A stretch of 64,000 bases of DNA from positions 558,001 through 622,000 of the forward strand of contig NZ_CP059066.1 of NCBI RefSeq assembly GCF_017301615.1, read 5' to 3'. A program made the position numbers and the translations under genes. The stretch is from Koleobacter methoxysyntrophicus (GTDB taxonomy: Bacteria; Bacillota; Thermosediminibacteria; Koleobacterales; Koleobacteraceae). Position 1 is the stretch's first letter; each line of letters begins with the position of its first letter. Below are positions 1 through 64,000 of the stretch, piece after piece. The notes below the pieces were generated by a model. That model saw only the letters and a list, made by a program, of their open reading frames with translations. It had not been told where the DNA came from and ran no database searches.

Positions 1-506
1 ACCCATCCAGCAACCGTTACATATTTTTCTGTAACCGGCTGCCCCTTTAAGGCATTGGATATATTTAGAAGGGTTTCTACATTAATAACAACGGCACCTA
101 CGTTTAATGGAATACCCCCTTCATTCACAATCCTTCCTGTAACTTCATAAACCAGCACCTGTTCATCCCCTGCGGGATAAAAATTCCCCAGTTCGAATAT
201 TTTTATATTCTCATAGGAAGCCGCCATATTCTTTAAGAGTTTTACGGCCTCCCTGTATTTGGATTTTAAAGCTATTATTCCATTTACTGCTCCCACTTCT
301 TTTACAACCGCTTTTAATGCATTTAGCAAATCCTCTGGGTATTTCCCCATAAGCTGTTGATCCACCCGTATAAGGGGTTCACACTCTGCACCATTAACTA
401 TAACATATTCCACTTTACTATCTAGTTTTACATGGGTTGGAAAACCGGCTCCCCCTGCCCCTATCACTCCGGCCTCCTTTACTGCATGACTCAAATTTCC
501 GGGCAT
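1..506 (-). CDS. pduS: PduS-like cobalamin reductase, N-terminal part (runs off left edge)
   Basis: This is the first 168 codons of an RnfC-like flavoprotein. In the Pdu pathway PduS reduces cob(III)alamin or cob(II)alamin so that PduO can adenosylate it. The ATG at 506 follows an AGGAG box by about 8 bases. Near residues 15-24 there is a glycine-rich GAGGAGFPTHVK motif, as in the NADH-binding start of RnfC/NuoF-type proteins. The Fe-S and SLBB parts would lie beyond the edge. It is the last visible gene of the microcompartment operon, 21 bases after pduP. The call rests on this motif plus context. A general RnfC homologue is the only real alternative. Confidence 0.85.
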   Translation of the reverse strand, partial: MPGNLSHAVKEAGVIGAGGAGFPTHVKLDSKVEYVIVNGAECEPLIRVDQQLMGKYPEDLLNALKAVVKEVGAVNGIIALKSKYREAVKLLKNMAASYENIKIFELGNFYPAGDEQVLVYEVTGRIVNEGGIPLNVGAVVINVETLLNISNALKGQPVTEKYVTVAGW

Positions 507-527
507 AGTAAACACTCCTTACTGCTT

Positions 528-1976
528 TTATAGGATCGAAAGGGCATTTGCCAGCACACATCTTCTGATTCTTACGAAATTTTTAGCCGATGTGAGGCCT
601 TCTCCAGTTGGACCTGCAATGGTGAAGCTGGTGAAACCTTCACCACCCACGCCGATCCCGGCATAACTGGGAGCATTTTTGACAAATATCGTTGTCTTGA
701 TGGCTCTAGCAAATCTCGTCATGTTGTCAACATTTTTAGAATGCATCACGGCTGTATGTCTGTTCCCGTGTTCCACTTCAACTGCCGTTTTTATCCCTTC
801 ATCCACATCATCGACTTTAACTATCGGCAGGACAGGCATCAGCATTTCATTGAATACAAAGGGATGGTTTTTATCCGTCTCAACGATTATAACCTTTACG
901 TCCTTCCCTGCACTTATCCCAAGTTCCTTTAAAATTACTAAAGCGTCCTTGCCAATAAAGTTTTTATTAGGGCCATAAGCGGAAGGCGGCAATTTCTCGC
1001 CGGTAGTACAGCTTCTGGCTTTATACTCATCTTTTTGGGTCAGCACCAATTCCTCCAGGGCTTTTACGGCATCACCCTTAATTCTATAAGCCCCTTCTTC
1101 TTGCATGAATTCGATCAGTTTATCATAGATGGCTTTTACTGCTATTACTTCTTTTTCGGAAATGCACGGGAGATTGTTGTCAAAACTCGAACCAATGACA
1201 ATATCCCTCGCCGCTTTTCTGACATCTGCAGTTTCATCTACGACAACGGGAGGATTACCCGCTCCCGCGCCTATAGCCTTTTTACCTGAGGAAAGCACTG
1301 CCTTGACCACAGCCTTCCCTCCCGTAGCAACCAGAATATTAATCCCCGGGTGATCTATCAGGGCCCTAGCGGTATCAAGGGTGGGTTCATAAACAGTAGT
1401 AATGAGGTTTTGAGGGCCTCCTGCCTCCATTATCGCAGCATTCAGCAATTCCACCGTCTTATGGGATACCCTCTTTGCAGAAGGATGGGGGCCGAATACA
1501 ACAGAATTCCCTGCCGCAATCATTCCTATGGCGTTGTTGATTATGGTTTCAGAGGGATTTGTCGATGGGGTTAAGCTCCCTATGACACCAAAGGGTGCCA
1601 TCTCCACAAGGGTTAGCCCATGATCCCCTGTTAATGCTTCTGTTTCAAGGATTTCTGTTCCAGGTGTCTTAACGGCAACCAGTTCATTTTTCTTAATCTT
1701 ATCATCCACCCGGCCCATTTTTGTCTCCTCAACAGCCATTCTGGAAAGCAGTTCCAGATTATCCAGTATTACCTTTCTCATAGAGTCGATGATTTCATTC
1801 CGTTTCTTTATGGGCAGTTCAATCAATTCCTGCTGGGCTTTAGATGCGGCATCTATAGCGTCATTAATATCATGAAAGATTCCATTACCGCTGGTTTTAT
1901 TATTCTTTTCTCTTTGCTGAAGTTCTTCAATAACCATGGTGATGATTGCAGATAATTCTTTTTCATCCAATCTCAT
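528..1976 (-). CDS. pduP: CoA-acylating propionaldehyde dehydrogenase PduP
   Basis: This enzyme converts propionaldehyde, NAD+ and CoA to propionyl-CoA inside the microcompartment. It is 482 residues long with the aldehyde-dehydrogenase fold. The catalytic cysteine is C271 in the motif NNLPCISEKE, and a Gly-rich TGGKAVVKA stretch lies near residue 220. Residues 1-20 form an amphipathic helix (LDEKELSAIITMVIEEL) followed by a variable linker, which is the usual encapsulation peptide of PduP. The ATG at 1976 is chosen because GGGAG lies 9 bases upstream. An ATG at 1982 overlaps the pduO stop but is only 3 bases from the same box. EutE is the close paralogue; the neighbours favour PduP. Confidence 0.93.
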   Translation of the reverse strand: MRLDEKELSAIITMVIEELQQREKNNKTSGNGIFHDINDAIDAASKAQQELIELPIKKRNEIIDSMRKVILDNLELLSRMAVEETKMGRVDDKIKKNELVAVKTPGTEILETEALTGDHGLTLVEMAPFGVIGSLTPSTNPSETIINNAIGMIAAGNSVVFGPHPSAKRVSHKTVELLNAAIMEAGGPQNLITTVYEPTLDTARALIDHPGINILVATGGKAVVKAVLSSGKKAIGAGAGNPPVVVDETADVRKAARDIVIGSSFDNNLPCISEKEVIAVKAIYDKLIEFMQEEGAYRIKGDAVKALEELVLTQKDEYKARSCTTGEKLPPSAYGPNKNFIGKDALVILKELGISAGKDVKVIIVETDKNHPFVFNEMLMPVLPIVKVDDVDEGIKTAVEVEHGNRHTAVMHSKNVDNMTRFARAIKTTIFVKNAPSYAGIGVGGEGFTSFTIAGPTGEGLTSAKNFVRIRRCVLANALSIL

Positions 1977-1981
1977 ATACA

Positions 1982-2980
1982 TCAACTCCCTTTAATAATC
2001 TCCTGAAAGATTTTTACCCCTGCTTCAGCCACTGCTATATCCTGCTCAACACTGCCTCCACTTACACCAATACCTCCTACTACATCCCCTTTCACTTCAA
2101 GGGGTATACCTCCTCCAAACACCACAATTCTTCCATTGTTTGTTGAATCTATACCATAAAGCGCTTCCCCCGGTTGGGCATGCTTTGCCAGCACATGTGT
2201 TGGCATTTTAAGGCTTACTGCTGTAAAGGCTTTGTTTATCGAAATATCAATACTTGCCAGCAGCGAACCGTCCATTCTGTAAAGGGCTATAAGATTCCCC
2301 CCTTTATCGACCACAGAAATAACCATGGATACACCTATTGCCTTTGCTTTATTTTCAGCAGTCTGAAGGATTTTTTTTACTTCACTGAGACCAAGTTCTA
2401 ACCTTTGAGGCGTAGTTTTATGCAAGGAAATTTCATTTAACACTTTTTCTTTAACCGTCCTCACCACCTCCTCCTGATCAACAAAACGAGCCAGAATGTA
2501 TAGGAGGTCCGAAAGTCGATTCAAATACTCCAGTATTTCTCCCCTTAGCCTTTCTTTTTGATTGAGAGTAACTGCCCTTCTCTCTGCTCTACGGACAACG
2601 GTTCGGGCCATATCCAATACTGCTGAAAGGGAAGTAGATCCTGACAGCACAAAATCTTTTTTCATATAAAAACGCTGGTCCAGGCAGTCAATGATTTTTT
2701 CCACAGCAATTACATTTTTTTTCGTTATCCTTTCGGGCAGTCTTTCCTTTTTATTAGGGGTAGAAGCAAGTTCAGCGTTCAGCTTATAGATATCTTTCTG
2801 CAGCTTTTTAATTATATTCTTTATCATGCTCGAATCTGCCATGGCTCTTGCCAGCCCGAGAATGGAAGCGGCTTCATCCAAGGTCCCGTATGTTTCTACT
2901 CGAAAATCGTCTTTTCTTACCTTCTCGCCCCCAAAAAGAGTTGTTTCTCCTCTGTCACCTCTTTTGGTATAGATTTTCAT
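1982..2980 (-). CDS. pduO: PduO: ATP:cob(I)alamin adenosyltransferase fused to a GlcG/HbpS-like domain
   Basis: PduO makes adenosylcobalamin, the cofactor of diol dehydratase. Residues 1-180 are the PduO-type adenosyltransferase: the start reads MKIYTKRGDRGETTLFGG, and RTVVRRAERR lies in the later helices. Residues about 190-330 form the second domain (PduO-C, GlcG/HbpS-like), with the Gly-rich GIGVSGG motif near the end. The two-domain length of 332 matches full-length Salmonella-type PduO. The ATG at 2980 overlaps the pduN stop (ATGA), so translation is likely coupled. Both domains are complete. Confidence 0.93.
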   Translation of the reverse strand: MKIYTKRGDRGETTLFGGEKVRKDDFRVETYGTLDEAASILGLARAMADSSMIKNIIKKLQKDIYKLNAELASTPNKKERLPERITKKNVIAVEKIIDCLDQRFYMKKDFVLSGSTSLSAVLDMARTVVRRAERRAVTLNQKERLRGEILEYLNRLSDLLYILARFVDQEEVVRTVKEKVLNEISLHKTTPQRLELGLSEVKKILQTAENKAKAIGVSMVISVVDKGGNLIALYRMDGSLLASIDISINKAFTAVSLKMPTHVLAKHAQPGEALYGIDSTNNGRIVVFGGGIPLEVKGDVVGGIGVSGGSVEQDIAVAEAGVKIFQEIIKGS

Positions 2981-3264
2981 AATCTGCACCCCTGGCCATT
3001 ATATTCAATGGAATCAATTATCCCCACAATTGCTGCATCCACAGGACTGTTTTCTTCATCTCCAGCAGCATTTCTAGCTGAACTGCCTTTTGTCACAAGC
3101 ACTCTCTCACCAAACCCGGCACCAACAGTATCCACAGCAACAAAGACTCCCCCCGTTGTGTTGCCTTCAGAATCTATTGACTGGACCAGCAGCAGTTTAG
3201 AGCCCACCAGGTTTTGGTTTTTCTGGGTTGCCACCACATTTCCTACAACTTTACATATCTGCAC
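2977..3264 (-). CDS. pduN: PduN/EutN/CcmL-type pentameric vertex shell protein
   Basis: BMC-P proteins form pentamers that close the vertices of the microcompartment shell. This 95-residue protein has the family's start (QICKVVGNVVATQKN), the central LLLVQ strand and the GFGERVLVTKGSSAR motif near residues 51-65. The start is GTG at 3264 behind a GAGGGGTGA box, four bases after the upstream gene. The single-domain length is normal for the family. It is placed between the pduM-like gene and pduO, as in classic pdu operons. Confidence 0.93.
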   Translation of the reverse strand: MQICKVVGNVVATQKNQNLVGSKLLLVQSIDSEGNTTGGVFVAVDTVGAGFGERVLVTKGSSARNAAGDEENSPVDAAIVGIIDSIEYNGQGCRL

Positions 3265-3268
3265 AAAA

Positions 3269-4042
3269 TCACCCCTCTTTTCTGGTAAGGATAATTTGAT
3301 TTTTTTCTGCGGTCTCTACGGCAAGGGGTGTTATTATGGAATCCTTTCTAATTAGGATTTCTTTTACACCCGACGAAGTATATGTAATAACGTCTTTGTG
3401 AGTCAATGCATGACCATTGTGCAAGGTTGTTTTTCGCTTATTTTCAAGCATTTGATGGGTTTTATCTAGCATTTCCCTTACGTCGCAAAAGTGGATTTCA
3501 AACTCTTTAAGCCTGTCAAAATATCCATATATTTGATCACGGTAAACCTTCGGAGCCCTCCCGAGACCAAGTTCCATCTTTCTTGAATCCCCGGGGTCTG
3601 CAGCATTTCTGGCAGCTAGCATTTTTTTGCCCATCATAATTCCCCAACTGGCTATTTGAAGGGGTAAAGTATCACATATACCCAATGCAATTTTGGCCAG
3701 TGTATTTTGAGTAAGCACGGGAAATAAAATAATGTCAGCGTTTTTTGTTTCCTGTAGAATTGACTCGGTATATTCATAAATCAGCTTTGCTCCAGGAATT
3801 TCTTTTTTTAATCTTTCTTCTCCGATAATTCTTAGAGCATTCCTGGAAGGAACAATCGTTAATTGCGCTCCATTAGTTTCCATATACTTAAGCTGTTTTA
3901 AAGCTTCCTCCAAACCTGTTCTGCCTCCCGTAAATACTGCCATAATTGCATAACTGCTCATATCTTTCTCTTCAAAAAACTTTAATTGCCTTATTACCTC
4001 GTCAATCACAATCTTTATGAGGCTATCAACATCAGTATACAT
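3269..4042 (-). CDS. PduM-like microcompartment protein with a flavoprotein-like N-terminal region
   Basis: This protein has about 257 residues. The last 60 or so (HKDVITYTSSGVKEILIRK, then SIITPLAVETAEKNQI) resemble the end of PduM as I recall it, a small structural protein needed for proper compartments. The middle (residues about 25-190) looks like a Rossmann or flavoprotein-type fold: FTGGRTGLEEALKQL near the start, then ADIILFPVLTQNTLAKIALG, which resembles PPC-decarboxylase-like flavoproteins. Residues 1-18 form an amphipathic helix (SLIKIVIDEVIRQL), a possible encapsulation peptide. The ATG at 4042 directly follows the eutJ-like stop and a GGGGGGAGG box. Its function is not known to me. 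It sits where pduM is expected. Confidence 0.6.
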   Translation of the reverse strand: MYTDVDSLIKIVIDEVIRQLKFFEEKDMSSYAIMAVFTGGRTGLEEALKQLKYMETNGAQLTIVPSRNALRIIGEERLKKEIPGAKLIYEYTESILQETKNADIILFPVLTQNTLAKIALGICDTLPLQIASWGIMMGKKMLAARNAADPGDSRKMELGLGRAPKVYRDQIYGYFDRLKEFEIHFCDVREMLDKTHQMLENKRKTTLHNGHALTHKDVITYTSSGVKEILIRKDSIITPLAVETAEKNQIILTRKEG

Positions 4043-4043
4043 T

Positions 4044-4886
4044 TTAGCCTCCCCCCTCTTCACTTAACATGGCAATACCTAGAGGAGTAACCAGCAAGGG
4101 GTTTACAGGTTTGACGGCTTTTATACCCGTGTGGGTTTCTATTACCCTTTCAATTCCGTTTATACAGCTTGTGCCTCCCACTAAATAAATGGTATCAACT
4201 TCCTTATCTTGTATATGGTTTCTGATGATGGAACCCACTTTTTCCATAACGGGAATTAAAACCTGGAAGACTTCTTTTGATCTCTCTTTCGATAACTTGA
4301 TCCTTTCGGCTTCTTCAAAACTCACTCTATAGTTGCCTGCCAGTACCAGTGTAAAATGAGTTCCCCCCGTGGGCTCATCGGCAACATACACAACTTCCCC
4401 ATTTTTTAACACGGAAATTCCCGTTGTTCCCCCGCCCACATCTACCACAGCACCGTTTTTTATACCCAGAACTTTTGCGGCAGCAGTGGGTTCATCAACA
4501 ATCCCTGTAAGTTCGAAACCTGCGGCTTCCACAACATTGCCTATAGCCTTTACATCACCAGGGTTAACACCGGGGGGAATTGCAGTTGCAGCTTTTTTTA
4601 ATGGAAGGGATATTACTTCTTCGATACGGGCTTTTAATCTTTTCACTATCCTTATGGCTCCGACATAATCTACTACCAGACCATCTCTAACCACCTGTGC
4701 TGGCTGTATTGCTCCCATAACAGGTTTGTTGTCGCTATCCAATACTGATACCACTACATTTGCCGTGCCCAAATCCACCCCTATTTTTAAACTCTTAAAT
4801 TCATCAGGAGGCCTTTGAGTTTTTATTATGTCCTCAAAATCTCTAATCAGTTCATTCCCCCTGGTCAAGTCCTCCACTATTTCCAC
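4044..4886 (-). CDS. eutJ: EutJ-like actin/Hsp70-fold chaperone
   Basis: This is a 280-residue ASKHA-family ATPase. The phosphate-1 loop is IGVDLGTANVVVSV near residues 35-48, the phosphate-2 region is VVDVGGGTTGIS near 148, and the adenosine motif is YLVGGTSCINGIE near 235. EutJ is encoded in ethanolamine and some propanediol microcompartment operons and is thought to be a chaperone or reactivation helper; its exact role is unclear. The start is GTG at 4886, overlapping the end of pduL by 10 bases, which implies translational coupling. It is too short to be the reactivase PduG, which is present separately. Confidence 0.85.
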   Translation of the reverse strand: MEIVEDLTRGNELIRDFEDIIKTQRPPDEFKSLKIGVDLGTANVVVSVLDSDNKPVMGAIQPAQVVRDGLVVDYVGAIRIVKRLKARIEEVISLPLKKAATAIPPGVNPGDVKAIGNVVEAAGFELTGIVDEPTAAAKVLGIKNGAVVDVGGGTTGISVLKNGEVVYVADEPTGGTHFTLVLAGNYRVSFEEAERIKLSKERSKEVFQVLIPVMEKVGSIIRNHIQDKEVDTIYLVGGTSCINGIERVIETHTGIKAVKPVNPLLVTPLGIAMLSEEGGG

Positions 4887-5512
4887 CCCTTAATTCCCAC
4901 AGTATCTCCCGTTTCGAGCCCGGCAGCATTTGCTTCGTCAGTATCTATATGCATCTCAAGCCGATATTTAGGGCTTACCCGAACCAACACACTCTTAAAG
5001 ACCAATCCGCGAATCCCTTTTACTTCAACATCAACTCTATCCCCATCTTTGACATCCCATGTGGCTGCATCTTGAGGTGTCATATGGATGTGCCTTGCAG
5101 CACATATTACTCCCTCTTTCAGTTTTATGCTCCCTTCTGGCCCTACTATAGCTACTCCTTCCGAACCCTTCAGGTCTCCCGAATCCCTGATTGGAGGTTT
5201 TAAACCCAGCTTGTAGCCATCAGTTAGTGAAATCTCCACCTGTGTCATGTTCCTGGAAGGTCCTAAAACCCTTACTTTTTCCAAAACGCCTTTGTGGCCT
5301 ACAAGGGTTACCGTTTCTCTCGCTGCAAACTGACCGGGCTGTAGTTCCTCCATTTTTGTAAGGCTATAACCTTTACCAAATAGAATCTCCACATGGTCTC
5401 TTGATAGATGCACATGGCGGTTAGAAACTCCAACAGGTATTTCTTTTCTGTTGCTTAATTGTTGTAAAACCCTCTCCACAATTTGTTCAATCTCTCTGGT
5501 ATTCAAAGACAT
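4877..5512 (-). CDS. pduL: PduL phosphotransacylase
   Basis: PduL converts propionyl-CoA and phosphate to propionyl-phosphate and CoA, recycling CoA within the compartment. The protein is 211 residues with two PduL domains. Each has its zinc-binding histidine motif: NRHVHLS at residues 31-37 and RHIHM at 140-144. Residues 1-18 (SLNTREIEQIVERVLQQL) are a typical encapsulation helix before the linker. I start at the ATG at 5512, which has AGAAGGGTG in front. A 10-codon longer reading frame exists upstream but would mask the helix. Family length is normal. Confidence 0.95.
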   Translation of the reverse strand: MSLNTREIEQIVERVLQQLSNRKEIPVGVSNRHVHLSRDHVEILFGKGYSLTKMEELQPGQFAARETVTLVGHKGVLEKVRVLGPSRNMTQVEISLTDGYKLGLKPPIRDSGDLKGSEGVAIVGPEGSIKLKEGVICAARHIHMTPQDAATWDVKDGDRVDVEVKGIRGLVFKSVLVRVSPKYRLEMHIDTDEANAAGLETGDTVGIKGWK

Positions 5513-5592
5513 CACCCTTCTAAAATGCTCACAGGTGGTCATGGATGAGTTTAAAATACCATGACCACCACAGTTTATTTATTCTTTAAATA

Positions 5593-5871
5593 TTAATCAA
5601 TCTTGGGTAGAATCTTCTCAACATCAGCATGGGGTCTTGGAATTACATGCACGGCAACAAGTTCTCCAACTTTCTGAGCAGAAGCAGCTCCTGCATCAGT
5701 AGCTGCCTTGACTGCTCCCACATCACCTCGAACCATTACCGTCACCAATCCGGAACCAATTTTCTCATAGCCTACCAAAATAACATTAGCTGCTTTAACC
5801 ATTGCATCCGCTGCTTCTATTGCCCCCACCAAACCTTTTGTTTCAACCATCCCTAAAGCTTCACCTTTCAT
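5593..5871 (-). CDS. pduA: BMC-H hexameric shell protein (PduA/PduJ type)
   Basis: This is a single BMC-domain protein of 92 residues that forms hexagonal tiles of the compartment shell. The sequence runs [19 protein letters not shown], then [15 protein letters not shown], then [11 protein letters not shown], the canonical order for PduA, PduJ, EutM and CcmK. The ATG at 5871 is 8 bases after AGGAGG. A strong box and a free-standing 50-base gap to the preceding gene suit a highly expressed shell protein. PduA and PduJ cannot be separated by eye. It is the only plain BMC-H gene visible. Confidence 0.93.
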
Positions 5872-5926
5872 TAACAAAACCTCCTCTACTTTTATTAATC
5901 AATTTGATCAGAAAACCTTGACATGG

Positions 5927-6568
5927 CTACTTGTTTTCCATCTCATCATAGTGAATACAAATGGTTCTGAGTTCTCCCTTTTTTCGGGGACATGCAGGAT
6001 CCCCACACAGATTACAAGTAACTTTATCCTTGTTATCCCCGTCTTTTTCACCTTCGCTTTTTTCACTTTTCTCGGGTTCTTTTTCTTCCTTTTTTATTGT
6101 TTGTAATTCTTCTTTTCCGTTGGCTCCCTCATCCCTTTCTCCTTCAACATCCTCTTTTTTTATATCCACTTCATCCGCGGAGTCTTTCTCAGTTTCTCTT
6201 TTATTCTCCATTCCTTCTTTATCTGAGACAGCCTCTTTCATCTCTTCAAATTCATTTTCTTTCTGAACATCATTATCCACATGACCCACTGTTTCTCTGT
6301 TTTTTACTAATCGTTCAATGTATTCTGCGGGTCGAGGGATGACTTGAACACTCCAAACCTTATTAACCTTTCGAGCAGCAGCCGCGCCAGCTTCTACCGC
6401 TGCCTTTACAGCGCCTACATCACCAGCAAGTTTTACTGTTACCAGGCCTCCTCCTCTGGAGAGTTCATAACCTATCAACACTACATTTGCTGACTTAACG
6501 GCTGTATCCGCAGCTTCAACTGCAGCAGTTAGCCCAACGGTTTCTATTAAGCCTAATGCGGTTTTCAC
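5927..6568 (-). CDS. pduK: PduK-like BMC shell protein with charged linker and C-terminal cysteine motif
   Basis: Residues 1-87 form a full BMC-H domain ([18 protein letters not shown] start, [17 protein letters not shown] middle). Residues about 90-180 are a long Glu/Lys-rich low-complexity linker, probably disordered. The last 30 residues carry [15 protein letters not shown] and one more cysteine (CIH), a four-cysteine set that could bind Fe-S or zinc. PduK is known for a C-terminal extension of this sort. The start is GTG at 6568 with GGGAGGTGA upstream. The linker is unusually acidic and long. The metal site is an inference from the cysteine spacing. Confidence 0.85.
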
Positions 6569-6602
6569 TGTGTCCTCTCACCTCCCAAATCACTATTACT
6601 AT

Positions 6603-7088
6603 TTAAAAAGGAGGGTACCTCTTTAATACCTCTTTAACTACAATTGTTACCAATTCGATCAACTCTCTCTCCGACAGGTCTATGTTGTTTTTTCCTATTC
6701 CAGGATATGTATTACAACCTTTTTCCTCAGGAGTATTCATCGGCTTTAAAGGGATTCTTTTAGCTAAACGTGCAGAATTTGCTCCGAGGAGTCGCACTTC
6801 TTCCTTTGAAGCCCCTTTTAGATTAAACAACGGCTGTTTTTCCGGAAGTTTTTGATGATGAAGCACCAGTTGATTGTCTTCATCTATCCCTATCCCTATC
6901 CCTATCGGTGAGTCGCTGGCGGCTTTATATGCTGCAGAAACGGCATCCCTGCAGGATGATTCCCTCTTCTCCCACGGCACTCCCTCTTCTTCTATTCCGT
7001 ATTCCAGGTATTTAATGCACCCGGGGGCCTCCCCAACGCAATCTATATATACTGCAGGTTTCCTAGTTTTCGGGGGGTTTGTGCTCAT
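6603..7088 (-). CDS. pduH: PduH, small subunit of diol dehydratase reactivase, with extra C-terminal helix
   Basis: PduH works with PduG to exchange damaged cobalamin out of diol dehydratase. Residues 1-110 match the reactivase small-subunit fold: YIDCVGEAPGCIKYLEYGIEEEG, SPIGIGIGID, and LLGANSARLAKRIPLK. The protein has 161 residues, about 40 longer than the usual PduH as I know it. The extra part ends in an amphipathic helix (SERELIELVTIVVKEVLK) that looks like a C-terminal encapsulation peptide. The start lies 4 bases after the pduG stop, and TAATAGT-rich spacing follows before the shell genes. Confidence 0.9.
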   Translation of the reverse strand: MSTNPPKTRKPAVYIDCVGEAPGCIKYLEYGIEEEGVPWEKRESSCRDAVSAAYKAASDSPIGIGIGIDEDNQLVLHHQKLPEKQPLFNLKGASKEEVRLLGANSARLAKRIPLKPMNTPEEKGCNTYPGIGKNNIDLSERELIELVTIVVKEVLKRYPPF

Positions 7089-7092
7089 AATC

Positions 7093-8910
7093 TCACCTTC
7101 CGCTTATATATGAAAGAACAAGGCCGGTAGCCACAGCATTTCTTGGGCCTTCCTTCCCCCGTACATTAGCCCTACCGCACACTATTCCGTACCTGGCAAG
7201 TGAATCGGAAATCATATCGGGTATCTCAAAGTCCAGGGCAGACCCGCCTACCAGCACAACAAAGGGTATATGCCGAATGTTGTTTGCCGGAGAAATTATG
7301 CTTAAAGCCCTTACTGCATTGGTAACAAACACTTCTCTTTTGGCCCTTCGTCTAACGTTTCTAATCCTCTCCATAGAATGATCTGTGGGCAGAGGAACCA
7401 TCACATTTTCTTTTAACAATACAACCCTGGCAAAGAGTTCTGGTTTAAGGGGATGAGCGAAAAACTTAACAGTGCCGTCCTCCAAACGGATGCTGTAAAG
7501 AGTCTCAACCTTTGCCAGGGAGTATCTCTTGATGTCCTCCGCTATACCAATATCATTCAACCCCAGTTCAGAGTTTATCAACATGGTAACCATGTCCCCT
7601 GCCCCTGCGAGATGAATCGAAGTGACTTTTCTTTCTTTATTCATCAAGGCAGCATCGGTAGAACCGCCTCCCATGTCAAGAACTGCTATGGGAATATCAC
7701 TACCCGGTGTGGTAAGGGCACCCAGAACCGCCATGTTTGCTTCTACACCCTGAATGTGAACATCTATTCCCAGTTCATCTTTTAGTTTCCTGGCAATCTG
7801 TTCCATCGGCAGACGGCTGGTTTTCACCATGGCTGCCAGTGCAACGCCGTTTTCCATAGCAAATTCTCCAGCCAGGGCTCCTCTAATCTTTTGAGGAACC
7901 ATGGTATCGATGGCAAGAATATCCTGTATTTTTATAGAAGATAAACCCTGCCCGGTAATCTCGCTCATTATCTGTCTAACCCTCTCCAGCATCCCCCCTG
8001 CATTGGTTCCGCTCTCTCCCTTTACATCAGATATGGGCCACAGTTTCTCAACAGTTTCCATTATCTTTTCCGAACCTTCCTGGATATTTATTAAAAGAGA
8101 GTTTCTTTCTCCAACTATCGTCAGGGTTCCTGCGGGAATTTTCCTTTCTTTAATATCTCCCTTGGGTGTTTTAATGACTACCGCTGATCTATTACCAATT
8201 AGGGCTCTGGCAATGGGAACTATCATTTTTGTTTCCTCTGAATTAAGATTAAAGACAGTGGCAATTCCATATGGATTGGAAAGGGTTTTGATGGTTTCTC
8301 CAGGTCGAGCAACTTCCACCGCTGCAGGCATCCCCTTAGGCACCTTGTGAATTTCAGAAACTTCATCTACTATAGGCATATTTTTCTTAACCCTGTTTGA
8401 AATCAAAACTCCATCGTCCTTCTGCACAATGGCCCCCTGTACATCAACGCCTTTCTCCAGTGCCGTGTTTATCATTGCAGCGGCTTCTTCAAAATCAATC
8501 TCCCTTGGAATCAAGCAAATTACTTTTTCATCCTCGTGCTTATCCAGGTCTCTGATGTCAACGGTATTTCCCGTTCCAAGACCAACTCCTCCGGGAGTAG
8601 AAGGATTGTGGCCTATCATAGTGGATTCTGTTATTATGGTTTCAGTTATAGTTTCCATTGCTACATCTCCAATAACTGGTGTCGCCTCATTTAAAAGAAT
8701 CAGATCAATATCATTTATCACGATACCTGCTTTTTGAGCAGCTTCCTTTAGAACATCTATAATTCCCGATATGTTGCCAACGGTGCCTTTAATTCCCGTA
8801 GTCCGTACAATGCTGCTGGAAATAAATTTGTATTTTGTTTCATCCTCCAGCCTGAAAAGAGCCGTTTCTGTCGTTGAATTACCGATATCAACTCCTGCAA
8901 TTATTTTCAT
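7093..8910 (-). CDS. pduG: PduG, large subunit of diol dehydratase reactivase
   Basis: This is a 605-residue ATP-dependent reactivating factor of B12-dependent diol dehydratase. The actin-like ATPase motif IAGVDIGNSTTETAL is at residues 3-17, GGVGLGTGNTVDIRDLD lies near 107, and the second phosphate-binding region AVLDMGGGSTDAAL lies near 410. The C-terminus carries the VLVGGSALDFEIPD motif. The length matches PduG/DdrA. It forms a complex with PduH, encoded immediately downstream. It has an ATG start. The glycerol dehydratase reactivase GdrA is nearly indistinguishable; the locus context favours PduG. Confidence 0.95.
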   Translation of the reverse strand: MKIIAGVDIGNSTTETALFRLEDETKYKFISSSIVRTTGIKGTVGNISGIIDVLKEAAQKAGIVINDIDLILLNEATPVIGDVAMETITETIITESTMIGHNPSTPGGVGLGTGNTVDIRDLDKHEDEKVICLIPREIDFEEAAAMINTALEKGVDVQGAIVQKDDGVLISNRVKKNMPIVDEVSEIHKVPKGMPAAVEVARPGETIKTLSNPYGIATVFNLNSEETKMIVPIARALIGNRSAVVIKTPKGDIKERKIPAGTLTIVGERNSLLINIQEGSEKIMETVEKLWPISDVKGESGTNAGGMLERVRQIMSEITGQGLSSIKIQDILAIDTMVPQKIRGALAGEFAMENGVALAAMVKTSRLPMEQIARKLKDELGIDVHIQGVEANMAVLGALTTPGSDIPIAVLDMGGGSTDAALMNKERKVTSIHLAGAGDMVTMLINSELGLNDIGIAEDIKRYSLAKVETLYSIRLEDGTVKFFAHPLKPELFARVVLLKENVMVPLPTDHSMERIRNVRRRAKREVFVTNAVRALSIISPANNIRHIPFVVLVGGSALDFEIPDMISDSLARYGIVCGRANVRGKEGPRNAVATGLVLSYISGR

Positions 8911-8955
8911 GTTATCACCTCTAATGCTCCCTTGAAACGTAAAGACAACTGAAAC

Positions 8956-9489
8956 TTACTCCTCCGTCCTCAATATACCTCGCCTTTCGTAAACATCCGC
9001 CGCTTCTCTGATTAAATTAGCATTGACTGCTGCGTTATAATCTTTTTCAAGCCCATCGGCAATCTCCAGGAGATCTTCCTTTGTCGATCTGTAAGGCCTT
9101 AAAGCATTGTATATTTCCAAAATCCTCCCATCCGGTATCATTGTAAGTTCAGCAGCCCTGCGGAGGTTGTTGGCAAACTGGTATCTGCCTATTTTCTCAG
9201 CCATCTTGGCCTGCATTTTTAAGGTTTCAGGTGTTATCCTTACATCAGCAGCTGTTATTTTTCCGTTTAATACATTTTCAAGGGTTATATCCTTAAGCTT
9301 TTTGCCTGTTGGTGTTTTAACAAGTTCAGGCCTTTTGGTAGCAAGAGGATAATCAGTTTCCGGATTAAGGTCTTCCTCACCGCCTCCTACAACCATTTTT
9401 GGTACAGCAGGTGATTCATTCATCTGCATTTTCTTTAAAACTTCCCTAACCAATTCCTCAACTAATTTTTCCTGATTCAAAATCTCCAC
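8956..9489 (-). CDS. pduE: PduE, small subunit of diol dehydratase
   Basis: This 177-residue small subunit belongs to the adenosylcobalamin-dependent propanediol/glycerol dehydratase. Recognisable parts are DYPLATKRPELVKTPTGK near residues 45-65, LENVLNGKITAADVRITP, and the late AALRPYRSTKEDL-like segment. The first 20 residues (LNQEKLVEELVREVLKKMQ) are an amphipathic encapsulation helix. It starts 10 bases after the pduD stop, and a purine-rich box (GGAGGTGGA) precedes its ATG. Length and order (C-D-E) match the family. Its activity needs an intact large subunit, which this locus lacks. Confidence 0.94.
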   Translation of the reverse strand: MEILNQEKLVEELVREVLKKMQMNESPAVPKMVVGGGEEDLNPETDYPLATKRPELVKTPTGKKLKDITLENVLNGKITAADVRITPETLKMQAKMAEKIGRYQFANNLRRAAELTMIPDGRILEIYNALRPYRSTKEDLLEIADGLEKDYNAAVNANLIREAADVYERRGILRTEE

Positions 9490-9499
9490 CTCCTATTTA

Positions 9500-10150
9500 C
9501 TACTTAAATCGAACTTCAAGTTCAATGGGTTTGGCCCCTTTTGCCACATGCTGGGTCTCCTTAATATGCAGAACAGCAGCCTTTGCTTGGTATTTGGGTC
9601 TTGCCATCTGATCATTTCTAACTGGCACGGGTCTTGGTCTCTCTCCCTTGGCATATTTGGCAGCATTTCTACCAATTGCTCTGTAGGTTTCCAGATCAAG
9701 AAGGGGAGACTGAGGGAATAGTTCCAGGTTGTTTAGCGGGACTAAATCTTTCTGGTGAATCAGCGTTGTACCCCGGGATTGTATGCCTATACCAATACCT
9801 GAACCGCTTAGTTTTGCTGCATCATTTCCGATAACCCCCAGATCTGATGAACGCTTTATCCTTACAATTCTGGCCTTTAAACCCTCTTCCTCGATTCCTG
9901 CAATTATCTCACGCAGAACCTTTGAATGGGGTATATTTGTAATTGTTTTTGTTTGATGCACTCCAAAGGATGGACTCAAGCCAATTACTACCTCACTGGC
10001 ATCGGTCCCTTTTCTGACCTCTCCTTTTTCAATCAATTCCATACCAAAAACTTCAGCAGCTGGTTTTTTGGCAAGATTGGTATTCTGCTGACCCAAACTC
10101 TGTATTACCTGAGCTGCTATTTCACGGATTAATTCATCGCTCAATCGCAT
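9500..10150 (-). CDS. pduD: PduD, medium subunit of diol dehydratase
   Basis: This 216-residue medium subunit contributes to the cobalamin-binding face of diol dehydratase. Family landmarks are [20 protein letters not shown] near residues 60-80, [22 protein letters not shown] near 98-118, and [15 protein letters not shown] near 122-138. Residues 1-20 ([18 protein letters not shown]) form the encapsulation helix typical of PduD. It follows the chimeric pduC remnant by 18 bases with a GAAAGGGGTGG box. The protein itself looks complete. Confidence 0.95.
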
Positions 10151-10168
10151 GCTATTCCACCCCTTTCA

Positions 10169-11446
10169 TCAATCAAAATCCTCGGGCATTATGGCATTAC
10201 GGATATTCTTAATTTCTTCCCAGCGTTCTTTACTTATCCGGTACCCTGTTCCAGGCCCCTGATAATCATTTTTATTATTTACAGCGCTGATTACATTGAA
10301 ATCTTTATCAAGTATTGCCGATGTGTGTAGATAATCTCCTGATACCCTCTGTTTTAGAAGATTTAAAATCTTTTCTGCCACATCTTCAAAGCCTGCCCCA
10401 GCAAGAGCCTTTACTACATCTATACCTGTTACTCCCCTGTTGATCATCTCTTCAGCTGCCTTTAGGTCCTGAGGCACATCTCTGTCGGGCATATCCTTAC
10501 TACCATGAGCATATGTGGCCGCTTCAACCTCTTCAACCGCTATGGGCGGCAGGCCCAAACCCTTGAATACCGCCTGAATAGCCCTGGCAGCCTTGTTCCT
10601 TACAGCAATTACTTCTTCTTCAGATACGGGCCTTACTCCTCCATCAACCTGGAGGTCCCTCTGGAGGATGTTGTAATCATCAAAATCTTCAGCATCAAAG
10701 TTGGAACCAGCAAACATATTGTCATAGTTTGGAACTGCACTGTAACCGGAGAATATAAAATCCGTTCCCGGCAGGAACTGCATCATCGTTCTGGCAGTAC
10801 GCCTGACATCTGAGTGGGAGAAGGTCTGGTCATTACCTGATGCAACTTCCAAATCCAGCATTGTGGTAATAAGGTTTTCAGCCAGCACAGCTCTGATGCC
10901 GGAGGGAACAGCACCCGGCACTCCGATACAGCTGATGGAACCATTCTGCAATCCCTGAAGATATATATATAGTTCTGCAACTTCCTCAGGGTAGCTAGTA
11001 TTAAATATTCCTTCTTCTACTCCCTGCTTAATAATTTTTTTATAAATAGGTAGTGCTAATTCCATGTAATTATCTAGTATCTGACTTTCTAATTTAATAT
11101 TATTATTACGTGCAATTATTTTATAAATTTTCCAGCGCAGTTCTGAATATTGAACCTTGAAATCCAACATATCTCTGATAATTTTATTAAATTTTTCTAA
11201 AGCATTTAAATTCTTTACCTGATCTACCTTCTCTACTATATTAAGCTTCTTCTCTACATACTGCCTGGCAATAGTTTCTAATACCTCTTCTTTGGAATTA
11301 AAGTAATGATAAAACGCCCCTTTGGACAGGCCAACTTTATCAATAATATCGTTGATGGTAGTATTTTCATAACCCTTTTGGTAGAACAAATCCAGCGCTG
11401 CATCCAGAAACTCTTGTTTCCTGTTATCACTTTCCCTTGCTCCCAT
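10169..11446 (-). CDS. In-frame chimera: TetR repressor N-terminus joined to PduC C-terminus
   Basis: Residues 1-60 form a TetR helix-turn-helix (DAALDLFYQKGYENTTINDI, then GLSKGAFYHYFNSKEEVL) and residues 61-162 a typical TetR ligand/dimer domain. At about residues 163-168 the protein passes without a break into the diol dehydratase large subunit: QGLQNGSISCIGVPG, then SNDQTFSHSD, SGYSAVPNYDN, and the normal PduC end. By comparison with K. oxytoca PduC this is its residue about 295 onward. The parts holding catalytic His143, Glu170 and Glu221 are missing, while the Gln296, Asp335 and Ser362 regions remain. A deletion through short shared sequence is likely. An assembly collapse is possible. 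Confidence 0.85.
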   Translation of the reverse strand: MGARESDNRKQEFLDAALDLFYQKGYENTTINDIIDKVGLSKGAFYHYFNSKEEVLETIARQYVEKKLNIVEKVDQVKNLNALEKFNKIIRDMLDFKVQYSELRWKIYKIIARNNNIKLESQILDNYMELALPIYKKIIKQGVEEGIFNTSYPEEVAELYIYLQGLQNGSISCIGVPGAVPSGIRAVLAENLITTMLDLEVASGNDQTFSHSDVRRTARTMMQFLPGTDFIFSGYSAVPNYDNMFAGSNFDAEDFDDYNILQRDLQVDGGVRPVSEEEVIAVRNKAARAIQAVFKGLGLPPIAVEEVEAATYAHGSKDMPDRDVPQDLKAAEEMINRGVTGIDVVKALAGAGFEDVAEKILNLLKQRVSGDYLHTSAILDKDFNVISAVNNKNDYQGPGTGYRISKERWEEIKNIRNAIMPEDFD

Positions 11447-11473
11447 AAGGCACCACTTCCCTTATCATGAATT

Positions 11474-11490
11474 ATACCGACCGTCGGTAT
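11474..11490. promoter_or_regulatory. Palindromic TetR-type operator
   Basis: A perfect 17-bp palindrome, ATACCGAC-C-GTCGGTAT, lies 28 bases upstream of the chimeric tetR start. On the minus strand its last bases overlap a TATAAT -10-like hexamer. TetR repressors commonly bind such a site to repress their own promoter. I infer autoregulation, and possibly control of the whole downstream pdu operon, because no other promoter gap remains between the TetR part and the pdu genes. Confidence 0.75.
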
Positions 11491-11554
11491 GTTTTGATTA
11501 TAACACAACTTCTAATCTTATACAACAAACATTAAAGAAAAGTTATTCAAAGAT

Positions 11555-11581
11555 AAAAAATCCTCAACCAGTTTTGAGGAT
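11555..11581 (-). terminator. Intrinsic terminator
   Basis: On the minus strand ATCCTCAA pairs with TTGAGGAT (11560-11581), followed by a six-T run (11555-11560). It would end transcription coming from 11680 and above before the tetR promoter. Confidence 0.75.
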
Positions 11582-11629
11582 ATCTGCATACCCTTCTTAA
11601 AGCTTACTACAGTCCATACCCCTAATTTT

Positions 11630-11667
11630 CCGGCAGTTGTAAAACTAACGGGCAATAGAGCTGCCGG
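11630..11667. other. Stem-loop between accessory gene and pdu regulator
   Basis: CCGGCAG at 11630-11636 pairs with CTGCCGG at 11661-11667 across a 24-base loop. No T-run adjoins it. Its role is unknown. It may be a second, weaker terminator or the edge of a rearrangement at the border between the pdu locus and the accessory region. Confidence 0.4.
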
Positions 11668-11679
11668 TTATTGTACACT

Positions 11680-11973
11680 TTAAGTAGTATCTATATATTC
11701 AGAAATTTGCCTTTTTAATCTTACGTACTTATATTCCCATTTAAGGTTTTCAAAAAACATTTTGGCCAGTGATAATTTGGAGAAGTATATTTCTGGTATA
11801 CTAATTTCTCCTGGTATTTTACCCAGTAGTTCTTCTGTCCTATGAAGGGCGTCTTCTGGCTTCATTAATAATCTGTAAATAGAATACAGTAAACTAAAGT
11901 TAAAATAATAGCGTCCGTTGATAATACCTGCATATGGGTAACCACCCGGAATTCTGATAAGGTAATGTTTCAT
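11680..11973 (-). CDS. Unrecognised protein, probably a 3' remnant of a longer gene
   Basis: The ATG-initiated frame gives 97 residues starting KHYLIRIPGGYPYAGIINGR and ending in a charged helix (YKYVRLKRQISEYID). No ribosome-binding site precedes this ATG. The same frame is open for about 35 further codons upstream, with GGFETVLDAETDEEILF and no start codon, until a stop near 12095. That pattern suggests the 5' end was lost. I do not recognise the family. A terminator lies downstream at 11555-11581. The overlapping plus-strand methyltransferase remnant starts right where this open frame ends, so the two are probably joined debris. Confidence 0.45.
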   Translation of the reverse strand: MKHYLIRIPGGYPYAGIINGRYYFNFSLLYSIYRLLMKPEDALHRTEELLGKIPGEISIPEIYFSKLSLAKMFFENLKWEYKYVRLKRQISEYIDTT

Positions 11974-12108
11974 TATGAAAAGTATTTCTTCATCTGTTTC
12001 TGCATCTAAAACTGTCTCAAATCCTCCTGCAAATGATGCTTTAATCGAGTTTTCATTAAGGCAGATAACCTTACAGCATATTTTATTCTACCTTTTCTCT
12101 GATTAGCA

Positions 12109-12504
12109 TTGTTTGAAGCTGTATTACATGATGAGATATTACAAATAACTCCGATTATTGTCGGAATAGTTTTTATAATAATTGGTTGGGTAATTGCATA
12201 CTTTGCTAATCGAGAAATTGGGGTAAACTGGTCACCAATTATCGAAAAGACCAAAAGTCAAGAATTGGTCACATCAAACATTTATAGTTTTGTCAGACAC
12301 CCACTATATCTTTCCGGATTTTGTATCCTAATCGGAACCAATCTGTACTTTAGTAACAAATGGGCATGGATCGGATCGGTCATAGCAATAATAACAACCT
12401 TAATTCGCATTCCAATTGAAGAAAAGAAATTAAAAGAAAGATTTGGAGATGAATACACTGCATATATGAAGAAAACAAAAGCAATCATTCCTTGGATTTT
12501 TTAA
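12109..12504 (+). pseudogene. Isoprenylcysteine carboxyl methyltransferase-family protein, 5'-truncated
   Basis: This 131-codon frame shows two or three membrane segments (IIVGIVFIIIGWVIAYF, WAWIGSVIAIITTLI). It carries the family signature YSFVRHPLYLSGF near residues 58-70, and the usual end is EYTAYMKKTKAIIPWI. Such integral membrane methyltransferases use S-adenosylmethionine; family members here would normally have about 180-200 residues. The frame begins at a TTG just after a stop at 12100, with no ribosome-binding site, so the first membrane helices appear to be lost. It is one of few plus-strand genes in this part. Confidence 0.65.
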
Positions 12505-12675
12505 TTTTTGTATACTTTACCGGCCTTCGCATAACCCAGAATTTCCGCAAGGGTGCGGTTCAGAAGGAATATAGGGTTTGCTGCACCATATGCCCTCTGT
12601 CACAGACTGGATAAATCTAATCTCTTAGGATCATGAAGAGCACCAGCATAAATTTTATACTGTGAAACTCGGGAT

Positions 12676-12957
12676 CTATTTTACATTATTCAGCAAATTA
12701 CTCAAATGAGAATAGAGGTCATTAATTCTGACCATTATAGTTGACAGCCTACCTTGAAAACCCCCTTGACCATAATGTTGTGAATATCGGATCATTTTTT
12801 CGATATCGCTGTAATCCAATACAAGGGTTTGATTTTTACTGGAATACTGTCTTTGCAACTTTCTAATAAGATCCTGAAAGCCGCCTTGACCCTTAACTTC
12901 TTTAAGAAGTGGTGCCATATCTTCAACCGATAAGCTTTCTATAAATATTTTATACAA
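12676..12957 (-). CDS. Small unrecognised protein
   Basis: About 93 residues if translation begins at TTG 12957, which has AGGAGG 9 bases upstream. A longer frame opens at ATG 12999 but would place that box inside the gene. The sequence repeats a GQGGFQ motif (near residues 23 and 64), each before a charged stretch: QDLIRKLQRQYSSK and GRLSTIMVRINDLY. There is no signal peptide or membrane segment. I do not recognise the family. A short frame lies directly upstream (13008-13115). Confidence 0.5.
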   Translation of the reverse strand: MYKIFIESLSVEDMAPLLKEVKGQGGFQDLIRKLQRQYSSKNQTLVLDYSDIEKMIRYSQHYGQGGFQGRLSTIMVRINDLYSHLSNLLNNVK

Positions 12958-13007
12958 CCCTCTCTTCCTCCTTTCTAACTTTAGTTTCACATAACTCATC
13001 CATCTGC

Positions 13008-13115
13008 TTACAAAATCCTGCCCTTGTAGAATTTTACCGCCATCTTCTGATATTGCTGATTTACAGGGGCCTGTACTATTTTTCTAATATCTTCTTTGTC
13101 ATCAAAAACCCTCAT
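13008..13115 (-). other. Short 35-codon frame, probably a gene remnant
   Basis: The frame reads MRVFDDKEDIRKIVQAPVNQ and stops at 13008. It remains open for 12 codons upstream (IELLGDAV) before a stop. No ribosome-binding site is evident. It may be the tail of a gene that stood before the small protein at 12676. The flanking 13116-13265 holds nothing I can support. Confidence 0.25.
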
Positions 13116-13265
13116 TACTGCATCTCCAAGTAATTCAATGGTTTGTAGAATTTACTTTTACAGTAAAACCTATTTCTTCTTTAATTTCATTACAGTTTGC
13201 AGCGCACAGACATATCTGAGTAATACTTAAGTTCTAGAGTTCCAGGATTATAGATTTACATATAA

Positions 13266-14024
13266 TCAATCTTGTTTGCCCATTTTTGAATTTGAGGTTA
13301 TTAGGCGGCTGCGCTCTTTAACAGAAACTAAAGTTTCCAATTCTCTTAATGCGTCTTTACCTATCCAAGCCAGATTTCTGCTTGAACTCTCACAAAATTC
13401 ATGGGCTAAAATAATTGCCTTCTCTTGACAACAAAAATCTTTCTTTCCAATTTCTCTTAATGCCCAACTAATTGCTTTTTTAACATGGGGTCTGTCTTCA
13501 TCAGCATAAGATTTAATTAAATATAAATATTTATCAATTGTTTCTGTAGCAAGATTTTTATTATGTACTACTGTAGTTGCTATCAAACAATAAGCGGCCC
13601 TTTTATAATACGTTCTGCTATCATCACACCATTCAAAAATAAGGTGTTCGTAATTGGGCATTTTTACAATTAAATTTTTGCATATATGGTCACATAAATC
13701 CCATGATGCAACATCTTTCATGAGTCTGTCAATATAAGCAAAATTAATCATGCTTATGTCAGCAATTAAAACAGAAAGCAGTTTTGCTTCATGGTATCCT
13801 GTTGCCCATAATTCATTAGATAATGATTGAGATACACCAATTTTTTTTGCAAGTTTTCTTATATCTTTTGTAGACACACCGATACTATTTTCTTCTGGTA
13901 TTCCCATTTTAACTACATTATTTTTAAATTTATCAGAACTAATCTTATATAGATATTCTATTGTTTCTTTTTTTGTCCCACCCGCTTCTGTTTCCGAAAA
14001 ATTACCTGTCCCAAAACCAGTAAA
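13266..14024 (-). CDS. AlkD-like DNA alkylation repair protein (HEAT-like repeats)
   Basis: AlkD-family glycosylases remove alkylated purines from DNA using a superhelix of HEAT-like repeats. Landmarks are GIPEENSIGVSTKDIRKLAKK, ELWATGYHEAKLLSVLIAD, DVASWDLCDHICKNL with the family's catalytic-region W and D, and KRAAYCLIATTVVHNK. About 252 residues from ATG 14024 (GGAAG box 5 bases away). Another ATG at 14039 and a longer frame overlapping the upstream VOC gene are possible. It lies 45 bases after that gene and may share its transcript. Confidence 0.8.
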   Translation of the reverse strand, partial: FTGFGTGNFSETEAGGTKKETIEYLYKISSDKFKNNVVKMGIPEENSIGVSTKDIRKLAKKIGVSQSLSNELWATGYHEAKLLSVLIADISMINFAYIDRLMKDVASWDLCDHICKNLIVKMPNYEHLIFEWCDDSRTYYKRAAYCLIATTVVHNKNLATETIDKYLYLIKSYADEDRPHVKKAISWALREIGKKDFCCQEKAIILAHEFCESSSRNLAWIGKDALRELETLVSVKERSRLITSNSKMGKQD

Positions 14025-14068
14025 CATTTTATCTTCCATATTAAATCCGTAGCTATTATACTTATAGT

Positions 14069-14536
14069 CTACTCTAAACAAGATTTGACATAATCAACCG
14101 GTACATCCATTCTAATAGCAGTTTCTTCAATTGATAGACCGCTGTTTAAGAATCTTCTGACAACCATAATCATATTTTCCCCAACTTCAATAATATGTTT
14201 ATCAGGGTCGTAAAACCGAACAACACGCTGTCCCCAAGAGTGTTCTACCACGGGATGTAAATAGTTAATGTCTTCAATGGAATTCATCTTTTGAATAAAA
14301 CCATCAAAATCGTCTTCCTCAAAATATAACTCTGCTGCATTTCCTCCAAAAACAATTTCACTATCCTGTTTGTTGATAAAAGTCAACCAAGTATCTTTCG
14401 TCTGCAATACAATACCGCCTGTTAAAGTTACGTTTGCGCCAAAATCTACAATAACTTCTAAACCAAGCACTTCATAGTAAAATCGCTTTGACTTTTCCAT
14501 ATTCGAAACAACTATCAACGGATTTGAGAATTCCAT
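14069..14536 (-). CDS. VOC/glyoxalase-superfamily protein with C-terminal helical tail
   Basis: This 155-residue protein has two beta-alpha-beta-beta-beta modules of the vicinal oxygen chelate fold: NPLIVVSNMEKSKRFYYEVL, then FYDPDKHIIEVGENM near residues 108-123. The final 30 residues (LNSGLSIEETAIRMDVPVD) are an added helix-turn-helix-like tail. The substrate is unknown. Many such proteins confer resistance to small electrophiles or antibiotics, but nothing here proves that. ATG 14536 follows AGGAGG by 7 bases, so the 9 codons upstream are not used. Confidence 0.8.
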   Translation of the reverse strand: MEFSNPLIVVSNMEKSKRFYYEVLGLEVIVDFGANVTLTGGIVLQTKDTWLTFINKQDSEIVFGGNAAELYFEEDDFDGFIQKMNSIEDINYLHPVVEHSWGQRVVRFYDPDKHIIEVGENMIMVVRRFLNSGLSIEETAIRMDVPVDYVKSCLE

Positions 14537-14610
14537 TGTACACCTCCTAACGAAGAAGCTCATTTTTCAGTAATGGTAAAATGTCAGGTTCAAGGTGTGA
14601 ACTGTGAATA

Positions 14611-14772
14611 TTAATAAAGGCTACCAGGGTCTTCATACAGGATTTTGGTATTTATGGCATATTCTTTGTTATAATCGTCGGGATTACCTTTGATATATCC
14701 AGATTTTAAAAGATGCTCCACAATATACTCTTCAAATCCCTTTTCTAAAAGTTCTTCAGGAGTTTTAGCCAT
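14611..14772 (-). pseudogene. HsdR N-terminal fragment (type I restriction remnant)
   Basis: Fifty-three codons starting MAKTPEELLEKGFEEYIVEH, followed by DDYNKEYAI, match the extreme N-terminus of type I restriction R subunits. The frame then stops at 14611, where a full HsdR would run about 1000 residues. It stands directly downstream of a nuclease-like gene and an HsdS tail, i.e. in the normal M-S-R order, so it is the stump of a decayed type I system. Confidence 0.75.
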
Positions 14773-14787
14773 TTAAGTCCCCCCAGA

Positions 14788-15696
14788 CTAATTTTCATCA
14801 TAACTTTTTGCTATAAGCGCTTTAGCCTTTTCAAAATCATCTTTACTGGTTATCCTAACCTCTAAGTTTCCTGTGCCGTAATGGCCGATATTTCTTACAT
14901 CTCTGGTAAAGCCTTCTTTTAACTCTACCTCGTCAGGATTTATATTCAAATACATAAGGATTGTTTTGCTTTTGGGATATACTTCTACACAGGCAAAATT
15001 TCGTATCTTTTTAAAAGCAATGTAGTATTTCAAAACTTTTTCCTGGATGTCATCTCCAAGGTTTAATATAAAGTCTCTTACTGAATAATACATATCCTGT
15101 AATTCCTTATCGGCCTGTTGAAGGTTCTCTGTTACTGTTTTATATATGTTAGATTTAGTTGTGCCATCATCTGAAACTATTGCTGTTTGAGATGCTGTAG
15201 TGGCATTTACCAGTTCAAATAAAATCAAATCGTCCTCATATTTTTTATATCTAATAAGTTCTATATTCCTATTAATCTGTTTTACAGCGTATTCATCAAA
15301 CTTTGTAAAATCACCTGCAATACACAAAAGTCTCGGCATAGACCATTCAATCTTATCGGCAATATCCTTTCCCAATTTCTCCATTACAAGTAATTTGAAC
15401 TCTGCTTTATGGTCCATTAGCCAGTCAAGATAAAACAGCCCCTGATTTATTACATTTTCATTTAATGCCCTCTTGTATTCCAGTATAACTGGGCAGTAAT
15501 TTTCATCTATACCCAAAGAATCTATTCGTCCGCCATGATTCTTGCCCGTAGAGTACTCTGACGCCAGAAAAGTAATACCGAAAAATGCTTCCATATTATT
15601 TTCAATTAAAGTTTGAATAGACTTTTCGATTGCTACCGAAGTACCTACAAGTTCTTTTACTCCGTTTTTGATTCTAAAAAGTTTTAAATCGCCCAT
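14788..15696 (-). CDS. DUF5655/NucS-like (DUF91) nuclease-fold protein
   Basis: This 302-residue protein commonly accompanies type I restriction loci. Residues about 40-100 carry a PD-(D/E)xK-like core: GGRIDSLGIDENYCPVILEYKR, with D, E-x-K and neighbouring Gln-rich NQGLFYLDWL. The C-terminal third (FACVEVYPKSKTILMYLNI, GNLEVRI) resembles the DUF5655 domain. It may be a nuclease or a nucleic-acid binder. ATG 15696 follows GGAG by 8 bases. The neighbours on both sides are broken hsd genes, so this intact gene may be the sole survivor of that locus. Confidence 0.7.
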   Translation of the reverse strand: MGDLKLFRIKNGVKELVGTSVAIEKSIQTLIENNMEAFFGITFLASEYSTGKNHGGRIDSLGIDENYCPVILEYKRALNENVINQGLFYLDWLMDHKAEFKLLVMEKLGKDIADKIEWSMPRLLCIAGDFTKFDEYAVKQINRNIELIRYKKYEDDLILFELVNATTASQTAIVSDDGTTKSNIYKTVTENLQQADKELQDMYYSVRDFILNLGDDIQEKVLKYYIAFKKIRNFACVEVYPKSKTILMYLNINPDEVELKEGFTRDVRNIGHYGTGNLEVRITSKDDFEKAKALIAKSYDEN

Positions 15697-15711
15697 ATGA
15701 CCCACTCCAAG

Positions 15712-15930
15712 TTAATTGTTAATATTGTAATCCCTAACATCAATTTTACCCGTTACTGCTTCAGATATAAGGGATTGGCGGTATTCTTTTAGTTTTTGGA
15801 TTTGTGCTTGTATATCCTTAACCAAATCGGTAATCTGCGCAGTATAATTATCAAGATATTGTACAATACGCATTTGCTCATTTTTATCTGGTAATGCACA
15901 TTCCCATGCACCAATATCGGAGGCATTAAC
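15712..15930 (-). pseudogene. HsdS C-terminal fragment
   Basis: The frame ending at 15712 reads ALPDKNEQMRIVQYLDNYT, then LKEYRQSLISEAVTGKIDVR. This is the final coiled-coil and tail of type I specificity subunits (NEQ...IV..L, then SLISEAVTGKIDV). The rest of the subunit is absent: upstream of about 15930 the frame is overlapped by an unrelated reading frame. With the HsdR stump it marks a degraded type I system. Confidence 0.8.
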
Positions 15931-16255
15931 TGCTGGATGCCTCTTCTTCAGTAATAGGAAATCCGTGTTCCATCATACAATTTACGAAACTTTGAATTTT
16001 TTGCTCATAATTAATTGGATTATTATTATATTGATTTTGATATTGGTATGTCTGTCTTAATATATACATCGCAAGTACTCTATTCTTATTATATTTCTGA
16101 AGCAAATAATCAAATTGTTCTTTCTGTGAAGGTTCTACACTCTTTAATAATATATTCTCCTTTCGCGCAAGGAAAGCTATATAAGAGCTTTCACCTTGCG
16201 CAATAGCGCTATTAATGTCGTAATATTCCCATTTATCAGCATCTCCTTCTACCAA
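15926..16255 (-). CDS. Unrecognised frame, possibly a gene remnant
   Basis: About 109 codons; the frame is open a further 12 codons upstream with no clear start or ribosome-binding site. It has a Gln/Asn/Tyr-rich middle (YILRQTYQYQNQYNNNP) and an acidic end (ITEEEA). No family is recognised. It overlaps the HsdS tail frame at its end, which suggests that two unrelated pieces were joined here. Expression is doubtful. Confidence 0.3.
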   Translation of the reverse strand: MVEGDADKWEYYDINSAIAQGESSYIAFLARKENILLKSVEPSQKEQFDYLLQKYNKNRVLAMYILRQTYQYQNQYNNNPINYEQKIQSFVNCMMEHGFPITEEEASSS

Positions 16256-16378
16256 GGCTATCTGTGGATTAGTACTATCCGCCTATGATCCCTATTGAGC
16301 CTGCATCTCTTGTATGCATATTGAATTTATAAGATAAGTATAATGGCAGCAGTGAACTGAAAAATGTACTGATAAACG

Positions 16379-16560
16379 CTACTTACTTGTTTTTATAATA
16401 TTTCTTCCATCTGTTTTATCAATGTCAAATAAAGCATTACCAGTTATAACGGGACTATTAATCTGTGTAAAATCCACATTGTTCCTGTCGAGAGTAACAT
16501 CCAGAACTACTTTATTATCTTTTACAAAAACTGATTCTACTGTAAAAACCTATTTTATTG
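16379..16560 (-). pseudogene. Short coding remnant of an unrecognised gene
   Basis: The minus-strand frame ending at 16379 reads VESVFVKDNKVVLDVTLDRN, then VDFTQINSPVITGNALFDID, with good coding character but no start. Upstream sequence has stops. The wider gap 16256-16664 holds nothing else I can support, apart from fragments repeating a TTTTACAGTAGAAT-like word also seen near 13150. Confidence 0.35.
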
Positions 16561-16664
16561 TCTTTGCACCACTATATATAGGTGTCAACCTTCTGAGTAT
16601 CCACTATATAAAGATTCAAAACTTTCTACTGTAGAATCAACTTATATATTTACATAAAAAAGTT

Positions 16665-17243
16665 CTACTCAAAATAGCGGCTTTTGTCATAATATACAAT
16701 TTCAAATTTTATTCCTTCAGGGTCCTTAAAAAAGAAAGCATAGTAATCGGGACAATATTCAGGATAGAATCGAGGTGATGAAACAATTTGAGCACCTACA
16801 GATTTTATTTTATCATACAAATAATCTACTTCGTCATTTGATTCTGCAAAAAAAGCCAAATGGTGAAGAGACCCTGGTCTTCGGCGATGTATTTGCTCAT
16901 TTGAAAATTGGCTTCTTGAGTTTATTAAACCTATAGATATAATTTTATGATGGTATTCTATTGACTCATATTCATGTTCTGGAATTTTCGTATATTCTTT
17001 TAGATTTAAGTCGTAACCCAAATATGGTAATAGATTATCATAAAACTTTTCAGCCTCTTTTAAATTACACACTGTTATGTGTATGTGGTCGACTATCAGT
17101 TTGAATTCCAATGTTCTTTCCAGCAGGAAGGCCAAAAAGCAAATTAAGAAGTGCCCTTTAATCCTCGGCTCTGTCCAATGAAAAATCGGCCTGACCTCCA
17201 GACTACTTTTCATGATCCGGAACGACTCTTCGATCTTCCACAA
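16665..17243 (-). CDS. VOC-family protein fused in frame to a transposase tail
   Basis: Residues 1-48 (MWKIEESFRIMKSSLEVRP, then GHFLICFLAFLLERTLE) are the C-terminal end of an IS1634-family transposase. From about residue 50 the frame becomes a VOC/glyoxalase protein: IVDHIHITVCNLKEAEKFYD, then RPGSLHHLAFFAES and FFFKDPEGIKFEIVYYD, ending normally. The VOC domain alone (16665-17097) is complete except for its start codon, which the IS debris replaced. The VOC part shows H in HIHI, H in LHHLAF and E in FEIV, plausible metal ligands. Whether the fusion is translated is unknown. Confidence 0.7.
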   Translation of the reverse strand: MWKIEESFRIMKSSLEVRPIFHWTEPRIKGHFLICFLAFLLERTLEFKLIVDHIHITVCNLKEAEKFYDNLLPYLGYDLNLKEYTKIPEHEYESIEYHHKIISIGLINSRSQFSNEQIHRRRPGSLHHLAFFAESNDEVDYLYDKIKSVGAQIVSSPRFYPEYCPDYYAFFFKDPEGIKFEIVYYDKSRYFE

Positions 17244-17358
17244 GGTATGATAGGCTTCCAGCGCATCCTGGGGTTTTATATCCTGCTCATTGGTCTGGAT
17301 ACCGTAGTAGCCATCAAACCGTTCATCTCTGGCTATGGCTTCTTGGTTTAGGGGGGAA
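17098..17358 (-). mobile_element. IS1634-family transposase remnant
   Basis: About 85 codons of transposase C-terminal region: REDERFDGYY-like start (RDERFDGYYGIQTNEQD), then ALEAYHTLWKIEESFRI with the family's DDE-motif Glu. Both ends are lost. The left end runs into a VOC gene in frame and the right end cuts a small gene at about 17358. It is clearly diverged from the intact IS1634-type copy at 22340-24298. Confidence 0.75.
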
Positions 17359-17515
17359 TAAGAATCATATCATACTGGCTAAATATCTTTTCAGGGCTGA
17401 CGTCCTTGCGTACCCATGTCAAAAATTCAACAGAGTTATTATCCAGGATGCAAATTTTGAGAGACCTGCCCATGGAAAGGTATTTTTTTAAGTCATTTAT
17501 GCTTTCTCCTTTCAT
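17348..17515 (-). pseudogene. Truncated small gene, PIN-like start
   Basis: Fifty-five codons beginning MKGESINDLKKYLSMGRSL and containing KICILDNNSVEFLTWV, which looks like the first strand and acidic residue of a PIN- or nuclease-type fold. It starts with an ATGA overlap on the frame upstream and has a GAAAGGAG-like surrounding. It stops at 17348, just inside the IS1634 remnant, so the rest was displaced. Confidence 0.4.
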
Positions 17516-17682
17516 TTGGCAAGGTCCTCCACTGCTTTTTTGATTCTATTCTTTATCGTAAGTAGAAACTGATAGTTATCTTTATGGTGGGAAACATCTG
17601 GGTTCTCTTTCATAACACTTCGTATCTTTTTTTCCAATCCACCTAAACTTACAACATATGATGGTTTTACATATGCGTGCCT
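17512..17682 (-). CDS. Small unrecognised protein, last intact gene of the HTH/protease/PIN operon
   Basis: The frame directly follows the PIN gene's stop and ends at 17512 with a TGA overlapping the next ATG. It reads KKIRSVMKENPDVSHHKDNY and ends NRIKKAVEDLAK. No ATG is present; a TTG near 17648 or a GTG-type start would be needed. It is small and basic, and could be an antitoxin partner of the following truncated gene. The start is unresolved. Confidence 0.35.
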   Translation of the reverse strand, partial: RHAYVKPSYVVSLGGLEKKIRSVMKENPDVSHHKDNYQFLLTIKNRIKKAVEDLAK

Positions 17683-18249
17683 TTATATGCCTAAATATCC
17701 TTTCCAACCGTTTCTCTCAAACCTTCTTATGGATTTCTCATATTGGTCTTCAAATGTATCTTTAGTTGGGTACATTAATTTACTATTAATTCCATTAAAA
17801 ATATCTTGTGCCTCTTCTTTTGTAATCTCTCCAAAATACACACATAAAGCCAAAATATTATTGTGTGTGAGGGTAATGAACTCATCCAGCCACTTAAATT
17901 CAGTGTAATTATCAGATATTATTATTGGAATTCTCAACGCCTGGGCATATCCTGCACATTCACTTTCTCCCGGACCGATTACCTTCTTCTTATCTTCGAT
18001 GATATCTCTCGCAAGTATGTTTATAGATATATCTTTCTTCCTATCTACAATCTTAAATATGCTCCCGCCCTTATGAATTACTTCGTTAATCAAACCATAA
18101 TATCTTCCTGCATTTTTCTTTATTTCAATGTCATATACAAATTGAGGAATGATGATTTCTTTAAATAAAAGTTCTAAAATGTCCAACCTGTTAACCATGG
18201 CTAAATTAATTAGGATATCAGCATCAGATATGGCTCCGATATATCTCAT
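17683..18249 (-). CDS. PIN-domain protein (VapC-like toxin candidate)
   Basis: About 188 residues from ATG 18249, which lies directly after the stop of the protease gene and 9 bases after GGAAGAGG. The order of acidic residues fits a PIN nuclease: ISDADILINLAM near residues 5-16, IIIPQFVYDIEI, then IGPGESECAGYAQALRIPII near 94-113 and SDNYTEFKWL. PIN proteins are usually RNases neutralised by a partner. Here the partner is probably within the HTH/ImmA genes upstream. A longer start (22 codons upstream, inside the previous gene) is unlikely. Confidence 0.75.
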   Translation of the reverse strand: MRYIGAISDADILINLAMVNRLDILELLFKEIIIPQFVYDIEIKKNAGRYYGLINEVIHKGGSIFKIVDRKKDISINILARDIIEDKKKVIGPGESECAGYAQALRIPIIISDNYTEFKWLDEFITLTHNNILALCVYFGEITKEEAQDIFNGINSKLMYPTKDTFEDQYEKSIRRFERNGWKGYLGI

Positions 18250-18250
18250 T

Positions 18251-19042
18251 TTAATAGTCCTCTTCCAAGGGATACTCATATCCGAATTGTTCAGGAGCCA
18301 GTCCGATAAATTCAAGGCTGTTTTTCATGTTCTTGTATGAGATATTCCCTCTTTCGTAGTTGGTTTTTATAAACTCGATATATTCTTTTGGTACATATGT
18401 TTCTCTTGATGGTGTTATCAAATCTATACTATAGCCTTCCCGTCTGGTTAAAGATTGGAGTAATTCCGTATTTTCCAGTGAACAGATATCTACAAGTTCC
18501 TCATATTTGTCAATAGAGCATAAATTAAGTTGGATAAGCCTTTTTAACATCGCCTTATAACTTACTTTAAAATAATTGTGCATTCTAATGATATGCCTTG
18601 GTAAAATACTGTATTTATCTACATTAACAATTTTATAAAATACTTCTTTTACATAGTCCTCAGGCATTAGGAATTCAGAGGCAAATACATCTGCTTTCGC
18701 ATCTTCCGCTTTATGCTTTTCATCATCCAAAAGGATTTTTTCTTTTTTCAGGATGTCAGCATTATAAATAAGATGGTATAGTTCATGGGCGCCAGTATAG
18801 CGCTCATGTCCCAAAGTAAAATTGCTGTTTAAATAGACAATAAACTGTTCCTCAAAATAGGTGCTAAATCCTGATAATTCATCTGTATCCAATGGTTTTC
18901 TTATTAGAAATGCAGCCTCTGATAGAATATCAAATATATCGGAAAGCCCTTTTCTCGCAAATTTCATCCTCACATCTTCTGCTAAATCTTTGATTTGCAG
19001 TCTGAAAGATTCTTTTGGGAGATTCAATTTATTATTTTGCAA
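18251..19042 (-). CDS. ImmA/IrrE-family metalloprotease
   Basis: The zinc protease motif HELYH is at residues 86-90 (TGAHELYHLIYNADI), followed by a helical region with DVFASEFLMPEDY, where a downstream Glu/Asp can complete the site. ImmA-type proteases cleave or inactivate an XRE repressor encoded next to them. The adjacent HTH gene fits that role exactly. I propose TTG 19042, 8 bases after GGGAGGAG and just past the HTH stop; GTG 19060 is the alternative. Length about 263. Confidence 0.85.
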   Translation of the reverse strand: MQNNKLNLPKESFRLQIKDLAEDVRMKFARKGLSDIFDILSEAAFLIRKPLDTDELSGFSTYFEEQFIVYLNSNFTLGHERYTGAHELYHLIYNADILKKEKILLDDEKHKAEDAKADVFASEFLMPEDYVKEVFYKIVNVDKYSILPRHIIRMHNYFKVSYKAMLKRLIQLNLCSIDKYEELVDICSLENTELLQSLTRREGYSIDLITPSRETYVPKEYIEFIKTNYERGNISYKNMKNSLEFIGLAPEQFGYEYPLEEDY

Positions 19043-19044
19043 TC

Positions 19045-19434
19045 TTAACACTCCTCCCACAGTGGCTTTCTCTTTTGTGGTTTAAACTCTCCATTGTATA
19101 TTTTCTTTTGGTAAATAAACATCTTTATCATATCCTGAAGTTTCTCGACTTCTTCAATCGTTTTTTCTGAAAATTTTTTCTTCCTGAATAGTGTAACTAA
19201 ATCGTCGTCTTCATCCTCTTCAAAAAGAATGTTTATATCTATATTTAAAACCTTGCATAAAGCATTTAACTCCACAGCCGATACAGTCCTGTTGCCGTTT
19301 TCTATTTTGCTCAATGTTTCCCTGCTCATGTTAATTCCCTTTTCAGTAAGTCTTTCTACTACCTCAATCTGACTTAATCCCCTTGCTTCTCTAATAGCCT
19401 TTATTTTTAGTCCAATAGGAATATCCTTTGACAT
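19045..19434 (-). CDS. XRE-family HTH repressor
   Basis: This 129-residue protein has an N-terminal Cro/CI-type helix-turn-helix: IREARGLSQIEVVERLTEKG, then NMSRETLSKIENGNRTVS at residues 13-55. An acidic linker (EEDEDDD) and a C-terminal helical tail rich in Lys follow. The ATG is preceded by AAAGGAGGG. Its stop touches the start of the ImmA-like gene. Two palindromes just upstream (19452-19468, 19506-19520) are good candidates for its own operators, so the operon is probably autorepressed and relieved by proteolysis. Confidence 0.9.
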   Translation of the reverse strand: MSKDIPIGLKIKAIREARGLSQIEVVERLTEKGINMSRETLSKIENGNRTVSAVELNALCKVLNIDINILFEEDEDDDLVTLFRKKKFSEKTIEEVEKLQDMIKMFIYQKKIYNGEFKPQKRKPLWEEC

Positions 19435-19451
19435 CCTTAATCCCTCCTTTT

Positions 19452-19520
19452 TGTAATATTATATTACATCAATAATGTGGTTGTGTCAATATTTTATGCA
19501 TTTATGTAATATTTTATTAC
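19452..19520. promoter_or_regulatory. Two palindromic operators for the HTH/protease/PIN operon
   Basis: TGTAATAT-T-ATATTACA is perfect at 19452-19468 and GTAATA-TTT-TATTAC is perfect at 19506-19520. Both share the half-site GTAATA. They lie 18 and 72 bases upstream of the XRE start, in an AT-rich promoter stretch. The repetition of one half-site supports a repressor-binding role. Confidence 0.7.
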
Positions 19521-19803
19521 TATAATATTGAGTTACATTTCCTGAATTATTTTATTGATTTTAAAACTTTTACCTCAAATAATTTGATTTCTTGTGTACC
19601 TATGGCTATAATGCTTTAAATTTTCGTGAAGGAGTGGTTGCAATGATAAATCTGGAAGTTTTCAGGCTGGAACTAAATTACCTAAAGCAGGTTGTAAAGG
19701 ATGTTATAGGGTGCAAGGCTTCAGGAGAGATAGCCGAAACGATTTATAATGAACCCAGAAATTAAGACACACAAACAGGCAAATTTAAGCTATAATAAGA
19801 ACT

Positions 19804-20100
19804 ATGGATAAGAGAAAAAATTACACAGCAGAATTTAAAACAAAAGTAGTATTGGAAATACTCAAAGAGGAAAAAACTGTAAGTCAGATATCCTCTGAGT
19901 ATGGTATCCATCCCACCCAGTTGCACCGATGGAAACAGCAGTTTTTAGAGAATATGACTTCAGCATTTAGTCGAGGAGAAACTGAAGCTGATAAGCTCAA
20001 GAAAAAGTATGAATCCGAAAGGGAGGAATTATTAAAAGAGATAGGCCAGCTAACTGTAGAGGTTAACTGGTTGAAAAAAAAATCTGGGTTCAAAACATAG
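19804..20100 (+). CDS. IS3-family OrfA
   Basis: This 98-residue DNA-binding protein has a helix-turn-helix (KVVLEILKEEKTVSQISSEY, then GIHPTQLHRWKQQFLE) followed by a leucine-zipper-like coiled coil (EELLKEIGQLTVEVNWLKKK). A run of nine A at 20074-20082 near its end is the likely site of -1 frameshifting into the orfB frame, which is open from there. OrfA alone normally acts as a regulator; the OrfAB fusion is the transposase. Confidence 0.93.
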   Translation: MDKRKNYTAEFKTKVVLEILKEEKTVSQISSEYGIHPTQLHRWKQQFLENMTSAFSRGETEADKLKKKYESEREELLKEIGQLTVEVNWLKKKSGFKT

Positions 20101-20119
20101 CAAATCTGAGCGTAAGGCA

Positions 20120-20959
20120 ATGGTTGAAAAGGATAGCAAGGAAATTACAGTTAAGCGTCAATGCGAGCTTCTAGATATTAACAGGACAAGCATATACTAT
20201 ACACCTGTGCCAATATCACCTGAGGAAATTGAAATAAAGCACAAGATTGATGAGATCTATACCAGATGGCCTACATATGGATACAGGCGGATAACAGCGA
20301 TGCTAAAGCGTTATGGGTATGAAATAAACCGCAAAAGGGTAAGAAGGTATATGCGTGAAATGGGTATATACGGTATATGTCCAGGTCCGAACTTAAGTAA
20401 GAGAAACAAGCAGCATCATACATACCCATACTTACTGAGAAATTTACCAATAGAGCGTCCTAATCAGGTTTTTGGAATAGATATTACCTATATACGGATG
20501 AAGCATGGCTGGATGTATCTTGTGGCATTAATTGACTGGCACTCCAGGTACATTGTCAGTTGGGAGCTTTCACAAACCCTGGAGAAATCATTTGTACTTA
20601 CAGCTGTAAGGAAAGGATTAATAACGGGAAAGCCTGAAATAATTAACAGTGATCAAGGAAGTCATTTTACCTGTAACGATTATATAGATTTACTTAAAGA
20701 GAACAACATAAAAATCAGTATGGATGGTAAAGGCAGAGCCACAGATAATGCAATAACAGAGCGCTTTTTCCGCTCTTTAAAGTACGAAAAGATTTACAGA
20801 ATGGAGTATGAGACTCCAAGGCAGGTAAGACAAGGAATAACAGAGTATATTGATGAGTACAACTATGAAAGACCTCATCAGTCACTAGGGTATAAAACAC
20901 CTGCAGAAGTTTATTTTGGGGAAATAGGGGGCAAAAAACTTTTTCAAGAATCCAGTTGA
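20120..20959 (+). CDS. IS3-family OrfB transposase (DDE)
   Basis: This 279-residue frame opens with an HTH_21-like region (YGYRRITAMLKRYGYEINRK). It carries the rve integrase core: D in FGIDITYIRM (near residue 120), D in INSDQGSHF (near 182), and E in TDNAITERFFRSLKYE (near 217). The end YERPHQSLGYKTPAEVY is classic. The frame is open upstream to the A9 run, so the active product is probably the OrfAB frameshift fusion. It appears intact. Confidence 0.95.
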   Translation: MVEKDSKEITVKRQCELLDINRTSIYYTPVPISPEEIEIKHKIDEIYTRWPTYGYRRITAMLKRYGYEINRKRVRRYMREMGIYGICPGPNLSKRNKQHHTYPYLLRNLPIERPNQVFGIDITYIRMKHGWMYLVALIDWHSRYIVSWELSQTLEKSFVLTAVRKGLITGKPEIINSDQGSHFTCNDYIDLLKENNIKISMDGKGRATDNAITERFFRSLKYEKIYRMEYETPRQVRQGITEYIDEYNYERPHQSLGYKTPAEVYFGEIGGKKLFQESS

Positions 20960-21491
20960 CAACGAGCCTCCCCCATATGAAAAACAGCCGAAAAGACAGC
21001 CACCCATCCCTCGTAGAAGGGCTATGCAGATGTGGCATTGAGGGAAGTGCGGCTGTCGCCTTGGCAGGCTATCATACGGGCCCCACTCATTGTAAACAGC
21101 GCTTAAAAAACTTTTTTGCTCTGGCTTTGCTAGAGACTTTGAAGTACACAAAACATCTAAAAGAAAGGGGTTGTAAAAAGTAGCTTAAATTTTTTCAAAA
21201 TATGTCTTGACAACGGGGGGCATTATAATTGAATTGTTAGTATTATGCTTTCTTAATCCTAAAAACTATGATACCTATTGCCTATCTAACCTCCAAACAA
21301 TTGAACAATACTTAAATCAAATTCAGAATGAAATAGAACCCAGTAAATACCATCTCCTAATGAACAACATGCCTACTATAAGGAATTTTTTAGAGAAAAT
21401 AAAATTTGAGATGTCCAAATCCTAACAAAATAAGGCTTTGTAGGGTATATAGCCTTATCCCCAAAGCCTTGTTCCTTTATCCTAATTTTCC

Positions 21492-21940
21492 TTAACCCCA
21501 ATCACCTTGTTCCCTTACAAACTCAAATAAATCTGAATTATCCATTTCTCTAAAATCACTGGCTTTTATAATATTTGTTAGAAGTATTGAATTATTATTA
21601 ATATTGATTTCGCCGACAAGGGTAAATCTAAAATTTTTACCATATGCAATTATGAAATCCTGGTCTTTTTTTTATTACTCTTTAGCAGCGGATAAACATT
21701 GTTATAGTCAATTTTGAATTTATATTGACTCAAAATATCATTAATAATTCTAATATATGATGCTAAAGTTTTCACATAATCCTTGGTCTCCTGGTATTCC
21801 CTATAAATACTACTAATAGGTATAGACACACTGTTTGGGTCAGACTCTACAACAACATACTTCCCCTGTAACCTGGCTTTAGGAAATGTTTTATTTAAAT
21901 CAAAAATTATCTTACTCGAAAAATCAGCAAAACTAAGCAT
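21492..21940 (-). pseudogene. Unrecognised gene broken by a frameshift in an eight-base homopolymer
   Basis: From ATG 21940 (GAGGAGGT box) the frame encodes LSFADFSSKIIFDLNKTFPK to YNNVYPLLKSNKKK, then ends early at 21650. Shifting by one base at the T8 run 21666-21673 (A8 in the message) continues into DQDFIIAYGKNFRFTLVGEI and ends REQGDWG at 21492, giving about 148 residues. The product is unrecognised; the YNNVYPLLKS stretch faintly recalls DUF1444. A real mutation, polymerase slippage and a sequencing indel are all possible. Confidence 0.6.
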
Positions 21941-22043
21941 TGTCTACCTCCTCAATAACTTTGTGAAATGCAAAAAGCATACTCTCTCAATCTGTTCCAG
22001 CACCTGCTGGCCGTGTAAGAGAATATGTTCTCCATCTATATAC

Positions 22044-22339
22044 ATATATTTTACGTTATACTATTAGTAAGCACAATATATATTTTTGATTTAATATTGC
22101 CTTGTATCTCCTTTACTCCTTAAACCTTATTCCTTATGAAAATGTATGCCCTTTCACAGTAATCAAGAATCTTGATTCAAGCCCAAGGTTCTATTATTAT
22201 AAATTATTACTGGCTATTATCAATCAGTCCAAAATACGGTAAAATAACCTTCCACTGGTCTAACTTATCTTTGAATCGTATGGCTTTAGCTGGGCTGGTA
22301 GACGGCAGTCTATAAAATAATAAGCCTTCTTTAAGATTC
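22044..22339. repeat. Left copy of 296-bp direct repeat flanking the IS1634-type element
   Basis: Read base by base, this is identical to 24299-24594 over 296 bp. It contains a copy of the last 44 codons of the hypoxanthine-DNA glycosylase-like gene and the region beyond it, so it is the displaced duplicate, while the right copy belongs to the intact gene. Confidence 0.93.
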
Positions 22340-22373
22340 CCTAGTTTTGCAGTAATTTAATAAACCCAATCCG

Positions 22374-22414
22374 AAATAAATCCTTGCAACCAGTAAAATT
22401 GCAGGGATTTATTT
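22374..22414 (+). terminator. Hairpin inside left end of the IS1634-type element
   Basis: AAATAAATCC-TTGCAA pairs with TTGCA-GGGATTTATTT around a short loop, followed by a T-rich stretch. It probably blocks transcription entering the element from outside. Confidence 0.6.
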
Positions 22415-22490
22415 TGTCAAATTTTTAGATATATATAGTTGCCAATTGTTGATAATTATGGTATAATAACTATAAAATGGAGGTGTTGCC

Positions 22491-24200
22491 ATGTATCTTC
22501 AAATAGGCACCAGCAACGGCCGTCGTTATCTGGCAATCGTTCAGGGCTATAGGGATCCTGTAACAAAAAAAGTTAGGCACAAAACGGTCAAATCTTTAGG
22601 ATATCTTGATGAGCTTAAAAAGCAGTATCCCGATCCTATTGCCCATTTTAAGAGTGTTGTCGAGGAAATGAACAAAAAAGCGGCTTTAGAAAAACAGCCC
22701 GTCACAATCAGCCTCGATCCGAAAGAAACTTTGAAAGAAAAACAGGTTAACCGCAAAAATATTGGCTACGCTGCTCTTAGTAAAATTTACCATGAACTTG
22801 GTCTTAATACTTTTTTTTATAACAAATCAAGGGCATTTAAATCTAAGTTCAACACAAACAATATTATGAAGCTCCTCATTTTCTCCCGCATCCTTGCTCC
22901 TGCCTCTAAGAAAAAAACCTATGAGGAGAAAGACCGCTATTTCGAGAATACCGATTTCTCATTAGATGATATTTATCGCTGTCTCTCGCAGGTTGTCGCT
23001 TTTAAAGATGAACTGCAGTTGCATCTGCACCGGCAGATGAAAAATAAGTTTGGCAGAAGCACCGAACTGGTCTATTACGATGTTACAAATTACTACTTTG
23101 AGATCGACAGGCAGGACGAGATGAGAAAAAAGGGTGTTTCAAAAGAACATCGCCCGGATCCGATCATACAGATGGGGCTGCTCATGGACACAAAGGGTAT
23201 TCCTATTAAGTATGACCTTTTTCCGGGCAACACTAATGACTGCGAGACTCTAATGCCGGTTTTGGACAGAGTGAAAAAAGATTATGAAGTGGGCCGCATT
23301 ATTATTGTGGCGGACAAGGGGGTCAACACAGCAGATAATATCGCCTTCTGCCTTGCTAAGGGTGATGGGTATATCTATTCGCAGACGGTGCGCGGTGGGA
23401 ATAAGGAGCTAAAAGATTACGTCCTTAGCGAATCTGGATACCGCCAGATCGGAGACGGTTACAAGGTTAAGTCCAGGCTTTATCCACGTGAAATTGCTGT
23501 CAGCAATTCAAAAGGAGGTAGAATCAAGGTCCGCATTGACGAAAAGCAGGTCGTGTTTTACAGCGCTGACTATGACCGTAAAGCAAAGGCCGACCGTGAA
23601 GGCGCCATTATGAAAGCCAGGGACCTGGTAAAAAACCCTTCAAAATACAACAAAGCTACCTCTTACGGAGCAGCTAAATATGTGAAAAACCTTGTTTTCG
23701 ACCCGAAAACAGGTGAGATCCTGACAACAAAGCAAAGACCCGTATTCGATGAGGAAAAATTGCGTGAGGAAGAGAAGTTCGATGGTTATTACGCTATCGT
23801 CACGAGCGAGTGGAAGATGAGCGATGAAGAGATTATCGAAATCTACCGCGGACTCTGGCGGATCGAAGAGGCGTTTAAAGTAACAAAAAGCGATCTTGAG
23901 GCCCGGCCTGTTTATCTTTCTCGCAATGACCACATACAGGCACATTTCCTTATCTGTTTCGTCGCTCTTGTTATTGCCCGCCTGTTGGCGCTGCTCCTCG
24001 GAAACAAATACTCTATCACAAGGATCGTGGAAAGCCTGAATAAAGCATCAGGAAGCCGTCTTGAAGAAAACTGGTATGTCTTCGACTATGCCGATGAGAT
24101 AACAAATGCAATCACCGAAATACTGGGGGTGGATCTCAGCCGCAAATACCTTAGGTTGGGGGATATAAAAAAAATTTTGGGAGCTACGAAAAAAACTTAA
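22491..24200 (+). CDS. IS1634-family transposase
   Basis: This 569-residue DDE transposase of the IS4-like superfamily starts YLQIGTSNGRRYLAIVQGYR. The acidic triad lies in VYYDVTNYYFE (near residue 200), IIIVADKGVNT (near 272) and GLWRIEEAFKVTKSDLEARP (near 458), the last being the YREK-like box. ATG 22491 follows GGAGG by 7 bases. Codon choice and G+C look richer than the neighbours, as expected for recent arrival. It appears intact and possibly active. Confidence 0.95.
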   Translation: MYLQIGTSNGRRYLAIVQGYRDPVTKKVRHKTVKSLGYLDELKKQYPDPIAHFKSVVEEMNKKAALEKQPVTISLDPKETLKEKQVNRKNIGYAALSKIYHELGLNTFFYNKSRAFKSKFNTNNIMKLLIFSRILAPASKKKTYEEKDRYFENTDFSLDDIYRCLSQVVAFKDELQLHLHRQMKNKFGRSTELVYYDVTNYYFEIDRQDEMRKKGVSKEHRPDPIIQMGLLMDTKGIPIKYDLFPGNTNDCETLMPVLDRVKKDYEVGRIIIVADKGVNTADNIAFCLAKGDGYIYSQTVRGGNKELKDYVLSESGYRQIGDGYKVKSRLYPREIAVSNSKGGRIKVRIDEKQVVFYSADYDRKAKADREGAIMKARDLVKNPSKYNKATSYGAAKYVKNLVFDPKTGEILTTKQRPVFDEEKLREEEKFDGYYAIVTSEWKMSDEEIIEIYRGLWRIEEAFKVTKSDLEARPVYLSRNDHIQAHFLICFVALVIARLLALLLGNKYSITRIVESLNKASGSRLEENWYVFDYADEITNAITEILGVDLSRKYLRLGDIKKILGATKKT

Positions 24201-24230
24201 AATCTACAACAATTTTTTGTGTAATTAATA

Positions 24231-24270
24231 AGCCGCTAAGGCCTTATATAATAAGGGCTTGGCGGCTTTT
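24231..24270 (+). terminator. Terminator after the IS1634-type transposase
   Basis: AGCCGCTAAGGCCTTA pairs with TAAGGGCTTGGCGGCT, followed by TTTTATT. It is located 30 bases after the transposase stop and within the element. Confidence 0.75.
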
Positions 24271-24298
24271 ATTGTCAAGCTTGACTGCAAAAGTCAGG

Positions 24299-24594
24299 AT
24301 ATATTTTACGTTATACTATTAGTAAGCACAATATATATTTTTGATTTAATATTGCCTTGTATCTCCTTTACTCCTTAAACCTTATTCCTTATGAAAATGT
24401 ATGCCCTTTCACAGTAATCAAGAATCTTGATTCAAGCCCAAGGTTCTATTATTATAAATTATTACTGGCTATTATCAATCAGTCCAAAATACGGTAAAAT
24501 AACCTTCCACTGGTCTAACTTATCTTTGAATCGTATGGCTTTAGCTGGGCTGGTAGACGGCAGTCTATAAAATAATAAGCCTTCTTTAAGATTC
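24299..24594. repeat. Right copy of 296-bp direct repeat
   Basis: It is identical to 22044-22339. It covers the 3' end of the glycosylase gene (24462-24594) plus 163 bp beyond its stop, so this is the original sequence and the left copy was produced on insertion. Confidence 0.93.
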
Positions 24595-24974
24595 ATTTTC
24601 CCTATTACCAATTTTCTAAATAATTCCTCTGCTTTACTTCCATTAAAAAATACTGCTTTTATATCAGGATACTGATTGAAAAAAGTTTCAAAATCATTAG
24701 GAACAGGGGTAATTATTTTGGAATCACTGCTCCCTTCTCTATCACAACTTCTCAACACATCCCAAATAGCAATGTGGTGGTTCAATAAGAATATCTTCCT
24801 ATTTTCATAATCTTCTTCAACGTCTTTATTAAAAAGCCCGTATATTATCTTCCAGAACTGATTTTGCTTATTTCCATAATATTGCTGATTTTCAAGAGAC
24901 TTTACACTGGGCATAGTCCCCAAGACTAGAATTCTGCAGTTTTTATCAATAATCGGTTCAAAAGACAGAATCAT
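24462..24974 (-). CDS. Hypoxanthine/uracil-DNA glycosylase family protein (HDG-like)
   Basis: This 170-residue member of the UDG superfamily resembles DNA-deoxyinosine glycosylases (family 6). The first motif is LVLGTMPSVKSLENQQYYGN at residues 16-35, then NQFWKII, an AVFFNGSKAEELF segment near 110, and LPSTSPA near 138 in the final active-site loop. It would excise deaminated bases from DNA. ATG 24974 follows GGAGAAG. The gene is intact although an IS duplicated its 3' 133 bases. The neighbour upstream is an ADP-ribosylglycohydrolase gene. Confidence 0.85.
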   Translation of the reverse strand: MILSFEPIIDKNCRILVLGTMPSVKSLENQQYYGNKQNQFWKIIYGLFNKDVEEDYENRKIFLLNHHIAIWDVLRSCDREGSSDSKIITPVPNDFETFFNQYPDIKAVFFNGSKAEELFRKLVIGKMNLKEGLLFYRLPSTSPAKAIRFKDKLDQWKVILPYFGLIDNSQ

Positions 24975-25034
24975 TTTTCTTCTCCAATTTATTCATAGTT
25001 TTTTCATGGATTCAATAATCTTCAAGTTAAATAA

Positions 25035-25913
25035 TTACCCTTTAAAAATCCGCTGTGCAATAGAAATTAACTGGTCTTTAACCAATATCTTATCCTTCCA
25101 ACTGTCAGGAATAGCGTTGTATCCATAATACACCCCAGCCATCCCCCCTGTAATAGCGGCTATAGTATCCGCATCTCCTCCAAGGTTGGCCGCTTCACAC
25201 ACAGCATCCTCAAATGAAGAGGTGTTAATAAAACACCATAACGCACATACCAGAGTATCAACTACATATCCTGAAGGCTTCAATTCATCTTTTGATAACT
25301 GGAATACCTGCTTATATTCTGGATACTTTTCAATATGTTCCCTTATAGGAGGTATTTTAGGCTTAGCATTAAGATACTGATAAACTAATAGATTGTAAAA
25401 CTGGCAGGCATCCGCTGCTTTCTTGTCATAATGAGTAAGCAAGCTTTGTAAAGCAGTTATCTCCAGCATTTTTTCAACATCATTGTAATAAAGCGCAACT
25501 GGCAAGCACCTCATAAGTGAACCATTCCCAGCACTCATACCACCTGTTGCCTGATGAGCATAGTAGGCTGTTTTCATCCAGTTATTGCTCCGCTTGTATT
25601 CACCAAGTGCAATTCGGATAATGTTGCCAATGTCCTTGGGTTTACTATCATACCATTTAATAAAGTGTTTTCCGATATCTTCGATAGGATTATCTGGATT
25701 GTCCAAGATGCCTTCTGCGACAGCAATAGTCATCATCGTATCATCTGTCACTTCTCCAGGTGCCAAATCCCAACAGCCTCCACCGATAATATCTTTTAAA
25801 TATCCATATTTCCTTTCAATCTCATCCTTTGACATGAATTCCAGCGTTCCGCCAAGAGCATCGCCACATGCAACGCCAAAAAGCCCTCCGAGTATGCGTT
25901 CATATCTATCCAT
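25035..25913 (-). CDS. ADP-ribosylglycohydrolase (DraG/ARH family)
   Basis: This 292-residue all-helical hydrolase removes ADP-ribose from proteins, nucleic acids or small molecules. Its binuclear-metal motifs are present: GEVTDDTMMT at residues about 53-62, TGGMSAGNGSLMR in the middle, and NLGGDADTIAAITGGMAG near 245-262. ATG 25913 has AAGGAAG upstream. It sits 17 bases after a nuclease-like gene and 60 bases before the glycosylase gene, so the three form one transcription unit. The substrate cannot be told from sequence. Confidence 0.92.
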   Translation of the reverse strand: MDRYERILGGLFGVACGDALGGTLEFMSKDEIERKYGYLKDIIGGGCWDLAPGEVTDDTMMTIAVAEGILDNPDNPIEDIGKHFIKWYDSKPKDIGNIIRIALGEYKRSNNWMKTAYYAHQATGGMSAGNGSLMRCLPVALYYNDVEKMLEITALQSLLTHYDKKAADACQFYNLLVYQYLNAKPKIPPIREHIEKYPEYKQVFQLSKDELKPSGYVVDTLVCALWCFINTSSFEDAVCEAANLGGDADTIAAITGGMAGVYYGYNAIPDSWKDKILVKDQLISIAQRIFKG

Positions 25914-25930
25914 GAAATACACTTCCTTAA

Positions 25931-26536
25931 TTAGGATTTTTCAATCCTTCTTTTCAACAAGTTCCCTTCAATTATCTTTTTATCACTTCCATAAACCCAA
26001 TAATCAATGCTGCTGGTTTCCCACGGGTAATATTCATTTCTTTTCTTTAATTGGTCCAAAACAGTATCCCCTAAATCTGCCTTTCTCTTTTCAATGGAAA
26101 CAAATGCAATCGGGATATCTTTACTCACGGCATATTCTTTTGCATCATGCCAATTATGCTTATACTTGTTTTCACCATTTGTATAATTGAGCATAACTAA
26201 TAGACCAAAACCAATCCCATTATAATCTTTTGTATTTTCCATATAGGCTGCAATTGAATCTATCTTCTCTAAATATTTAGCAACTGTCGTTTCCACTTCA
26301 ACTACTATAAAGGGTTTATCGCCTTTACATAATAGAATATCTGCGTTCTTTTGCCCTTTTCTTCCCCTTCCTACAAAAGGGGATGGGGCTCCATCCAACA
26401 CAGAATTGTCAGAGGATTTTTTAATCCATTCGCTTGACAAAAACCCTATAACAGAATTGTGAGAACTGCCGTACATTCTGGTGATAATATCCCAATTAAA
26501 CATCCTGATAAAATTTTCTATAGAAGCAGAAATCAT
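25931..26536 (-). CDS. Unrecognised protein with a nuclease-like (PD-(D/E)xK-type) core
   Basis: About 201 residues from ATG 26536 (AGGGG box). The central segment KNADILLCKGDKPFIVVEVE has the D, hydrophobic strand and E-x-E pattern of restriction-nuclease-like folds, followed by a helix (AKYLEKIDSIAAYMEN). No known family is recognised. It begins the three-gene unit with the ADP-ribosylglycohydrolase and DNA glycosylase, hinting at nucleic-acid processing. The lack of a clear Lys in E-x-K leaves activity uncertain. Confidence 0.5.
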   Translation of the reverse strand: MISASIENFIRMFNWDIITRMYGSSHNSVIGFLSSEWIKKSSDNSVLDGAPSPFVGRGRKGQKNADILLCKGDKPFIVVEVETTVAKYLEKIDSIAAYMENTKDYNGIGFGLLVMLNYTNGENKYKHNWHDAKEYAVSKDIPIAFVSIEKRKADLGDTVLDQLKKRNEYYPWETSSIDYWVYGSDKKIIEGNLLKRRIEKS

Positions 26537-26547
26537 GTTGTTCACCC

Positions 26548-26695
26548 CTAATTCATTTCCAAGTAGCTTCTTATGATATCACTATTACTAATTCTCATAC
26601 TAGATAGGTCCTTTACAGGAACTTTCTTAAGTCTTTCGTTTAAACCAGTTTTATCCAAGAGTGCACCTACAAGAGATAATCCTCCTATAGGCATT
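26548..26695 (-). mobile_element. IS1380-family transposase N-terminal fragment
   Basis: The frame IMPIGGLSLVGALLDKTGLN, then RISNSDIIRSYL, matches the N-terminus of IS1380 transposases and stops at 26548. The remaining 400 or so residues are absent. It lies beside the right end of the IS21 element. Confidence 0.7.
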
Positions 26696-26775
26696 ATTTC
26701 TGTTTTTTGCAAGATAAAAATGCATGTTTTTGCAAAATAATTTTGTAAGTTTTTGCAGCACCCCAATTTACATTT

Positions 26776-27498
26776 TTAGCAATTAATGGTAGAGTTCTTT
26801 AACCTGTAACTACTGCCGGTAAATATTAAGAGGTGGCTATGGTGGATTACTCTATCAATGATTGCACTAGTTAGCTTTTCATCGTAAAAAATACCGTTCC
26901 ACTTACTGAATTCCAAGTTTGTTGTAATAATTAGACTTTTGCGTTCATAACAGTCTGAAATTACCTGGAACAAAAGCTGTGCTCCCTCTCGATCAAAGGG
27001 AATATATCCCCATTCATCACATATCAACAGATCCAACTTTTCAAGTCGACGCATGAATTTTTTTAGTTCACCGTTGGCTTTTACATCAAGTAGTTGATTG
27101 ACTAAAGCAGCTGTCCTAAAAAATTGAACTCTCTTTTTTCTTTGACAGGCTTCTACACCAATGGCAGTGGCCAAATGAGTCTTGCCGGTTCCTACCGGTC
27201 CATATAATATTAAGTTCTCTTTTTTATCTACAAAAGAAACTGTTTTTATTGCTTCAATACTAATGCTGCCCGGTATTTCTATCTGTTCAAATGAATAATT
27301 CTCGAATGTCTTTATTACGTCAAAACAAGCTTTTTTTATGAGCAGGTTTTTGCGATTTATTTCCCGTGCCTTTACTTCCATTGCAAGTAATTTTTCAAGA
27401 AATTCTTCATGGGTTTCGGCTTCAATGGTTTTGTAGTTCTCCGCTATACGACTCCCAAGTTTCAGAGTGTGGCAATGCTTTAATATCAGTTCCCGCAT
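26776..27498 (-). CDS. istB: IstB, IS21-family helper ATPase
   Basis: This 240-residue AAA+ protein has Walker A GPVGTGKT at residues 100-107 and a Walker B-like DLLICDEWGYIPFD near 152-165. IstB helps the IstA transposase choose targets. Its ATG overlaps the istA stop (TAATG), the usual coupling in IS21 elements. It appears intact, but its partner gene is disrupted. Confidence 0.95.
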   Translation of the reverse strand: MRELILKHCHTLKLGSRIAENYKTIEAETHEEFLEKLLAMEVKAREINRKNLLIKKACFDVIKTFENYSFEQIEIPGSISIEAIKTVSFVDKKENLILYGPVGTGKTHLATAIGVEACQRKKRVQFFRTAALVNQLLDVKANGELKKFMRRLEKLDLLICDEWGYIPFDREGAQLLFQVISDCYERKSLIITTNLEFSKWNGIFYDEKLTSAIIDRVIHHSHLLIFTGSSYRLKNSTINC

Positions 27499-28690
27499 TA
27501 TGCATCACCACCTTTCAAGAGAATATCATAACTTTTGTTATCAACCGTATAGGGGTTAAGTAATGGTATCCTGCCGGAAAGCCTTAATTCTTCAATATCA
27601 ATAACTTTGTGAGTCATTGTATAATATACAGCCCATATGCTGTCTACATCCCTTACACCTCTGGCAATAGCTGTATTGAATGCCTTTGTGGCTGTTTCCA
27701 GGTCTTTTTCAGCTACCATTCTTTTTAGTATTCTTAGTGCAGCTTTTTTCTGCTGGTATTCACATTCTTCAAAATATTCCTGGAGACTCTGAGGCAGTTT
27801 TTTAAAAAATCCTGTGTATTTTAATGCAGTTGGCCTCTTACTCATCAAGTCAAGATATGGCTCCCACTTCATTGATTCCTTCTTTTCGCCATACAGCCTA
27901 TCATGGTTTTGTATATAGCTGTAATTAATATCAAGGATAGTTACATCATAAGCATTTGCCTTAATAATTACCTCTCTGCCTGCAAATACAGGAGTGGTTG
28001 AATAAATCCTGCCATCAAACTTCACTTTTCCGTATTTGTCTGCAACAGCAGTCTCATATTTGTATACTTCATATGGCTGTTTAGGTAAGTACAGCATTGA
28101 CTTTTTATCTTCTTCGAACAGTTCATTTATTTTTCTGCCCTTTTTGTAATGGGCCCTGTCCATGTCCTTATCACATTTTTTAAGAAGGTCTTTATTGAAT
28201 TCCCGGATATCATCAAATTCAGGTATTGGTACTAAGAAATTCCTTCTGTGATATCCAACTTTATTTTCCACAGAACCCTTTTCATGACCGCTGTAAGGAT
28301 TGCAGAAATTACTCTCAAAACCGTAATGCATTTGGAACCTTCTGAATCCTTCAGTTATTTCCCTCTTACCATACTGCAGGATTCTTTTTACTATTGTAGA
28401 GTCATTATCAAACCATATGTTCTATAATGCCCCCCGTTGTCAAGACATATTTTGAAAAAATTTAAGCTACTTTTTACAACCCCTTTCTTTTAGATGTTTT
28501 GTGTACTTCAAAGTCTCTAGCAAAGCCAGAGCAAAAAAGTTTTTTAAGCGCTGTTTACAATGAGTGGGGCCCGTATGATAGCCTGCCAAGGCGACAGCCG
28601 CACTTCCCTCAATGCCACATCTGCATAGCCCTTCTACGAGGGATGGGTGGCTGTCTTTTCGGCTGTTTTTCATATGGGGGAGGCTCGTTG

Positions 28691-29530
28691 TCAACTGGAT
28701 TCTTGAAAAAGTTTTTTGCCCCCTATTTCCCCAAAATAAACTTCTGCAGGTGTTTTATACCCTAGTGACTGATGAGGTCTTTCATAGTTGTACTCATCAA
28801 TATACTCTGTTATTCCTTGTCTTACCTGCCTTGGAGTCTCATACTCCATTCTGTAAATCTTTTCGTACTTTAAAGAGCGGAAAAAGCGCTCTGTTATTGC
28901 ATTATCTGTGGCTCTGCCTTTACCATCCATACTGATTTTTATGTTGTTCTCTTTAAGTAAATCTATATAATCGTTACAGGTAAAATGACTTCCTTGATCA
29001 CTGTTAATTATTTCAGGCTTTCCCGTTATTAATCCTTTCCTTACAGCTGTAAGTACAAATGATTTCTCCAGGGTTTGTGAAAGCTCCCAACTGACAATGT
29101 ACCTGGAGTGCCAGTCAATTAATGCCACAAGATACATCCAGCCATGCTTCATCCGTATATAGGTAATATCTATTCCAAAAACCTGATTAGGACGCTCTAT
29201 TGGTAAATTTCTCAGTAAGTATGGGTATGTATGATGCTGCTTGTTTCTCTTACTTAAGTTCGGACCTGGACATATACCGTATATACCCATTTCACGCATA
29301 TACCTTCTTACCCTTTTGCGGTTTATTTCATACCCATAACGCTTTAGCATCGCTGTTATCCGCCTGTATCCATATGTAGGCCATCTGGTATAGATCTCAT
29401 CAATCTTGTGCTTTATTTCAATTTCCTCAGGTGATATTGGCACAGGTGTATAGTATATGCTTGTCCTGTTAATATCTAGAAGCTCGCATTGACGCTTAAC
29501 TGTAATTTCCTTGCTATCCTTTTCAACCAT
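28691..29530 (-). CDS. IS3-family OrfB transposase, copy 2
   Basis: It is residue-for-residue identical to the product at 20120-20959, including the DDE positions in FGIDITYIRM, INSDQGSHF and ITERFFRSL. Expression as an OrfAB fusion through the A9 run (T9 on plus at 29568-29576) is expected. Confidence 0.95.
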   Translation of the reverse strand: MVEKDSKEITVKRQCELLDINRTSIYYTPVPISPEEIEIKHKIDEIYTRWPTYGYRRITAMLKRYGYEINRKRVRRYMREMGIYGICPGPNLSKRNKQHHTYPYLLRNLPIERPNQVFGIDITYIRMKHGWMYLVALIDWHSRYIVSWELSQTLEKSFVLTAVRKGLITGKPEIINSDQGSHFTCNDYIDLLKENNIKISMDGKGRATDNAITERFFRSLKYEKIYRMEYETPRQVRQGITEYIDEYNYERPHQSLGYKTPAEVYFGEIGGKKLFQESS

Positions 29531-29549
29531 TGCCTTACGCTCAGATTTG

Positions 29550-29846
29550 CTATGTTTTGAACCCAGATTTTTTTTTCAACCAGTTAACCTCTACAGTTAG
29601 CTGGCCTATCTCTTTTAATAATTCCTCCCTTTCGGATTCATACTTTTTCTTGAGCTTATCAGCTTCAGTTTCTCCTCGACTAAATGCTGAAGTCATATTC
29701 TCTAAAAACTGCTGTTTCCATCGGTGCAACTGGGTGGGATGGATACCATACTCAGAGGATATCTGACTTACAGTTTTTTCCTCTTTGAGTATTTCCAATA
29801 CTACTTTTGTTTTAAATTCTGCTGTGTAATTTTTTCTCTTATCCAT
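29550..29846 (-). CDS. IS3-family OrfA, copy 2
   Basis: It is identical to the 98-residue protein at 19804-20100: helix-turn-helix plus leucine-zipper-like tail, ending just past the slippery A9 run. Confidence 0.93.
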   Translation of the reverse strand: MDKRKNYTAEFKTKVVLEILKEEKTVSQISSEYGIHPTQLHRWKQQFLENMTSAFSRGETEADKLKKKYESEREELLKEIGQLTVEVNWLKKKSGFKT

Positions 29847-30557
29847 AGTTCTTATTATAGCTTAAATTTGCCTGTTTGTGTGTCTTAATTTCTGGGTTCA
29901 TTATATTCCTTGGTACATATCCCATATGCTCAAAAATATTTTTAAGTCCTTCAAGCAGGCATTCCTGATTTGCTCCTTTAAATATCTGGCAGTATCCTGC
30001 ATTGCTGTGTGGAAAAGATATATTTACGTAGTATCCCCTATATCTTACGCCTTTTTCTATAAAAAGGTCAACCTGTGCTTCCCAGGAATAATGGTCAAGT
30101 GGCAGGTAACCTCTGTTATCCGAGTATAATTCCTTTTTTCTTTTTGCAACATAATATGCAACTGTTCTGTACGAGGCATCAAAGTCATCAGAATATTCTT
30201 CACTCAACCTGTCATATACTTTTTTAGCTGTGTGCCGTTGTTTTTTTCTAGAATTGATATCGCCTTTAAGCCAAATATCAATAATATCTTTAAACGGATC
30301 TAATTTAGTTGGCTTTTCTTTCCTCTTTGGGGGTTCAGGATTCCAATCTTCTTTTTCAACATACTTTTTAACTGTTCTAGGGTCGTGTTCTGTTACTCGT
30401 GCTATTTCAGCACATTTTAAGCCTTTCTTTTCGTAAAGAAATTTGATAACATTAACATCATCCATTGTCAACATCCTTTCATTTCACCCCTTTAGTCATT
30501 TTGCAGTCAACTAAAAGGGTAGATTATTTTCAGGGTGCTGGCAATGAATTTCTTCCA

Positions 30558-30726
30558 TTTTAGGACCTACATTTTTATGTTGCAATTACCTACATTTCTA
30601 TTATGTAATAAACACCTAACATTAGGTAGGAGTAGAGGGAATCTGGCTGATGTAGGAGGGTATATATCTGCCGGGACTGCATATCTACCAAGGAATATAA
30701 TTGATGATATTTTGAATCGGTACTAA
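30558..30726 (+). pseudogene. Possible 3' fragment of a plus-strand gene
   Basis: The frame ends TLGRSRGNLADVGGYISAG, TAYLPRNIIDDILNRY, with a stop followed within 8 bases by a strong hairpin terminator. No start or ribosome-binding site is seen. The upstream side is cut by the IS21 end. The family is not recognised. Confidence 0.35.
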
Positions 30727-30731
30727 GCGAA

Positions 30732-30757
30732 AACGGTAGGCGGTTTTGCCTACCGTT
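30732..30757. terminator. Bidirectional terminator
   Basis: AACGGTAGGC pairs perfectly with GCCTACCGTT around a 6-base loop, with T-rich sequence on both sides. It serves the minus-strand gene ending at 30750 (its stop lies inside the stem) and any plus-strand transcript ending at 30726. Confidence 0.8.
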
Positions 30758-31433
30758 CTGTTTCTTGATTTGAATCTCTATTAAGTATGTTAATTTCTTC
30801 TTCAAGTTCTTGCAGGTTTGATTTGCATAATGAACTTAATAATCCCAGCATTTTAGGAGTACATTCTTTAATAATCCTATAATTTTCCTTACTTGTTTTT
30901 GTTTTGTTGTTCAGATAGTGAAACATAACTATATGTGTAAGTTTTTCAATGCCTAGCATAGCATTTAAGATATTCTTCGTATCAGATATTTGTATATCTT
31001 GGTGGAATATTGTTTCTAAAAGGTTAACATCATTTACTGCTTCTAAATACCTCGAAAATATTTCATCACCTAATTCCTTTTTACTTAGATTCTTATCGAC
31101 CCGTTTTTGAATCCTTTCTAAACATCTTTCTCTGATTTCGTTTAAAATTTTAACAGAATCCCGAAAATCAGTTATAAATGGATACTTTTCTTCAAAAATT
31201 ATCCTATCTTCTTCAATAGTAACATGAATAGGCGATATAGGATATTTCAACCCCATCAATTCAGCAACAGGTATATAAGTTTGGCCGTTAATCATTTTCC
31301 CCGTTATCTCTTTGCCTTGAATAATAACCTTCTTTTCTGGTAAATCCAACGTGTCGGTATTCTCAACTGCATATGCTATAGGTATGACAAACAGAGAAAT
31401 AATAATCATTACACCTATAATCTTTTTTAACAT
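30750..31433 (-). CDS. Secreted protein with a stalk/copper-amine-oxidase-N-like domain
   Basis: This 227-residue protein has a Sec signal peptide at residues 1-22 (LKKIIGVMIIISLFVIPIAYA). A stalk-type domain follows: KVIIQGKEITGKMINGQTYI, then PVAELMGLKYPI, typical of Firmicute cell-surface proteins. The C-terminal two thirds are helical and charged, with no known family. The ATG follows AAAGGAGGG, and a TATAAT -10 lies about 25 bases upstream, inside the end of the HEPN frame. A bidirectional hairpin ends the gene. It is probably exported and wall-associated. Confidence 0.7.
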   Translation of the reverse strand: MLKKIIGVMIIISLFVIPIAYAVENTDTLDLPEKKVIIQGKEITGKMINGQTYIPVAELMGLKYPISPIHVTIEEDRIIFEEKYPFITDFRDSVKILNEIRERCLERIQKRVDKNLSKKELGDEIFSRYLEAVNDVNLLETIFHQDIQISDTKNILNAMLGIEKLTHIVMFHYLNNKTKTSKENYRIIKECTPKMLGLLSSLCKSNLQELEEEINILNRDSNQETER

Positions 31434-31457
31434 TTTTATTCCCTCCTTTCAGAACTA

Positions 31458-31793
31458 TTATACCACAAAGAGAGAAAATATAATTGCTTCATTCTTTTTT
31501 ATATTCATCGTAAAAGAATATCTAGATTCAGAATAAAGCAATGTTAATTTTTCCAAATAATCAAAATCTAATTCAGAAATTTCAACTAATTCCGCAAGAT
31601 ATACAAGGCTGTGAACTCGCGGCGGTTCTTTCCCAAACTTTTTAAAATACATCTCCTTTAAAAGTTTTTCAACAGCCTGCTGTGCCATAACCCCTACATA
31701 CAAATACCGTCTGGTCTCCAGCATAGCTTTTGCCGTTTCTAAATCATATTCAGCACGTTTTAACCACGCCCTAACAATTTTATTCTCTTTCAC
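31458..31793 (-). CDS. HEPN-domain protein, C-terminus abnormal
   Basis: Residues 1-95 match the HEPN fold: RAWLKRAEYDLETAKAMLET, VGVMAQQAVEKLLKEMYFKK, then PPRVHSLVYLAELVEIS. HEPN proteins usually pair with a minimal nucleotidyltransferase as a toxin-antitoxin set, but no MNT gene is adjacent. After LLYSESRYS the sequence departs from the family into NIKKNEAIIFSLFVV, which overlaps the promoter of the next gene, so the native C-terminus seems replaced. Activity is uncertain. Confidence 0.7.
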   Translation of the reverse strand: MKENKIVRAWLKRAEYDLETAKAMLETRRYLYVGVMAQQAVEKLLKEMYFKKFGKEPPRVHSLVYLAELVEISELDFDYLEKLTLLYSESRYSFTMNIKKNEAIIFSLFVV

Positions 31794-31835
31794 TTAATTC
31801 ACTCTCCTTTTTAAATTATAATAAAAATCAAAACA

Positions 31836-31992
31836 TTTTTCAAAACCCCCCACCAAAAAAAAATTAGGCCGCAGCCGGGGGTCAAGGAAGAGTCGAGGAA
31901 TAAGTGTTTGCCCCGAAGGGGCATTATGCTCGAAGGCCCCTTGACCGGAGGCGTAGCGACCTATACAATTCTGAAAAAGGGGTTTTGAAAAA
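31836..31992. repeat. 157-bp GC-rich element with perfect 14-bp terminal inverted repeats
   Basis: TTTTTCAAAACCCC at 31836-31849 is perfectly inverted at 31979-31992. Inside, nested stems form: GGTCAAGG with CCTTGACC, CGAG with CTCG, and TGCCCC-GAA-GGGGCA at the tip. The element could be a small mobile palindrome (MITE-like) or a structured RNA. It is far richer in G+C than its surroundings. A reading frame across it exists but has no ribosome-binding site and is not supported. Confidence 0.6.
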
Positions 31993-31996
31993 AACA

Positions 31997-32104
31997 AGGA
32001 TTTACGTAAGTAAATCCTAACCGCACAGGAAACCCTGGATGCACTTGCAATGCACCCGACCTCTTGAACCCCATTTATGGGTAATACCTTGATTTTATGC
32101 GGTT
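31997..32104 (-). ncRNA. Aptamer-plus-terminator-like structured region
   Basis: On the minus strand AACCGCA (32104-32098) closes with TGCGGTT (32025-32019). Between them lie a CCCAT-AA-ATGGG hairpin and a GGGTGCA...TGCATCC hairpin. Directly after comes AGGATTTAC-TTAC-GTAAATCCT (32018-31997) with a T7 run, a standard terminator. This multi-junction plus terminator layout resembles a riboswitch, but I cannot match a known class. The next gene in that direction is the HEPN gene at 31793. Confidence 0.4.
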
Positions 32105-32132
32105 TACGCCTGTTTTGTTGGCTGTATGTGGG

Positions 32133-32264
32133 CTATGGAGGTTTTTTGTTTTTACAAATTATATTTTGAGACAATATTTTGTTTGCATGATATAGTAGAA
32201 CGTCTTCTGAACAATCTTCCATTTTGCATTCTAGGCACTTTGTTGGTTTGACTGGTAAATCCAT
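32133..32264 (-). CDS. Small Cys-containing frame, uncertain
   Basis: Forty-three codons from ATG 32264: MDLPVKPTKCLECKMEDCSE, then DVLLYHANKILSQN. The CLEC...C pattern suggests metal binding. The frame is also open upstream to the end of the membrane-anchored gene at 32315. No clear ribosome-binding site is seen. It may be a real small protein or chance. Confidence 0.3.
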   Translation of the reverse strand: MDLPVKPTKCLECKMEDCSEDVLLYHANKILSQNIICKNKKPP

Positions 32265-32314
32265 ACCATCAATCTTATTGCTAGAATTTTCATTTCTTGG
32301 ATAAGGGAGATTAA

Positions 32315-32908
32315 CTATTCGTTTTTTATTTTTTTTCTTAATTTTTCAAGTTGTTTTTCTAAGTCCTGGTAAAAACCATCCAGTTTCTTTTCCATATGGC
32401 TTAGTTTTCTAACAACGTCATTCGGCAAAGTTCCTTTAAGAAATCTATCCCAAATATCAATAAATTCACAAAGTTCCTTATACCATTTTCTTGTCTCAGG
32501 CTCTGACAGCCAATAATTATCTGTAAATATTTTTAACATCATTTTATATTTGGGAAGCAAATCTTTTTCAAATTGATTATTATTGTAATCAATAATTTTT
32601 TTATAGGGTCCAATTTCTTTTTCACCATCATATCCTATCGGAAAATTGGGGTTTTTTCTCTGGAGTAATTCGATCCTCTCTCTCCAAGCTTCGTTAGAAA
32701 CCTCCTCAATTTTTAACCTTACTTCACTTTTTGCCAATATCTCATTTCTATAACCTAAAAGAGGAGAATAAAAGTCTTTAAGTTGCTTTATATAAAAGTC
32801 CATCTTCATTTGTTCTCTTAGCTGTAATAAAGCATATCGATATCCAAAAAAACCAACAAGAAGGGTAACAAGCGAAGATATTATTGTTGTTTTTAGCAAA
32901 TCTGACAT
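32315..32908 (-). CDS. Membrane-anchored helical protein, unrecognised
   Basis: This 197-residue protein starts at ATG 32908, 7-8 bases after AAGGAGGT. One N-terminal transmembrane helix (TTIISSLVTLLVGFFGYRYALL, residues about 6-27) anchors a cytoplasmic helical domain of about 160 residues. That domain has a WYKELCEFIDIWDRF segment and a Lys/Glu coiled coil at the end (KKLDGFYQDLEKQLEKLRKK). Small proteins of this shape often accompany defence or stress genes. I recognise no named family and assign no function. Confidence 0.6.
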   Translation of the reverse strand: MSDLLKTTIISSLVTLLVGFFGYRYALLQLREQMKMDFYIKQLKDFYSPLLGYRNEILAKSEVRLKIEEVSNEAWRERIELLQRKNPNFPIGYDGEKEIGPYKKIIDYNNNQFEKDLLPKYKMMLKIFTDNYWLSEPETRKWYKELCEFIDIWDRFLKGTLPNDVVRKLSHMEKKLDGFYQDLEKQLEKLRKKIKNE

Positions 32909-33013
32909 TGATAAACTACCTCCTTGGAACTGACTTTGCATTATAAGTAGCTTACATAGGAAAACACAATTTTAAATCTTTTCCTTTTCACCAGATAAGT
33001 TGCTAACTTAAAT

Positions 33014-34104
33014 GGTTCTTCGCTATTTTGAGTGGGTAACATCATTAAATAATAACTACTCTCAACATAAAGCAGGTAAACCATAATCAAGGTCACTGGC
33101 AATTATGTAAGATATTGTAATGAAATTTTCCTTTGGCCCTTGCTTTGGCAGCCTGAATTAAACTGTTCAATCCTTCTAATAGGCCGTTGGTAATCCGAGA
33201 AGAAAACCAGTTTAAGATACCTTCCCAGTGGTCTTTGATGGTGTAGGCAGCCTTAACTATGGGGACCAGCCGGCTGTGGGTAGCCCAAAAATACCAGCGC
33301 TTTAGAAACTCTTCCCCGGCTTTGCGATCTGGTTGCCCAAAAAAGCTTCTTAAGGAAAGCTTTATATTATACGCCTTGACTGTATCCAGGTTCTCGTATT
33401 TTAGACTCTCTAACTTCTTTTGTTGTTTTTTGGCATGCCCCATTTTTGCTGAGGTTTCGTCGATCCCTATTTTCCGAACACTGGAGTAATCTGCCTTTGT
33501 CCTTGCTTCCTTGACATAGTGCTTGAGAATCCGCCAGAGCCTCGTGTCGTGTTCACCGACCTGTTTAGCAACGGCATTAACGGGCATCTCCTTAATATAT
33601 GCTTCAAAAAGAAGGGTAAAATCACTACTTGCTCTTGCTCAGGGAACATCAATGGTTTTTACCCCGCAGCCGTGGGGGCATTCAACACGGGGTACTCCGG
33701 CGTGGAGGTATGTTTTGTGTTGGAGAAAGTTTAAATGACGCCATGTTTGTTTTCTGTTATCGTAAACAGGAGCGGCCTTACCGCAAACCGGGCAGGGAAA
33801 AGTTGTCCAGGAGGGATAACCTACCCAGATCTCAAGCCTGTGTTTGGCAGCTGAAAATTTTATGTCCTTTACTTCCCACGGTGGCGTTAAACCCAGGGCA
33901 GCTGCAAAAAGTAATTTGTTATTGAAAATCATGATAGCTTCCCACTTGAATAAATCTTTAGGATTATTTTTCGCTGTTATTTCTCTTTTTCCTCCTGGGG
34001 ATAAACTATCTAGATATTTCTATATTTACCACTTCGGCTTTTATTGTTATGGATATTATTAATACAGTGAACATATGTTTACTCACCTAAAATAGCGAAG
34101 AACC
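33014..34104 (-). mobile_element. ISL3-family element, internally deleted
   Basis: The ends GGTTCTTCGCTATTTT (33014) and its inverse (to 34104) are inverted repeats over about 16 bp. The element is about 1.09 kb, shorter than usual for ISL3, and its transposase frame is broken in at least two places. Confidence 0.85.
33093..33932 (-). pseudogene. ISL3-family transposase, frameshifted and deleted
   Basis: The N-terminal piece (33639-33932) has the zinc-ribbon start: FPCPVCGKAAPVYDN, then VPRVECPHGCGVKTI. The C-terminal piece (33093-33587) has VRKIGIDETSAKMGHAKKQQ and the family end SRITNGLLEGLNSLIQAAKA, with the DDE Asp and Glu. The frames do not connect, and the core between them is shortened. 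No functional product is expected. Confidence 0.88.
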
Positions 34105-34211
34105 AAAAATTTTTATGCAACGCTAGTGAAAAATTTAACTAATTTACTCGTCCCTTTAAAGGCTTTCTTATTTGTAAAACTAAATTTCTACCAAATCCAA
34201 AATAACTCACC

Positions 34212-35672
34212 CTAATACCCAAGATAACTTAAATACTTGTTATATTCCTCCAATCTGCTCCTAATCAGCGTGTCATTCGGGTCTAAGCGTATGGCATAAT
34301 TAAAATAAGCCCTTGCCTTTTTAAAGTCTTTTCTCTGGTCGTATGCGTGACCAAGTTTTTTTACTATGTAGAGCATTCCAGGAGTCTTTTTATTAATGTC
34401 TTCCAGAATCTCTATGGATTTTTCCTGTTCATTATTTAAGCCATAGGCACATGCCAGCTTATATCTATAGTTCAAGTCGTCTGGATTCCTTGATACAAGT
34501 TTTTCATAAATTTTGACTGCTTCCTCATATCTTTTTAGTTCAAAAAATAATTTTCCTTTTAAATATAAAAGATTATCTTCTAAAGCCTCTCTTCTGACAT
34601 CCTCTACCTCTTTAATATCTATACTGTTTAGCACATCCATGCTGTCAAAATATCTTCCCTGCTGAAAATATGTATAAGCAATGTGATACAATATGTCAGC
34701 AGATTTATTTCCATTTTCATACTCCGTTTTTAGCAGTAGTTCTGCTTTATCAAATTCTTTATTCTTATAGTATCGGATTACTCTTTCTACCCAATCAGTA
34801 TCCTCATATCTTACTTCAACCCGCTCATTGTAGGAAATAATATTGCTATTTCCATTCCTTAATACCTCTTCGAAATCCCTTTTTACTTCCCTCACATTCT
34901 GATACCTTTCTTCAGGGTTTCTTTTAAGTAATTTCATGATAATTTCTTCAACCGATTCAGGTATATTATCATTTATCTCTCTTGGCCTTGGATAAGGCAT
35001 ATTATTTATTAATTGATTGGCAGTTTCATGAGGAGTTCTTCCAGTTAAAAACTTGTATAAAAGCACTCCCAATGCATATATATCCGAGTTAAGATACCTG
35101 CGGTTTGACCCAGCCACTTCTGGAGCCATATAAGCCCAGGTGCCTCCACCATCAATTGTCTTTATAAATAAATCTTCTATTAATTTACTTGTACCAAAAT
35201 CCGTTATTTTCACTATCTTCCCATCCGTTAGAATATTCTGAGGCTTTATATCCCCATGGCAAATATGCTTTGAATGGATATATTCTACACCATCAAGTAT
35301 CTGCAAAAATAATTTATAAATTTCTTCAAATGTCCTAGGACTCTTAAATCCCGTTTCACATAACTCGTCTGATAGTTTATGCCCGTTAAAATACTCCATT
35401 TCAATTAGAAAAACTCCATCTACCCGCCCCATCCAATATAGCGAAATAACATTTGGATGATGGCTATCGACAAATTCTTTACCTTCAGATAGAGTATTAT
35501 CTCCCCGTTCCTGGTCCTTAGGTATTTTGAGTGCCACTGTTTGCCTATTTTCAAGGTTTACAGCTTTCCATACATAACCAAAGGAGCCTTCATCAATAAA
35601 CTCTTTCAATAAATATTTATCTCCTATACTCATATCTACCTGTGGATGAAAATTAACTGCTTTTTTCTTCAT
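34212..35672 (-). CDS. Serine/threonine protein kinase with C-terminal TPR repeats
   Basis: This 486-residue protein ends the defence-like operon. The kinase domain spans residues about 18-270: glycine loop EGSFGYVWKA near 28-37, catalytic Lys K49 in VALKIPK, HGDIKPQN at 139-146, DFG at 158-160, and an APE-like YMAPEVAG. From about 300 to the end are TPR-type repeats (AELLLKTEYENGNKSADILY; DLNYRYKLACAYGLNNEQE; AYFNYAIRLDPND). There is no membrane segment. ATG 35672 lies just past the previous stop with an AGAGGTAGG box. Kinases of this kind appear in BREX type 2 and MADS loci; its target here is unknown. Confidence 0.85.
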   Translation of the reverse strand: MKKKAVNFHPQVDMSIGDKYLLKEFIDEGSFGYVWKAVNLENRQTVALKIPKDQERGDNTLSEGKEFVDSHHPNVISLYWMGRVDGVFLIEMEYFNGHKLSDELCETGFKSPRTFEEIYKLFLQILDGVEYIHSKHICHGDIKPQNILTDGKIVKITDFGTSKLIEDLFIKTIDGGGTWAYMAPEVAGSNRRYLNSDIYALGVLLYKFLTGRTPHETANQLINNMPYPRPREINDNIPESVEEIIMKLLKRNPEERYQNVREVKRDFEEVLRNGNSNIISYNERVEVRYEDTDWVERVIRYYKNKEFDKAELLLKTEYENGNKSADILYHIAYTYFQQGRYFDSMDVLNSIDIKEVEDVRREALEDNLLYLKGKLFFELKRYEEAVKIYEKLVSRNPDDLNYRYKLACAYGLNNEQEKSIEILEDINKKTPGMLYIVKKLGHAYDQRKDFKKARAYFNYAIRLDPNDTLIRSRLEEYNKYLSYLGY

Positions 35673-35674
35673 AA

Positions 35675-36316
35675 TTAACCTACCTCTACCCATTGATTTA
35701 GCGTTAGATTATCAATATTGCCTGAAGCAACACAACGATAAACCAGATAGGTCGTTTTCAAAGCATTTATTCCTCGTACATATGTACCATCATTTCTCTT
35801 AAAGCCATTATCCAGTATTGATATATATTCTTCAATATCTCCTGGATTTTCCCCTGCATAACTCCAATATACAAACAATATAATAGGTACATTTCCGCCC
35901 AACTGGTGATAAGCAAGAAGCAGATTTTGTATCTTTTCCTTGATTTTTAAATCTTTTCGTCTATTCTTTTCATATCTTTCAAATTCACAAATCAATATAG
36001 GGCTATTATCCTCTTTTGAATACCAAATAGAATCTGGTCTTACTTCGTTAACTTTTATTTCGTAACTGGCCTGGCTCTCTGCAACCATTTGTCCATAGTA
36101 GCTTCTTTCAGAATATGGAAATACAGGACATTCAGAAAGGGATGTAACCCCGTCAACGAATCTTCCTATTGCGGTTATATAATTAAGACCTACAGTGTGA
36201 ACAGTTTCTGAATAGTCTCTTATCCCGAATTTTGTCATCATAGGAAACATTTCGTTCCTAATATTTCCTTCTTTAAATTCTTTTTTTATGAAATCAATGA
36301 TTGTTTCCTTATTCAT
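35675..36316 (-). CDS. Unknown protein with nuclease-like D...E-x-E core
   Basis: This 213-residue protein starts at ATG 36316, overlapping the end of the HerA-like gene by 8 bases. The segment VRPDSIWYSKEDNSPILICEF, continuing with ERYEK, has the strand-acidic-strand pattern of PD-(D/E)xK-type nuclease folds, then helix KEKIQNLLLAYHQLGG. A similar layout is seen in the protein at 25931, but no named family is recognised. Position between HerA-like and kinase genes suggests a working part of the same system, possibly the nuclease. Confidence 0.5.
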   Translation of the reverse strand: MNKETIIDFIKKEFKEGNIRNEMFPMMTKFGIRDYSETVHTVGLNYITAIGRFVDGVTSLSECPVFPYSERSYYGQMVAESQASYEIKVNEVRPDSIWYSKEDNSPILICEFERYEKNRRKDLKIKEKIQNLLLAYHQLGGNVPIILFVYWSYAGENPGDIEEYISILDNGFKRNDGTYVRGINALKTTYLVYRCVASGNIDNLTLNQWVEVG

Positions 36317-38003
36317 TGAATACGCCCCATTCCTTGATAACTTCAGGGGATTCTCCACCATGTATAAGCGCTTTTGTTCCAACTTTTACTAACAGCGGTG
36401 CAGGTATTGACCTACCATTTATCAATGCTTCTCCCGTTGATAAAGATGGCAATTCTTCAATATCAGATGATGAAAACATATCTGACGTTCTTGCAATAAA
36501 CCTCTGGTCATCTGGATTCTTTAACCTCATTGTAATGATTGTATTACATTGCGATGTGACATCAGGATCCAATTTCGATGGTCTTTGAGAAATAATTGCA
36601 AACCCTGTACCAAACTTCCTTCCTTCTGCCGCAATCTTCTTGATAATTTTTTTAGATATGCTTGGAATCCCCGCAGGTGCAAAATTATGCCCCTCTTCAT
36701 AAACAAGAAAACATGGCCTTATCTGTTTTTTCTTATCCGATGCTGCCCTCATAATCTCACTGGATATCAATGCTGTTATAATTTGTTTAGCATCGTCAGA
36801 TAAACCTTGCAAGTCTATTATTACAAGCCTTCCTACGTTATTTCCCTTTTCTCCGACCATCTTATAAATATCTGTCGGCTCACCGATAGCCCTTGTATAA
36901 AAACTCCTTGCTTCATTGATTACTCGGGTTAATTTCATGGAAGCCACTGCTGCGCTTCTATTATTCAGCGCTTTTGCCTCACCTTCCGTCAAATTATCCC
37001 AATTCTTTAGTTCCTCAAGCCCCTGTTCGTCAGAAAGGAGATATGTTAAATCCTGAATATCCCGAGGCGGATTATTATATTTTGCTTTCCAATACCTGAT
37101 TGCAACATCTAATACTCTTTCCTGGGCCTCTGTTAAACCTGGAAGAATGGAAGATAAATCATCCATGTCAAATCTATCGAATTGAAGTGCCAGGTGATGA
37201 TTTTTTGCACTGTATTTATAATCAAAGGAATCCATTTGCGGAGTATATACTTTAATTCCTCCACCAGCCTTTATTAATTTTAAGAATTGTTCCTGAATTC
37301 TTTGAATACTTTTCCTTTCCCTTTCATCCTCAATAAAATCAAGATTGTTATTAAAATGTATCTCTCCCTTTTCAAATGCTTTTCCATATTCTCCATGAAC
37401 GTCAAAAACTACTACTGTTCCATTCATTTCTGCTACAAGCCTCTCAATAATTCTACCCACAGTGTATGATTTCCCTGAACCTGTCATTGCCAGCACAGCC
37501 AAATGTTCTGTAACCAGTTTGTTTACATCGAGATAAACAGGGACTATATTACTTCCCTTGTCGTATCCAATCAAATTGCCTATGTTAATGCTTACATTCT
37601 CATCAAACTTATAAAACTTTGACAAAAACTCATAATCAACTCCATATACCTTTTCCCCTGGGTTAAGGGGTCGCCTGGGTATTTTTATCTGCCCATAGTT
37701 ATCCCTGTACCCTACCAGTTCTATGGTCCCAAATAAAGTCTCCCCAGTAACTTGGGCACCTGGTAATATCTCAAGAGATGACAGCCCCTCCCCCATATTG
37801 GAGTTATATAAAATATTGCTTCTAGATATGGATACAATTCTTCCGAGAACATATGTATCACCATCTTCTTCCGATTCTCTATGCTTTATTTTTACAAATT
37901 CTCCTCTTTTAGCAGAAAAACTGTTTTCGAGAGCAATCTTTAAATCATTAGGATTGCCCGTATTGCCGATAAGTTTGCCTATGTATTTATCCACTACAAT
38001 CAC
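36309..38003 (-). CDS. HerA-like hexameric ATPase
   Basis: This 564-residue DNA translocase is of the HerA/FtsK superfamily. A HAS-barrel-like N-terminus (residues 1-110) is followed by Walker A AMTGSGKSYTVG (172-183), VFDVHGEYGKAF, Walker B RLVIIDLQGLSDD, and the FLVYEEGHNFAPAG box. The arginine-finger-like IISQRPSKLDPDVTSQCN lies near residue 480. HerA usually pumps DNA to a NurA nuclease, and a NurA-like gene lies 9 bases upstream. In defence islands HerA-type motors pair with nucleases or Sir2 domains. Confidence 0.92.
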   Translation of the reverse strand: MIVVDKYIGKLIGNTGNPNDLKIALENSFSAKRGEFVKIKHRESEEDGDTYVLGRIVSISRSNILYNSNMGEGLSSLEILPGAQVTGETLFGTIELVGYRDNYGQIKIPRRPLNPGEKVYGVDYEFLSKFYKFDENVSINIGNLIGYDKGSNIVPVYLDVNKLVTEHLAVLAMTGSGKSYTVGRIIERLVAEMNGTVVVFDVHGEYGKAFEKGEIHFNNNLDFIEDERERKSIQRIQEQFLKLIKAGGGIKVYTPQMDSFDYKYSAKNHHLALQFDRFDMDDLSSILPGLTEAQERVLDVAIRYWKAKYNNPPRDIQDLTYLLSDEQGLEELKNWDNLTEGEAKALNNRSAAVASMKLTRVINEARSFYTRAIGEPTDIYKMVGEKGNNVGRLVIIDLQGLSDDAKQIITALISSEIMRAASDKKKQIRPCFLVYEEGHNFAPAGIPSISKKIIKKIAAEGRKFGTGFAIISQRPSKLDPDVTSQCNTIITMRLKNPDDQRFIARTSDMFSSSDIEELPSLSTGEALINGRSIPAPLLVKVGTKALIHGGESPEVIKEWGVFNE

Positions 38004-38012
38004 CCCTCCTCC

Positions 38013-39173
38013 TTAATCCTCAAACACATCCAAATCTTCTTTCCAAATGCTTTCCAATGCCTCACTTTGGAGCATCTCCCTGGCTTGTGTTTTATAGTAT
38101 TCTAAAATCACATTTTTCCCGTTATTTGTGGCCTCAACTGGCTTTAAAGCATATTTGGCATACCATAATGGCAGTGGCAGTGCTTTTTTCTGGTCAAATG
38201 CAATCAGGGATATAATCTGAGAAGCCAGTTTATCCAGCATTTCAGATGACCAATCTTTTACGCCCCCTAATACTTCTACCAGAAGTGGTGGTGTAGTGTT
38301 TCCTGCCTTAATATGCATGCCCATTAATCCCACATCTCGTAAAGTTTCAGGCTCCAGCCTATTATCCTTATTTAAGCCATCATATTGAAATGCTGCTGTC
38401 CTTGTTCTTTTTACAAGAATACCTGTTAGCAGCCTTTTAATACCTACATCTTGAATTTTGGGCATTTGTTCTTCCATCTTTTTTATTATACTATTGTCTA
38501 CATCATCTGGAATATAGACTAAATTATCCTCAGTAAGTGCATATATAATCGCACCAAACCTTTTTGTTCCTACTGATGCGATTTTAATTCCATTTTCATT
38601 AAAAGGGTATACCATGTCCTTATATTTATCCCAGAAAAACTTAATGGTCTCCCTGCATTTATCATAAACTTTTATAGTATCCTTTCTATCTTTAAGGGGA
38701 GCATCCGAACGCTCAAGTACTAAAGGTACATCAACCAAAACGAGTTCAGGCTTTTCATCATCTTCCATCAAGTCAGACAAGAGTTTATAGATATTGATAA
38801 TATCTATAAACTTCAACTTTTTCTGATTATCCAGGTCATCTATCTCATCTACATCAACGATACTTTCCTGTCTTGTCTTATAAATAGAACCTTCATCTAT
38901 TAGAATATCCTGTCTTACTGCCCCAGCAACATATAGCATACCGCCAAATGCATTGGAAGTCCTATTGGTTGCCGCAATACCTGATGCCTTGATAGTAAGA
39001 GGGGCTATTAATTCTATATTCCTAACCACCCCACTTTCCTTTAGGGCAGGGGCTATTTTATCGATAAATCTCATTTTAGATGACAACCTGGAAACCGTGG
39101 CTGGAAGGCCTAATTGAATATTAGCCACTATGCTTTGGGATATTGGAGTACTATTTTCTTTAAATCCATCCAT
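38013..39173 (-). CDS. NurA-like protein, candidate partner of the HerA-like ATPase
   Basis: This 386-residue protein has NurA-like landmarks: ELVLVDVPLVLERSDAP near residues 140-156, KIASVGTKRFGA near 200, and the C-terminal QIISLIAFDQKKALPLPLWY, followed by AKYAL. The first Asp of the NurA active site is not evident in GGMLYVAGAVRQD, so catalysis is uncertain. ATG 39173 lies inside the end of the preceding gene by 14 bases. The HerA-like gene starts 9 bases after its stop, the typical HerA-NurA order. The call is an inference from pattern and context. Confidence 0.55.
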   Translation of the reverse strand: MDGFKENSTPISQSIVANIQLGLPATVSRLSSKMRFIDKIAPALKESGVVRNIELIAPLTIKASGIAATNRTSNAFGGMLYVAGAVRQDILIDEGSIYKTRQESIVDVDEIDDLDNQKKLKFIDIINIYKLLSDLMEDDEKPELVLVDVPLVLERSDAPLKDRKDTIKVYDKCRETIKFFWDKYKDMVYPFNENGIKIASVGTKRFGAIIYALTEDNLVYIPDDVDNSIIKKMEEQMPKIQDVGIKRLLTGILVKRTRTAAFQYDGLNKDNRLEPETLRDVGLMGMHIKAGNTTPPLLVEVLGGVKDWSSEMLDKLASQIISLIAFDQKKALPLPLWYAKYALKPVEATNNGKNVILEYYKTQAREMLQSEALESIWKEDLDVFED

Positions 39174-39960
39174 CTTTCTTTTCTCCCCTTTGTTTTACAG
39201 CATTGATAAAGGATTTCAATTTCCTTTCTTTAACTACAGTCATACCCTTGCTTAACAATCCATTCTCGTTAATATATTGATTTGCTACCAGGTCTTGATA
39301 TCCTTGCTTGGCAGTTTCTTCATCAATGAAAACTCCAAAATATTTATGAATTATACTTGACAGACACTGACTTAAGTCAATACCAGCCCCTGTCAGGATA
39401 ATCAAATAAATATGAATATCATCTAATATAAAATCTTTTGTTTCTACCAAGGATTCTTGTTTAACATCCTCAGCAAGGAGCAGGGAATTAAAAAGAGCCT
39501 TTAATTTATCTTCTAACTGAATCATTTTATAGTCCAATAACGGTAGGGTGACTACCGTTACTAGACCTGTTCCCGTATTCTTCCTGTAATGAATTCCAAA
39601 TTTCTTCCCATTTTGTTGAAATATAACATCTTTTGCTGTGGTATCAATCAAAAAGCCTATCGGAATTCCCTCATAATTATCATCTGTTCTACTTATTCTT
39701 ATATCTACCGATGAGTGAAGGATTTCCTTTAAATTCATTTCGGTCCAGGAAGGTGTAAGTATTAACTGGTTTTTATTATCCTCCAGCCATGTGTTAAGTA
39801 AGTCTAACTGTTGTTTGTTTAGTTTACTTAATAGAATTCCAGGCAGAACTAAGACTCCAGTTTGCAGTGAATTCATCTGGGTTACCTGGCAGTCATAAAA
39901 ATCCTTAAGAAGCCTGTATTCTGTTCTATTCTTATATTCATCTAATATTTGAATAGCCAT
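39160..39960 (-). CDS. Unrecognised protein of the defence-like operon (266 residues)
   Basis: No family recognised. The protein starts AIQILDEYKNRTEYRLLKDF and has alternating strand/helix character in the first half (TGVLVLPGILLSKLNKQQLD; NQLILTPSWTEMN). Its C-terminal 70 residues look like a winged helix (DEETAKQGYQDLVANQYINE, then GLLSKGMTVVKERKL). ATG overlaps the stop of the giant ATPase gene (TGATG), so it is translationally coupled to it. It lies between the ATPase and the NurA-like gene and may connect the two. Confidence 0.6.
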   Translation of the reverse strand: MAIQILDEYKNRTEYRLLKDFYDCQVTQMNSLQTGVLVLPGILLSKLNKQQLDLLNTWLEDNKNQLILTPSWTEMNLKEILHSSVDIRISRTDDNYEGIPIGFLIDTTAKDVIFQQNGKKFGIHYRKNTGTGLVTVVTLPLLDYKMIQLEDKLKALFNSLLLAEDVKQESLVETKDFILDDIHIYLIILTGAGIDLSQCLSSIIHKYFGVFIDEETAKQGYQDLVANQYINENGLLSKGMTVVKERKLKSFINAVKQRGEKKDGWI

Positions 39961-42900
39961 CACAGTACCTCAACCTTTGTCCGAATGAGTTTCACCGATT
40001 CTAACTCACGCTTTTCCTCAAGGTAGTCATCCCAGTTAATATCCCCATCTTTTTCCACTACCTGCTTAAAGAAACTAAATGTAGTTTTCTTAATTAATGG
40101 TGAGTTCTTAAAGAATGATTCACCTTCACTTGCAAGCAAATTCATTTTATTCTGTATCTCTTCTTTTGTAGCCGCATAAGTTTCCTCTTTTGGGTACTCT
40201 TCCGTATTTATCTGCGCGGATACGGGAGGTTTTCCCTGTACTCTGCATATCTTATCTACAGTACTTATCAGCAAATTATCATAAAACTCATTCTTCTTTG
40301 TCCTTGCTAAATTCATTACATTTGTTTTATAGCCTTCAATAAGCCCTACACACTGCTGCATATCTTCTACCCTCTTTTTAAGAAGCGCCAAAAATTCATC
40401 AGGCTTACTCAGCATAACTGGCTCGTTATCTTCAATCTCCTGTTCAAGACCGCCGTTTACAAATAACTCTATTTCCTTAATACAGTTGCTTAAATTCTTC
40501 ACCTCAGTATGATTCCTTAATTTTTCTGGAGCATCAGAAAAATAATCAACCCACTTTTTGCTTTCAGGTAATTTCTTATAACAGTCAATGATAGAAGTAA
40601 AATTCTTATAAATAGCCCTATACTCACCTATTATTCCTCTATCATTAGCCCACTTTAATGCATTGTTCTCAATAGGTTCTAATCCGCAGGCATTAAGAAT
40701 ATCTTCAATTCGCTTATATGCTCCACTAAAATCCCCATCTTTTAACTTATATGCTAATGTATTTATATAGGAAACCATAGTCCCTGTACCCGATATAGTC
40801 ATCTTTTCGTAATCTGTTGAGTTCTCCAGTTCATTACAATACTTTTGCAGTATATTCGTTATCGGAGAAATAGGAAGCATGAATCCGCCATACTCACAAT
40901 TTTTCTTGATTTCTGCAATTTTATCTGTAATACTCTTTACTGCTGGGTCCTTTAAGGTATTAATATAGTCTATAAACAATCTTATATGCCTTACCCTAAA
41001 CCACAAGGGCTTCTCCTTATCATCAATTTTAATATCCTTTATGATGTTTGGATTATAGGTTTTGATATTATTCCACCCATCACTATCATATACTTGGTAG
41101 CAAATCCCAAGGAATTTCTCAATCTTCGAAACAACATCCCTGAATTTTTCCATATTCTTATCATCTCTTTTTGATAACTTATCAATATTAATGCTGTCCT
41201 TAATTTTTTCAGCCTCTTGAAGTTGTACTTTATAATAAGGTACCTGATTCTTCTCAAGGACATCCAAATAAGGACCGTTGATAACCTTCTTCATGCTGTC
41301 AATTTCTTTCTTGCAGTCATCTTCCAGCCATTTTTTAACTACAGAATACCTGCCGTCCAACTCATAATTGGATATTCTCTCAATAAAACCGTCCTTGGTT
41401 TTTAGCAAAAGATTTAGCCCCATCATAAACTCTATCCACTGCTCTAGAATGCGTTTCGGCTTTACCTCATGTATAAGGCTGAAAAAAAATTTATTGCCGT
41501 AATCAGCCATGGATTTGTTGCTGTTTCCATTAAACTTCAGTATTCTGTTCATACATGCGGGTATATTTATGCTGTATCTATTTTCATCCTCATGAATGAA
41601 TAAACCTGTTTCCTTATATCCTTTTCCCTCATTCATTCTGCCTATGGCGGTTGACTTCAAAACGTTCTTTAACTCCGTATATTCTGCATCAGGCAATCTC
41701 ACATCTTTTTTGCTTCCAAGTTCCTCAAAATCAATGCCGTGGATGAGCATTCGCTTATAAGCCTTTGACAGCAGCGCTATTTGTTTCTCATCATGTTTCT
41801 TATAGATGATAGGTCTTAATATCCAGCCTTCCTCATCTAATTTTTCAAACCATTCTCTTGCCTTTAAGTTAAAATGGTCCCTGATTTTTCTGATTCTATC
41901 CCTAAAGGTAGAAGTAATAACGTTCCTGTTCTCCCTTATATCCAATATGTCCTTATCTATGGACATGACCTCTAAAATATCCTTTTGAAGTCTGGTTATG
42001 TTGACAAATATCAAGCACTTTCCTATGCCTTCATACTTTTCTTTTACAAATTTCTCCGTGTAATCTGCACTAATAACAGAATCAGAGATTACAATTATAG
42101 GATGTACCCCATCTTTTAAAAGCCTGCTATCTAACAGTACATCTTTTAGTTTCTCTTCATCCTTGCCCCAGATAATATCTACTATTCTGTCCTTATGAAC
42201 ATCAAGATATGGTCCTGCTTCTACCTTGGTCCTGACACATTCAACGCCATTGATAGTATAGAAACTTTCTTCAGGGTAATTTATCTCTAAAGCCCTGCAG
42301 GCACCTGAAAGAACCCTTTTTACTTCCTCTTTTCTATTTTTGCTCCTTTCTTTTACTAACGCTTCAATCTCTTTGTTTTTTTCAGTATCTGGAACGTAGC
42401 CAAAATCATCTTTTTCTACTCTATACCTTTTATCAAGGCGGCTTAAATAGGCAAAGTTTGGTCCGATATATTCTGCTTCCTTTATATCTTCTTTTTCTAT
42501 TTTTTCAAGGATATATCCATAGATATACCTTGCTGATTCTTCAATATCATCCTTCAGATACAGCATCCTGACCTGGTCTAAAAATGTTTCTTCTTCCTTC
42601 CCCACAATATACTCATTTTCTTTTACATTGAGAGAAAAAGTTTTTAGGCTTCTCAAAAGTATGCCTAAATCAAAACTGCTACCGAAATTATTAACAAAGA
42701 TATCTCCCATCTCTCTTTTGTAGCCTTGAGAATTGAGATAAACCGCCAAATCATCCTTTTCTAATTTCACACAGTAAAACTCTTTGAATAACTTTTCGCC
42801 ATCTTCTGCCTTTGCATCCATCATGGCATTTATTTCTTCCGCAGAATAGTTTGTTTTCTTATTAGGGATTTGCTCTAAAAGAGCATGCTTAATAGTCCGC

Positions 42901-44021
42901 CTGAATCTATCATCACACTGAATATAGTCAAAAGCAGGCTTATCAATCAAACTTTCTTTAAAGCGGTTGCTGGAGTTTAATATGGCTTCAAAGATATATC
43001 CTGTCTCTTTTTTCACTGAACTGTCTTCCATCTTTTGGTCTACGTTATACATAATAACGTTAAACCAGCCAAAATTACCTCCTGCTATGGTATAGGCTGC
43101 TTCTATCAGTCCTTTTGGATACTCAGGTATCATACCCTTCTTGTTAAGATAAGCGATATAATCCGATATATCTGCAAAGGAATTCTGAAGCATTTCATAC
43201 ATTTCCGTTCTTCTGTCTAAAGCACCTATCCCCTGGATACTACCTCCTATAACTGTAGAACACAAAAGAAGATAGGAAACCTCCGGATATTTCTTTCTCG
43301 GGTCTTCATGTTTTATAGCACTTGTAATTACCTGAATTGCTTCTCCATCTATTTTGTTTACCAGTTCCTTCTCTTTTTCAATTCCATACTTTGCAATTTC
43401 CCCCGCTGTTTCTAATTCATCACAGATAATAAGAAAATGTTCAATACCGAATTGCTTAACATACTCCATTCCTTTTCGGGTTAGTTCATCCAATTTTTCT
43501 TTGTTTATAACCAGTTCACTCAAATCCACTCTGTCTACTTGAAGTAAATCTCCAAGGATGCTTCTATCAAACCCTACAGGAGATAAGGCATCTTGAATAG
43601 CTTCCATAATCTTTCCTTGAATGCTTCCATCGGATTCTCTGCTTAAATAGGACAGCGCTGTATAAATGCCGTAAGCCACCCAGTTATCTCCAATTAAATC
43701 AGGATGGCACATTTGGGAATACCTTATGTATAACGGGAGAACCTTATCTTCAAAATTAGGTTTAAAAATTCTGACTTCTTTTTGCTCACCATCCTCATTA
43801 ATAATCCACCCTTTATCCATGCCAAGAGGTTCTGAAATAAGTTCGAAACCGATACGCGACTTACCGACACCCCACTTTGAAATCAGCGGGAAAATAGTTG
43901 CCATCCCTGCACTTTTCATAGTCTTCGTAAAGCCTTTGAAAATTTCATAAAACTCTTTCTGCCCTACCATCGGCTGATTTAAAGGAAAATCACTGGTACC
44001 GAAAGGAGCCCATATAGACAT
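39960..44021 (-). CDS. Giant P-loop ATPase (1353 residues), core of the defence-like operon
   Basis: The Walker A motif ISKWGVGKSRIG is at residues 47-58 and a Walker B-like FLIICDELETAGE at about 196-208, in an AAA-type or KAP-like NTPase domain. The remaining 1100 residues are mostly helical with no recognised motif, rich in Lys/Glu. Large ATPases of this layout (BrxC/PglY, DptF, DUF6079-like) are hallmarks of BREX and other multi-gene defence systems. I cannot assign it to one. ATG 44021 is preferred over 44027 because AGGAGGG directly abuts the latter. The end overlaps the next gene. Confidence 0.8.
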   Translation of the reverse strand: MSIWAPFGTSDFPLNQPMVGQKEFYEIFKGFTKTMKSAGMATIFPLISKWGVGKSRIGFELISEPLGMDKGWIINEDGEQKEVRIFKPNFEDKVLPLYIRYSQMCHPDLIGDNWVAYGIYTALSYLSRESDGSIQGKIMEAIQDALSPVGFDRSILGDLLQVDRVDLSELVINKEKLDELTRKGMEYVKQFGIEHFLIICDELETAGEIAKYGIEKEKELVNKIDGEAIQVITSAIKHEDPRKKYPEVSYLLLCSTVIGGSIQGIGALDRRTEMYEMLQNSFADISDYIAYLNKKGMIPEYPKGLIEAAYTIAGGNFGWFNVIMYNVDQKMEDSSVKKETGYIFEAILNSSNRFKESLIDKPAFDYIQCDDRFRRTIKHALLEQIPNKKTNYSAEEINAMMDAKAEDGEKLFKEFYCVKLEKDDLAVYLNSQGYKREMGDIFVNNFGSSFDLGILLRSLKTFSLNVKENEYIVGKEEETFLDQVRMLYLKDDIEESARYIYGYILEKIEKEDIKEAEYIGPNFAYLSRLDKRYRVEKDDFGYVPDTEKNKEIEALVKERSKNRKEEVKRVLSGACRALEINYPEESFYTINGVECVRTKVEAGPYLDVHKDRIVDIIWGKDEEKLKDVLLDSRLLKDGVHPIIVISDSVISADYTEKFVKEKYEGIGKCLIFVNITRLQKDILEVMSIDKDILDIRENRNVITSTFRDRIRKIRDHFNLKAREWFEKLDEEGWILRPIIYKKHDEKQIALLSKAYKRMLIHGIDFEELGSKKDVRLPDAEYTELKNVLKSTAIGRMNEGKGYKETGLFIHEDENRYSINIPACMNRILKFNGNSNKSMADYGNKFFFSLIHEVKPKRILEQWIEFMMGLNLLLKTKDGFIERISNYELDGRYSVVKKWLEDDCKKEIDSMKKVINGPYLDVLEKNQVPYYKVQLQEAEKIKDSINIDKLSKRDDKNMEKFRDVVSKIEKFLGICYQVYDSDGWNNIKTYNPNIIKDIKIDDKEKPLWFRVRHIRLFIDYINTLKDPAVKSITDKIAEIKKNCEYGGFMLPISPITNILQKYCNELENSTDYEKMTISGTGTMVSYINTLAYKLKDGDFSGAYKRIEDILNACGLEPIENNALKWANDRGIIGEYRAIYKNFTSIIDCYKKLPESKKWVDYFSDAPEKLRNHTEVKNLSNCIKEIELFVNGGLEQEIEDNEPVMLSKPDEFLALLKKRVEDMQQCVGLIEGYKTNVMNLARTKKNEFYDNLLISTVDKICRVQGKPPVSAQINTEEYPKEETYAATKEEIQNKMNLLASEGESFFKNSPLIKKTTFSFFKQVVEKDGDINWDDYLEEKRELESVKLIRTKVEVL

Positions 44022-44032
44022 ATCCATCCCTC

Positions 44033-45088
44033 CTAATCTCTAATCTCCAACTTAATTAATTGATAATCTTTTTTCCCCAGCAAGCCTCTGCCGTGCCTGG
44101 GCTGTCCCTGCTCATGGTCTTTAACTATAAACTTTCCTTTGTTTATACTTGTAATAAAGTAATGGTCAATCCATTGCTCTTCTGCCAAGGTATTTTCACT
44201 GTCAACCTTCTTTTTCAATATGGAGCCTACTATTCCTACTGGAAAAAATCCCCTTGCATCCGAGTATTCTTCAATTAATTTATGTAGTATTTCTATATCA
44301 TCCACATCGGCTTCATTTACTAAACTTTCATATACATCAATGCCAGCATCCTCTTTTATCTTATGTTTATCTAAAATGTACCTTCCATCTTCGCTTTCAT
44401 CAATCCACCCTAAGTAGTCAAATAACAGCATTGGTATTTTTAAATAAGTACTCATGGAGCCTAAAGAAGGATAATCTTTATTAACGCCCCTAAATTCTAT
44501 TTCTTCCCCATCTCCAATATCAAGTTCCTTTCTCCAGAAATCACCTAATATCTTTGATTGATTCTCCTTCATTAAACTATTAATGTTCATTTCATCAGGC
44601 TTGCTGCTGAAAATGTAAAACTTCTTGTCATTTAGGGTTATATAAGCCTTTGCAAAGTTTTCCATATACCCTTTTTCAAAATAGAGATATCCTCCGTTTA
44701 ACATTGCATAAGCAACGGTCCTAATTCTTATGGAATACTTTAATAATTGACTTCCCAATACCTTTTCCCATTCCTCATTATGTTTAAATCTTTCTACCAG
44801 TTCAGCGGCACCCTCTGTAAGTTCATATCCGCCTTCAATTTCCTTTATAAAGTTACATCCAACGATAGTTAAAGAGTCTTTATCTTTTTCTGCACCGAAA
44901 AGGCCATATACCTCATCAGCATTGACAATTCTTCCGCCCTCGTCAACCTTATAGCCCAGATAATCCCTGGCTAAATCTTTTTTACTGCTGCAGGGTGTTT
45001 TCTTTGGTAGGGATTTTAAAATTTCTGCCCATCTTTCTATATTGGATGCCTTTACCCAAAATCTGTCCGTACCTATCTTGATAATCAT
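44033..45088 (-). CDS. Unrecognised protein of the defence-like operon (351 residues)
   Basis: No family recognised. It starts IIKIGTDRFWVKASNIERWA and ends GLLGKKDYQLIKLEIRD. Short winged-helix-like segments appear (GGYELTEGAAELVERFKHNE; YILDKHKIKEDAG), suggesting DNA or partner binding. Its start overlaps the upstream gene by 4 bases and the ATPase gene begins 11 bases after its stop. Together with the preceding 354-residue protein it may form accessory subunits of the ATPase. Confidence 0.6.
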   Translation of the reverse strand: MIIKIGTDRFWVKASNIERWAEILKSLPKKTPCSSKKDLARDYLGYKVDEGGRIVNADEVYGLFGAEKDKDSLTIVGCNFIKEIEGGYELTEGAAELVERFKHNEEWEKVLGSQLLKYSIRIRTVAYAMLNGGYLYFEKGYMENFAKAYITLNDKKFYIFSSKPDEMNINSLMKENQSKILGDFWRKELDIGDGEEIEFRGVNKDYPSLGSMSTYLKIPMLLFDYLGWIDESEDGRYILDKHKIKEDAGIDVYESLVNEADVDDIEILHKLIEEYSDARGFFPVGIVGSILKKKVDSENTLAEEQWIDHYFITSINKGKFIVKDHEQGQPRHGRGLLGKKDYQLIKLEIRD

Positions 45089-46149
45089 AATGTATTCCTC
45101 AACTTTTCTACATAATCTTTAAGGGTGTTTTTAAACTTTCTGGAGCGGTTTTTTATAATAATATCCTTTGAGTATATCAGGTCTTTAAACTTTTCATTAA
45201 GGACGTATTCCCCATCCTTAAAATCAATTTTCTGCTCATCCATCATATCAAAAACCACCTTATCTACTTCAGGAGCCTTATCTGGGAAAAGGTACATATC
45301 ATTTTCCATGCAAAATTCATATACAAAATCATTGAGCCTTCCTACCCTAACTTCTCTGCCCTTTGTATTAAAAATGTAAAAGTCTAAAGGCTGGGTTGTA
45401 TAATAGTTGGTGTGGTCCGTAGGTCTTATGGATAAACCTTCAAAACCAGCGGTCTGGTATTCAAGGGCTACCATTGATAGTATTGTTAAAAAAGTTTTCC
45501 ATGGGTAAGAAAGGACCTCTGCTACTTTCTCTTCCACTGGAAAATCCCTGTATTCATAGGGAGTAAAGGTATATTTATTTTTATCTTTTAACTTCGAAAG
45601 GTTTACAGATGAAGTTATCCTCCTGCCCTGTACCCATATTTCATTAGGGTTATTACCCATCGGTGATAACTCCACATCCTCTGTATCCTCTGCCAACTGC
45701 ATGAATTTTAGTTTTGTAAGTATTGAAGGATATTGAGGATACCCATTAAACACAGCCTGATAAAAGGACTTTATTTCTTCCGTCTCTTCTACATCTTTAT
45801 CCTTGATGTTTAATATAGTTTCAGCAAATTCAGGAATGTTGTCTACAAACTCATATAAGGCTTTGCTGTCTCCCCTTTGACCTATAATACAAGCCTCTTC
45901 GTATACTTTTTTCAGCAACTTATGTAACAGAGGCGGATAGAAACAGAGAAGTGAAGATATAAAATCTTCCCTGCTTACCTTTCCGCTGAACTTAATCCAT
46001 TTTTTTGTGATAACCAGCCTGTCTTCTGCAAGGCTAATAAAGTTTTGGTCTATAAGGTATTGCATATCTATGTTATTTTTTATTTCCCCGTAGTCGTATA
46101 GGTTATTTAAACTTTTCACCAATGCGTTTATGTTTATCAAAGGTCTCAC
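45085..46149 (-). CDS. Unrecognised protein of the defence-like operon (354 residues)
   Basis: No family recognised. It starts RPLININALVKSLNNLYDYG and has a helical N-terminal half followed by a region with many aromatic residues (RPTDHTNYYTTQPLDFYIFN; VRVGRLNDFVYEFCMEN). There is no membrane segment or catalytic signature that I can name. It follows the specificity gene by 23 bases and overlaps the next gene by 4, which ties it to the system. Confidence 0.6.
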   Translation of the reverse strand: MRPLININALVKSLNNLYDYGEIKNNIDMQYLIDQNFISLAEDRLVITKKWIKFSGKVSREDFISSLLCFYPPLLHKLLKKVYEEACIIGQRGDSKALYEFVDNIPEFAETILNIKDKDVEETEEIKSFYQAVFNGYPQYPSILTKLKFMQLAEDTEDVELSPMGNNPNEIWVQGRRITSSVNLSKLKDKNKYTFTPYEYRDFPVEEKVAEVLSYPWKTFLTILSMVALEYQTAGFEGLSIRPTDHTNYYTTQPLDFYIFNTKGREVRVGRLNDFVYEFCMENDMYLFPDKAPEVDKVVFDMMDEQKIDFKDGEYVLNEKFKDLIYSKDIIIKNRSRKFKNTLKDYVEKLRNTL

Positions 46150-46172
46150 CTGCCTTTGCTCCGTACAAAATT

Positions 46173-47615
46173 TTAACTATTTGCTTTTACTTTTGACATG
46201 TCGAAGTTGCCTTCTATAAGATCTTCTACGTCTTGCTTGGCTTCTTGAATTAGTTGTTTTGATTGATTAATTTTGTCTTTATATCTTACGATTCTATCTT
46301 CTATTATCAACTGTATGTCTATATCGATAAGTGGTACTTCTATTTCCCCTAACAATTCATTATTTATATACTTCACAGTTGCTTGTGTTGATATAATATC
46401 CAACGCTAAATTTCCAAAATAACTATTAAGATATAATGATAAATAATATGGTTTAATAAAATTAATATTTTTTAATGTCAATGCTGCAATATTTTGGTTA
46501 GTAGTACAATTATCCATATCGACAACTGATGACCTTCCAAGCGTTCCAGCAATAGATACCAAAATATCACCTTTAGGAATAATCCTTAGTTTTTTTTCAT
46601 CATAATTATCATTCACATAAAGCATATCATCTTTTTCAAGAATACAATAACCTAAATTGTTTACCCTTAAAAATTTAATCTTTTTTTCATCTTTATTAAC
46701 ATACTTGTTTTGTGGAGTAGTACCTGTTCTTATATTTTTAACGATATCCTTGATTTTTTTAGTTTTTATTCCATTTTTATTCAGAATATGTTTATATAAA
46801 ATATAATTAGGCTTATAGTATTCACTATCTATTCTTGTGTCAATTTCCTTATCTGAAAGCCATATATACTTATTTACTATACTTTTTTGTTTTTCCAAAT
46901 ATTGCTCTTGCTTTAACTGACTATATAATATCTCTTCAGCCTCTTTCTTCAACCTTTTCGCTTCTTCTCTCAACTCTTCTGCTTTTCTAACCTTATCTCC
47001 TATGTATTTTTGAATTTCGGGAGATGGGATGGGGATTAATATAGATTTTAAAGTCTCCATATCTATCTTAGGTTTCGCAGAATTCATCATTCCTTGCCAA
47101 ATTTGATTTTGACCATATTTGGACTTGATAAAAGTTAAAACATAGTAACTATCAATATTGCTTTTTATTGTAACTCCCATAAGATTCCCGCTAATATTAC
47201 ATTCAAATAAATGAGTTGGTATAATAGCAACATCGCCTATTCCATTACCAATTTTTGTAAATATTAAATCTCCTGATGAGAATCTTGAACTTTTTAATCT
47301 TTTACTATCTTCTTTAGAGATAAAAACAACATTATTATCCACTTCAACGATATAATCTTTACAATTTAGAGGTCTTATAAATGGAATACCCTTATCAACG
47401 TATTGTGAAGCAAGAAGTGCTGATCCAAATGGCCCGCTATTCATTCTTGAGCAAATATCAAACAAACTCATTTTTATTAATTTACATTGAAGCAACTTGT
47501 TATAATACTGTATATATTTTAATGAATAGAAATAAGCATCTATTCTATCAACTAGTAATTCTTCTTGTGCCCATATGCAGCTTGGTTCAATAGACATAAT
47601 ATAATAATCAGACAT
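46173..47615 (-). CDS. HsdS-like DNA specificity protein
   Basis: This 480-residue protein has two target-recognition halves, each followed by a helical spacer, as in type I specificity subunits. The first half holds YVDKGIPFIRPLNCKDYIVE and SGDLIFTKIGNGIGDVA, then SPEIQKYIGDKVRKAEELRE. The second holds IRTGTTPQNKYVNKD, ILVSIAGTLGRSSVV, and the coiled coil INQSKQLIQEAKQDVEDLI. It should guide the adjacent methyltransferase to a bipartite site. ATG 47615 follows GGGTGGTGAG, 13 bases after the methyltransferase stop. No HsdR accompanies it. Confidence 0.88.
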   Translation of the reverse strand: MSDYYIMSIEPSCIWAQEELLVDRIDAYFYSLKYIQYYNKLLQCKLIKMSLFDICSRMNSGPFGSALLASQYVDKGIPFIRPLNCKDYIVEVDNNVVFISKEDSKRLKSSRFSSGDLIFTKIGNGIGDVAIIPTHLFECNISGNLMGVTIKSNIDSYYVLTFIKSKYGQNQIWQGMMNSAKPKIDMETLKSILIPIPSPEIQKYIGDKVRKAEELREEAKRLKKEAEEILYSQLKQEQYLEKQKSIVNKYIWLSDKEIDTRIDSEYYKPNYILYKHILNKNGIKTKKIKDIVKNIRTGTTPQNKYVNKDEKKIKFLRVNNLGYCILEKDDMLYVNDNYDEKKLRIIPKGDILVSIAGTLGRSSVVDMDNCTTNQNIAALTLKNINFIKPYYLSLYLNSYFGNLALDIISTQATVKYINNELLGEIEVPLIDIDIQLIIEDRIVRYKDKINQSKQLIQEAKQDVEDLIEGNFDMSKVKANS

Positions 47616-47628
47616 ATTTCTCACCACC

Positions 47629-49521
47629 CTATTCTACGTCCTCTGGCATACCTTTTTTATAAGCCTCCACAATCTTTAATAAGTCGTTGTGGTCATCGCC
47701 TAACTGTACTTCTACATTCTGTTTTACAGTAAATCCCACTTCATCTGCTACCGCCATAAATACAGGACCCTGTTTTTCTCCAGGATGTTCCTTCTTCTTT
47801 AAGTATAGCAGTGAAGTTTTTGCACCTGCTCCTGAAAGAGCAAAGGTTTCTTGCGGAAGGCTTATAACTGCTTTCAGCATCGCTTTGCCACCTTCAAATT
47901 CCCCTGTAACAGTGTTCTTTTTACCCATAATATATTCACGGACATATTTATACCCTGAGTTCGAAAGAATTCCGTCTGGTACAACTATCATTAGTAGCCC
48001 GCCTGGTTTTAATAATTGGAGGTTTCTATCAATGAATAATACCGCAGGGTCTACCGAATTTACTTCTTTCCACTTCCCTCTACTGTCTGGTTTGGAGCCA
48101 AGACATAAATATTTTTGTTCAGGGTCATTTTTTAGCATTCCATCTTCATCTATACCTTCGGAATAACGTTTGATAATTTCAACTCCTTCTGGATTTTCTA
48201 CTGTTGTTCTACCTTTCTTAATTGTCTTTGAGACTCCAGTTTTTGAAAATGGGGGATTTGTAAGGATTGCATCGAATGTCCCTGGTTTAAGGCGTGTATT
48301 CATAAGGGAATTTCTTGTTTGGAAAATAGGACACTTAGGCGCTCCATGCAGTGCCATATTGATTCTTGCCTTTAGAACCATTCCCGGAGCATTATCCGCA
48401 CCAATAAAACAGTGTTCCTTCATTTGTTCAAAAAGTTCTTCATACTGTTTCTTGTCTCCTGTCAATTTGTTCAGAAGGTAGTGTTCTATCTTCTGAAGCA
48501 TTTTTATTAAAAAGCCTGCCGAACCGCAGCACAAATCACCTATGCGGAGGGTAGGTATTCCTGTTTTGGGGTCTTTAGCAATTAGTTTTGCTGCCCCGTC
48601 TTTGGTAAGGTCGTGCAGAACCATCTCGGCTGCTGCTTCCGTTACCTGTCTTGGGGTAAGATAGATACCCATACCGCCTTTATTCTCAAACTTTCCACGA
48701 AGCAGTACATCAAAAACCCTGCCCAATACATCTCCTGTCAAATCCCTTAAAGTGGCAGGTCTCTCTACACCGTCAATTATTATTGTCCCTAAATCCTGGA
48801 GAGCCTTTAAAACAGCAATATAGATGTTGGGATTCTCCAGTTTTATATATTCATCTGCACTAAATATGTTGGCCTTTTCTCCATTATCCAAAATAGCAAC
48901 ATAATCTGCATGGTCTTTTATTTCTTTAAAGGCTTCCCTTATCTCCTGAACTGCCTTATCCTTATGTTTTTCTACATATTCGTATCTATATATTTCGTTA
49001 AATAGTTTCCCTGTTACATTTCCCTTAGTTAATCTATATTCAGGATGATAAAGCCTGAAGGTCTCCAAAAAAATAAGTTTGCTGAATTCATCGATTACAT
49101 CATTGGAGTTATTTACATGGTCCTTCATTCCATAAATCATTTCATGGAGTCCATCAAATTTCTCTTGTAACTCTTGATATTTTCTTATTGACCACTTGTC
49201 CCTATCAGTAAGTTGCCTTTTGCCTGAGTACAATTTGTTTTCATCTTCAAAGACTGATGGAATTTCAGAAACAGCCTTTTCCTCTTCAACAAGGACATAG
49301 GCATTACTTCTACCGTTTGTAATCCAAGCATATGTAGAAATAGGGTCTGTTGCCATTGCCTCAAATGTTATGGCAGTAACCAGTTCTGGTTTTAACTGCT
49401 CTTCATCTACTTTTTTTACATATACATATACATCTTTGTGACTGGCTATAAAGGTAGCATCATCAATATCCTTTATTTCCTCGTAACCAAGTTTTTTGAT
49501 TTTATCCTTTAGTTCCTGCAT
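47629..49521 (-). CDS. HsdM-like N6-adenine DNA methyltransferase
   Basis: This 630-residue type I-like methyltransferase has SAM-binding motif I GDLCCGSAGF at residues 329-338 and catalytic motif IV NPPF at 422-425 (TNPPFSKTG). The N-terminal 100 residues (ASHKDVYVYVKKVDEEQLKP, TYAWITNGRSNAYVL) form an HSDR_N-like nuclease-fold domain, common in this subfamily. HsdM helical bundle and C-terminal coil are present. It should methylate host DNA with the HsdS-like partner to mark self. The ATG has GGAGGAA upstream. Confidence 0.92.
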   Translation of the reverse strand: MQELKDKIKKLGYEEIKDIDDATFIASHKDVYVYVKKVDEEQLKPELVTAITFEAMATDPISTYAWITNGRSNAYVLVEEEKAVSEIPSVFEDENKLYSGKRQLTDRDKWSIRKYQELQEKFDGLHEMIYGMKDHVNNSNDVIDEFSKLIFLETFRLYHPEYRLTKGNVTGKLFNEIYRYEYVEKHKDKAVQEIREAFKEIKDHADYVAILDNGEKANIFSADEYIKLENPNIYIAVLKALQDLGTIIIDGVERPATLRDLTGDVLGRVFDVLLRGKFENKGGMGIYLTPRQVTEAAAEMVLHDLTKDGAAKLIAKDPKTGIPTLRIGDLCCGSAGFLIKMLQKIEHYLLNKLTGDKKQYEELFEQMKEHCFIGADNAPGMVLKARINMALHGAPKCPIFQTRNSLMNTRLKPGTFDAILTNPPFSKTGVSKTIKKGRTTVENPEGVEIIKRYSEGIDEDGMLKNDPEQKYLCLGSKPDSRGKWKEVNSVDPAVLFIDRNLQLLKPGGLLMIVVPDGILSNSGYKYVREYIMGKKNTVTGEFEGGKAMLKAVISLPQETFALSGAGAKTSLLYLKKKEHPGEKQGPVFMAVADEVGFTVKQNVEVQLGDDHNDLLKIVEAYKKGMPEDVE

Positions 49522-49534
49522 GAAAAATTCCTCC

Positions 49535-49897
49535 TTAATTTTTTGCTCTCATTAAAACAGCGCCATTGGAATGAAGTTTGTATTTCCCACTTTGCTCAGC
49601 AATTCTTGATATCTCTTCTGCACTGACAGTAATATCATTTGGTACATACTCCATAATCCTTTTTATAGGTACAACAGGTTTGCCATCCATTACTTTATCC
49701 ACTATGTCCAATATAATAGTATTTAGATTATTTCCTCCAACACTGTATAAATCCCCAGTCTTTTTAATATTACTATCCATAAGAAGAAATAGTTGTATTT
49801 GTGCTTTATTCCATTTCACTCCAAGCTCTTTTAACCTTTGGTGTAACTCTTCAACAGACTTAGGGGTTTTCAGTTGTTCGTATATTATTTCTACCAA
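49535..49897 (-). CDS. Small winged-helix-like protein, first gene of the defence-like operon
   Basis: About 120 residues from TTG 49897, 7 bases after AGGTGG. Residues 8-60 look like a winged helix (KTPKSVEELHQRLKELGVKW, NKAQIQLFLLMDSNIKK). The second half (VPNDITVSAEEISRIAEQSG) suggests another small helical domain. It stands 13 bases before hsdM and immediately downstream of a perfect inverted repeat, so it may regulate the operon. No family name can be given. Confidence 0.55.
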   Translation of the reverse strand: MVEIIYEQLKTPKSVEELHQRLKELGVKWNKAQIQLFLLMDSNIKKTGDLYSVGGNNLNTIILDIVDKVMDGKPVVPIKRIMEYVPNDITVSAEEISRIAEQSGKYKLHSNGAVLMRAKN

Positions 49898-49918
49898 CAG
49901 CGTCCACCTCTTTATGTA

Positions 49919-49950
49919 TGCCAGTTGTGGTTACAAATCCACAACTGGCA
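49919..49950. promoter_or_regulatory. Perfect 12-bp inverted repeat ahead of the defence-like operon
   Basis: TGCCAGTTGTGG and CCACAACTGGCA are separated by 8 bases and end 21 bases before the TTG start of the first gene. It could be an operator for the small winged-helix protein or an RNA hairpin controlling the operon. No T-run follows, so a terminator is less likely. Confidence 0.5.
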
Positions 49951-50053
49951 ATTTTCAATGTCTTATAGCCTTGACCCCTTATTTGTGTAAAAATCTGTCT
50001 AATCTAAGGCTCTTTAAAAATCACATAAAACTAATGCCATAATCAATATTAAG

Positions 50054-50232
50054 ATACCTGGTTTAAAGCAGCCTTCTCTTTATGAAGTTCATAACATTCT
50101 TTGATAATTTGCTTCTTAAATTCATAACTGTACTGGTTTTTGCTACTCATTAACATCTACCATCTACCCCCCATTTCCTTATTAAAGATTATCGCATTAG
50201 ACAGATTTTCTCCAAAGGTTTTGGGGGGCTAT
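50054..50232 (-). mobile_element. IS3-family remnant, left end plus OrfA start
   Basis: The frame from ATG 50150 reads SSKNQYSYEFKKQIIKECYE, an OrfA N-terminus, then is lost. Upstream, TATATAGCCCCCC at 50220-50232 is an IS end shared with the remnant at 52647-53036. It separates the main operon from the DUF2188 and membrane-protein genes. The rest of the gap 49951-50309 holds nothing else I can support. Confidence 0.6.
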
Positions 50233-50309
50233 ATAGACATTGGCTCTCCATACATCCCTTTCATAATGAAAACTGAAAAATACTCTTCTTGCCATGAGTA
50301 ATGCCTCCT

Positions 50310-50753
50310 TTAGGTAAAAATTAAAACTAAGAAGTAAATAATTATCAAGATACCAACGGAACCATATAACAAGAGTAAAGTAGGAACTTTTCTGTCTTTG
50401 GGTTTCCAAAAAGTAGTTCTTAACCAAGAGTCAACATCTTTTGCAAATCTATAAGCATTCATATCTAAAAGATATTCATCCGTTTCTAATCTATTTTTTA
50501 TAACCCATTCATAAAGTTTGCGATACATTCTTTCCTGCCACAAAAAATAACCATCTAAAAGCCAAAAAACTATCAATGGGATAAAGGCAATTAACACTTG
50601 ATTTTTGTTTCCTTTAAGCAATAGGGTTCCTACAACAAGTGTTATAGCCCAGCCTTTAATTAAAAAGGAATTAAGAGCCATTCTGTTTATAATTTCCTGA
50701 ATAATCTCAACTTCTTTCATTAAATATTCTTTTAATTTCTCTTTTTTTTCCAT
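50310..50753 (-). CDS. Three-transmembrane protein (RipA-like membrane protein)
   Basis: This 147-residue protein has membrane helices at NSFLIKGWAITLVVGTLLL, IAFIPLIVFWLLDGYFLW and LLYGSVGILIIIYFLVLI. A conserved-looking QERMYRKLYEWVI lies after the second. Similar proteins are annotated as RipA-type octameric membrane proteins and often sit next to DUF2188 genes in defence islands, possibly as membrane effectors. ATG 50753 follows GGAGG; it lies 18 bases after the DUF2188 gene, so the two are co-transcribed. Function here is inferred only from context. Confidence 0.55.
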   Translation of the reverse strand: MEKKEKLKEYLMKEVEIIQEIINRMALNSFLIKGWAITLVVGTLLLKGNKNQVLIAFIPLIVFWLLDGYFLWQERMYRKLYEWVIKNRLETDEYLLDMNAYRFAKDVDSWLRTTFWKPKDRKVPTLLLLYGSVGILIIIYFLVLIFT

Positions 50754-50771
50754 ATTAATCACCTCCCTCCA

Positions 50772-51002
50772 TTAATGTTCCTTATCTTTTGGTGGGCATG
50801 GGTCATTTCCATAACTGTCTTTACTCCTGATTTTGCCGTCTCTTCCTTGGATAATCAATTCCGATTTCTGGTTTTGGGCAATTCCTTTTGCCACATTTAT
50901 TGCTTGTTTTTGAGTATCAGTAACTTTAGTTGCTCTTTTGTTGCCTTCGCCTTTAACAGCCCATTTGTCGCCGTGTCTTACAACCCATTGATTTTTACCC
51001 AT
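50772..51002 (-). CDS. DUF2188 protein
   Basis: This 76-residue protein matches the DUF2188 pattern: NQWVVRHGDKWAVKGEGNKR, ATKVTDTQKQAINVAKGIAQ, then ELIIQGRDGKIRSKDSYGND. Its role is unknown; it occurs widely beside phage-defence and membrane-effector genes. ATG 51002 follows GAGGTG by 6 bases, preferred over a non-ATG start 3 codons earlier. It is followed by the three-transmembrane gene. Confidence 0.85.
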   Translation of the reverse strand: MGKNQWVVRHGDKWAVKGEGNKRATKVTDTQKQAINVAKGIAQNQKSELIIQGRDGKIRSKDSYGNDPCPPKDKEH

Positions 51003-51016
51003 ATATAACACCTCTT

Positions 51017-52291
51017 TTAAAATTTGTTTTGTAACACACTTAGATAATTCATCATTTTGTCTACTATTTGTTCTTCCAAACTACTTTCCAGTCTTGGAAT
51101 TTTGATTTTTTCAAAGTCATTTCTTTGAATAAGTTTATATAGTGTCCCTTTAGTAAACATGTTTACCTGGTTTAGAATTATTGGCTGTTTAAACAAAAAC
51201 AGAAGATAGTAAGGATTAATTTTTCTGGGGACCAAGTTATATAGAGCATCTGTTGTAACCAAACCGTCAAATTTTTCTGTAATAAGTGCTGTTGCATGCC
51301 CCTTAGTCCCTGTTGCACTTCCACCTTTGGCAGTTACTATTTCTCCTTTCCTCACAACATATCTCATTCGATTGCTTAAATTGCCGTAAAAATCTTCATG
51401 AGTCTCTTTTATGATTGAAAAATTTGGGTCTATATCCGCTGACAAAAAATACTTTACTTTTTGGTTCTCACTTATTTCGGGCTTATCTGCTTTTTTTATT
51501 TCTACAAGTTCTCCAAGTTCCTGCCATTTTATATCATCAAAATTCTTGTGAATTACCCTATATAGTTCAGTGTAAAAGTTCGAGTAGTACTCAGGGTCTA
51601 ATCTGTGACTGTCAAGGTATTCTGTCACATAAAAGTGTTTAAGATTTTTTTCTTCACCTTTATAATCAAATACCCTGTAAAATATATTTTCTGCAGACCT
51701 GTATAGTTTTTCAGCCTCTGCATATCCTGTAGAATCATCAGAACAATCTTCCTGATATGCGTCAAAGTCTTCAGGAATCAATAAATTCTCAATATCCTCC
51801 ACAAAAATTTTGTTTAAAATACCTATTTTTATGGAGTTTAACAGCATTTGTCCTATACTGCTTTTTAAAAACTTATATAATCTTATACCTTTGTCCCTAT
51901 CCCTTAATGTAATTTTAATAATATCCGATGTTACTACACATCCTTCCAATACTTCATTTACATAAATTACCTGTCCTGATTTACCTGATGCTGTAATCAA
52001 TATATCTCCATAATTTATAATGTCTTTTTCTCTTACTACTTCATGCTGTACTATTTTAAGTTCATTAATGTATATAACTTCATTTCTTATATCTCCAGGA
52101 GCAATTATCTTATATCCGTTTTTATCTGTATAATACTCTTTCTTAACACGAATCCCACTTGTTATCTCCTTGCAAATATCACCTAATACTATAAGGGAAT
52201 GGTTCTGTAATAATCGCTGTATTTCATATTGCTGTACTACATAATCATAAGAAATTCGTTTTCCATCCATTTTATCTGGCGTAATAAACAT
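51017..52291 (-). CDS. Second HsdS-like specificity protein
   Basis: About 424 residues with two target-recognition-like halves: ITSGIRVKKEYYTDKNGYK and YGDILITASGKSGQVIYVNE in the first, then VRKGEIVTAKGGSATGTKGH and the end SSLEEQIVDKMMNYLSVLQN in the second. The spacer helices are weaker than in a classic HsdS. A second specificity protein would allow two recognition sites or alternate use with the methyltransferase. It lacks its own methyltransferase next to it. It begins the upstream unit with DUF2188 and the membrane protein. Start choice at 52291 is uncertain. Confidence 0.75.
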   Translation of the reverse strand: MFITPDKMDGKRISYDYVVQQYEIQRLLQNHSLIVLGDICKEITSGIRVKKEYYTDKNGYKIIAPGDIRNEVIYINELKIVQHEVVREKDIINYGDILITASGKSGQVIYVNEVLEGCVVTSDIIKITLRDRDKGIRLYKFLKSSIGQMLLNSIKIGILNKIFVEDIENLLIPEDFDAYQEDCSDDSTGYAEAEKLYRSAENIFYRVFDYKGEEKNLKHFYVTEYLDSHRLDPEYYSNFYTELYRVIHKNFDDIKWQELGELVEIKKADKPEISENQKVKYFLSADIDPNFSIIKETHEDFYGNLSNRMRYVVRKGEIVTAKGGSATGTKGHATALITEKFDGLVTTDALYNLVPRKINPYYLLFLFKQPIILNQVNMFTKGTLYKLIQRNDFEKIKIPRLESSLEEQIVDKMMNYLSVLQNKF

Positions 52292-52300
52292 ACAATTCAC

Positions 52301-52646
52301 TCAACTCACCATCGCTCTATAACATAATTTCCCCTTAATCAACTTTCTTTACGAATATAATATTACTATTTTTAGGAAAAGTCAATAGTTTCGTTTCCAA
52401 TTATCTAAAAATAAACAAGAAGCACATACCTAATAGGGTATATGCTCCTTATCAGTCCATATCTTTTTGACCAGCTTGAACCCCTAATATTGGAGAATAT
52501 CCACTTAATACATAAGCATTCAAATAAATACTAACAATTTCAACTTCCCACAAAACCCTACAATAATTCTAGCTGGCTCCCTTATGGAGTCAAGGGCAAG
52601 GGATAGCCATATTTTATATCTGCTTGCCACTGTTGATTTGGAGCAG
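52301..52646. other. Intergenic region upstream of the second specificity gene
   Basis: AT-rich, probably holding the promoter of the minus-strand unit. The only structure noticed is AGCACATACC at 52429-52438 with GGGTATATGCT at 52443-52453, an imperfect terminator-like hairpin. No gene is supported. Confidence 0.4.
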
Positions 52647-53036
52647 TTACTTTCTCTCTTTTTGCCAGTTTCTTTGGACGTGATGGGTTGATCCTAAAAT
52701 ATTCAGTTCCTTGCAAAGCCTATATACTTTTTTATGGTTAATTATTAAACCGTAATCCTCTTTTAAGGAAATGGTTAATTTCTTGTAACCGTATGGGAAA
52801 CCGTCACCGGCAATCAATTCTGAAAGGTATTCTTTGAGCTGTTCATCCGATACTTTTTCACCTGTTCTGGTCATTGAGTATCCCGGTATCTTACGCCCAA
52901 CTCTGTTTTTTGTTTTCTGAGAAGCTTTTCGAGTATTGGTCGAAATGTTATGATGAATTGCAAGCTCCAGTTCTTTGTCTGCTAAAAGGCGTAAAAGGAT
53001 TTACTCCAAATTTATTGGGGGGCTATATAGTGGGCT
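52647..53036 (-). mobile_element. IS3-family remnant (OrfB N-terminal part)
   Basis: The frame at 52647-52874 reads SDEQLKEYLSELIAGDGFPY, GYKKLTISLKEDYGLIINHK, then KVYRLCKELNI, an IS3 OrfB HTH_21 start; the catalytic core is missing. Upstream, TATATAGCCCCCC lies near 53014-53026, matching the end at 50220-50232. It marks the right border of the accessory region. Confidence 0.7.
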
Positions 53037-53055
53037 ATATAGAACCCTGCTCATC

Positions 53056-53107
53056 CTAAAAAAATCATGGCTCCAATAAGGTTTTCTACCCTATTTTCAC
53101 CATGATT
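53056..53107 (-). terminator. Terminator of the cdaA-glmS operon
   Basis: On the minus strand AATCATGG pairs with CCATGATT, with an inner AATAGGGT/ACCTTATT stem, followed by a T7 run. It lies 48 bases after the glmS stop. Confidence 0.8.
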
Positions 53108-53154
53108 CTTAACACGACTTTTTTATTTTTAACGCTACTTTTTTATCTCCCCCC

Positions 53155-54984
53155 CTACTCCACAGTTACGCTCTTGGCAAGGTTTCTCGGTTTATCTACG
53201 TCACAGCCCCGGGCTACGGCAGCGTAGTAGGCGAAAAGCTGGAGAGGTATGACAGTCAGGACAGGGGTTAAAAAGGGTATGGTCCTCGGGATGTATATCA
53301 CGTGATTTGCGTTTTTCGCGATATTTTCGTCACCCTCCATGGCTACCGCGATCACGGTTGCTTCCCTGGCTTCTACTTCCTTGATATTGCTCAGGGTCTT
53401 CTCGTAGAGCTGTTCCTGGGTTACAAGGGATATTACGGGTATGCCCTCTGTAATGAGGGCTAGTGTTCCGTGTTTGAGTTCCCCGGCGGGGTAGGCTTCG
53501 GCGTGGATGTATGAGATTTCTTTCAGCTTGAGGGAGCCCTCCAGGGCTACGGCATAGTCAAGGCCGCGGCCGATGAAGAATACGTCGTCCCATTTGGAAT
53601 ATTGATATGCCAGTTCCTTTATTTTCTGCTCCCCGCCTATTATCCTCTGGGCCTTTTCGGGGAGCTGTTTCATCTCTCTCATTATTTCAACGGCTTCTTC
53701 CCTATCAACTGTGCCTTTTTCCAGGGCCATCTTCAGGGCCAGCATATACAGGGAAACAAGTTGGGTGCTGTAAGCCTTTGTGGAAGCAACTGCTATTTCG
53801 GGCCCTGCCCAGGTATAGAGGACATCTTCAGCTTCTCTGGAAACGCTGCTCCCTACCACGTTTGTAATGGCAATAATCCTTGCCCCTCTCTTTTTCGATT
53901 CCCTGAGGGCCGCCAGTGTATCTGCCGTTTCGCCCGATTGGCTGATGATTATTACTATTGTTCTATCATCGACCATAGGGTCCCTGTAGCGGAATTCGGA
54001 AGCGATATCGACCTCAACGGGTATGCGGGTAAGCCTTTCTATTGCGTGTTTCCCGACGATTCCCGCATGGTATGCCGTTCCGCAGGCTACTATAAAGATT
54101 TTATCGATATTTTCAAGGTCTTCTGCCTTTATCGTGATCTCATCGAGGCGGATGTCCCCTCTCTCCGGATCTATTCTTCCTGTCATAGTATCCTTTAAGG
54201 CTCTGGGCTGCTCATGGATTTCCTTCAGCATGAAGTGGGGATATCCGCTCTTTTCCGCTGCTACCGCATCCCATTTTACGTCGAATACTTCCTGTTCTAC
54301 CTTTCTCCCCTTAAAATCCATCAGGTCAACCCTATCCTTCTTAACAACGGCCATATGACCGTCTTTGAGGATATATACCTTCCTGGTATGTTCCAGGATT
54401 GCGGGGATATCAGAGGCTATATAATTTTCCCCGTTCCCCAATCCGACTACCAGAGGGCTGTCTTTCCTTACAGCAATAATTTTGTCGGGTTCTTCCCCTG
54501 ACAGTATCCCCAGTGCAAAGGACCCCCGTATCCATTCGAGGGTTTTCTGTACAGCGGAAACCAAATCCCCCTGATAGTATTCTTCTATCAGATGGGGAAT
54601 AACCTCTGTGTCTACTTCTGTACGGAAGCGGTGTCCCCTTTCTTTGAGCCATTCTCTTATCTCCTGGTAGTTCTCGATTATCCCGTTATGAACGACTATT
54701 ATGTTCCCGCTGCAGTCGGTATGGGGGTGAGCGTTTATATCTGACGGCTTTCCGTGGGTTGCCCATCTTGTATGGCCTATCCCCAGAAATCCTTTTGTGA
54801 AGTTGCCGTTCAGGCTCTCTTCCAGCCTCGATAACCTGCCTTCCCTTTTTACTACTTCTGTCTTTTCTCCATCGTATACAGCAATGCCGGCCGAATCGTA
54901 CCCCCTGTATTCCAGGCGTTTTAAACCGTCTATCAAAAATGGGGCTGCCGACCTGTCTCCCACATAGCCTACTATTCCGCACAT
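53155..54984 (-). CDS. glmS: Glutamine-fructose-6-phosphate aminotransferase GlmS
   Basis: GlmS converts fructose-6-phosphate and glutamine to glucosamine-6-phosphate, the first step to UDP-GlcNAc. ATG 54984 makes Cys the second residue (MCGIVGYVGD), the N-terminal nucleophile of the glutaminase domain; a longer frame would block it. The glutaminase domain (1-220) shows GHTRWATHG; two SIS domains follow (VACGTAYHAG, ISQSGETADTLAAL), and the end KPRNLAKSVTVE is canonical. Length 609. GGAGG precedes the ATG. Expression is controlled by the upstream glmS ribozyme. Confidence 0.97.
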   Translation of the reverse strand: MCGIVGYVGDRSAAPFLIDGLKRLEYRGYDSAGIAVYDGEKTEVVKREGRLSRLEESLNGNFTKGFLGIGHTRWATHGKPSDINAHPHTDCSGNIIVVHNGIIENYQEIREWLKERGHRFRTEVDTEVIPHLIEEYYQGDLVSAVQKTLEWIRGSFALGILSGEEPDKIIAVRKDSPLVVGLGNGENYIASDIPAILEHTRKVYILKDGHMAVVKKDRVDLMDFKGRKVEQEVFDVKWDAVAAEKSGYPHFMLKEIHEQPRALKDTMTGRIDPERGDIRLDEITIKAEDLENIDKIFIVACGTAYHAGIVGKHAIERLTRIPVEVDIASEFRYRDPMVDDRTIVIIISQSGETADTLAALRESKKRGARIIAITNVVGSSVSREAEDVLYTWAGPEIAVASTKAYSTQLVSLYMLALKMALEKGTVDREEAVEIMREMKQLPEKAQRIIGGEQKIKELAYQYSKWDDVFFIGRGLDYAVALEGSLKLKEISYIHAEAYPAGELKHGTLALITEGIPVISLVTQEQLYEKTLSNIKEVEAREATVIAVAMEGDENIAKNANHVIYIPRTIPFLTPVLTVIPLQLFAYYAAVARGCDVDKPRNLAKSVTVE

Positions 54985-55065
54985 ATTCAGTTCCTCCAAT
55001 CTATATTAATAACATGGATTGTTTTCAATATTACTATATTACTATTCAATTTTCCCCTGCCCGGC

Positions 55066-55196
55066 CTATTTTGTCCCGGGAATCGCTTCCCGGTTTTGTA
55101 AGGCCTTTATCGGCAGCAGGCTGCCGTGGGGCATCCGCCGAAAAATTCGATAAACCCCAGTCCTCGTCGACTTGGAAAACCCCAAGCCCTGGCGCT
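55066..55196 (-). ncRNA. glmS self-cleaving ribozyme
   Basis: On the minus strand the start AAAGCGCC (cleavage between A at 55196 and G at 55195) is followed by GTCGACGAGG, TCGGCGGATGCCCCACGGC and the 3' pseudoknot region CGGGAAGCGATTCCCGGGAC, then AAAATAGG. These are the hallmark pieces in the right order. Glucosamine-6-phosphate bound to the ribozyme triggers cleavage of the glmS message, repressing GlmS. It ends about 80 bases before the glmS ATG. Confidence 0.95.
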
Positions 55197-55310
55197 TTGC
55201 ATAAATTGCCTTTATCGGTATCACCTCCTCGTTTTATTAATCCGGCTGATTGTCTTTACCACCCCCTTTCAATGGTTTGGCGTAAAATCCCTGTCTTTTG
55301 ATGCTGTTTT

Positions 55311-56648
55311 CTAATTCAATTCCCTCTCCATGATATCCACAAGATGGCGGGCTATTTCTTTCAGCTCTCTTTCATCTTCACCTTCCACCATTACCCTTAC
55401 AAGGGGTTCCGTCCCTGACGGCCTTACCAGGACCCTCCCGCGGCCCGCAAGCCTTTTTTCCGCTTCTTCTACCTTCCTGACTACTGCACCGTTTTTCCAC
55501 AGGGCATCCTTATTTTTCACCCTGGCATTCAAAAGCACCTGGGGCATTAGTTTCATAACAGAACCCAGCTCAGACAGGGGCTTTCCGGTTTTTCTCATCA
55601 CCTTCAGCAGTTGGAGAGCTGTAAGGAGGCCATCTCCCGTTGTGTTGTGTTCAAGGAATATAACATGACCCGATTGTTCCCCTCCAAAAGTATAACCCTT
55701 TTTCAGCATCTCTTCAAGGACATATCTGTCACCGACCTTTGTCTTTACTATATTGCAGCCGGCCTCTTTAAGGGCAATGTCGAGGCCCATATTGCTCATA
55801 ACCGTAGTTACTACAGTATCTTTTGTCAGCCTGCCCTCTTCTTTCATAAAAATACCGCACACTGCCATTATATGATCTCCGGTAAGGATTTGACCCTGTT
55901 CATCAACAGCAATCAGCCTATCGGCATCTCCATCAAAGGACAAACCGGCGTCGGCCTTATTTTTAACCGTAAACTCCCTTATGATGTCAGGATGCGTAGA
56001 ACCGCATTTCACATTAATATTATCCCCTGTAGGGCAGTTGTTGATTACCATTACTTCCGCACCCAATTCCTCTAAAACCCTGGGCGCAGCCCTGTAAACA
56101 GCGCCATTGGCACAATCCAGCGCTATCCTCATTCCCTTTAAATCCATATCAACTGTGGATTTAAGGAAATTACCGTAGATTTCAACGGCATTTCCTATTT
56201 CTTCAATATAACCCACTCCTTTGCCCGTTGGTACGGGAAAGTTCTCCAGCTTCATGGCCTCTTCTATCCTGTCTTCTATTTCATCAGGGAGCTTAAAGCC
56301 CTTACTATCAAAAAACTTTATCCCGTTATATTCCACGGGATTATGGGATGCGGAAATTACAGCACCCCCATCAGCTTCAAAATGGCGGGTAAGGCAGGCA
56401 ACTCCGGGAGTAGGGACAACCCCTGCCCTTAAAACCTTCCCCCCAACAGAACATATACCCGCTATCAGGGCCGCCTCCAGCATATCCCCTGATATACGGG
56501 TATCTTTACCTACCACTATCAGCGGAGAGGGTTTCCCTTTAGCAAGGATATATGCCCCCGCTCTGCCCAGTTCAAAGGCCAGCTGAGGGGTTAATTCGGA
56601 ATTCGCCACACCCCTCACACCGTCGGTTCCGAACAAGCTGCGTTTCAT
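55311..56648 (-). CDS. glmM: Phosphoglucosamine mutase GlmM
   Basis: GlmM interconverts glucosamine-6-phosphate and glucosamine-1-phosphate for cell-wall precursor synthesis. This 445-residue protein has the phosphoserine loop VISASHNPVEYNGIK (Ser101), the metal loop SFDGDADRLIAVD near residue 238, the sugar-binding GGEQSGHVI near 322, and the phosphate-binding RPSGTEPLVRVM at the end. ATG 56648 overlaps the cdaR stop by 4 bases. It is followed by the ribozyme-controlled glmS gene, linking c-di-AMP, GlmM and GlmS in one transcript. Confidence 0.97.
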   Translation of the reverse strand: MKRSLFGTDGVRGVANSELTPQLAFELGRAGAYILAKGKPSPLIVVGKDTRISGDMLEAALIAGICSVGGKVLRAGVVPTPGVACLTRHFEADGGAVISASHNPVEYNGIKFFDSKGFKLPDEIEDRIEEAMKLENFPVPTGKGVGYIEEIGNAVEIYGNFLKSTVDMDLKGMRIALDCANGAVYRAAPRVLEELGAEVMVINNCPTGDNINVKCGSTHPDIIREFTVKNKADAGLSFDGDADRLIAVDEQGQILTGDHIMAVCGIFMKEEGRLTKDTVVTTVMSNMGLDIALKEAGCNIVKTKVGDRYVLEEMLKKGYTFGGEQSGHVIFLEHNTTGDGLLTALQLLKVMRKTGKPLSELGSVMKLMPQVLLNARVKNKDALWKNGAVVRKVEEAEKRLAGRGRVLVRPSGTEPLVRVMVEGEDERELKEIARHLVDIMERELN

Positions 56649-57889
56649 TGGTTCTTTCTCCTTTCTTCATCATCAGTTATATCTTCCTGCTTTTCTCTGA
56701 TTTCTACAGATATATTTTTAGGGGAATAATCCAGAAGGGTAATATTTTCAGGGACACCAACCTGAAGCTTTGCGTTGTAAACCCCCTGTTTCAGGTTTTT
56801 CAGGTTAACGTATATATTTATATCATCCTCTTTTACATTATCAACAAACTGTCTGAGGCCTTTAAAATTAAGGGTTATTTCCACAGGTTCAATCACAGCT
56901 TCATAACCGTCTTGGAGGTTAATAACATCAACCTCTTTCGTTATTTTCAGGGAACCTTCCACTTCTTTTTCTATATTAATAAAAACGGTTACGGTGTCTT
57001 TTTCACCCCTTACAGGTCTTACGCCTTCCGGAAGGATAACCTTAACTTCTTTTTGTATATCCTGACTCAAACCTGTTATGTCGAGCCCTTCGGTATAGAG
57101 TTCGTTCAACGATTCCACGACTTCATCTTCTCCCGTAACCGAAAGGGTCAAAGGCACAACTGTAATATCCGAAACGGCATAGCCGCCGGCAGGACTGCCC
57201 GTAATCTTCGGTATAACTTCAACATCTGCCTTTTTTACAATCGGCACGATAACGTCTACAGTTTCCGGTCTGAATGTGATGTTTTTTACTTCGCCGTTTT
57301 TTTCATCTACTACCCTCAGGGGAAAATTCCCCTTTACATCCCGGTTTTTGCCGGATATATCGACACTTACAAAAGCGGATTTTACAGATTCTACAACACT
57401 CCTGGCACCCTTTAGCACAGCTTCACCGGGTTTGGCAGAAGGGTCCATGGCCGCAAAACCACCGGCCGGTGTACCGGTAAGCCTTACAACAATAGGAACC
57501 TGTTTTTCAATTATTGGTTCCAGCGTAACCATAATTTCAGGGGGATTTATATCTAAAAGTTCTACATTGTCGGGCACTGTAACGGCAACAGGGATAAGGT
57601 TTTCGCCTTCCATCCTCCCTCTCAGGTTGACTTCTGCCTTTATTTCGCTTTTTGTGAGCTCGGATATTGTCGCCCTTCTTCCCCTTACCCTTACCGAAAC
57701 TTTAAAGCCGGCCTCTTCTTCTTTTAGGGCAAAATTCGCTGTGTCCAGGTTGTTGAGTTTGACGGGTACATCCCTGTATATGTGGATGATATAAGGGTTT
57801 TGTTCCCCGATTACATACATCCACAGCAGAACCGCTACCAGGATGGATATTAGCTTAATGGACATATTGTTTCTAAGGATATTATCCAT
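56645..57889 (-). CDS. cdaR: CdaR (YbbR-domain regulator of diadenylate cyclase)
   Basis: This 414-residue membrane-anchored protein has a transmembrane helix near residues 10-26 (SIKLISILVAVLLWMYVIG), then repeated extracytoplasmic YbbR domains: the pattern DVPVKLNNL, VSVRVRGRRATISEL and later copies of SPAGGYAV/GTPAGGFAA-type turns. CdaR modulates CdaA activity. The end is charged (ITDDEERRKN). Its start overlaps cdaA by 8 bases. Gene order cdaA-cdaR-glmM is the conserved Firmicute arrangement. Confidence 0.94.
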   Translation of the reverse strand: MDNILRNNMSIKLISILVAVLLWMYVIGEQNPYIIHIYRDVPVKLNNLDTANFALKEEEAGFKVSVRVRGRRATISELTKSEIKAEVNLRGRMEGENLIPVAVTVPDNVELLDINPPEIMVTLEPIIEKQVPIVVRLTGTPAGGFAAMDPSAKPGEAVLKGARSVVESVKSAFVSVDISGKNRDVKGNFPLRVVDEKNGEVKNITFRPETVDVIVPIVKKADVEVIPKITGSPAGGYAVSDITVVPLTLSVTGEDEVVESLNELYTEGLDITGLSQDIQKEVKVILPEGVRPVRGEKDTVTVFINIEKEVEGSLKITKEVDVINLQDGYEAVIEPVEITLNFKGLRQFVDNVKEDDINIYVNLKNLKQGVYNAKLQVGVPENITLLDYSPKNISVEIREKQEDITDDEERRKNQ

Positions 57890-58715
57890 TGGATTTCCTC
57901 CATTTAAATATTGGTATCTGTTTCTGTTCTTTTTTGCTATGTAATAGATTCTTTATCATTTCTTTAAAGGTTTTAATATCCAGGTATCTGGTAAGCTTCC
58001 CGTCTACAGCTACGGAAATAACCCCTGTTTCTTCAGATACGATTATCGAAACAGCATCGGACTGTTCCGTTATACCCAGAGCGGCCCTGTGGCGGGTTCC
58101 AAGCTCCTTGCTCAGGTTCGGGTTTTCCGTAAGGGGAAGAAAACAGCCGGCAGCCATTATCTTGTCATTTCTTATTACTACAGCACCGTCATGAAGAGGG
58201 GTATTTGGTATAAAAATGTTAACCAGCAGCTCTGCAGTAACCTTTCCGCCGATTTCTATGCCGGTTTCAATAACCTCATTAAGGCCTGTATTCCTTTCCA
58301 GGACAATAAGGGCCCCCATTTTGTTCTTTGTAAATACCTGAACGGCATGGGCCAGTTCATTTATCAATTTATTTATTTCCTCTTCACTGATGCTGAAAAA
58401 GGGGTTTACCAAAAATCCGCCCCTTCCCAGCTGTTCCAGGGCTCTTCTGAGCTCAGGCTGAAATACAATGAGGAGGGCTATTACACCCACCGTCATTGTG
58501 TTCCTCAACAGCCAGTTAATTGTATATAGGCCCAGCCATTCACTGGCTTTAGTCGATATAATCAGCACTGCAAGACCTTTAATGAGCTGGACGGCCCTGG
58601 TACCCCTAATGAGAAGTATTGCTCTGTAGGCAACATATGCCACAATGGCTATGTCTATCAGGTCCATAAAGCGGAGTTGTTTAAATAGTTCCATTATCTG
58701 CTCTAACACCTTCAT
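57882..58715 (-). CDS. cdaA: Diadenylate cyclase CdaA
   Basis: CdaA makes c-di-AMP from two ATP. Three N-terminal membrane segments occur in residues about 18-88 (DIAIVAYVAYRAILLI; TVGVIALLIVFQPEL), followed by the DAC domain with catalytic DGA at 176-178 and RHR at 208-210 (TRHRAALGITEQSD). Length 277 fits the family. It is the first gene of the cdaA-cdaR-glmM-glmS operon; c-di-AMP controls potassium and wall homeostasis. The 58716-58951 gap upstream should hold the promoter. Confidence 0.96.
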   Translation of the reverse strand: MKVLEQIMELFKQLRFMDLIDIAIVAYVAYRAILLIRGTRAVQLIKGLAVLIISTKASEWLGLYTINWLLRNTMTVGVIALLIVFQPELRRALEQLGRGGFLVNPFFSISEEEINKLINELAHAVQVFTKNKMGALIVLERNTGLNEVIETGIEIGGKVTAELLVNIFIPNTPLHDGAVVIRNDKIMAAGCFLPLTENPNLSKELGTRHRAALGITEQSDAVSIIVSEETGVISVAVDGKLTRYLDIKTFKEMIKNLLHSKKEQKQIPIFKWRKSNG

Positions 58716-58852
58716 GCATCTCCATTACATTTATATATAAAAACAGAAATCGTTTCTATAATAATAGTATACAACAAAGAATCGCTACATAAAATATATT
58801 CTCCAAATAATTATAAATCCCTCTATTCCTCTATTCAATAAAATCTTCTTTT

Positions 58853-58939
58853 TTACTCAGGTACTTTCCAGATTATTCTTTCTATCCTGTCAGGTGAAAC
58901 TTCTATGATTTCGCCTTCATCTTCCGCAAGTTCAATCAA
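58853..58939 (-). other. Short open stretch after the polymer-forming protein gene
   Basis: Downstream of the stop at 58952 a frame reads IELAEDEGEIIEVSPDRIER, IIWKVPE, then stops at 58853. The wording looks coding but only a TTG could start it. It may be a remnant of a small gene. The rest of 58716-58951 is AT-rich with no gene seen. Confidence 0.2.
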
Positions 58940-58951
58940 GTATCCGAAAGG

Positions 58952-59815
58952 TCATTTTGTGCCGAATCGGGTATCCAGGGCCACCCCAAGCCCTACTATT
59001 AAGGTTCCGAATCCTACAATAAAACCGATAAAGGGAATTTGTTTTACCAGCCACAGGACTGCTATCCCTAAAAACAGTTCAAGGAATACAGAGGTGTTCC
59101 ACTTTGCCGTATCTTCAATTTTCCTTCCGATAAAAAGGCTTATTCCTATATACCCCAAAAAGGCAGCCGCTGCGAAAATCAAAATAATGACCGGTATAAG
59201 GGGTATCCCTATTATGGTCAATGCTGTCATGAAAAGGAGAAGCGGGAGTAGGATCAATGTTAGGAGTCCAATGATAACCCTTCGTCCTATGTTGATATCG
59301 ACATTGTCAGAAACCAGATTTACCTGATTTGGGAAAAGGGCAACAGTCAGAGCCCCGAGGGCAAATGTAGTAATCAGATTTATAAATCTAAAATGGAAGG
59401 AGAAAAACCTTCCCAGAAGATTTCGGTGAACGGCCATATTTATCCCTTTGTCTCCGAGATTAATATGCATTCCCGGGCCTATTTGCACTATCCGGCCTCT
59501 TACCTTCGCCCCTTCTTTTATGATAACCCTGCCGCCTATAGCTACAGCATCCCCTGAAACCTCCCCATCTACCCTGACATCGCCGATTATTGCAACAGCA
59601 TCTCCCGATACCCTGCCTTTTACAGTTACAGAACCCAAGATTGCCACGGCATCACCCGAGAGATGGGTCCCTTCAGGGACTACAACATCTCCACCAAGGT
59701 TGAATATTTCATCATTATCAAAAGAAGCTGCCATAACAAAACCCGTCAGGGTCAATAGTATTACGGCTGTTACCGAAAGTATAACGAGCGTTTTTTTGTT
59801 GTTATAAAACCCCAT
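58952..59815 (-). CDS. Membrane protein with bactofilin-like repeat domain
   Basis: This 287-residue protein has a signal-anchor helix at about 10-30 (LVILSVTAVILLTLTGFVMA). The next 80 residues are a repetitive beta-helix-like region with five-residue steps (VVVPEGTHLSGDAVAILGSV; GRVSGDAVAIIGDVRVDGEV), as in polymer-forming/bactofilin-type proteins. Then three or four membrane helices follow (LILLPLLLFMTALTIIGIPL; GFGTLIVGLGVAL). ATG 59815 follows AGGAGGAGG; the 18 codons upstream are unlikely to be translated. The function is not established. Confidence 0.75.
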   Translation of the reverse strand: MGFYNNKKTLVILSVTAVILLTLTGFVMAASFDNDEIFNLGGDVVVPEGTHLSGDAVAILGSVTVKGRVSGDAVAIIGDVRVDGEVSGDAVAIGGRVIIKEGAKVRGRIVQIGPGMHINLGDKGINMAVHRNLLGRFFSFHFRFINLITTFALGALTVALFPNQVNLVSDNVDINIGRRVIIGLLTLILLPLLLFMTALTIIGIPLIPVIILIFAAAAFLGYIGISLFIGRKIEDTAKWNTSVFLELFLGIAVLWLVKQIPFIGFIVGFGTLIVGLGVALDTRFGTK

Positions 59816-60053
59816 CCTGTTTCCTCCTCCTGTTCCTCTTATTTTTTTAAGTGAGATCTGTAGTCTCAATTATCTGGCTCCTTTTTTCTTAGAATGCAGT
59901 TTTAATGCTTACTTCCCATCCAGGATAGAACCAGCTCCATGAATAGAATTTTTCGCCTTTTGAAACGTTTTAGACTGCCACTTACTATTTTATACGAAAA
60001 AACCTATTAAAGATACTGTTTTAAAAAACATTTTTAATTGATTTAAAGTAAAA

Positions 60054-60079
60054 ATACCCGGCAGTTAATGACCGGGTAT
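60054..60079 (-). terminator. Terminator after the cyclic 2,3-diphosphoglycerate synthetase-like gene
   Basis: ATACCCGG pairs with CCGGGTAT around a 10-base loop, with a T-rich tail in the minus direction, 12 bases past the stop at 60091. Confidence 0.8.
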
Positions 60080-60090
60080 TGATATCGGGA

Positions 60091-61401
60091 TTATATCCCT
60101 TTCAACACATCTTCAAGGGTAGGTTTGCCGATTTCCTGGAGCTCGTATCTTACCCTGACGGAAGGTTTATTAAGTTGCGTTAGTTTAGTGAGGTCTATTG
60201 GGGTACCTATAACCACAGTATCGCAGTCGGCACGGTTTATCGTTTCTTCCAGGTCCCGTATCTGCTTTTTACCGTAGCCCATAGCCGGCAAAAGGGTGCC
60301 GATGTGCGGGTACTTCATATAAGTATCTTTTATAGAATTGACGGCATACTCCCTGGGATCGACGAGTTCCTTTGCACCGAATTTCTTTGCGGCAATAACC
60401 CCTGCACCGTACGTCATTTCCCCGTGGGTCAATGTGGGTCCGTCCTCTACTACCAGGACCCGTTTGTTTTTTATGAGTGAGATATCTTCCACAAAAATGG
60501 GGGATGCCCCGTCAATTACCGTTGCTTTCGGGTTTAAAGCTTCTATGCTCTTTCTGACTTCTACTACCCCTTCGGGATGGGCGGTATCTATCTTGTTTAT
60601 AACCACCACATGGGCCATTCTCAGATTGGTTTCTCCCGGGTGGTACCTCATTTCATGTCCGGGTCGATGGGGATCAATAAGGACTATGTGGATGTCCGGA
60701 ACAAAGAAGGGTATATCATTATTGCCTCCATCCCATACAATAACATCTGCTTCCTTTTCGGCTTCCCTTAGAATTCGCTCATAATCTACCCCGGCATATA
60801 CTACTATTCCTCTGTCTATATGGGGTTCATACTCTTCACGCTCTTCTATGGTGCAGTTGTGCCTATCCATGTCTTCATATGAAGCAAACCGCTGGCATGC
60901 CTGTTTTGCAAGGTCTCCGTACGGCATCGGGTGTCTAACAGCTACAACCTTTTTCCCCATCCTCTTCAATGTATCGCAGACCCTGCGGGTTGTCTGGCTC
61001 TTACCGACCCCTGTCCTGACAGCGCAAACGGCAACCACAGGCTTTTCCGATTTAAGCATGGTGGTTTTCGGGCCCATCAGCCGGAAATCCGCCCCTGCGG
61101 CCATCGCCTCAGATGCCTTGTGCATCACGTATTCATGAGGTACGTCACTATAGGCAAAAATTACCTGGTCAACACCGTTTTCCTTTATTAGGTTCTCCAG
61201 TTCTTCCTCCGGGTAAATGGGTATACCTTCAGGGTAAAGCTTCCCTGCCAGCTCCGGCGGATAAACCCTGCCTTCAATATCCGGGATCTGGGTTGCCGTA
61301 AAGGCAACTACTTCATATTCTTCTCTCTCCCTGAAAAACACATTAAAGTTGTGAAAGTCCCTCCCTGCAGCCCCCATTATAATGACTCTTGTCCTTTTCA
61401 T
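60091..61401 (-). CDS. Cyclic 2,3-diphosphoglycerate synthetase-like GTPase
   Basis: This 436-residue homologue of archaeal cyclic 2,3-diphosphoglycerate synthetase starts with the Rossmann-like RVIIMGAAGRDFHNFNVFF, then has P-loop AVRTGVGKSQTTR (residues about 128-140), the DVIVWDGGNNDIPFF motif and NKIDTAHPEG, a G4-like GTPase box. In archaea the product is a thermoprotective solute; in bacteria the reaction is not established. ATG 61401 follows GGAG; a non-ATG start 3 codons upstream is less likely. A transcription terminator follows. It stands alone between two gene groups. Confidence 0.85.
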   Translation of the reverse strand: MKRTRVIIMGAAGRDFHNFNVFFREREEYEVVAFTATQIPDIEGRVYPPELAGKLYPEGIPIYPEEELENLIKENGVDQVIFAYSDVPHEYVMHKASEAMAAGADFRLMGPKTTMLKSEKPVVAVCAVRTGVGKSQTTRRVCDTLKRMGKKVVAVRHPMPYGDLAKQACQRFASYEDMDRHNCTIEEREEYEPHIDRGIVVYAGVDYERILREAEKEADVIVWDGGNNDIPFFVPDIHIVLIDPHRPGHEMRYHPGETNLRMAHVVVINKIDTAHPEGVVEVRKSIEALNPKATVIDGASPIFVEDISLIKNKRVLVVEDGPTLTHGEMTYGAGVIAAKKFGAKELVDPREYAVNSIKDTYMKYPHIGTLLPAMGYGKKQIRDLEETINRADCDTVVIGTPIDLTKLTQLNKPSVRVRYELQEIGKPTLEDVLKGI

Positions 61402-61608
61402 ATAAAACAACTCCTTTCCCTGGTAATTATTCTATCGGGGAATATAAGCAAAATATATGCCGTGTTTATATTAACATCTATGCATATTTTTATTTTTTGT
61501 TTTAAAGCATTAACCTCAGGAAGGGAATTTCAATTTTTAAACCGGGCTATCTAATTTAAAATAAAGACTATATACTTTGTTCAGGATACGGCAAGTCCGG
61601 TTGAAGAA

Positions 61609-61723
61609 ATGGCAAATCCCGGAGCGACTGTTAATTTGGCTCGAAGCCATGGATGGCGAAGAGCCAAATTCCAGAGTGAGCGGAGCATGGAGGCGGAGCG
61701 AACGGCAAGCGGAGGGATGCCAT
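61609..61723. ncRNA. GC-rich multi-stem structured element
   Basis: The outer stem is ATGGCA..TCCC (61609-61620) with GGGATGCCAT (61714-61723). Inside, AATTTGGCTC pairs with GAGCCAAATT (61633-61670), enclosing a GCCA-TGGA-TGGC tip with GAA bulges on both sides. The rest repeats GGAGCG-like words (GGAGCGAC, GAGCGGAGC, GCGGAGCG). It sits in a 570-bp gap with no gene (61402-61974). It could be an RNA or an intergenic repeat family. It recalls the element at 31836-31992. Confidence 0.4.
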
Positions 61724-61974
61724 TTATAATTCTCTCTGAGCTAAGGGGATGGCCATGTTTAAAATTTAATTAAAATTTGATATTTAAAGGTATTTAAAAT
61801 AATTTAGAACCGCTTGACGCCAATTATCTGGCAGAAACAGCATTTAAAAATCCGCCTGAATTCCCTAACAACAGGTATATGCCAGTTTTTTTGCAAAACT
61901 GCAGTGCTATATTTTTTTGCATTTGTATTTTTATTCAATCTGAGATTTCCACAGATAATATATAAAAATTTCTG

Positions 61975-62961
61975 CTACATCACTATATTAATTTCACGTC
62001 CGCAGTTACTGCATTTTCCATTCTGCGACAGCCCCTGAAATTTCACGGTTCCGGTTCTTTCTATAAGGAGCGTCCTGCACCGCGGGCAGTAAGTATTATT
62101 TCCTTCATTTCGGATATTCCCCAGATATACATAATCCAGTTCAGCGGCGGCTATTTCCCGCGCCTTTTTCATTGTTTCAACAGGAGTAGGGGGAAGGTCC
62201 ATCTTATAATTGGGGAAATACCGGGTCAGATGCAGGGGAATATCCCTTTTTAAAGAACCCAGCCATCGAGAAAGGGCCCGGATGTCCTCTTCTGAGTCAT
62301 TAAGCCCCGGGATGAGCAGGGTAGTTATCTCCACATGGCACTCCTTACTGGCCCTTTCCACCGTTTCTATCACGGGACTAAGGTCTCCTTTGATGTATTC
62401 CTTATAGAATTCACGGGTAAATCCCTTTACATCGATGTTCATGGCATCTATATAGGGCAGTAAATCCTTTAAGGGCTTCTCGTTTACAAAACCGTTCGTT
62501 ACCAGCACATTTTTCAGCCCCTTCTGCTTCGCCAGTCGGGCCGTCTCCAGGACGTATTCGTACCATATAAGAGGTTCACTATAAGTATATGCTATCCCTA
62601 TATTCCCCTTAAAGGACCGTGCTAATTCAGCGGCCCTCTCCGGGGTAATTCCTACAGCAGGACCGTCCTCTACCTGGGCTATCTGCCAGTTCTGGCAGAA
62701 CCGGCACCTGAAGTTGCACCCCAGGGTCCCGAGGGAGAATATAAGACTGCCGGGGTAAAAATGGTAAAGGGGCTTTTTCTCTATTGGATCAACCCCGTAT
62801 GAAGAAACCCTTCCGTAATTTAAGGTATACAGTTTCCCCTTCACATTTTTCCTTTGCCTGCAGAATCCGCTCTTCCCTTCAGAGATTAGGCAGTTATGGG
62901 GACACAGAAAGCATTTAACCCTTCCGTCTTCCGCTGTTTCCCAGAACAAAGCTTCCTTCAT
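61975..62961 (-). CDS. AmmeMemoRadiSam system radical SAM enzyme
   Basis: This 328-residue radical SAM protein has the cluster motif CNFRCRFC (C82, C86, C89). An N-terminal cysteine set (C17, C20, C24, C34: KCFLCPHNCLISEGKSGFC) and a C-terminal zinc ribbon (CPRCRTLL...CSNCG) are typical of the AmmeMemoRadiSam family. The partner gene upstream encodes the Memo/AMMECR1 part. The biochemical reaction is unknown. ATG 62961, 13 bases after the partner's stop, has GGAGTG upstream. Confidence 0.95.
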   Translation of the reverse strand: MKEALFWETAEDGRVKCFLCPHNCLISEGKSGFCRQRKNVKGKLYTLNYGRVSSYGVDPIEKKPLYHFYPGSLIFSLGTLGCNFRCRFCQNWQIAQVEDGPAVGITPERAAELARSFKGNIGIAYTYSEPLIWYEYVLETARLAKQKGLKNVLVTNGFVNEKPLKDLLPYIDAMNIDVKGFTREFYKEYIKGDLSPVIETVERASKECHVEITTLLIPGLNDSEEDIRALSRWLGSLKRDIPLHLTRYFPNYKMDLPPTPVETMKKAREIAAAELDYVYLGNIRNEGNNTYCPRCRTLLIERTGTVKFQGLSQNGKCSNCGREINIVM

Positions 62962-62974
62962 GTATCAGCACTCC

Positions 62975-64000
62975 CTAATGGTGTCTTATAACCTCAAATC
63001 TCTCTATCTGAAAGCCCTCTTTCGGATTTATGTCTGCTTTCTGGCATGCGATTTCCACCTGTTCTTCAACGGTATCTATACCCTCTAGATTGGGCAGCAG
63101 GAGGCCCGTCCTCTTCCCTTTTCTTACAATAACTCCATAGCGTTCTGGATCAAGCTGTTCCATAGATGAAACGGGTTCCGGTTCTTTCAGGACATCTACG
63201 GAATACTCAAGGTGATTCAGTTCATCCTCTTCTACGGGGAAGAACCTGGGGTCCCTGCATCCTGCACTTATAGCATTCTCAATTATTTCCCTGGCAATAC
63301 AGTCTCTGGTAGGTGCTATGGTACCGATGCATCCCCTAAGATGGCCGTGTTTCTTTATGGAAACGAACACCCCCGCTCTTTCCCGGTAAAGTTCTTCAGG
63401 CAGGCCTTCGGGGGGTTCGATGACTACCCCCTCTTTAACATATGACTCGAGGCTCTTCCTGGCAAGGGATACATATGGGTCTTCACCGGCCCTCTTTTCC
63501 TTCATCTTTTCCTCCCTTAACCGGAATAATTTATCCGCCTTCCCTTCTGCAGGGTTTCCATTTTTAACATGAAACCGGGCTATACAGTATCCCACACCGA
63601 AGGGGCCTTCATAGGAAAGGACCTCAGGTTCCACGTTCATGCCATCTAGGGCCCCCATGAGGATGATGATAGGCCTTAAACCGCATTCACCGGCTTTCTC
63701 GATTAAACCGGCTTCTATATTCATTATGCCCTCTATATCGAAAACCTTAAGGGCATTCACCAGCTTCTCATCGAACTCCTTCCCCCGTGGATTATAACCT
63801 GCCGGTGCATCGGGGGTAAGTCTGTGGGAAAGGTCTCCACTTGCTACTACAACACCCTTCCTGTTCAGTGCATCGAGGGAATCCCTGATGAGCCTGCCGA
63901 ATACATATAATTCCTCATAAGGAAGCAACCCCATGGAGATATGAACCAGTTTAAATTCCCTGTTCTCCTTTGAAATAAAATAAAGGGGAACAAGTGTGCC
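62975..64000 (-). CDS. AmmeMemoRadiSam fusion: LigB/Memo-like domain plus AMMECR1 (runs off right edge)
   Basis: The frame remains open to the last base and begins beyond the window. The visible N-terminal part (about 150 residues) is the end of a LigB-type extradiol dioxygenase/Memo-like domain: VVVASGDLSHRLTPDAPAGY, ALDGMNVEPEVLSYEGPFGV. From about residue 165 an AMMECR1 domain follows: GVFVSIKKHGHLRGCIGTIA with the family's LRGCIG signature, AISAGCRDPRFFPVEEDE, and IDTVEEQVEIACQKA. It forms an operon with the radical SAM gene. An ATG at 63934 is internal, not the start. Confidence 0.92.
   Translation of the reverse strand, partial: GTLVPLYFISKENREFKLVHISMGLLPYEELYVFGRLIRDSLDALNRKGVVVASGDLSHRLTPDAPAGYNPRGKEFDEKLVNALKVFDIEGIMNIEAGLIEKAGECGLRPIIILMGALDGMNVEPEVLSYEGPFGVGYCIARFHVKNGNPAEGKADKLFRLREEKMKEKRAGEDPYVSLARKSLESYVKEGVVIEPPEGLPEELYRERAGVFVSIKKHGHLRGCIGTIAPTRDCIAREIIENAISAGCRDPRFFPVEEDELNHLEYSVDVLKEPEPVSSMEQLDPERYGVIVRKGKRTGLLLPNLEGIDTVEEQVEIACQKADINPKEGFQIERFEVIRHH

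Follow-up and report, generated by a model that had tools for sequence, protein, structure and literature searches.

The window analyzed here, a 64,000-nucleotide stretch of the Koleobacter methoxysyntrophicus genome (NZ_CP059066.1, positions 558,001 to 622,000), carries eleven tightly packed co-directional genes on the minus strand at positions 34212 to 49897. An initial annotation had proposed this arrangement from the sequence, and all of its open reading frames were confirmed in place, with gaps between neighboring genes ranging from -74 to +23 bp (from the kinase end upward, -19, -74, 9, -14, -4, 5, -4, 23, 1, and 13 bp). The 74-bp overlap between the nuclease gene and herA shrinks to about 11 bp if the internal ATG at 36319 is the nuclease start. 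All eleven listed parts are present, although a likely twelfth gene, encoding an HsdS-like protein at 51017 to 52300, had been overlooked. The features, with the evidence for each in parentheses, are as follows.

51017..52300, minus strand: S2, second HsdS-like protein with two target-recognition-like halves, 427 aa (PADLOC, hhalign)
49535..49897, minus strand: p120, small conserved protein at the operon head, TTG start (conserved directly upstream of M)
47629..49521, minus strand: M, HsdM-type N6-adenine DNA methyltransferase, 630 aa (Pfam, PADLOC)
46173..47627, minus strand: S, HsdS-type specificity subunit, 484 aa, two target recognition domains (Pfam)
45085..46149, minus strand: p354, same family as a ~400-aa Gram-negative protein in the same place (hhalign)
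44033..45088, minus strand: p351, extra protein (tblastn/blastp neighborhoods)
39960..44027, minus strand: giant P-loop ATPase, 1355 aa, Walker A GVGKS, Walker B DELE (motifs)
39160..39963, minus strand: p267, fast-evolving protein between ATPase and NurA (position in relatives)
38013..39173, minus strand: NurA-fold protein, 386 aa, without the essential NurA aspartate (AlphaFold2, Foldseek)
36309..38003, minus strand: HerA hexameric DNA-translocase family ATPase with HAS-barrel, 564 aa (Pfam)
35675..36319, minus strand: PD-(D/E)XK-type nuclease, ~214 aa from the ATG at 36319; the open reading frame opens at 36382 (motif, AlphaFold2, Foldseek)
34212..35693, minus strand: Ser/Thr protein kinase with C-terminal TPR repeats, 493 aa (Pfam, PADLOC)

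The HsdM/HsdS pair, HerA, and the TPR-kinase named in the initial annotation are recognized by Pfam, PADLOC, and NCBIfam. M matches Pfam N6_Mtase (9e-23) and the PADLOC type I methyltransferase model MTase_I PDLC03024 (1435 bits), with its NPPF catalytic motif intact and conserved across the family, and S matches Pfam Methylase_S in two stretches (4e-20). HerA is found by Pfam DUF87/HerA (1e-47) and HAS-barrel (2e-14) and has intact Walker motifs. The kinase matches Pfam Pkinase (1e-44) together with TPRs, its catalytic motifs are intact, with HGDIKP and DFG conserved across the family, and it also matches PD-T4-6 models. The ATPase, p354, p351, p267, the NurA-like protein, and the small nuclease yield only marginal matches in Pfam, PADLOC, and NCBIfam, and p120 has no Pfam match. 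Promoter-like sites occur at or below shuffle expectation. A palindrome upstream of p120 was considered as a conserved operator and rejected, since no such repeat lies upstream of p120 in relatives.

Related loci were gathered by the ATPase alone, with neighboring genes playing no part in the search. A search of 300 genomes of the phylum recovered the ATPase in 5, and scanning genome contigs with its alignment gave 74 loci in many phyla, including Firmicutes (Tepidanaerobacter, Herbinix, Clostridium, Halanaerobium, and Paenibacillus), Proteobacteria (Pseudomonas, Vibrio, Legionella, Acinetobacter, Pantoea, and Azospirillum), Cyanobacteria, Planctomycetes, Acidobacteria, Verrucomicrobia, and Fibrobacter. 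Among the 56 loci whose flanks are long enough, 50 contain the full core of M, S, ATPase, NurA, HerA, nuclease, and kinase, and 48 of these keep its order; several loci that deviate from it contain broken or split open reading frames. In addition, when M, ATPase, NurA, HerA, nuclease, and kinase are compared by pairwise identity, their correlations are 0.88 to 0.95 among the 45 loci with all parts, and likewise within the 37 non-Firmicute loci. Within those 37, the ATPase correlates with the other parts at 0.90 to 0.95 and with p267 at 0.85 (Mantel p=0.001, 999 permutations), compared to 0.44 to 0.51 for S versus the other parts (0.49 versus the ATPase). The cassette is thus one real conserved unit, more than a chance assembly, and the high correlations for M and low ones for S indicate joint evolution of the methylase with motors and kinase, and exchange of S.

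This exchange is visible at close range, with S only 33 to 57% identical among close relatives whose methylases are 95 to 96% identical. One relative has TRD1 of S in common with the others (66 to 93%) but a different TRD2 (14 to 47%), with the conserved regions retained. Judged from these alignments, S is the exchanged member of the cassette, by target-recognition-domain swapping. The second HsdS-like protein behaves differently, S2 being 91 to 96% identical in near relatives with a swapped operon S. It is not recognized by Pfam, yet matches PADLOC mad5 (1e-22) and Specificity_I (1e-20), and by hhalign the HsdS family aligns with the S2 family (E 9e-40) and with an upstream S-like family of other loci (E 9e-32). 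S2 is carried by eight Firmicute loci, and a related S-like protein lies just upstream of p120 in 20 others. In relatives, S2 directly abuts p120; in the Koleobacter window, remnants of other genes lie between the two, and in Escherichia coli and its relatives a McrB/McrC-family pair occupies the place of S2 instead. S2 is therefore likely part of the cassette, and one may speculate that it anchors the restriction machine on DNA whatever mark the swappable S sets.

The giant ATPase, present as initially described at a length of 1355 rather than 1353 residues, has Walker A residues that are invariant in 30 relatives. A few members of its family show weak KAP_NTPase/AAA_16 matches, and none of its profile matches is of the BrxC/PglY type. 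Its members are mostly 22 to 39% identical between phyla, compared to 59 to 68% for HerA. Searching PDB sequences with profiles of the ATPase, the NurA-like protein, and the nuclease gave nothing credible, and coiled-coil PDB matches of the ATPase C terminus were rejected as low-complexity artifacts. As for the small proteins, p354 and its Gram-negative counterpart p400 are related by hhalign (probability 100, E 7e-39). The adjacent p351 is limited to Firmicutes and some other loci, and hhalign finds no relationship between it and p354/p400. In almost all loci p267 occupies the same place, with a median identity of 27% and no consistent Pfam match. The p120 family (~115 to 180 aa) spans Firmicutes and other phyla (hhalign probability 99.6, E 1e-24) and, judged by eye from its sequence, is possibly a winged-helix family.

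The reading of the HerA neighbor as NurA-like is confirmed by its fold, with weak sequence-profile support. Its AlphaFold2 model (pLDDT 86.5) has Sulfolobus NurA (2ygk) as its best Foldseek match in the PDB (E 7e-12), with HerA-NurA complexes next. In our comparison set of 15 genuine NurA proteins, Asp-Gly-Ser, Glu, and Asp-Gly are conserved in 14 or more. In a weak profile alignment to these, the catalytic (first) Asp position of the NurA-fold family is non-acidic in 42 to 43 of 43 sequences (S, A, V, G, or T in one register; mostly A or S, with one D among 43, in the other), no conserved acidic residue stands opposite the canonical Glu, and of the Asp-Glu-Asp set the family retains only the third member (D148). 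The corresponding Asp in Thermococcus kodakarensis NurA is essential, as its D49A substitution abolishes activity (PMC12977600). The family has its own set of conserved residues, with D89, D109, D148, and E274 at 90% or more and H287 invariant. We infer a pseudo-nuclease or a relocated site, and the protein may serve as a pseudo-nuclease partner of HerA.

The other protein initially called nuclease-like is borne out by both fold and motif. E63, D96, E112-x-E114, R115, and K129 are invariant in 41 of 41 sequences, and the E-x-E form resembles that of BamHI. The AlphaFold2 model (pLDDT 90.1) has EcoRI, BstEII, MunI, and EcoO109I as its best Foldseek matches (probability 0.97 to 0.72, E 0.002 to 0.03; for the first three, 0.96 to 0.97 and E 2e-3 to 8e-3), a fold match of moderate strength (top E 1.6e-3). 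Because the NurA-fold protein is without the essential aspartate, this small PD-(D/E)XK protein is the likelier cutter and the best candidate for that role in the cassette.

Operon proteins other than S share 86 to 98% identity with their counterparts in Herbinix and Clostridium sp. N3C, compared to 54 to 62% for GlmS, which indicates recent horizontal transfer. The operon sits at the edge of a low-GC region (~11.0 to 52.9 kb) immediately downstream of glmS. We also observe glmS near the operon in one other genome. In E. coli, HerA of the cassette family occurs in 252 of 5,426 complete genomes, in all cases on the chromosome, and 207 of the 5,426 hold 80% or more of the 15.3-kb operon, a prevalence of ~4 to 5%. 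One intact copy spans NZ_CP030331.1 positions 4112815 to 4128168. The two E. coli loci viewed lie between nanM and an integrase, one of them beside tRNA-Leu, at the leuX hotspot, which is reported to be the defense island most occupied in E. coli (PMC12707154), and adjoin a phosphorothioate-DNA restriction gene and McrBC-family genes. RefSeq labels six core E. coli proteins “hypothetical.” No ATPase relatives were found in viral contigs (alignment scan) or in plasmids, and HerA searches of plasmids and phages gave only distant HerA-family matches. A highly mobile defense module would ordinarily be expected in plasmid and phage collections too, which makes this absence unusual.

The absence of HsdR, noted initially for the operon, extends further, as HSDR_N has no match in the complete 3.10-Mb genome in a search that was positive in 9 of 14 control genomes. 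The M/S pair is thus not borrowing an HsdR of the HSDR_N family. The cassette resembles type I restriction-modification (R-M; HsdRMS) in its HsdM, its HsdS with two target recognition domains, and its TRD swapping, but at least eight other conserved subunits stand in place of HsdR. It shares with BREX (types 1 to 6) and related systems a methylase and a very large P-loop ATPase, as well as the kinase of type 2, yet has separate HsdM and HsdS instead of PglX/BrxX (M matches PglX at E 0.0016 only, versus the 1435 bits to the type I methyltransferase) and no PglZ, BrxL, BrxC, or DUF499 profile match; for PglZ/BrxZ, this holds across Pfam, PADLOC, and NCBIfam in the ten operon proteins scanned. 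As in the HerA-NurA end-resection complex, a HerA with HAS-barrel is encoded next to a NurA-fold partner, here without the catalytic Asp, in a methylase/kinase operon, and with HerA reaching 197 bits against an equivalog cutoff of 970. Finally, SIR2-HerA, DUF4297-HerA, and the “HerA/FtsK capture” systems (DndFGH, BRC) likewise pair a HerA-family motor recruited to defense with an effector, whereas the cassette has no SIR2, DUF4297, DndFG, PglZ, or TGT and displays a twelve-gene architecture with a methylase.

Several recent descriptions were compared. Identity with TALON or ARMADA was rejected, as both center on YprA helicases and HerA is nowhere mentioned in the preprint (PMC12458937). BREX-related capture systems were likewise set aside, as they require PglZ, DUF6079, and DUF4007 (PMC12839542). 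The sections consulted of these two texts contain no description of the cassette, nor do those of the DefensePredictor study (PMC13092281) and the HerA/FtsK-capture paper (PMC10853773). RefSeq protein accessions of the E. coli operon are not mentioned in the largely open-access literature searched. The CoCoNuT paper announces later work on methyltransferase-associated McrBC branches (PMC11090510), which may touch the E. coli version of the cassette.

Taken together, the gene content and its conservation make it very probable that the cassette is a defense system. It would provide self-contained, R-M-like epigenetic DNA defense in which restriction is performed by a multi-protein HerA machine and not by HsdR, a mechanism that is probably right in outline, though with less assurance than the defense role itself. 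M and S would mark host DNA through adenine methylation at a two-part site, and TRD swaps in S would change the mark while leaving the rest of the system unchanged. On incoming unmodified DNA, the M/S (or M/S2) complex would find no mark. The giant ATPase, with the fast-evolving p267/p354, would act as an assembly platform or sensor and load HerA as a ring with the NurA-fold protein as its cap; this ring would pump DNA, which the small PD-(D/E)XK nuclease would cut, and the TPR-kinase would phosphorylate a component and thereby permit the attack or hold it back. Methylation and restriction themselves, the order of events, and the roles of the ATPase, the kinase, and S2 are what we infer. The ATPase may serve neither as sensor nor as platform, and the HerA-NurA module may not degrade DNA, given a NurA-fold protein without the known catalytic Asp.

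By parts and logic, the nearest known system is MADS (MAD1 to MAD8), which likewise combines a DNA methylase, a specificity subunit, a Ser/Thr kinase, and a HerA-like ATPase in one cluster without HsdR, and the cassette might be a divergent MADS subtype with common ancestry via MAD2, MAD5, MAD6, and MAD8, its other subunits having drifted beyond profile recognition. PADLOC matches the kinase to mad6 (1e-56), S to mad5 (3e-42), HerA to mad8 (1e-27), and M to mad2 (5e-18), and NCBIfam MADS2, MADS5, and MADS6 models are hit as well. These NCBIfam scores, however, are far below the curated cutoffs (115/720, 157/400, and 143/460 bits, respectively), and the matching protein classes also match many non-MADS models, among them type I methyltransferase, plain HerA (to which HerA scores better), and PD-T4-6. 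Moreover, mad1, mad3, mad4, and mad7 have no PADLOC match among the window proteins (E≤0.01) or the Pantoea proteins scanned (E≤1), and the cassette differs in its 1355-aa ATPase, NurA-fold protein, PD-(D/E)XK nuclease, and second HsdS-like protein. A MADS6 family search of the phylum placed 0 of 300 genomes above the cutoff, and the best MADS6 match in Koleobacter's own genome is a long PglW-like kinase. Searches of plasmids with kinase and S for MADS references yielded unrelated kinases and ordinary type I-like loci, and the cassette is here set apart from MADS by profile scores rather than by MADS sequences. We consider a MADS subtype unlikely. The suggested comparison with MADS gene content therefore shows M, S, kinase, and HerA to be distantly related, with the remaining MADS parts not found. 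No system profile in PADLOC, NCBIfam, or Pfam accounts for the gene set, and the initial view of a MADS- or BREX-like variant or new type without PglZ, BrxL, and HsdR stands after profile, conservation, coevolution, and setting tests.

It is similarly improbable that the HerA-NurA module itself restricts DNA through a relocated active site (e.g., D89, D109, D148, and H287), with the PD-(D/E)XK protein as an accessory: the fold match to NurA and the strongly conserved residues described above agree with this, whereas the Asp essential in T. kodakarensis and the canonical Glu have been lost, as far as the weak alignment goes. Archaeal HerA-NurA is a DNA end-processing pair (PMC12977600), the M/S pair is complete without HsdR, and no copies were found on plasmids or viral contigs, all of which would suit a solitary M/S pair for gene regulation beside a HerA-NurA-style chromosome-maintenance or repair operon with no defense role. 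This we regard as very unlikely in view of the patchy distribution across the phylum and E. coli, the horizontal transfer and defense-hotspot location, the TRD swapping, and the tight coevolution of M with the motors and kinase. Returning to defense by a HerA-based restriction machine, we tentatively suggest that the cassette may represent an unnamed, phylum-spanning class of R-M comprising a HerA ring, a dead NurA-fold adaptor, a giant ATPase, an EcoRI-fold nuclease, and kinase control, in which the swappable S would set the mark and the conserved S2 would stay with the restriction machinery.

The operon is widespread and apparently unnamed, without a PADLOC or NCBIfam profile of its own, and annotation pipelines would render it as an incomplete type I R-M system plus hypothetical proteins. 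The pseudo-NurA and the conserved second HsdS raise specific mechanistic questions, and the E. coli copies make the operon directly open to cloning and long-read methylomes. If active, this ~16-kb operon of 9 to 12 genes, found across many phyla and in ~4 to 5% of the complete genomes of E. coli, would count as a major defense system that has been overlooked, and as a clear example of a HerA-based machine taking the place of HsdR.

The low-GC region of about 42 kb (window about 11000-52900) ends just downstream of glmS, at an attTn7-like place. It contains IS elements and HEPN, ADP-ribosylglycohydrolase, UDG-family, DUF5655, and IrrE-type genes, and no Tns genes were found among those scanned in this region. 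The GC content falls from 0.48 to 0.32 at a fused reading frame, which probably represents the island edge that cut a dehydratase gene:

10169-11446, fusion ORF with a TetR-type N-terminus followed by the C-terminal half of the large subunit of a diol dehydratase

Two features lie between p120, the small conserved protein heading the methylase/HerA operon, and S2, the second HsdS-like protein:

49919-49950, inverted repeat with perfectly matching 12-bp arms (TGCCAGTTGTGG/CCACAACTGGCA), lying 22 bp upstream of p120
about 50190-50295, minus strand, ThsB-like reading frame recognized by eye, starting MARRVFFSFHYERDVWRANV

By eye, the latter frame begins like a TIR protein of the Thoeris ThsB type, and it appears to be a decayed fragment. 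Related loci revealed no counterpart of the inverted repeat in the sequence upstream of p120.

An McrB/McrC-family gene pair precedes the p120 homologue in an operonic position in L062, L063, L064, L084, L090, and L091; in these enterobacterial versions, the pair stands at the head of the operon, where S2 is located in other loci. In L058, L086, and L088 the gene order differs: S does not follow M but lies between NurA and HerA.

On a Vibrio vulnificus plasmid (L112; NZ_CP012741.1, 9220-16007), genes for a Fic-domain protein, an N6 methylase, S, an ATP-binding protein, and a hypothetical protein form one operon containing no HsdR, possibly another small methylase-linked defense module. Within the Koleobacter methoxysyntrophicus genome itself, a PglW-like kinase ORF of 1,514 residues (C1:2585104-2586816; L010), the top MADS6/PglW-type match, suggests a BREX type 2-like locus elsewhere in it.
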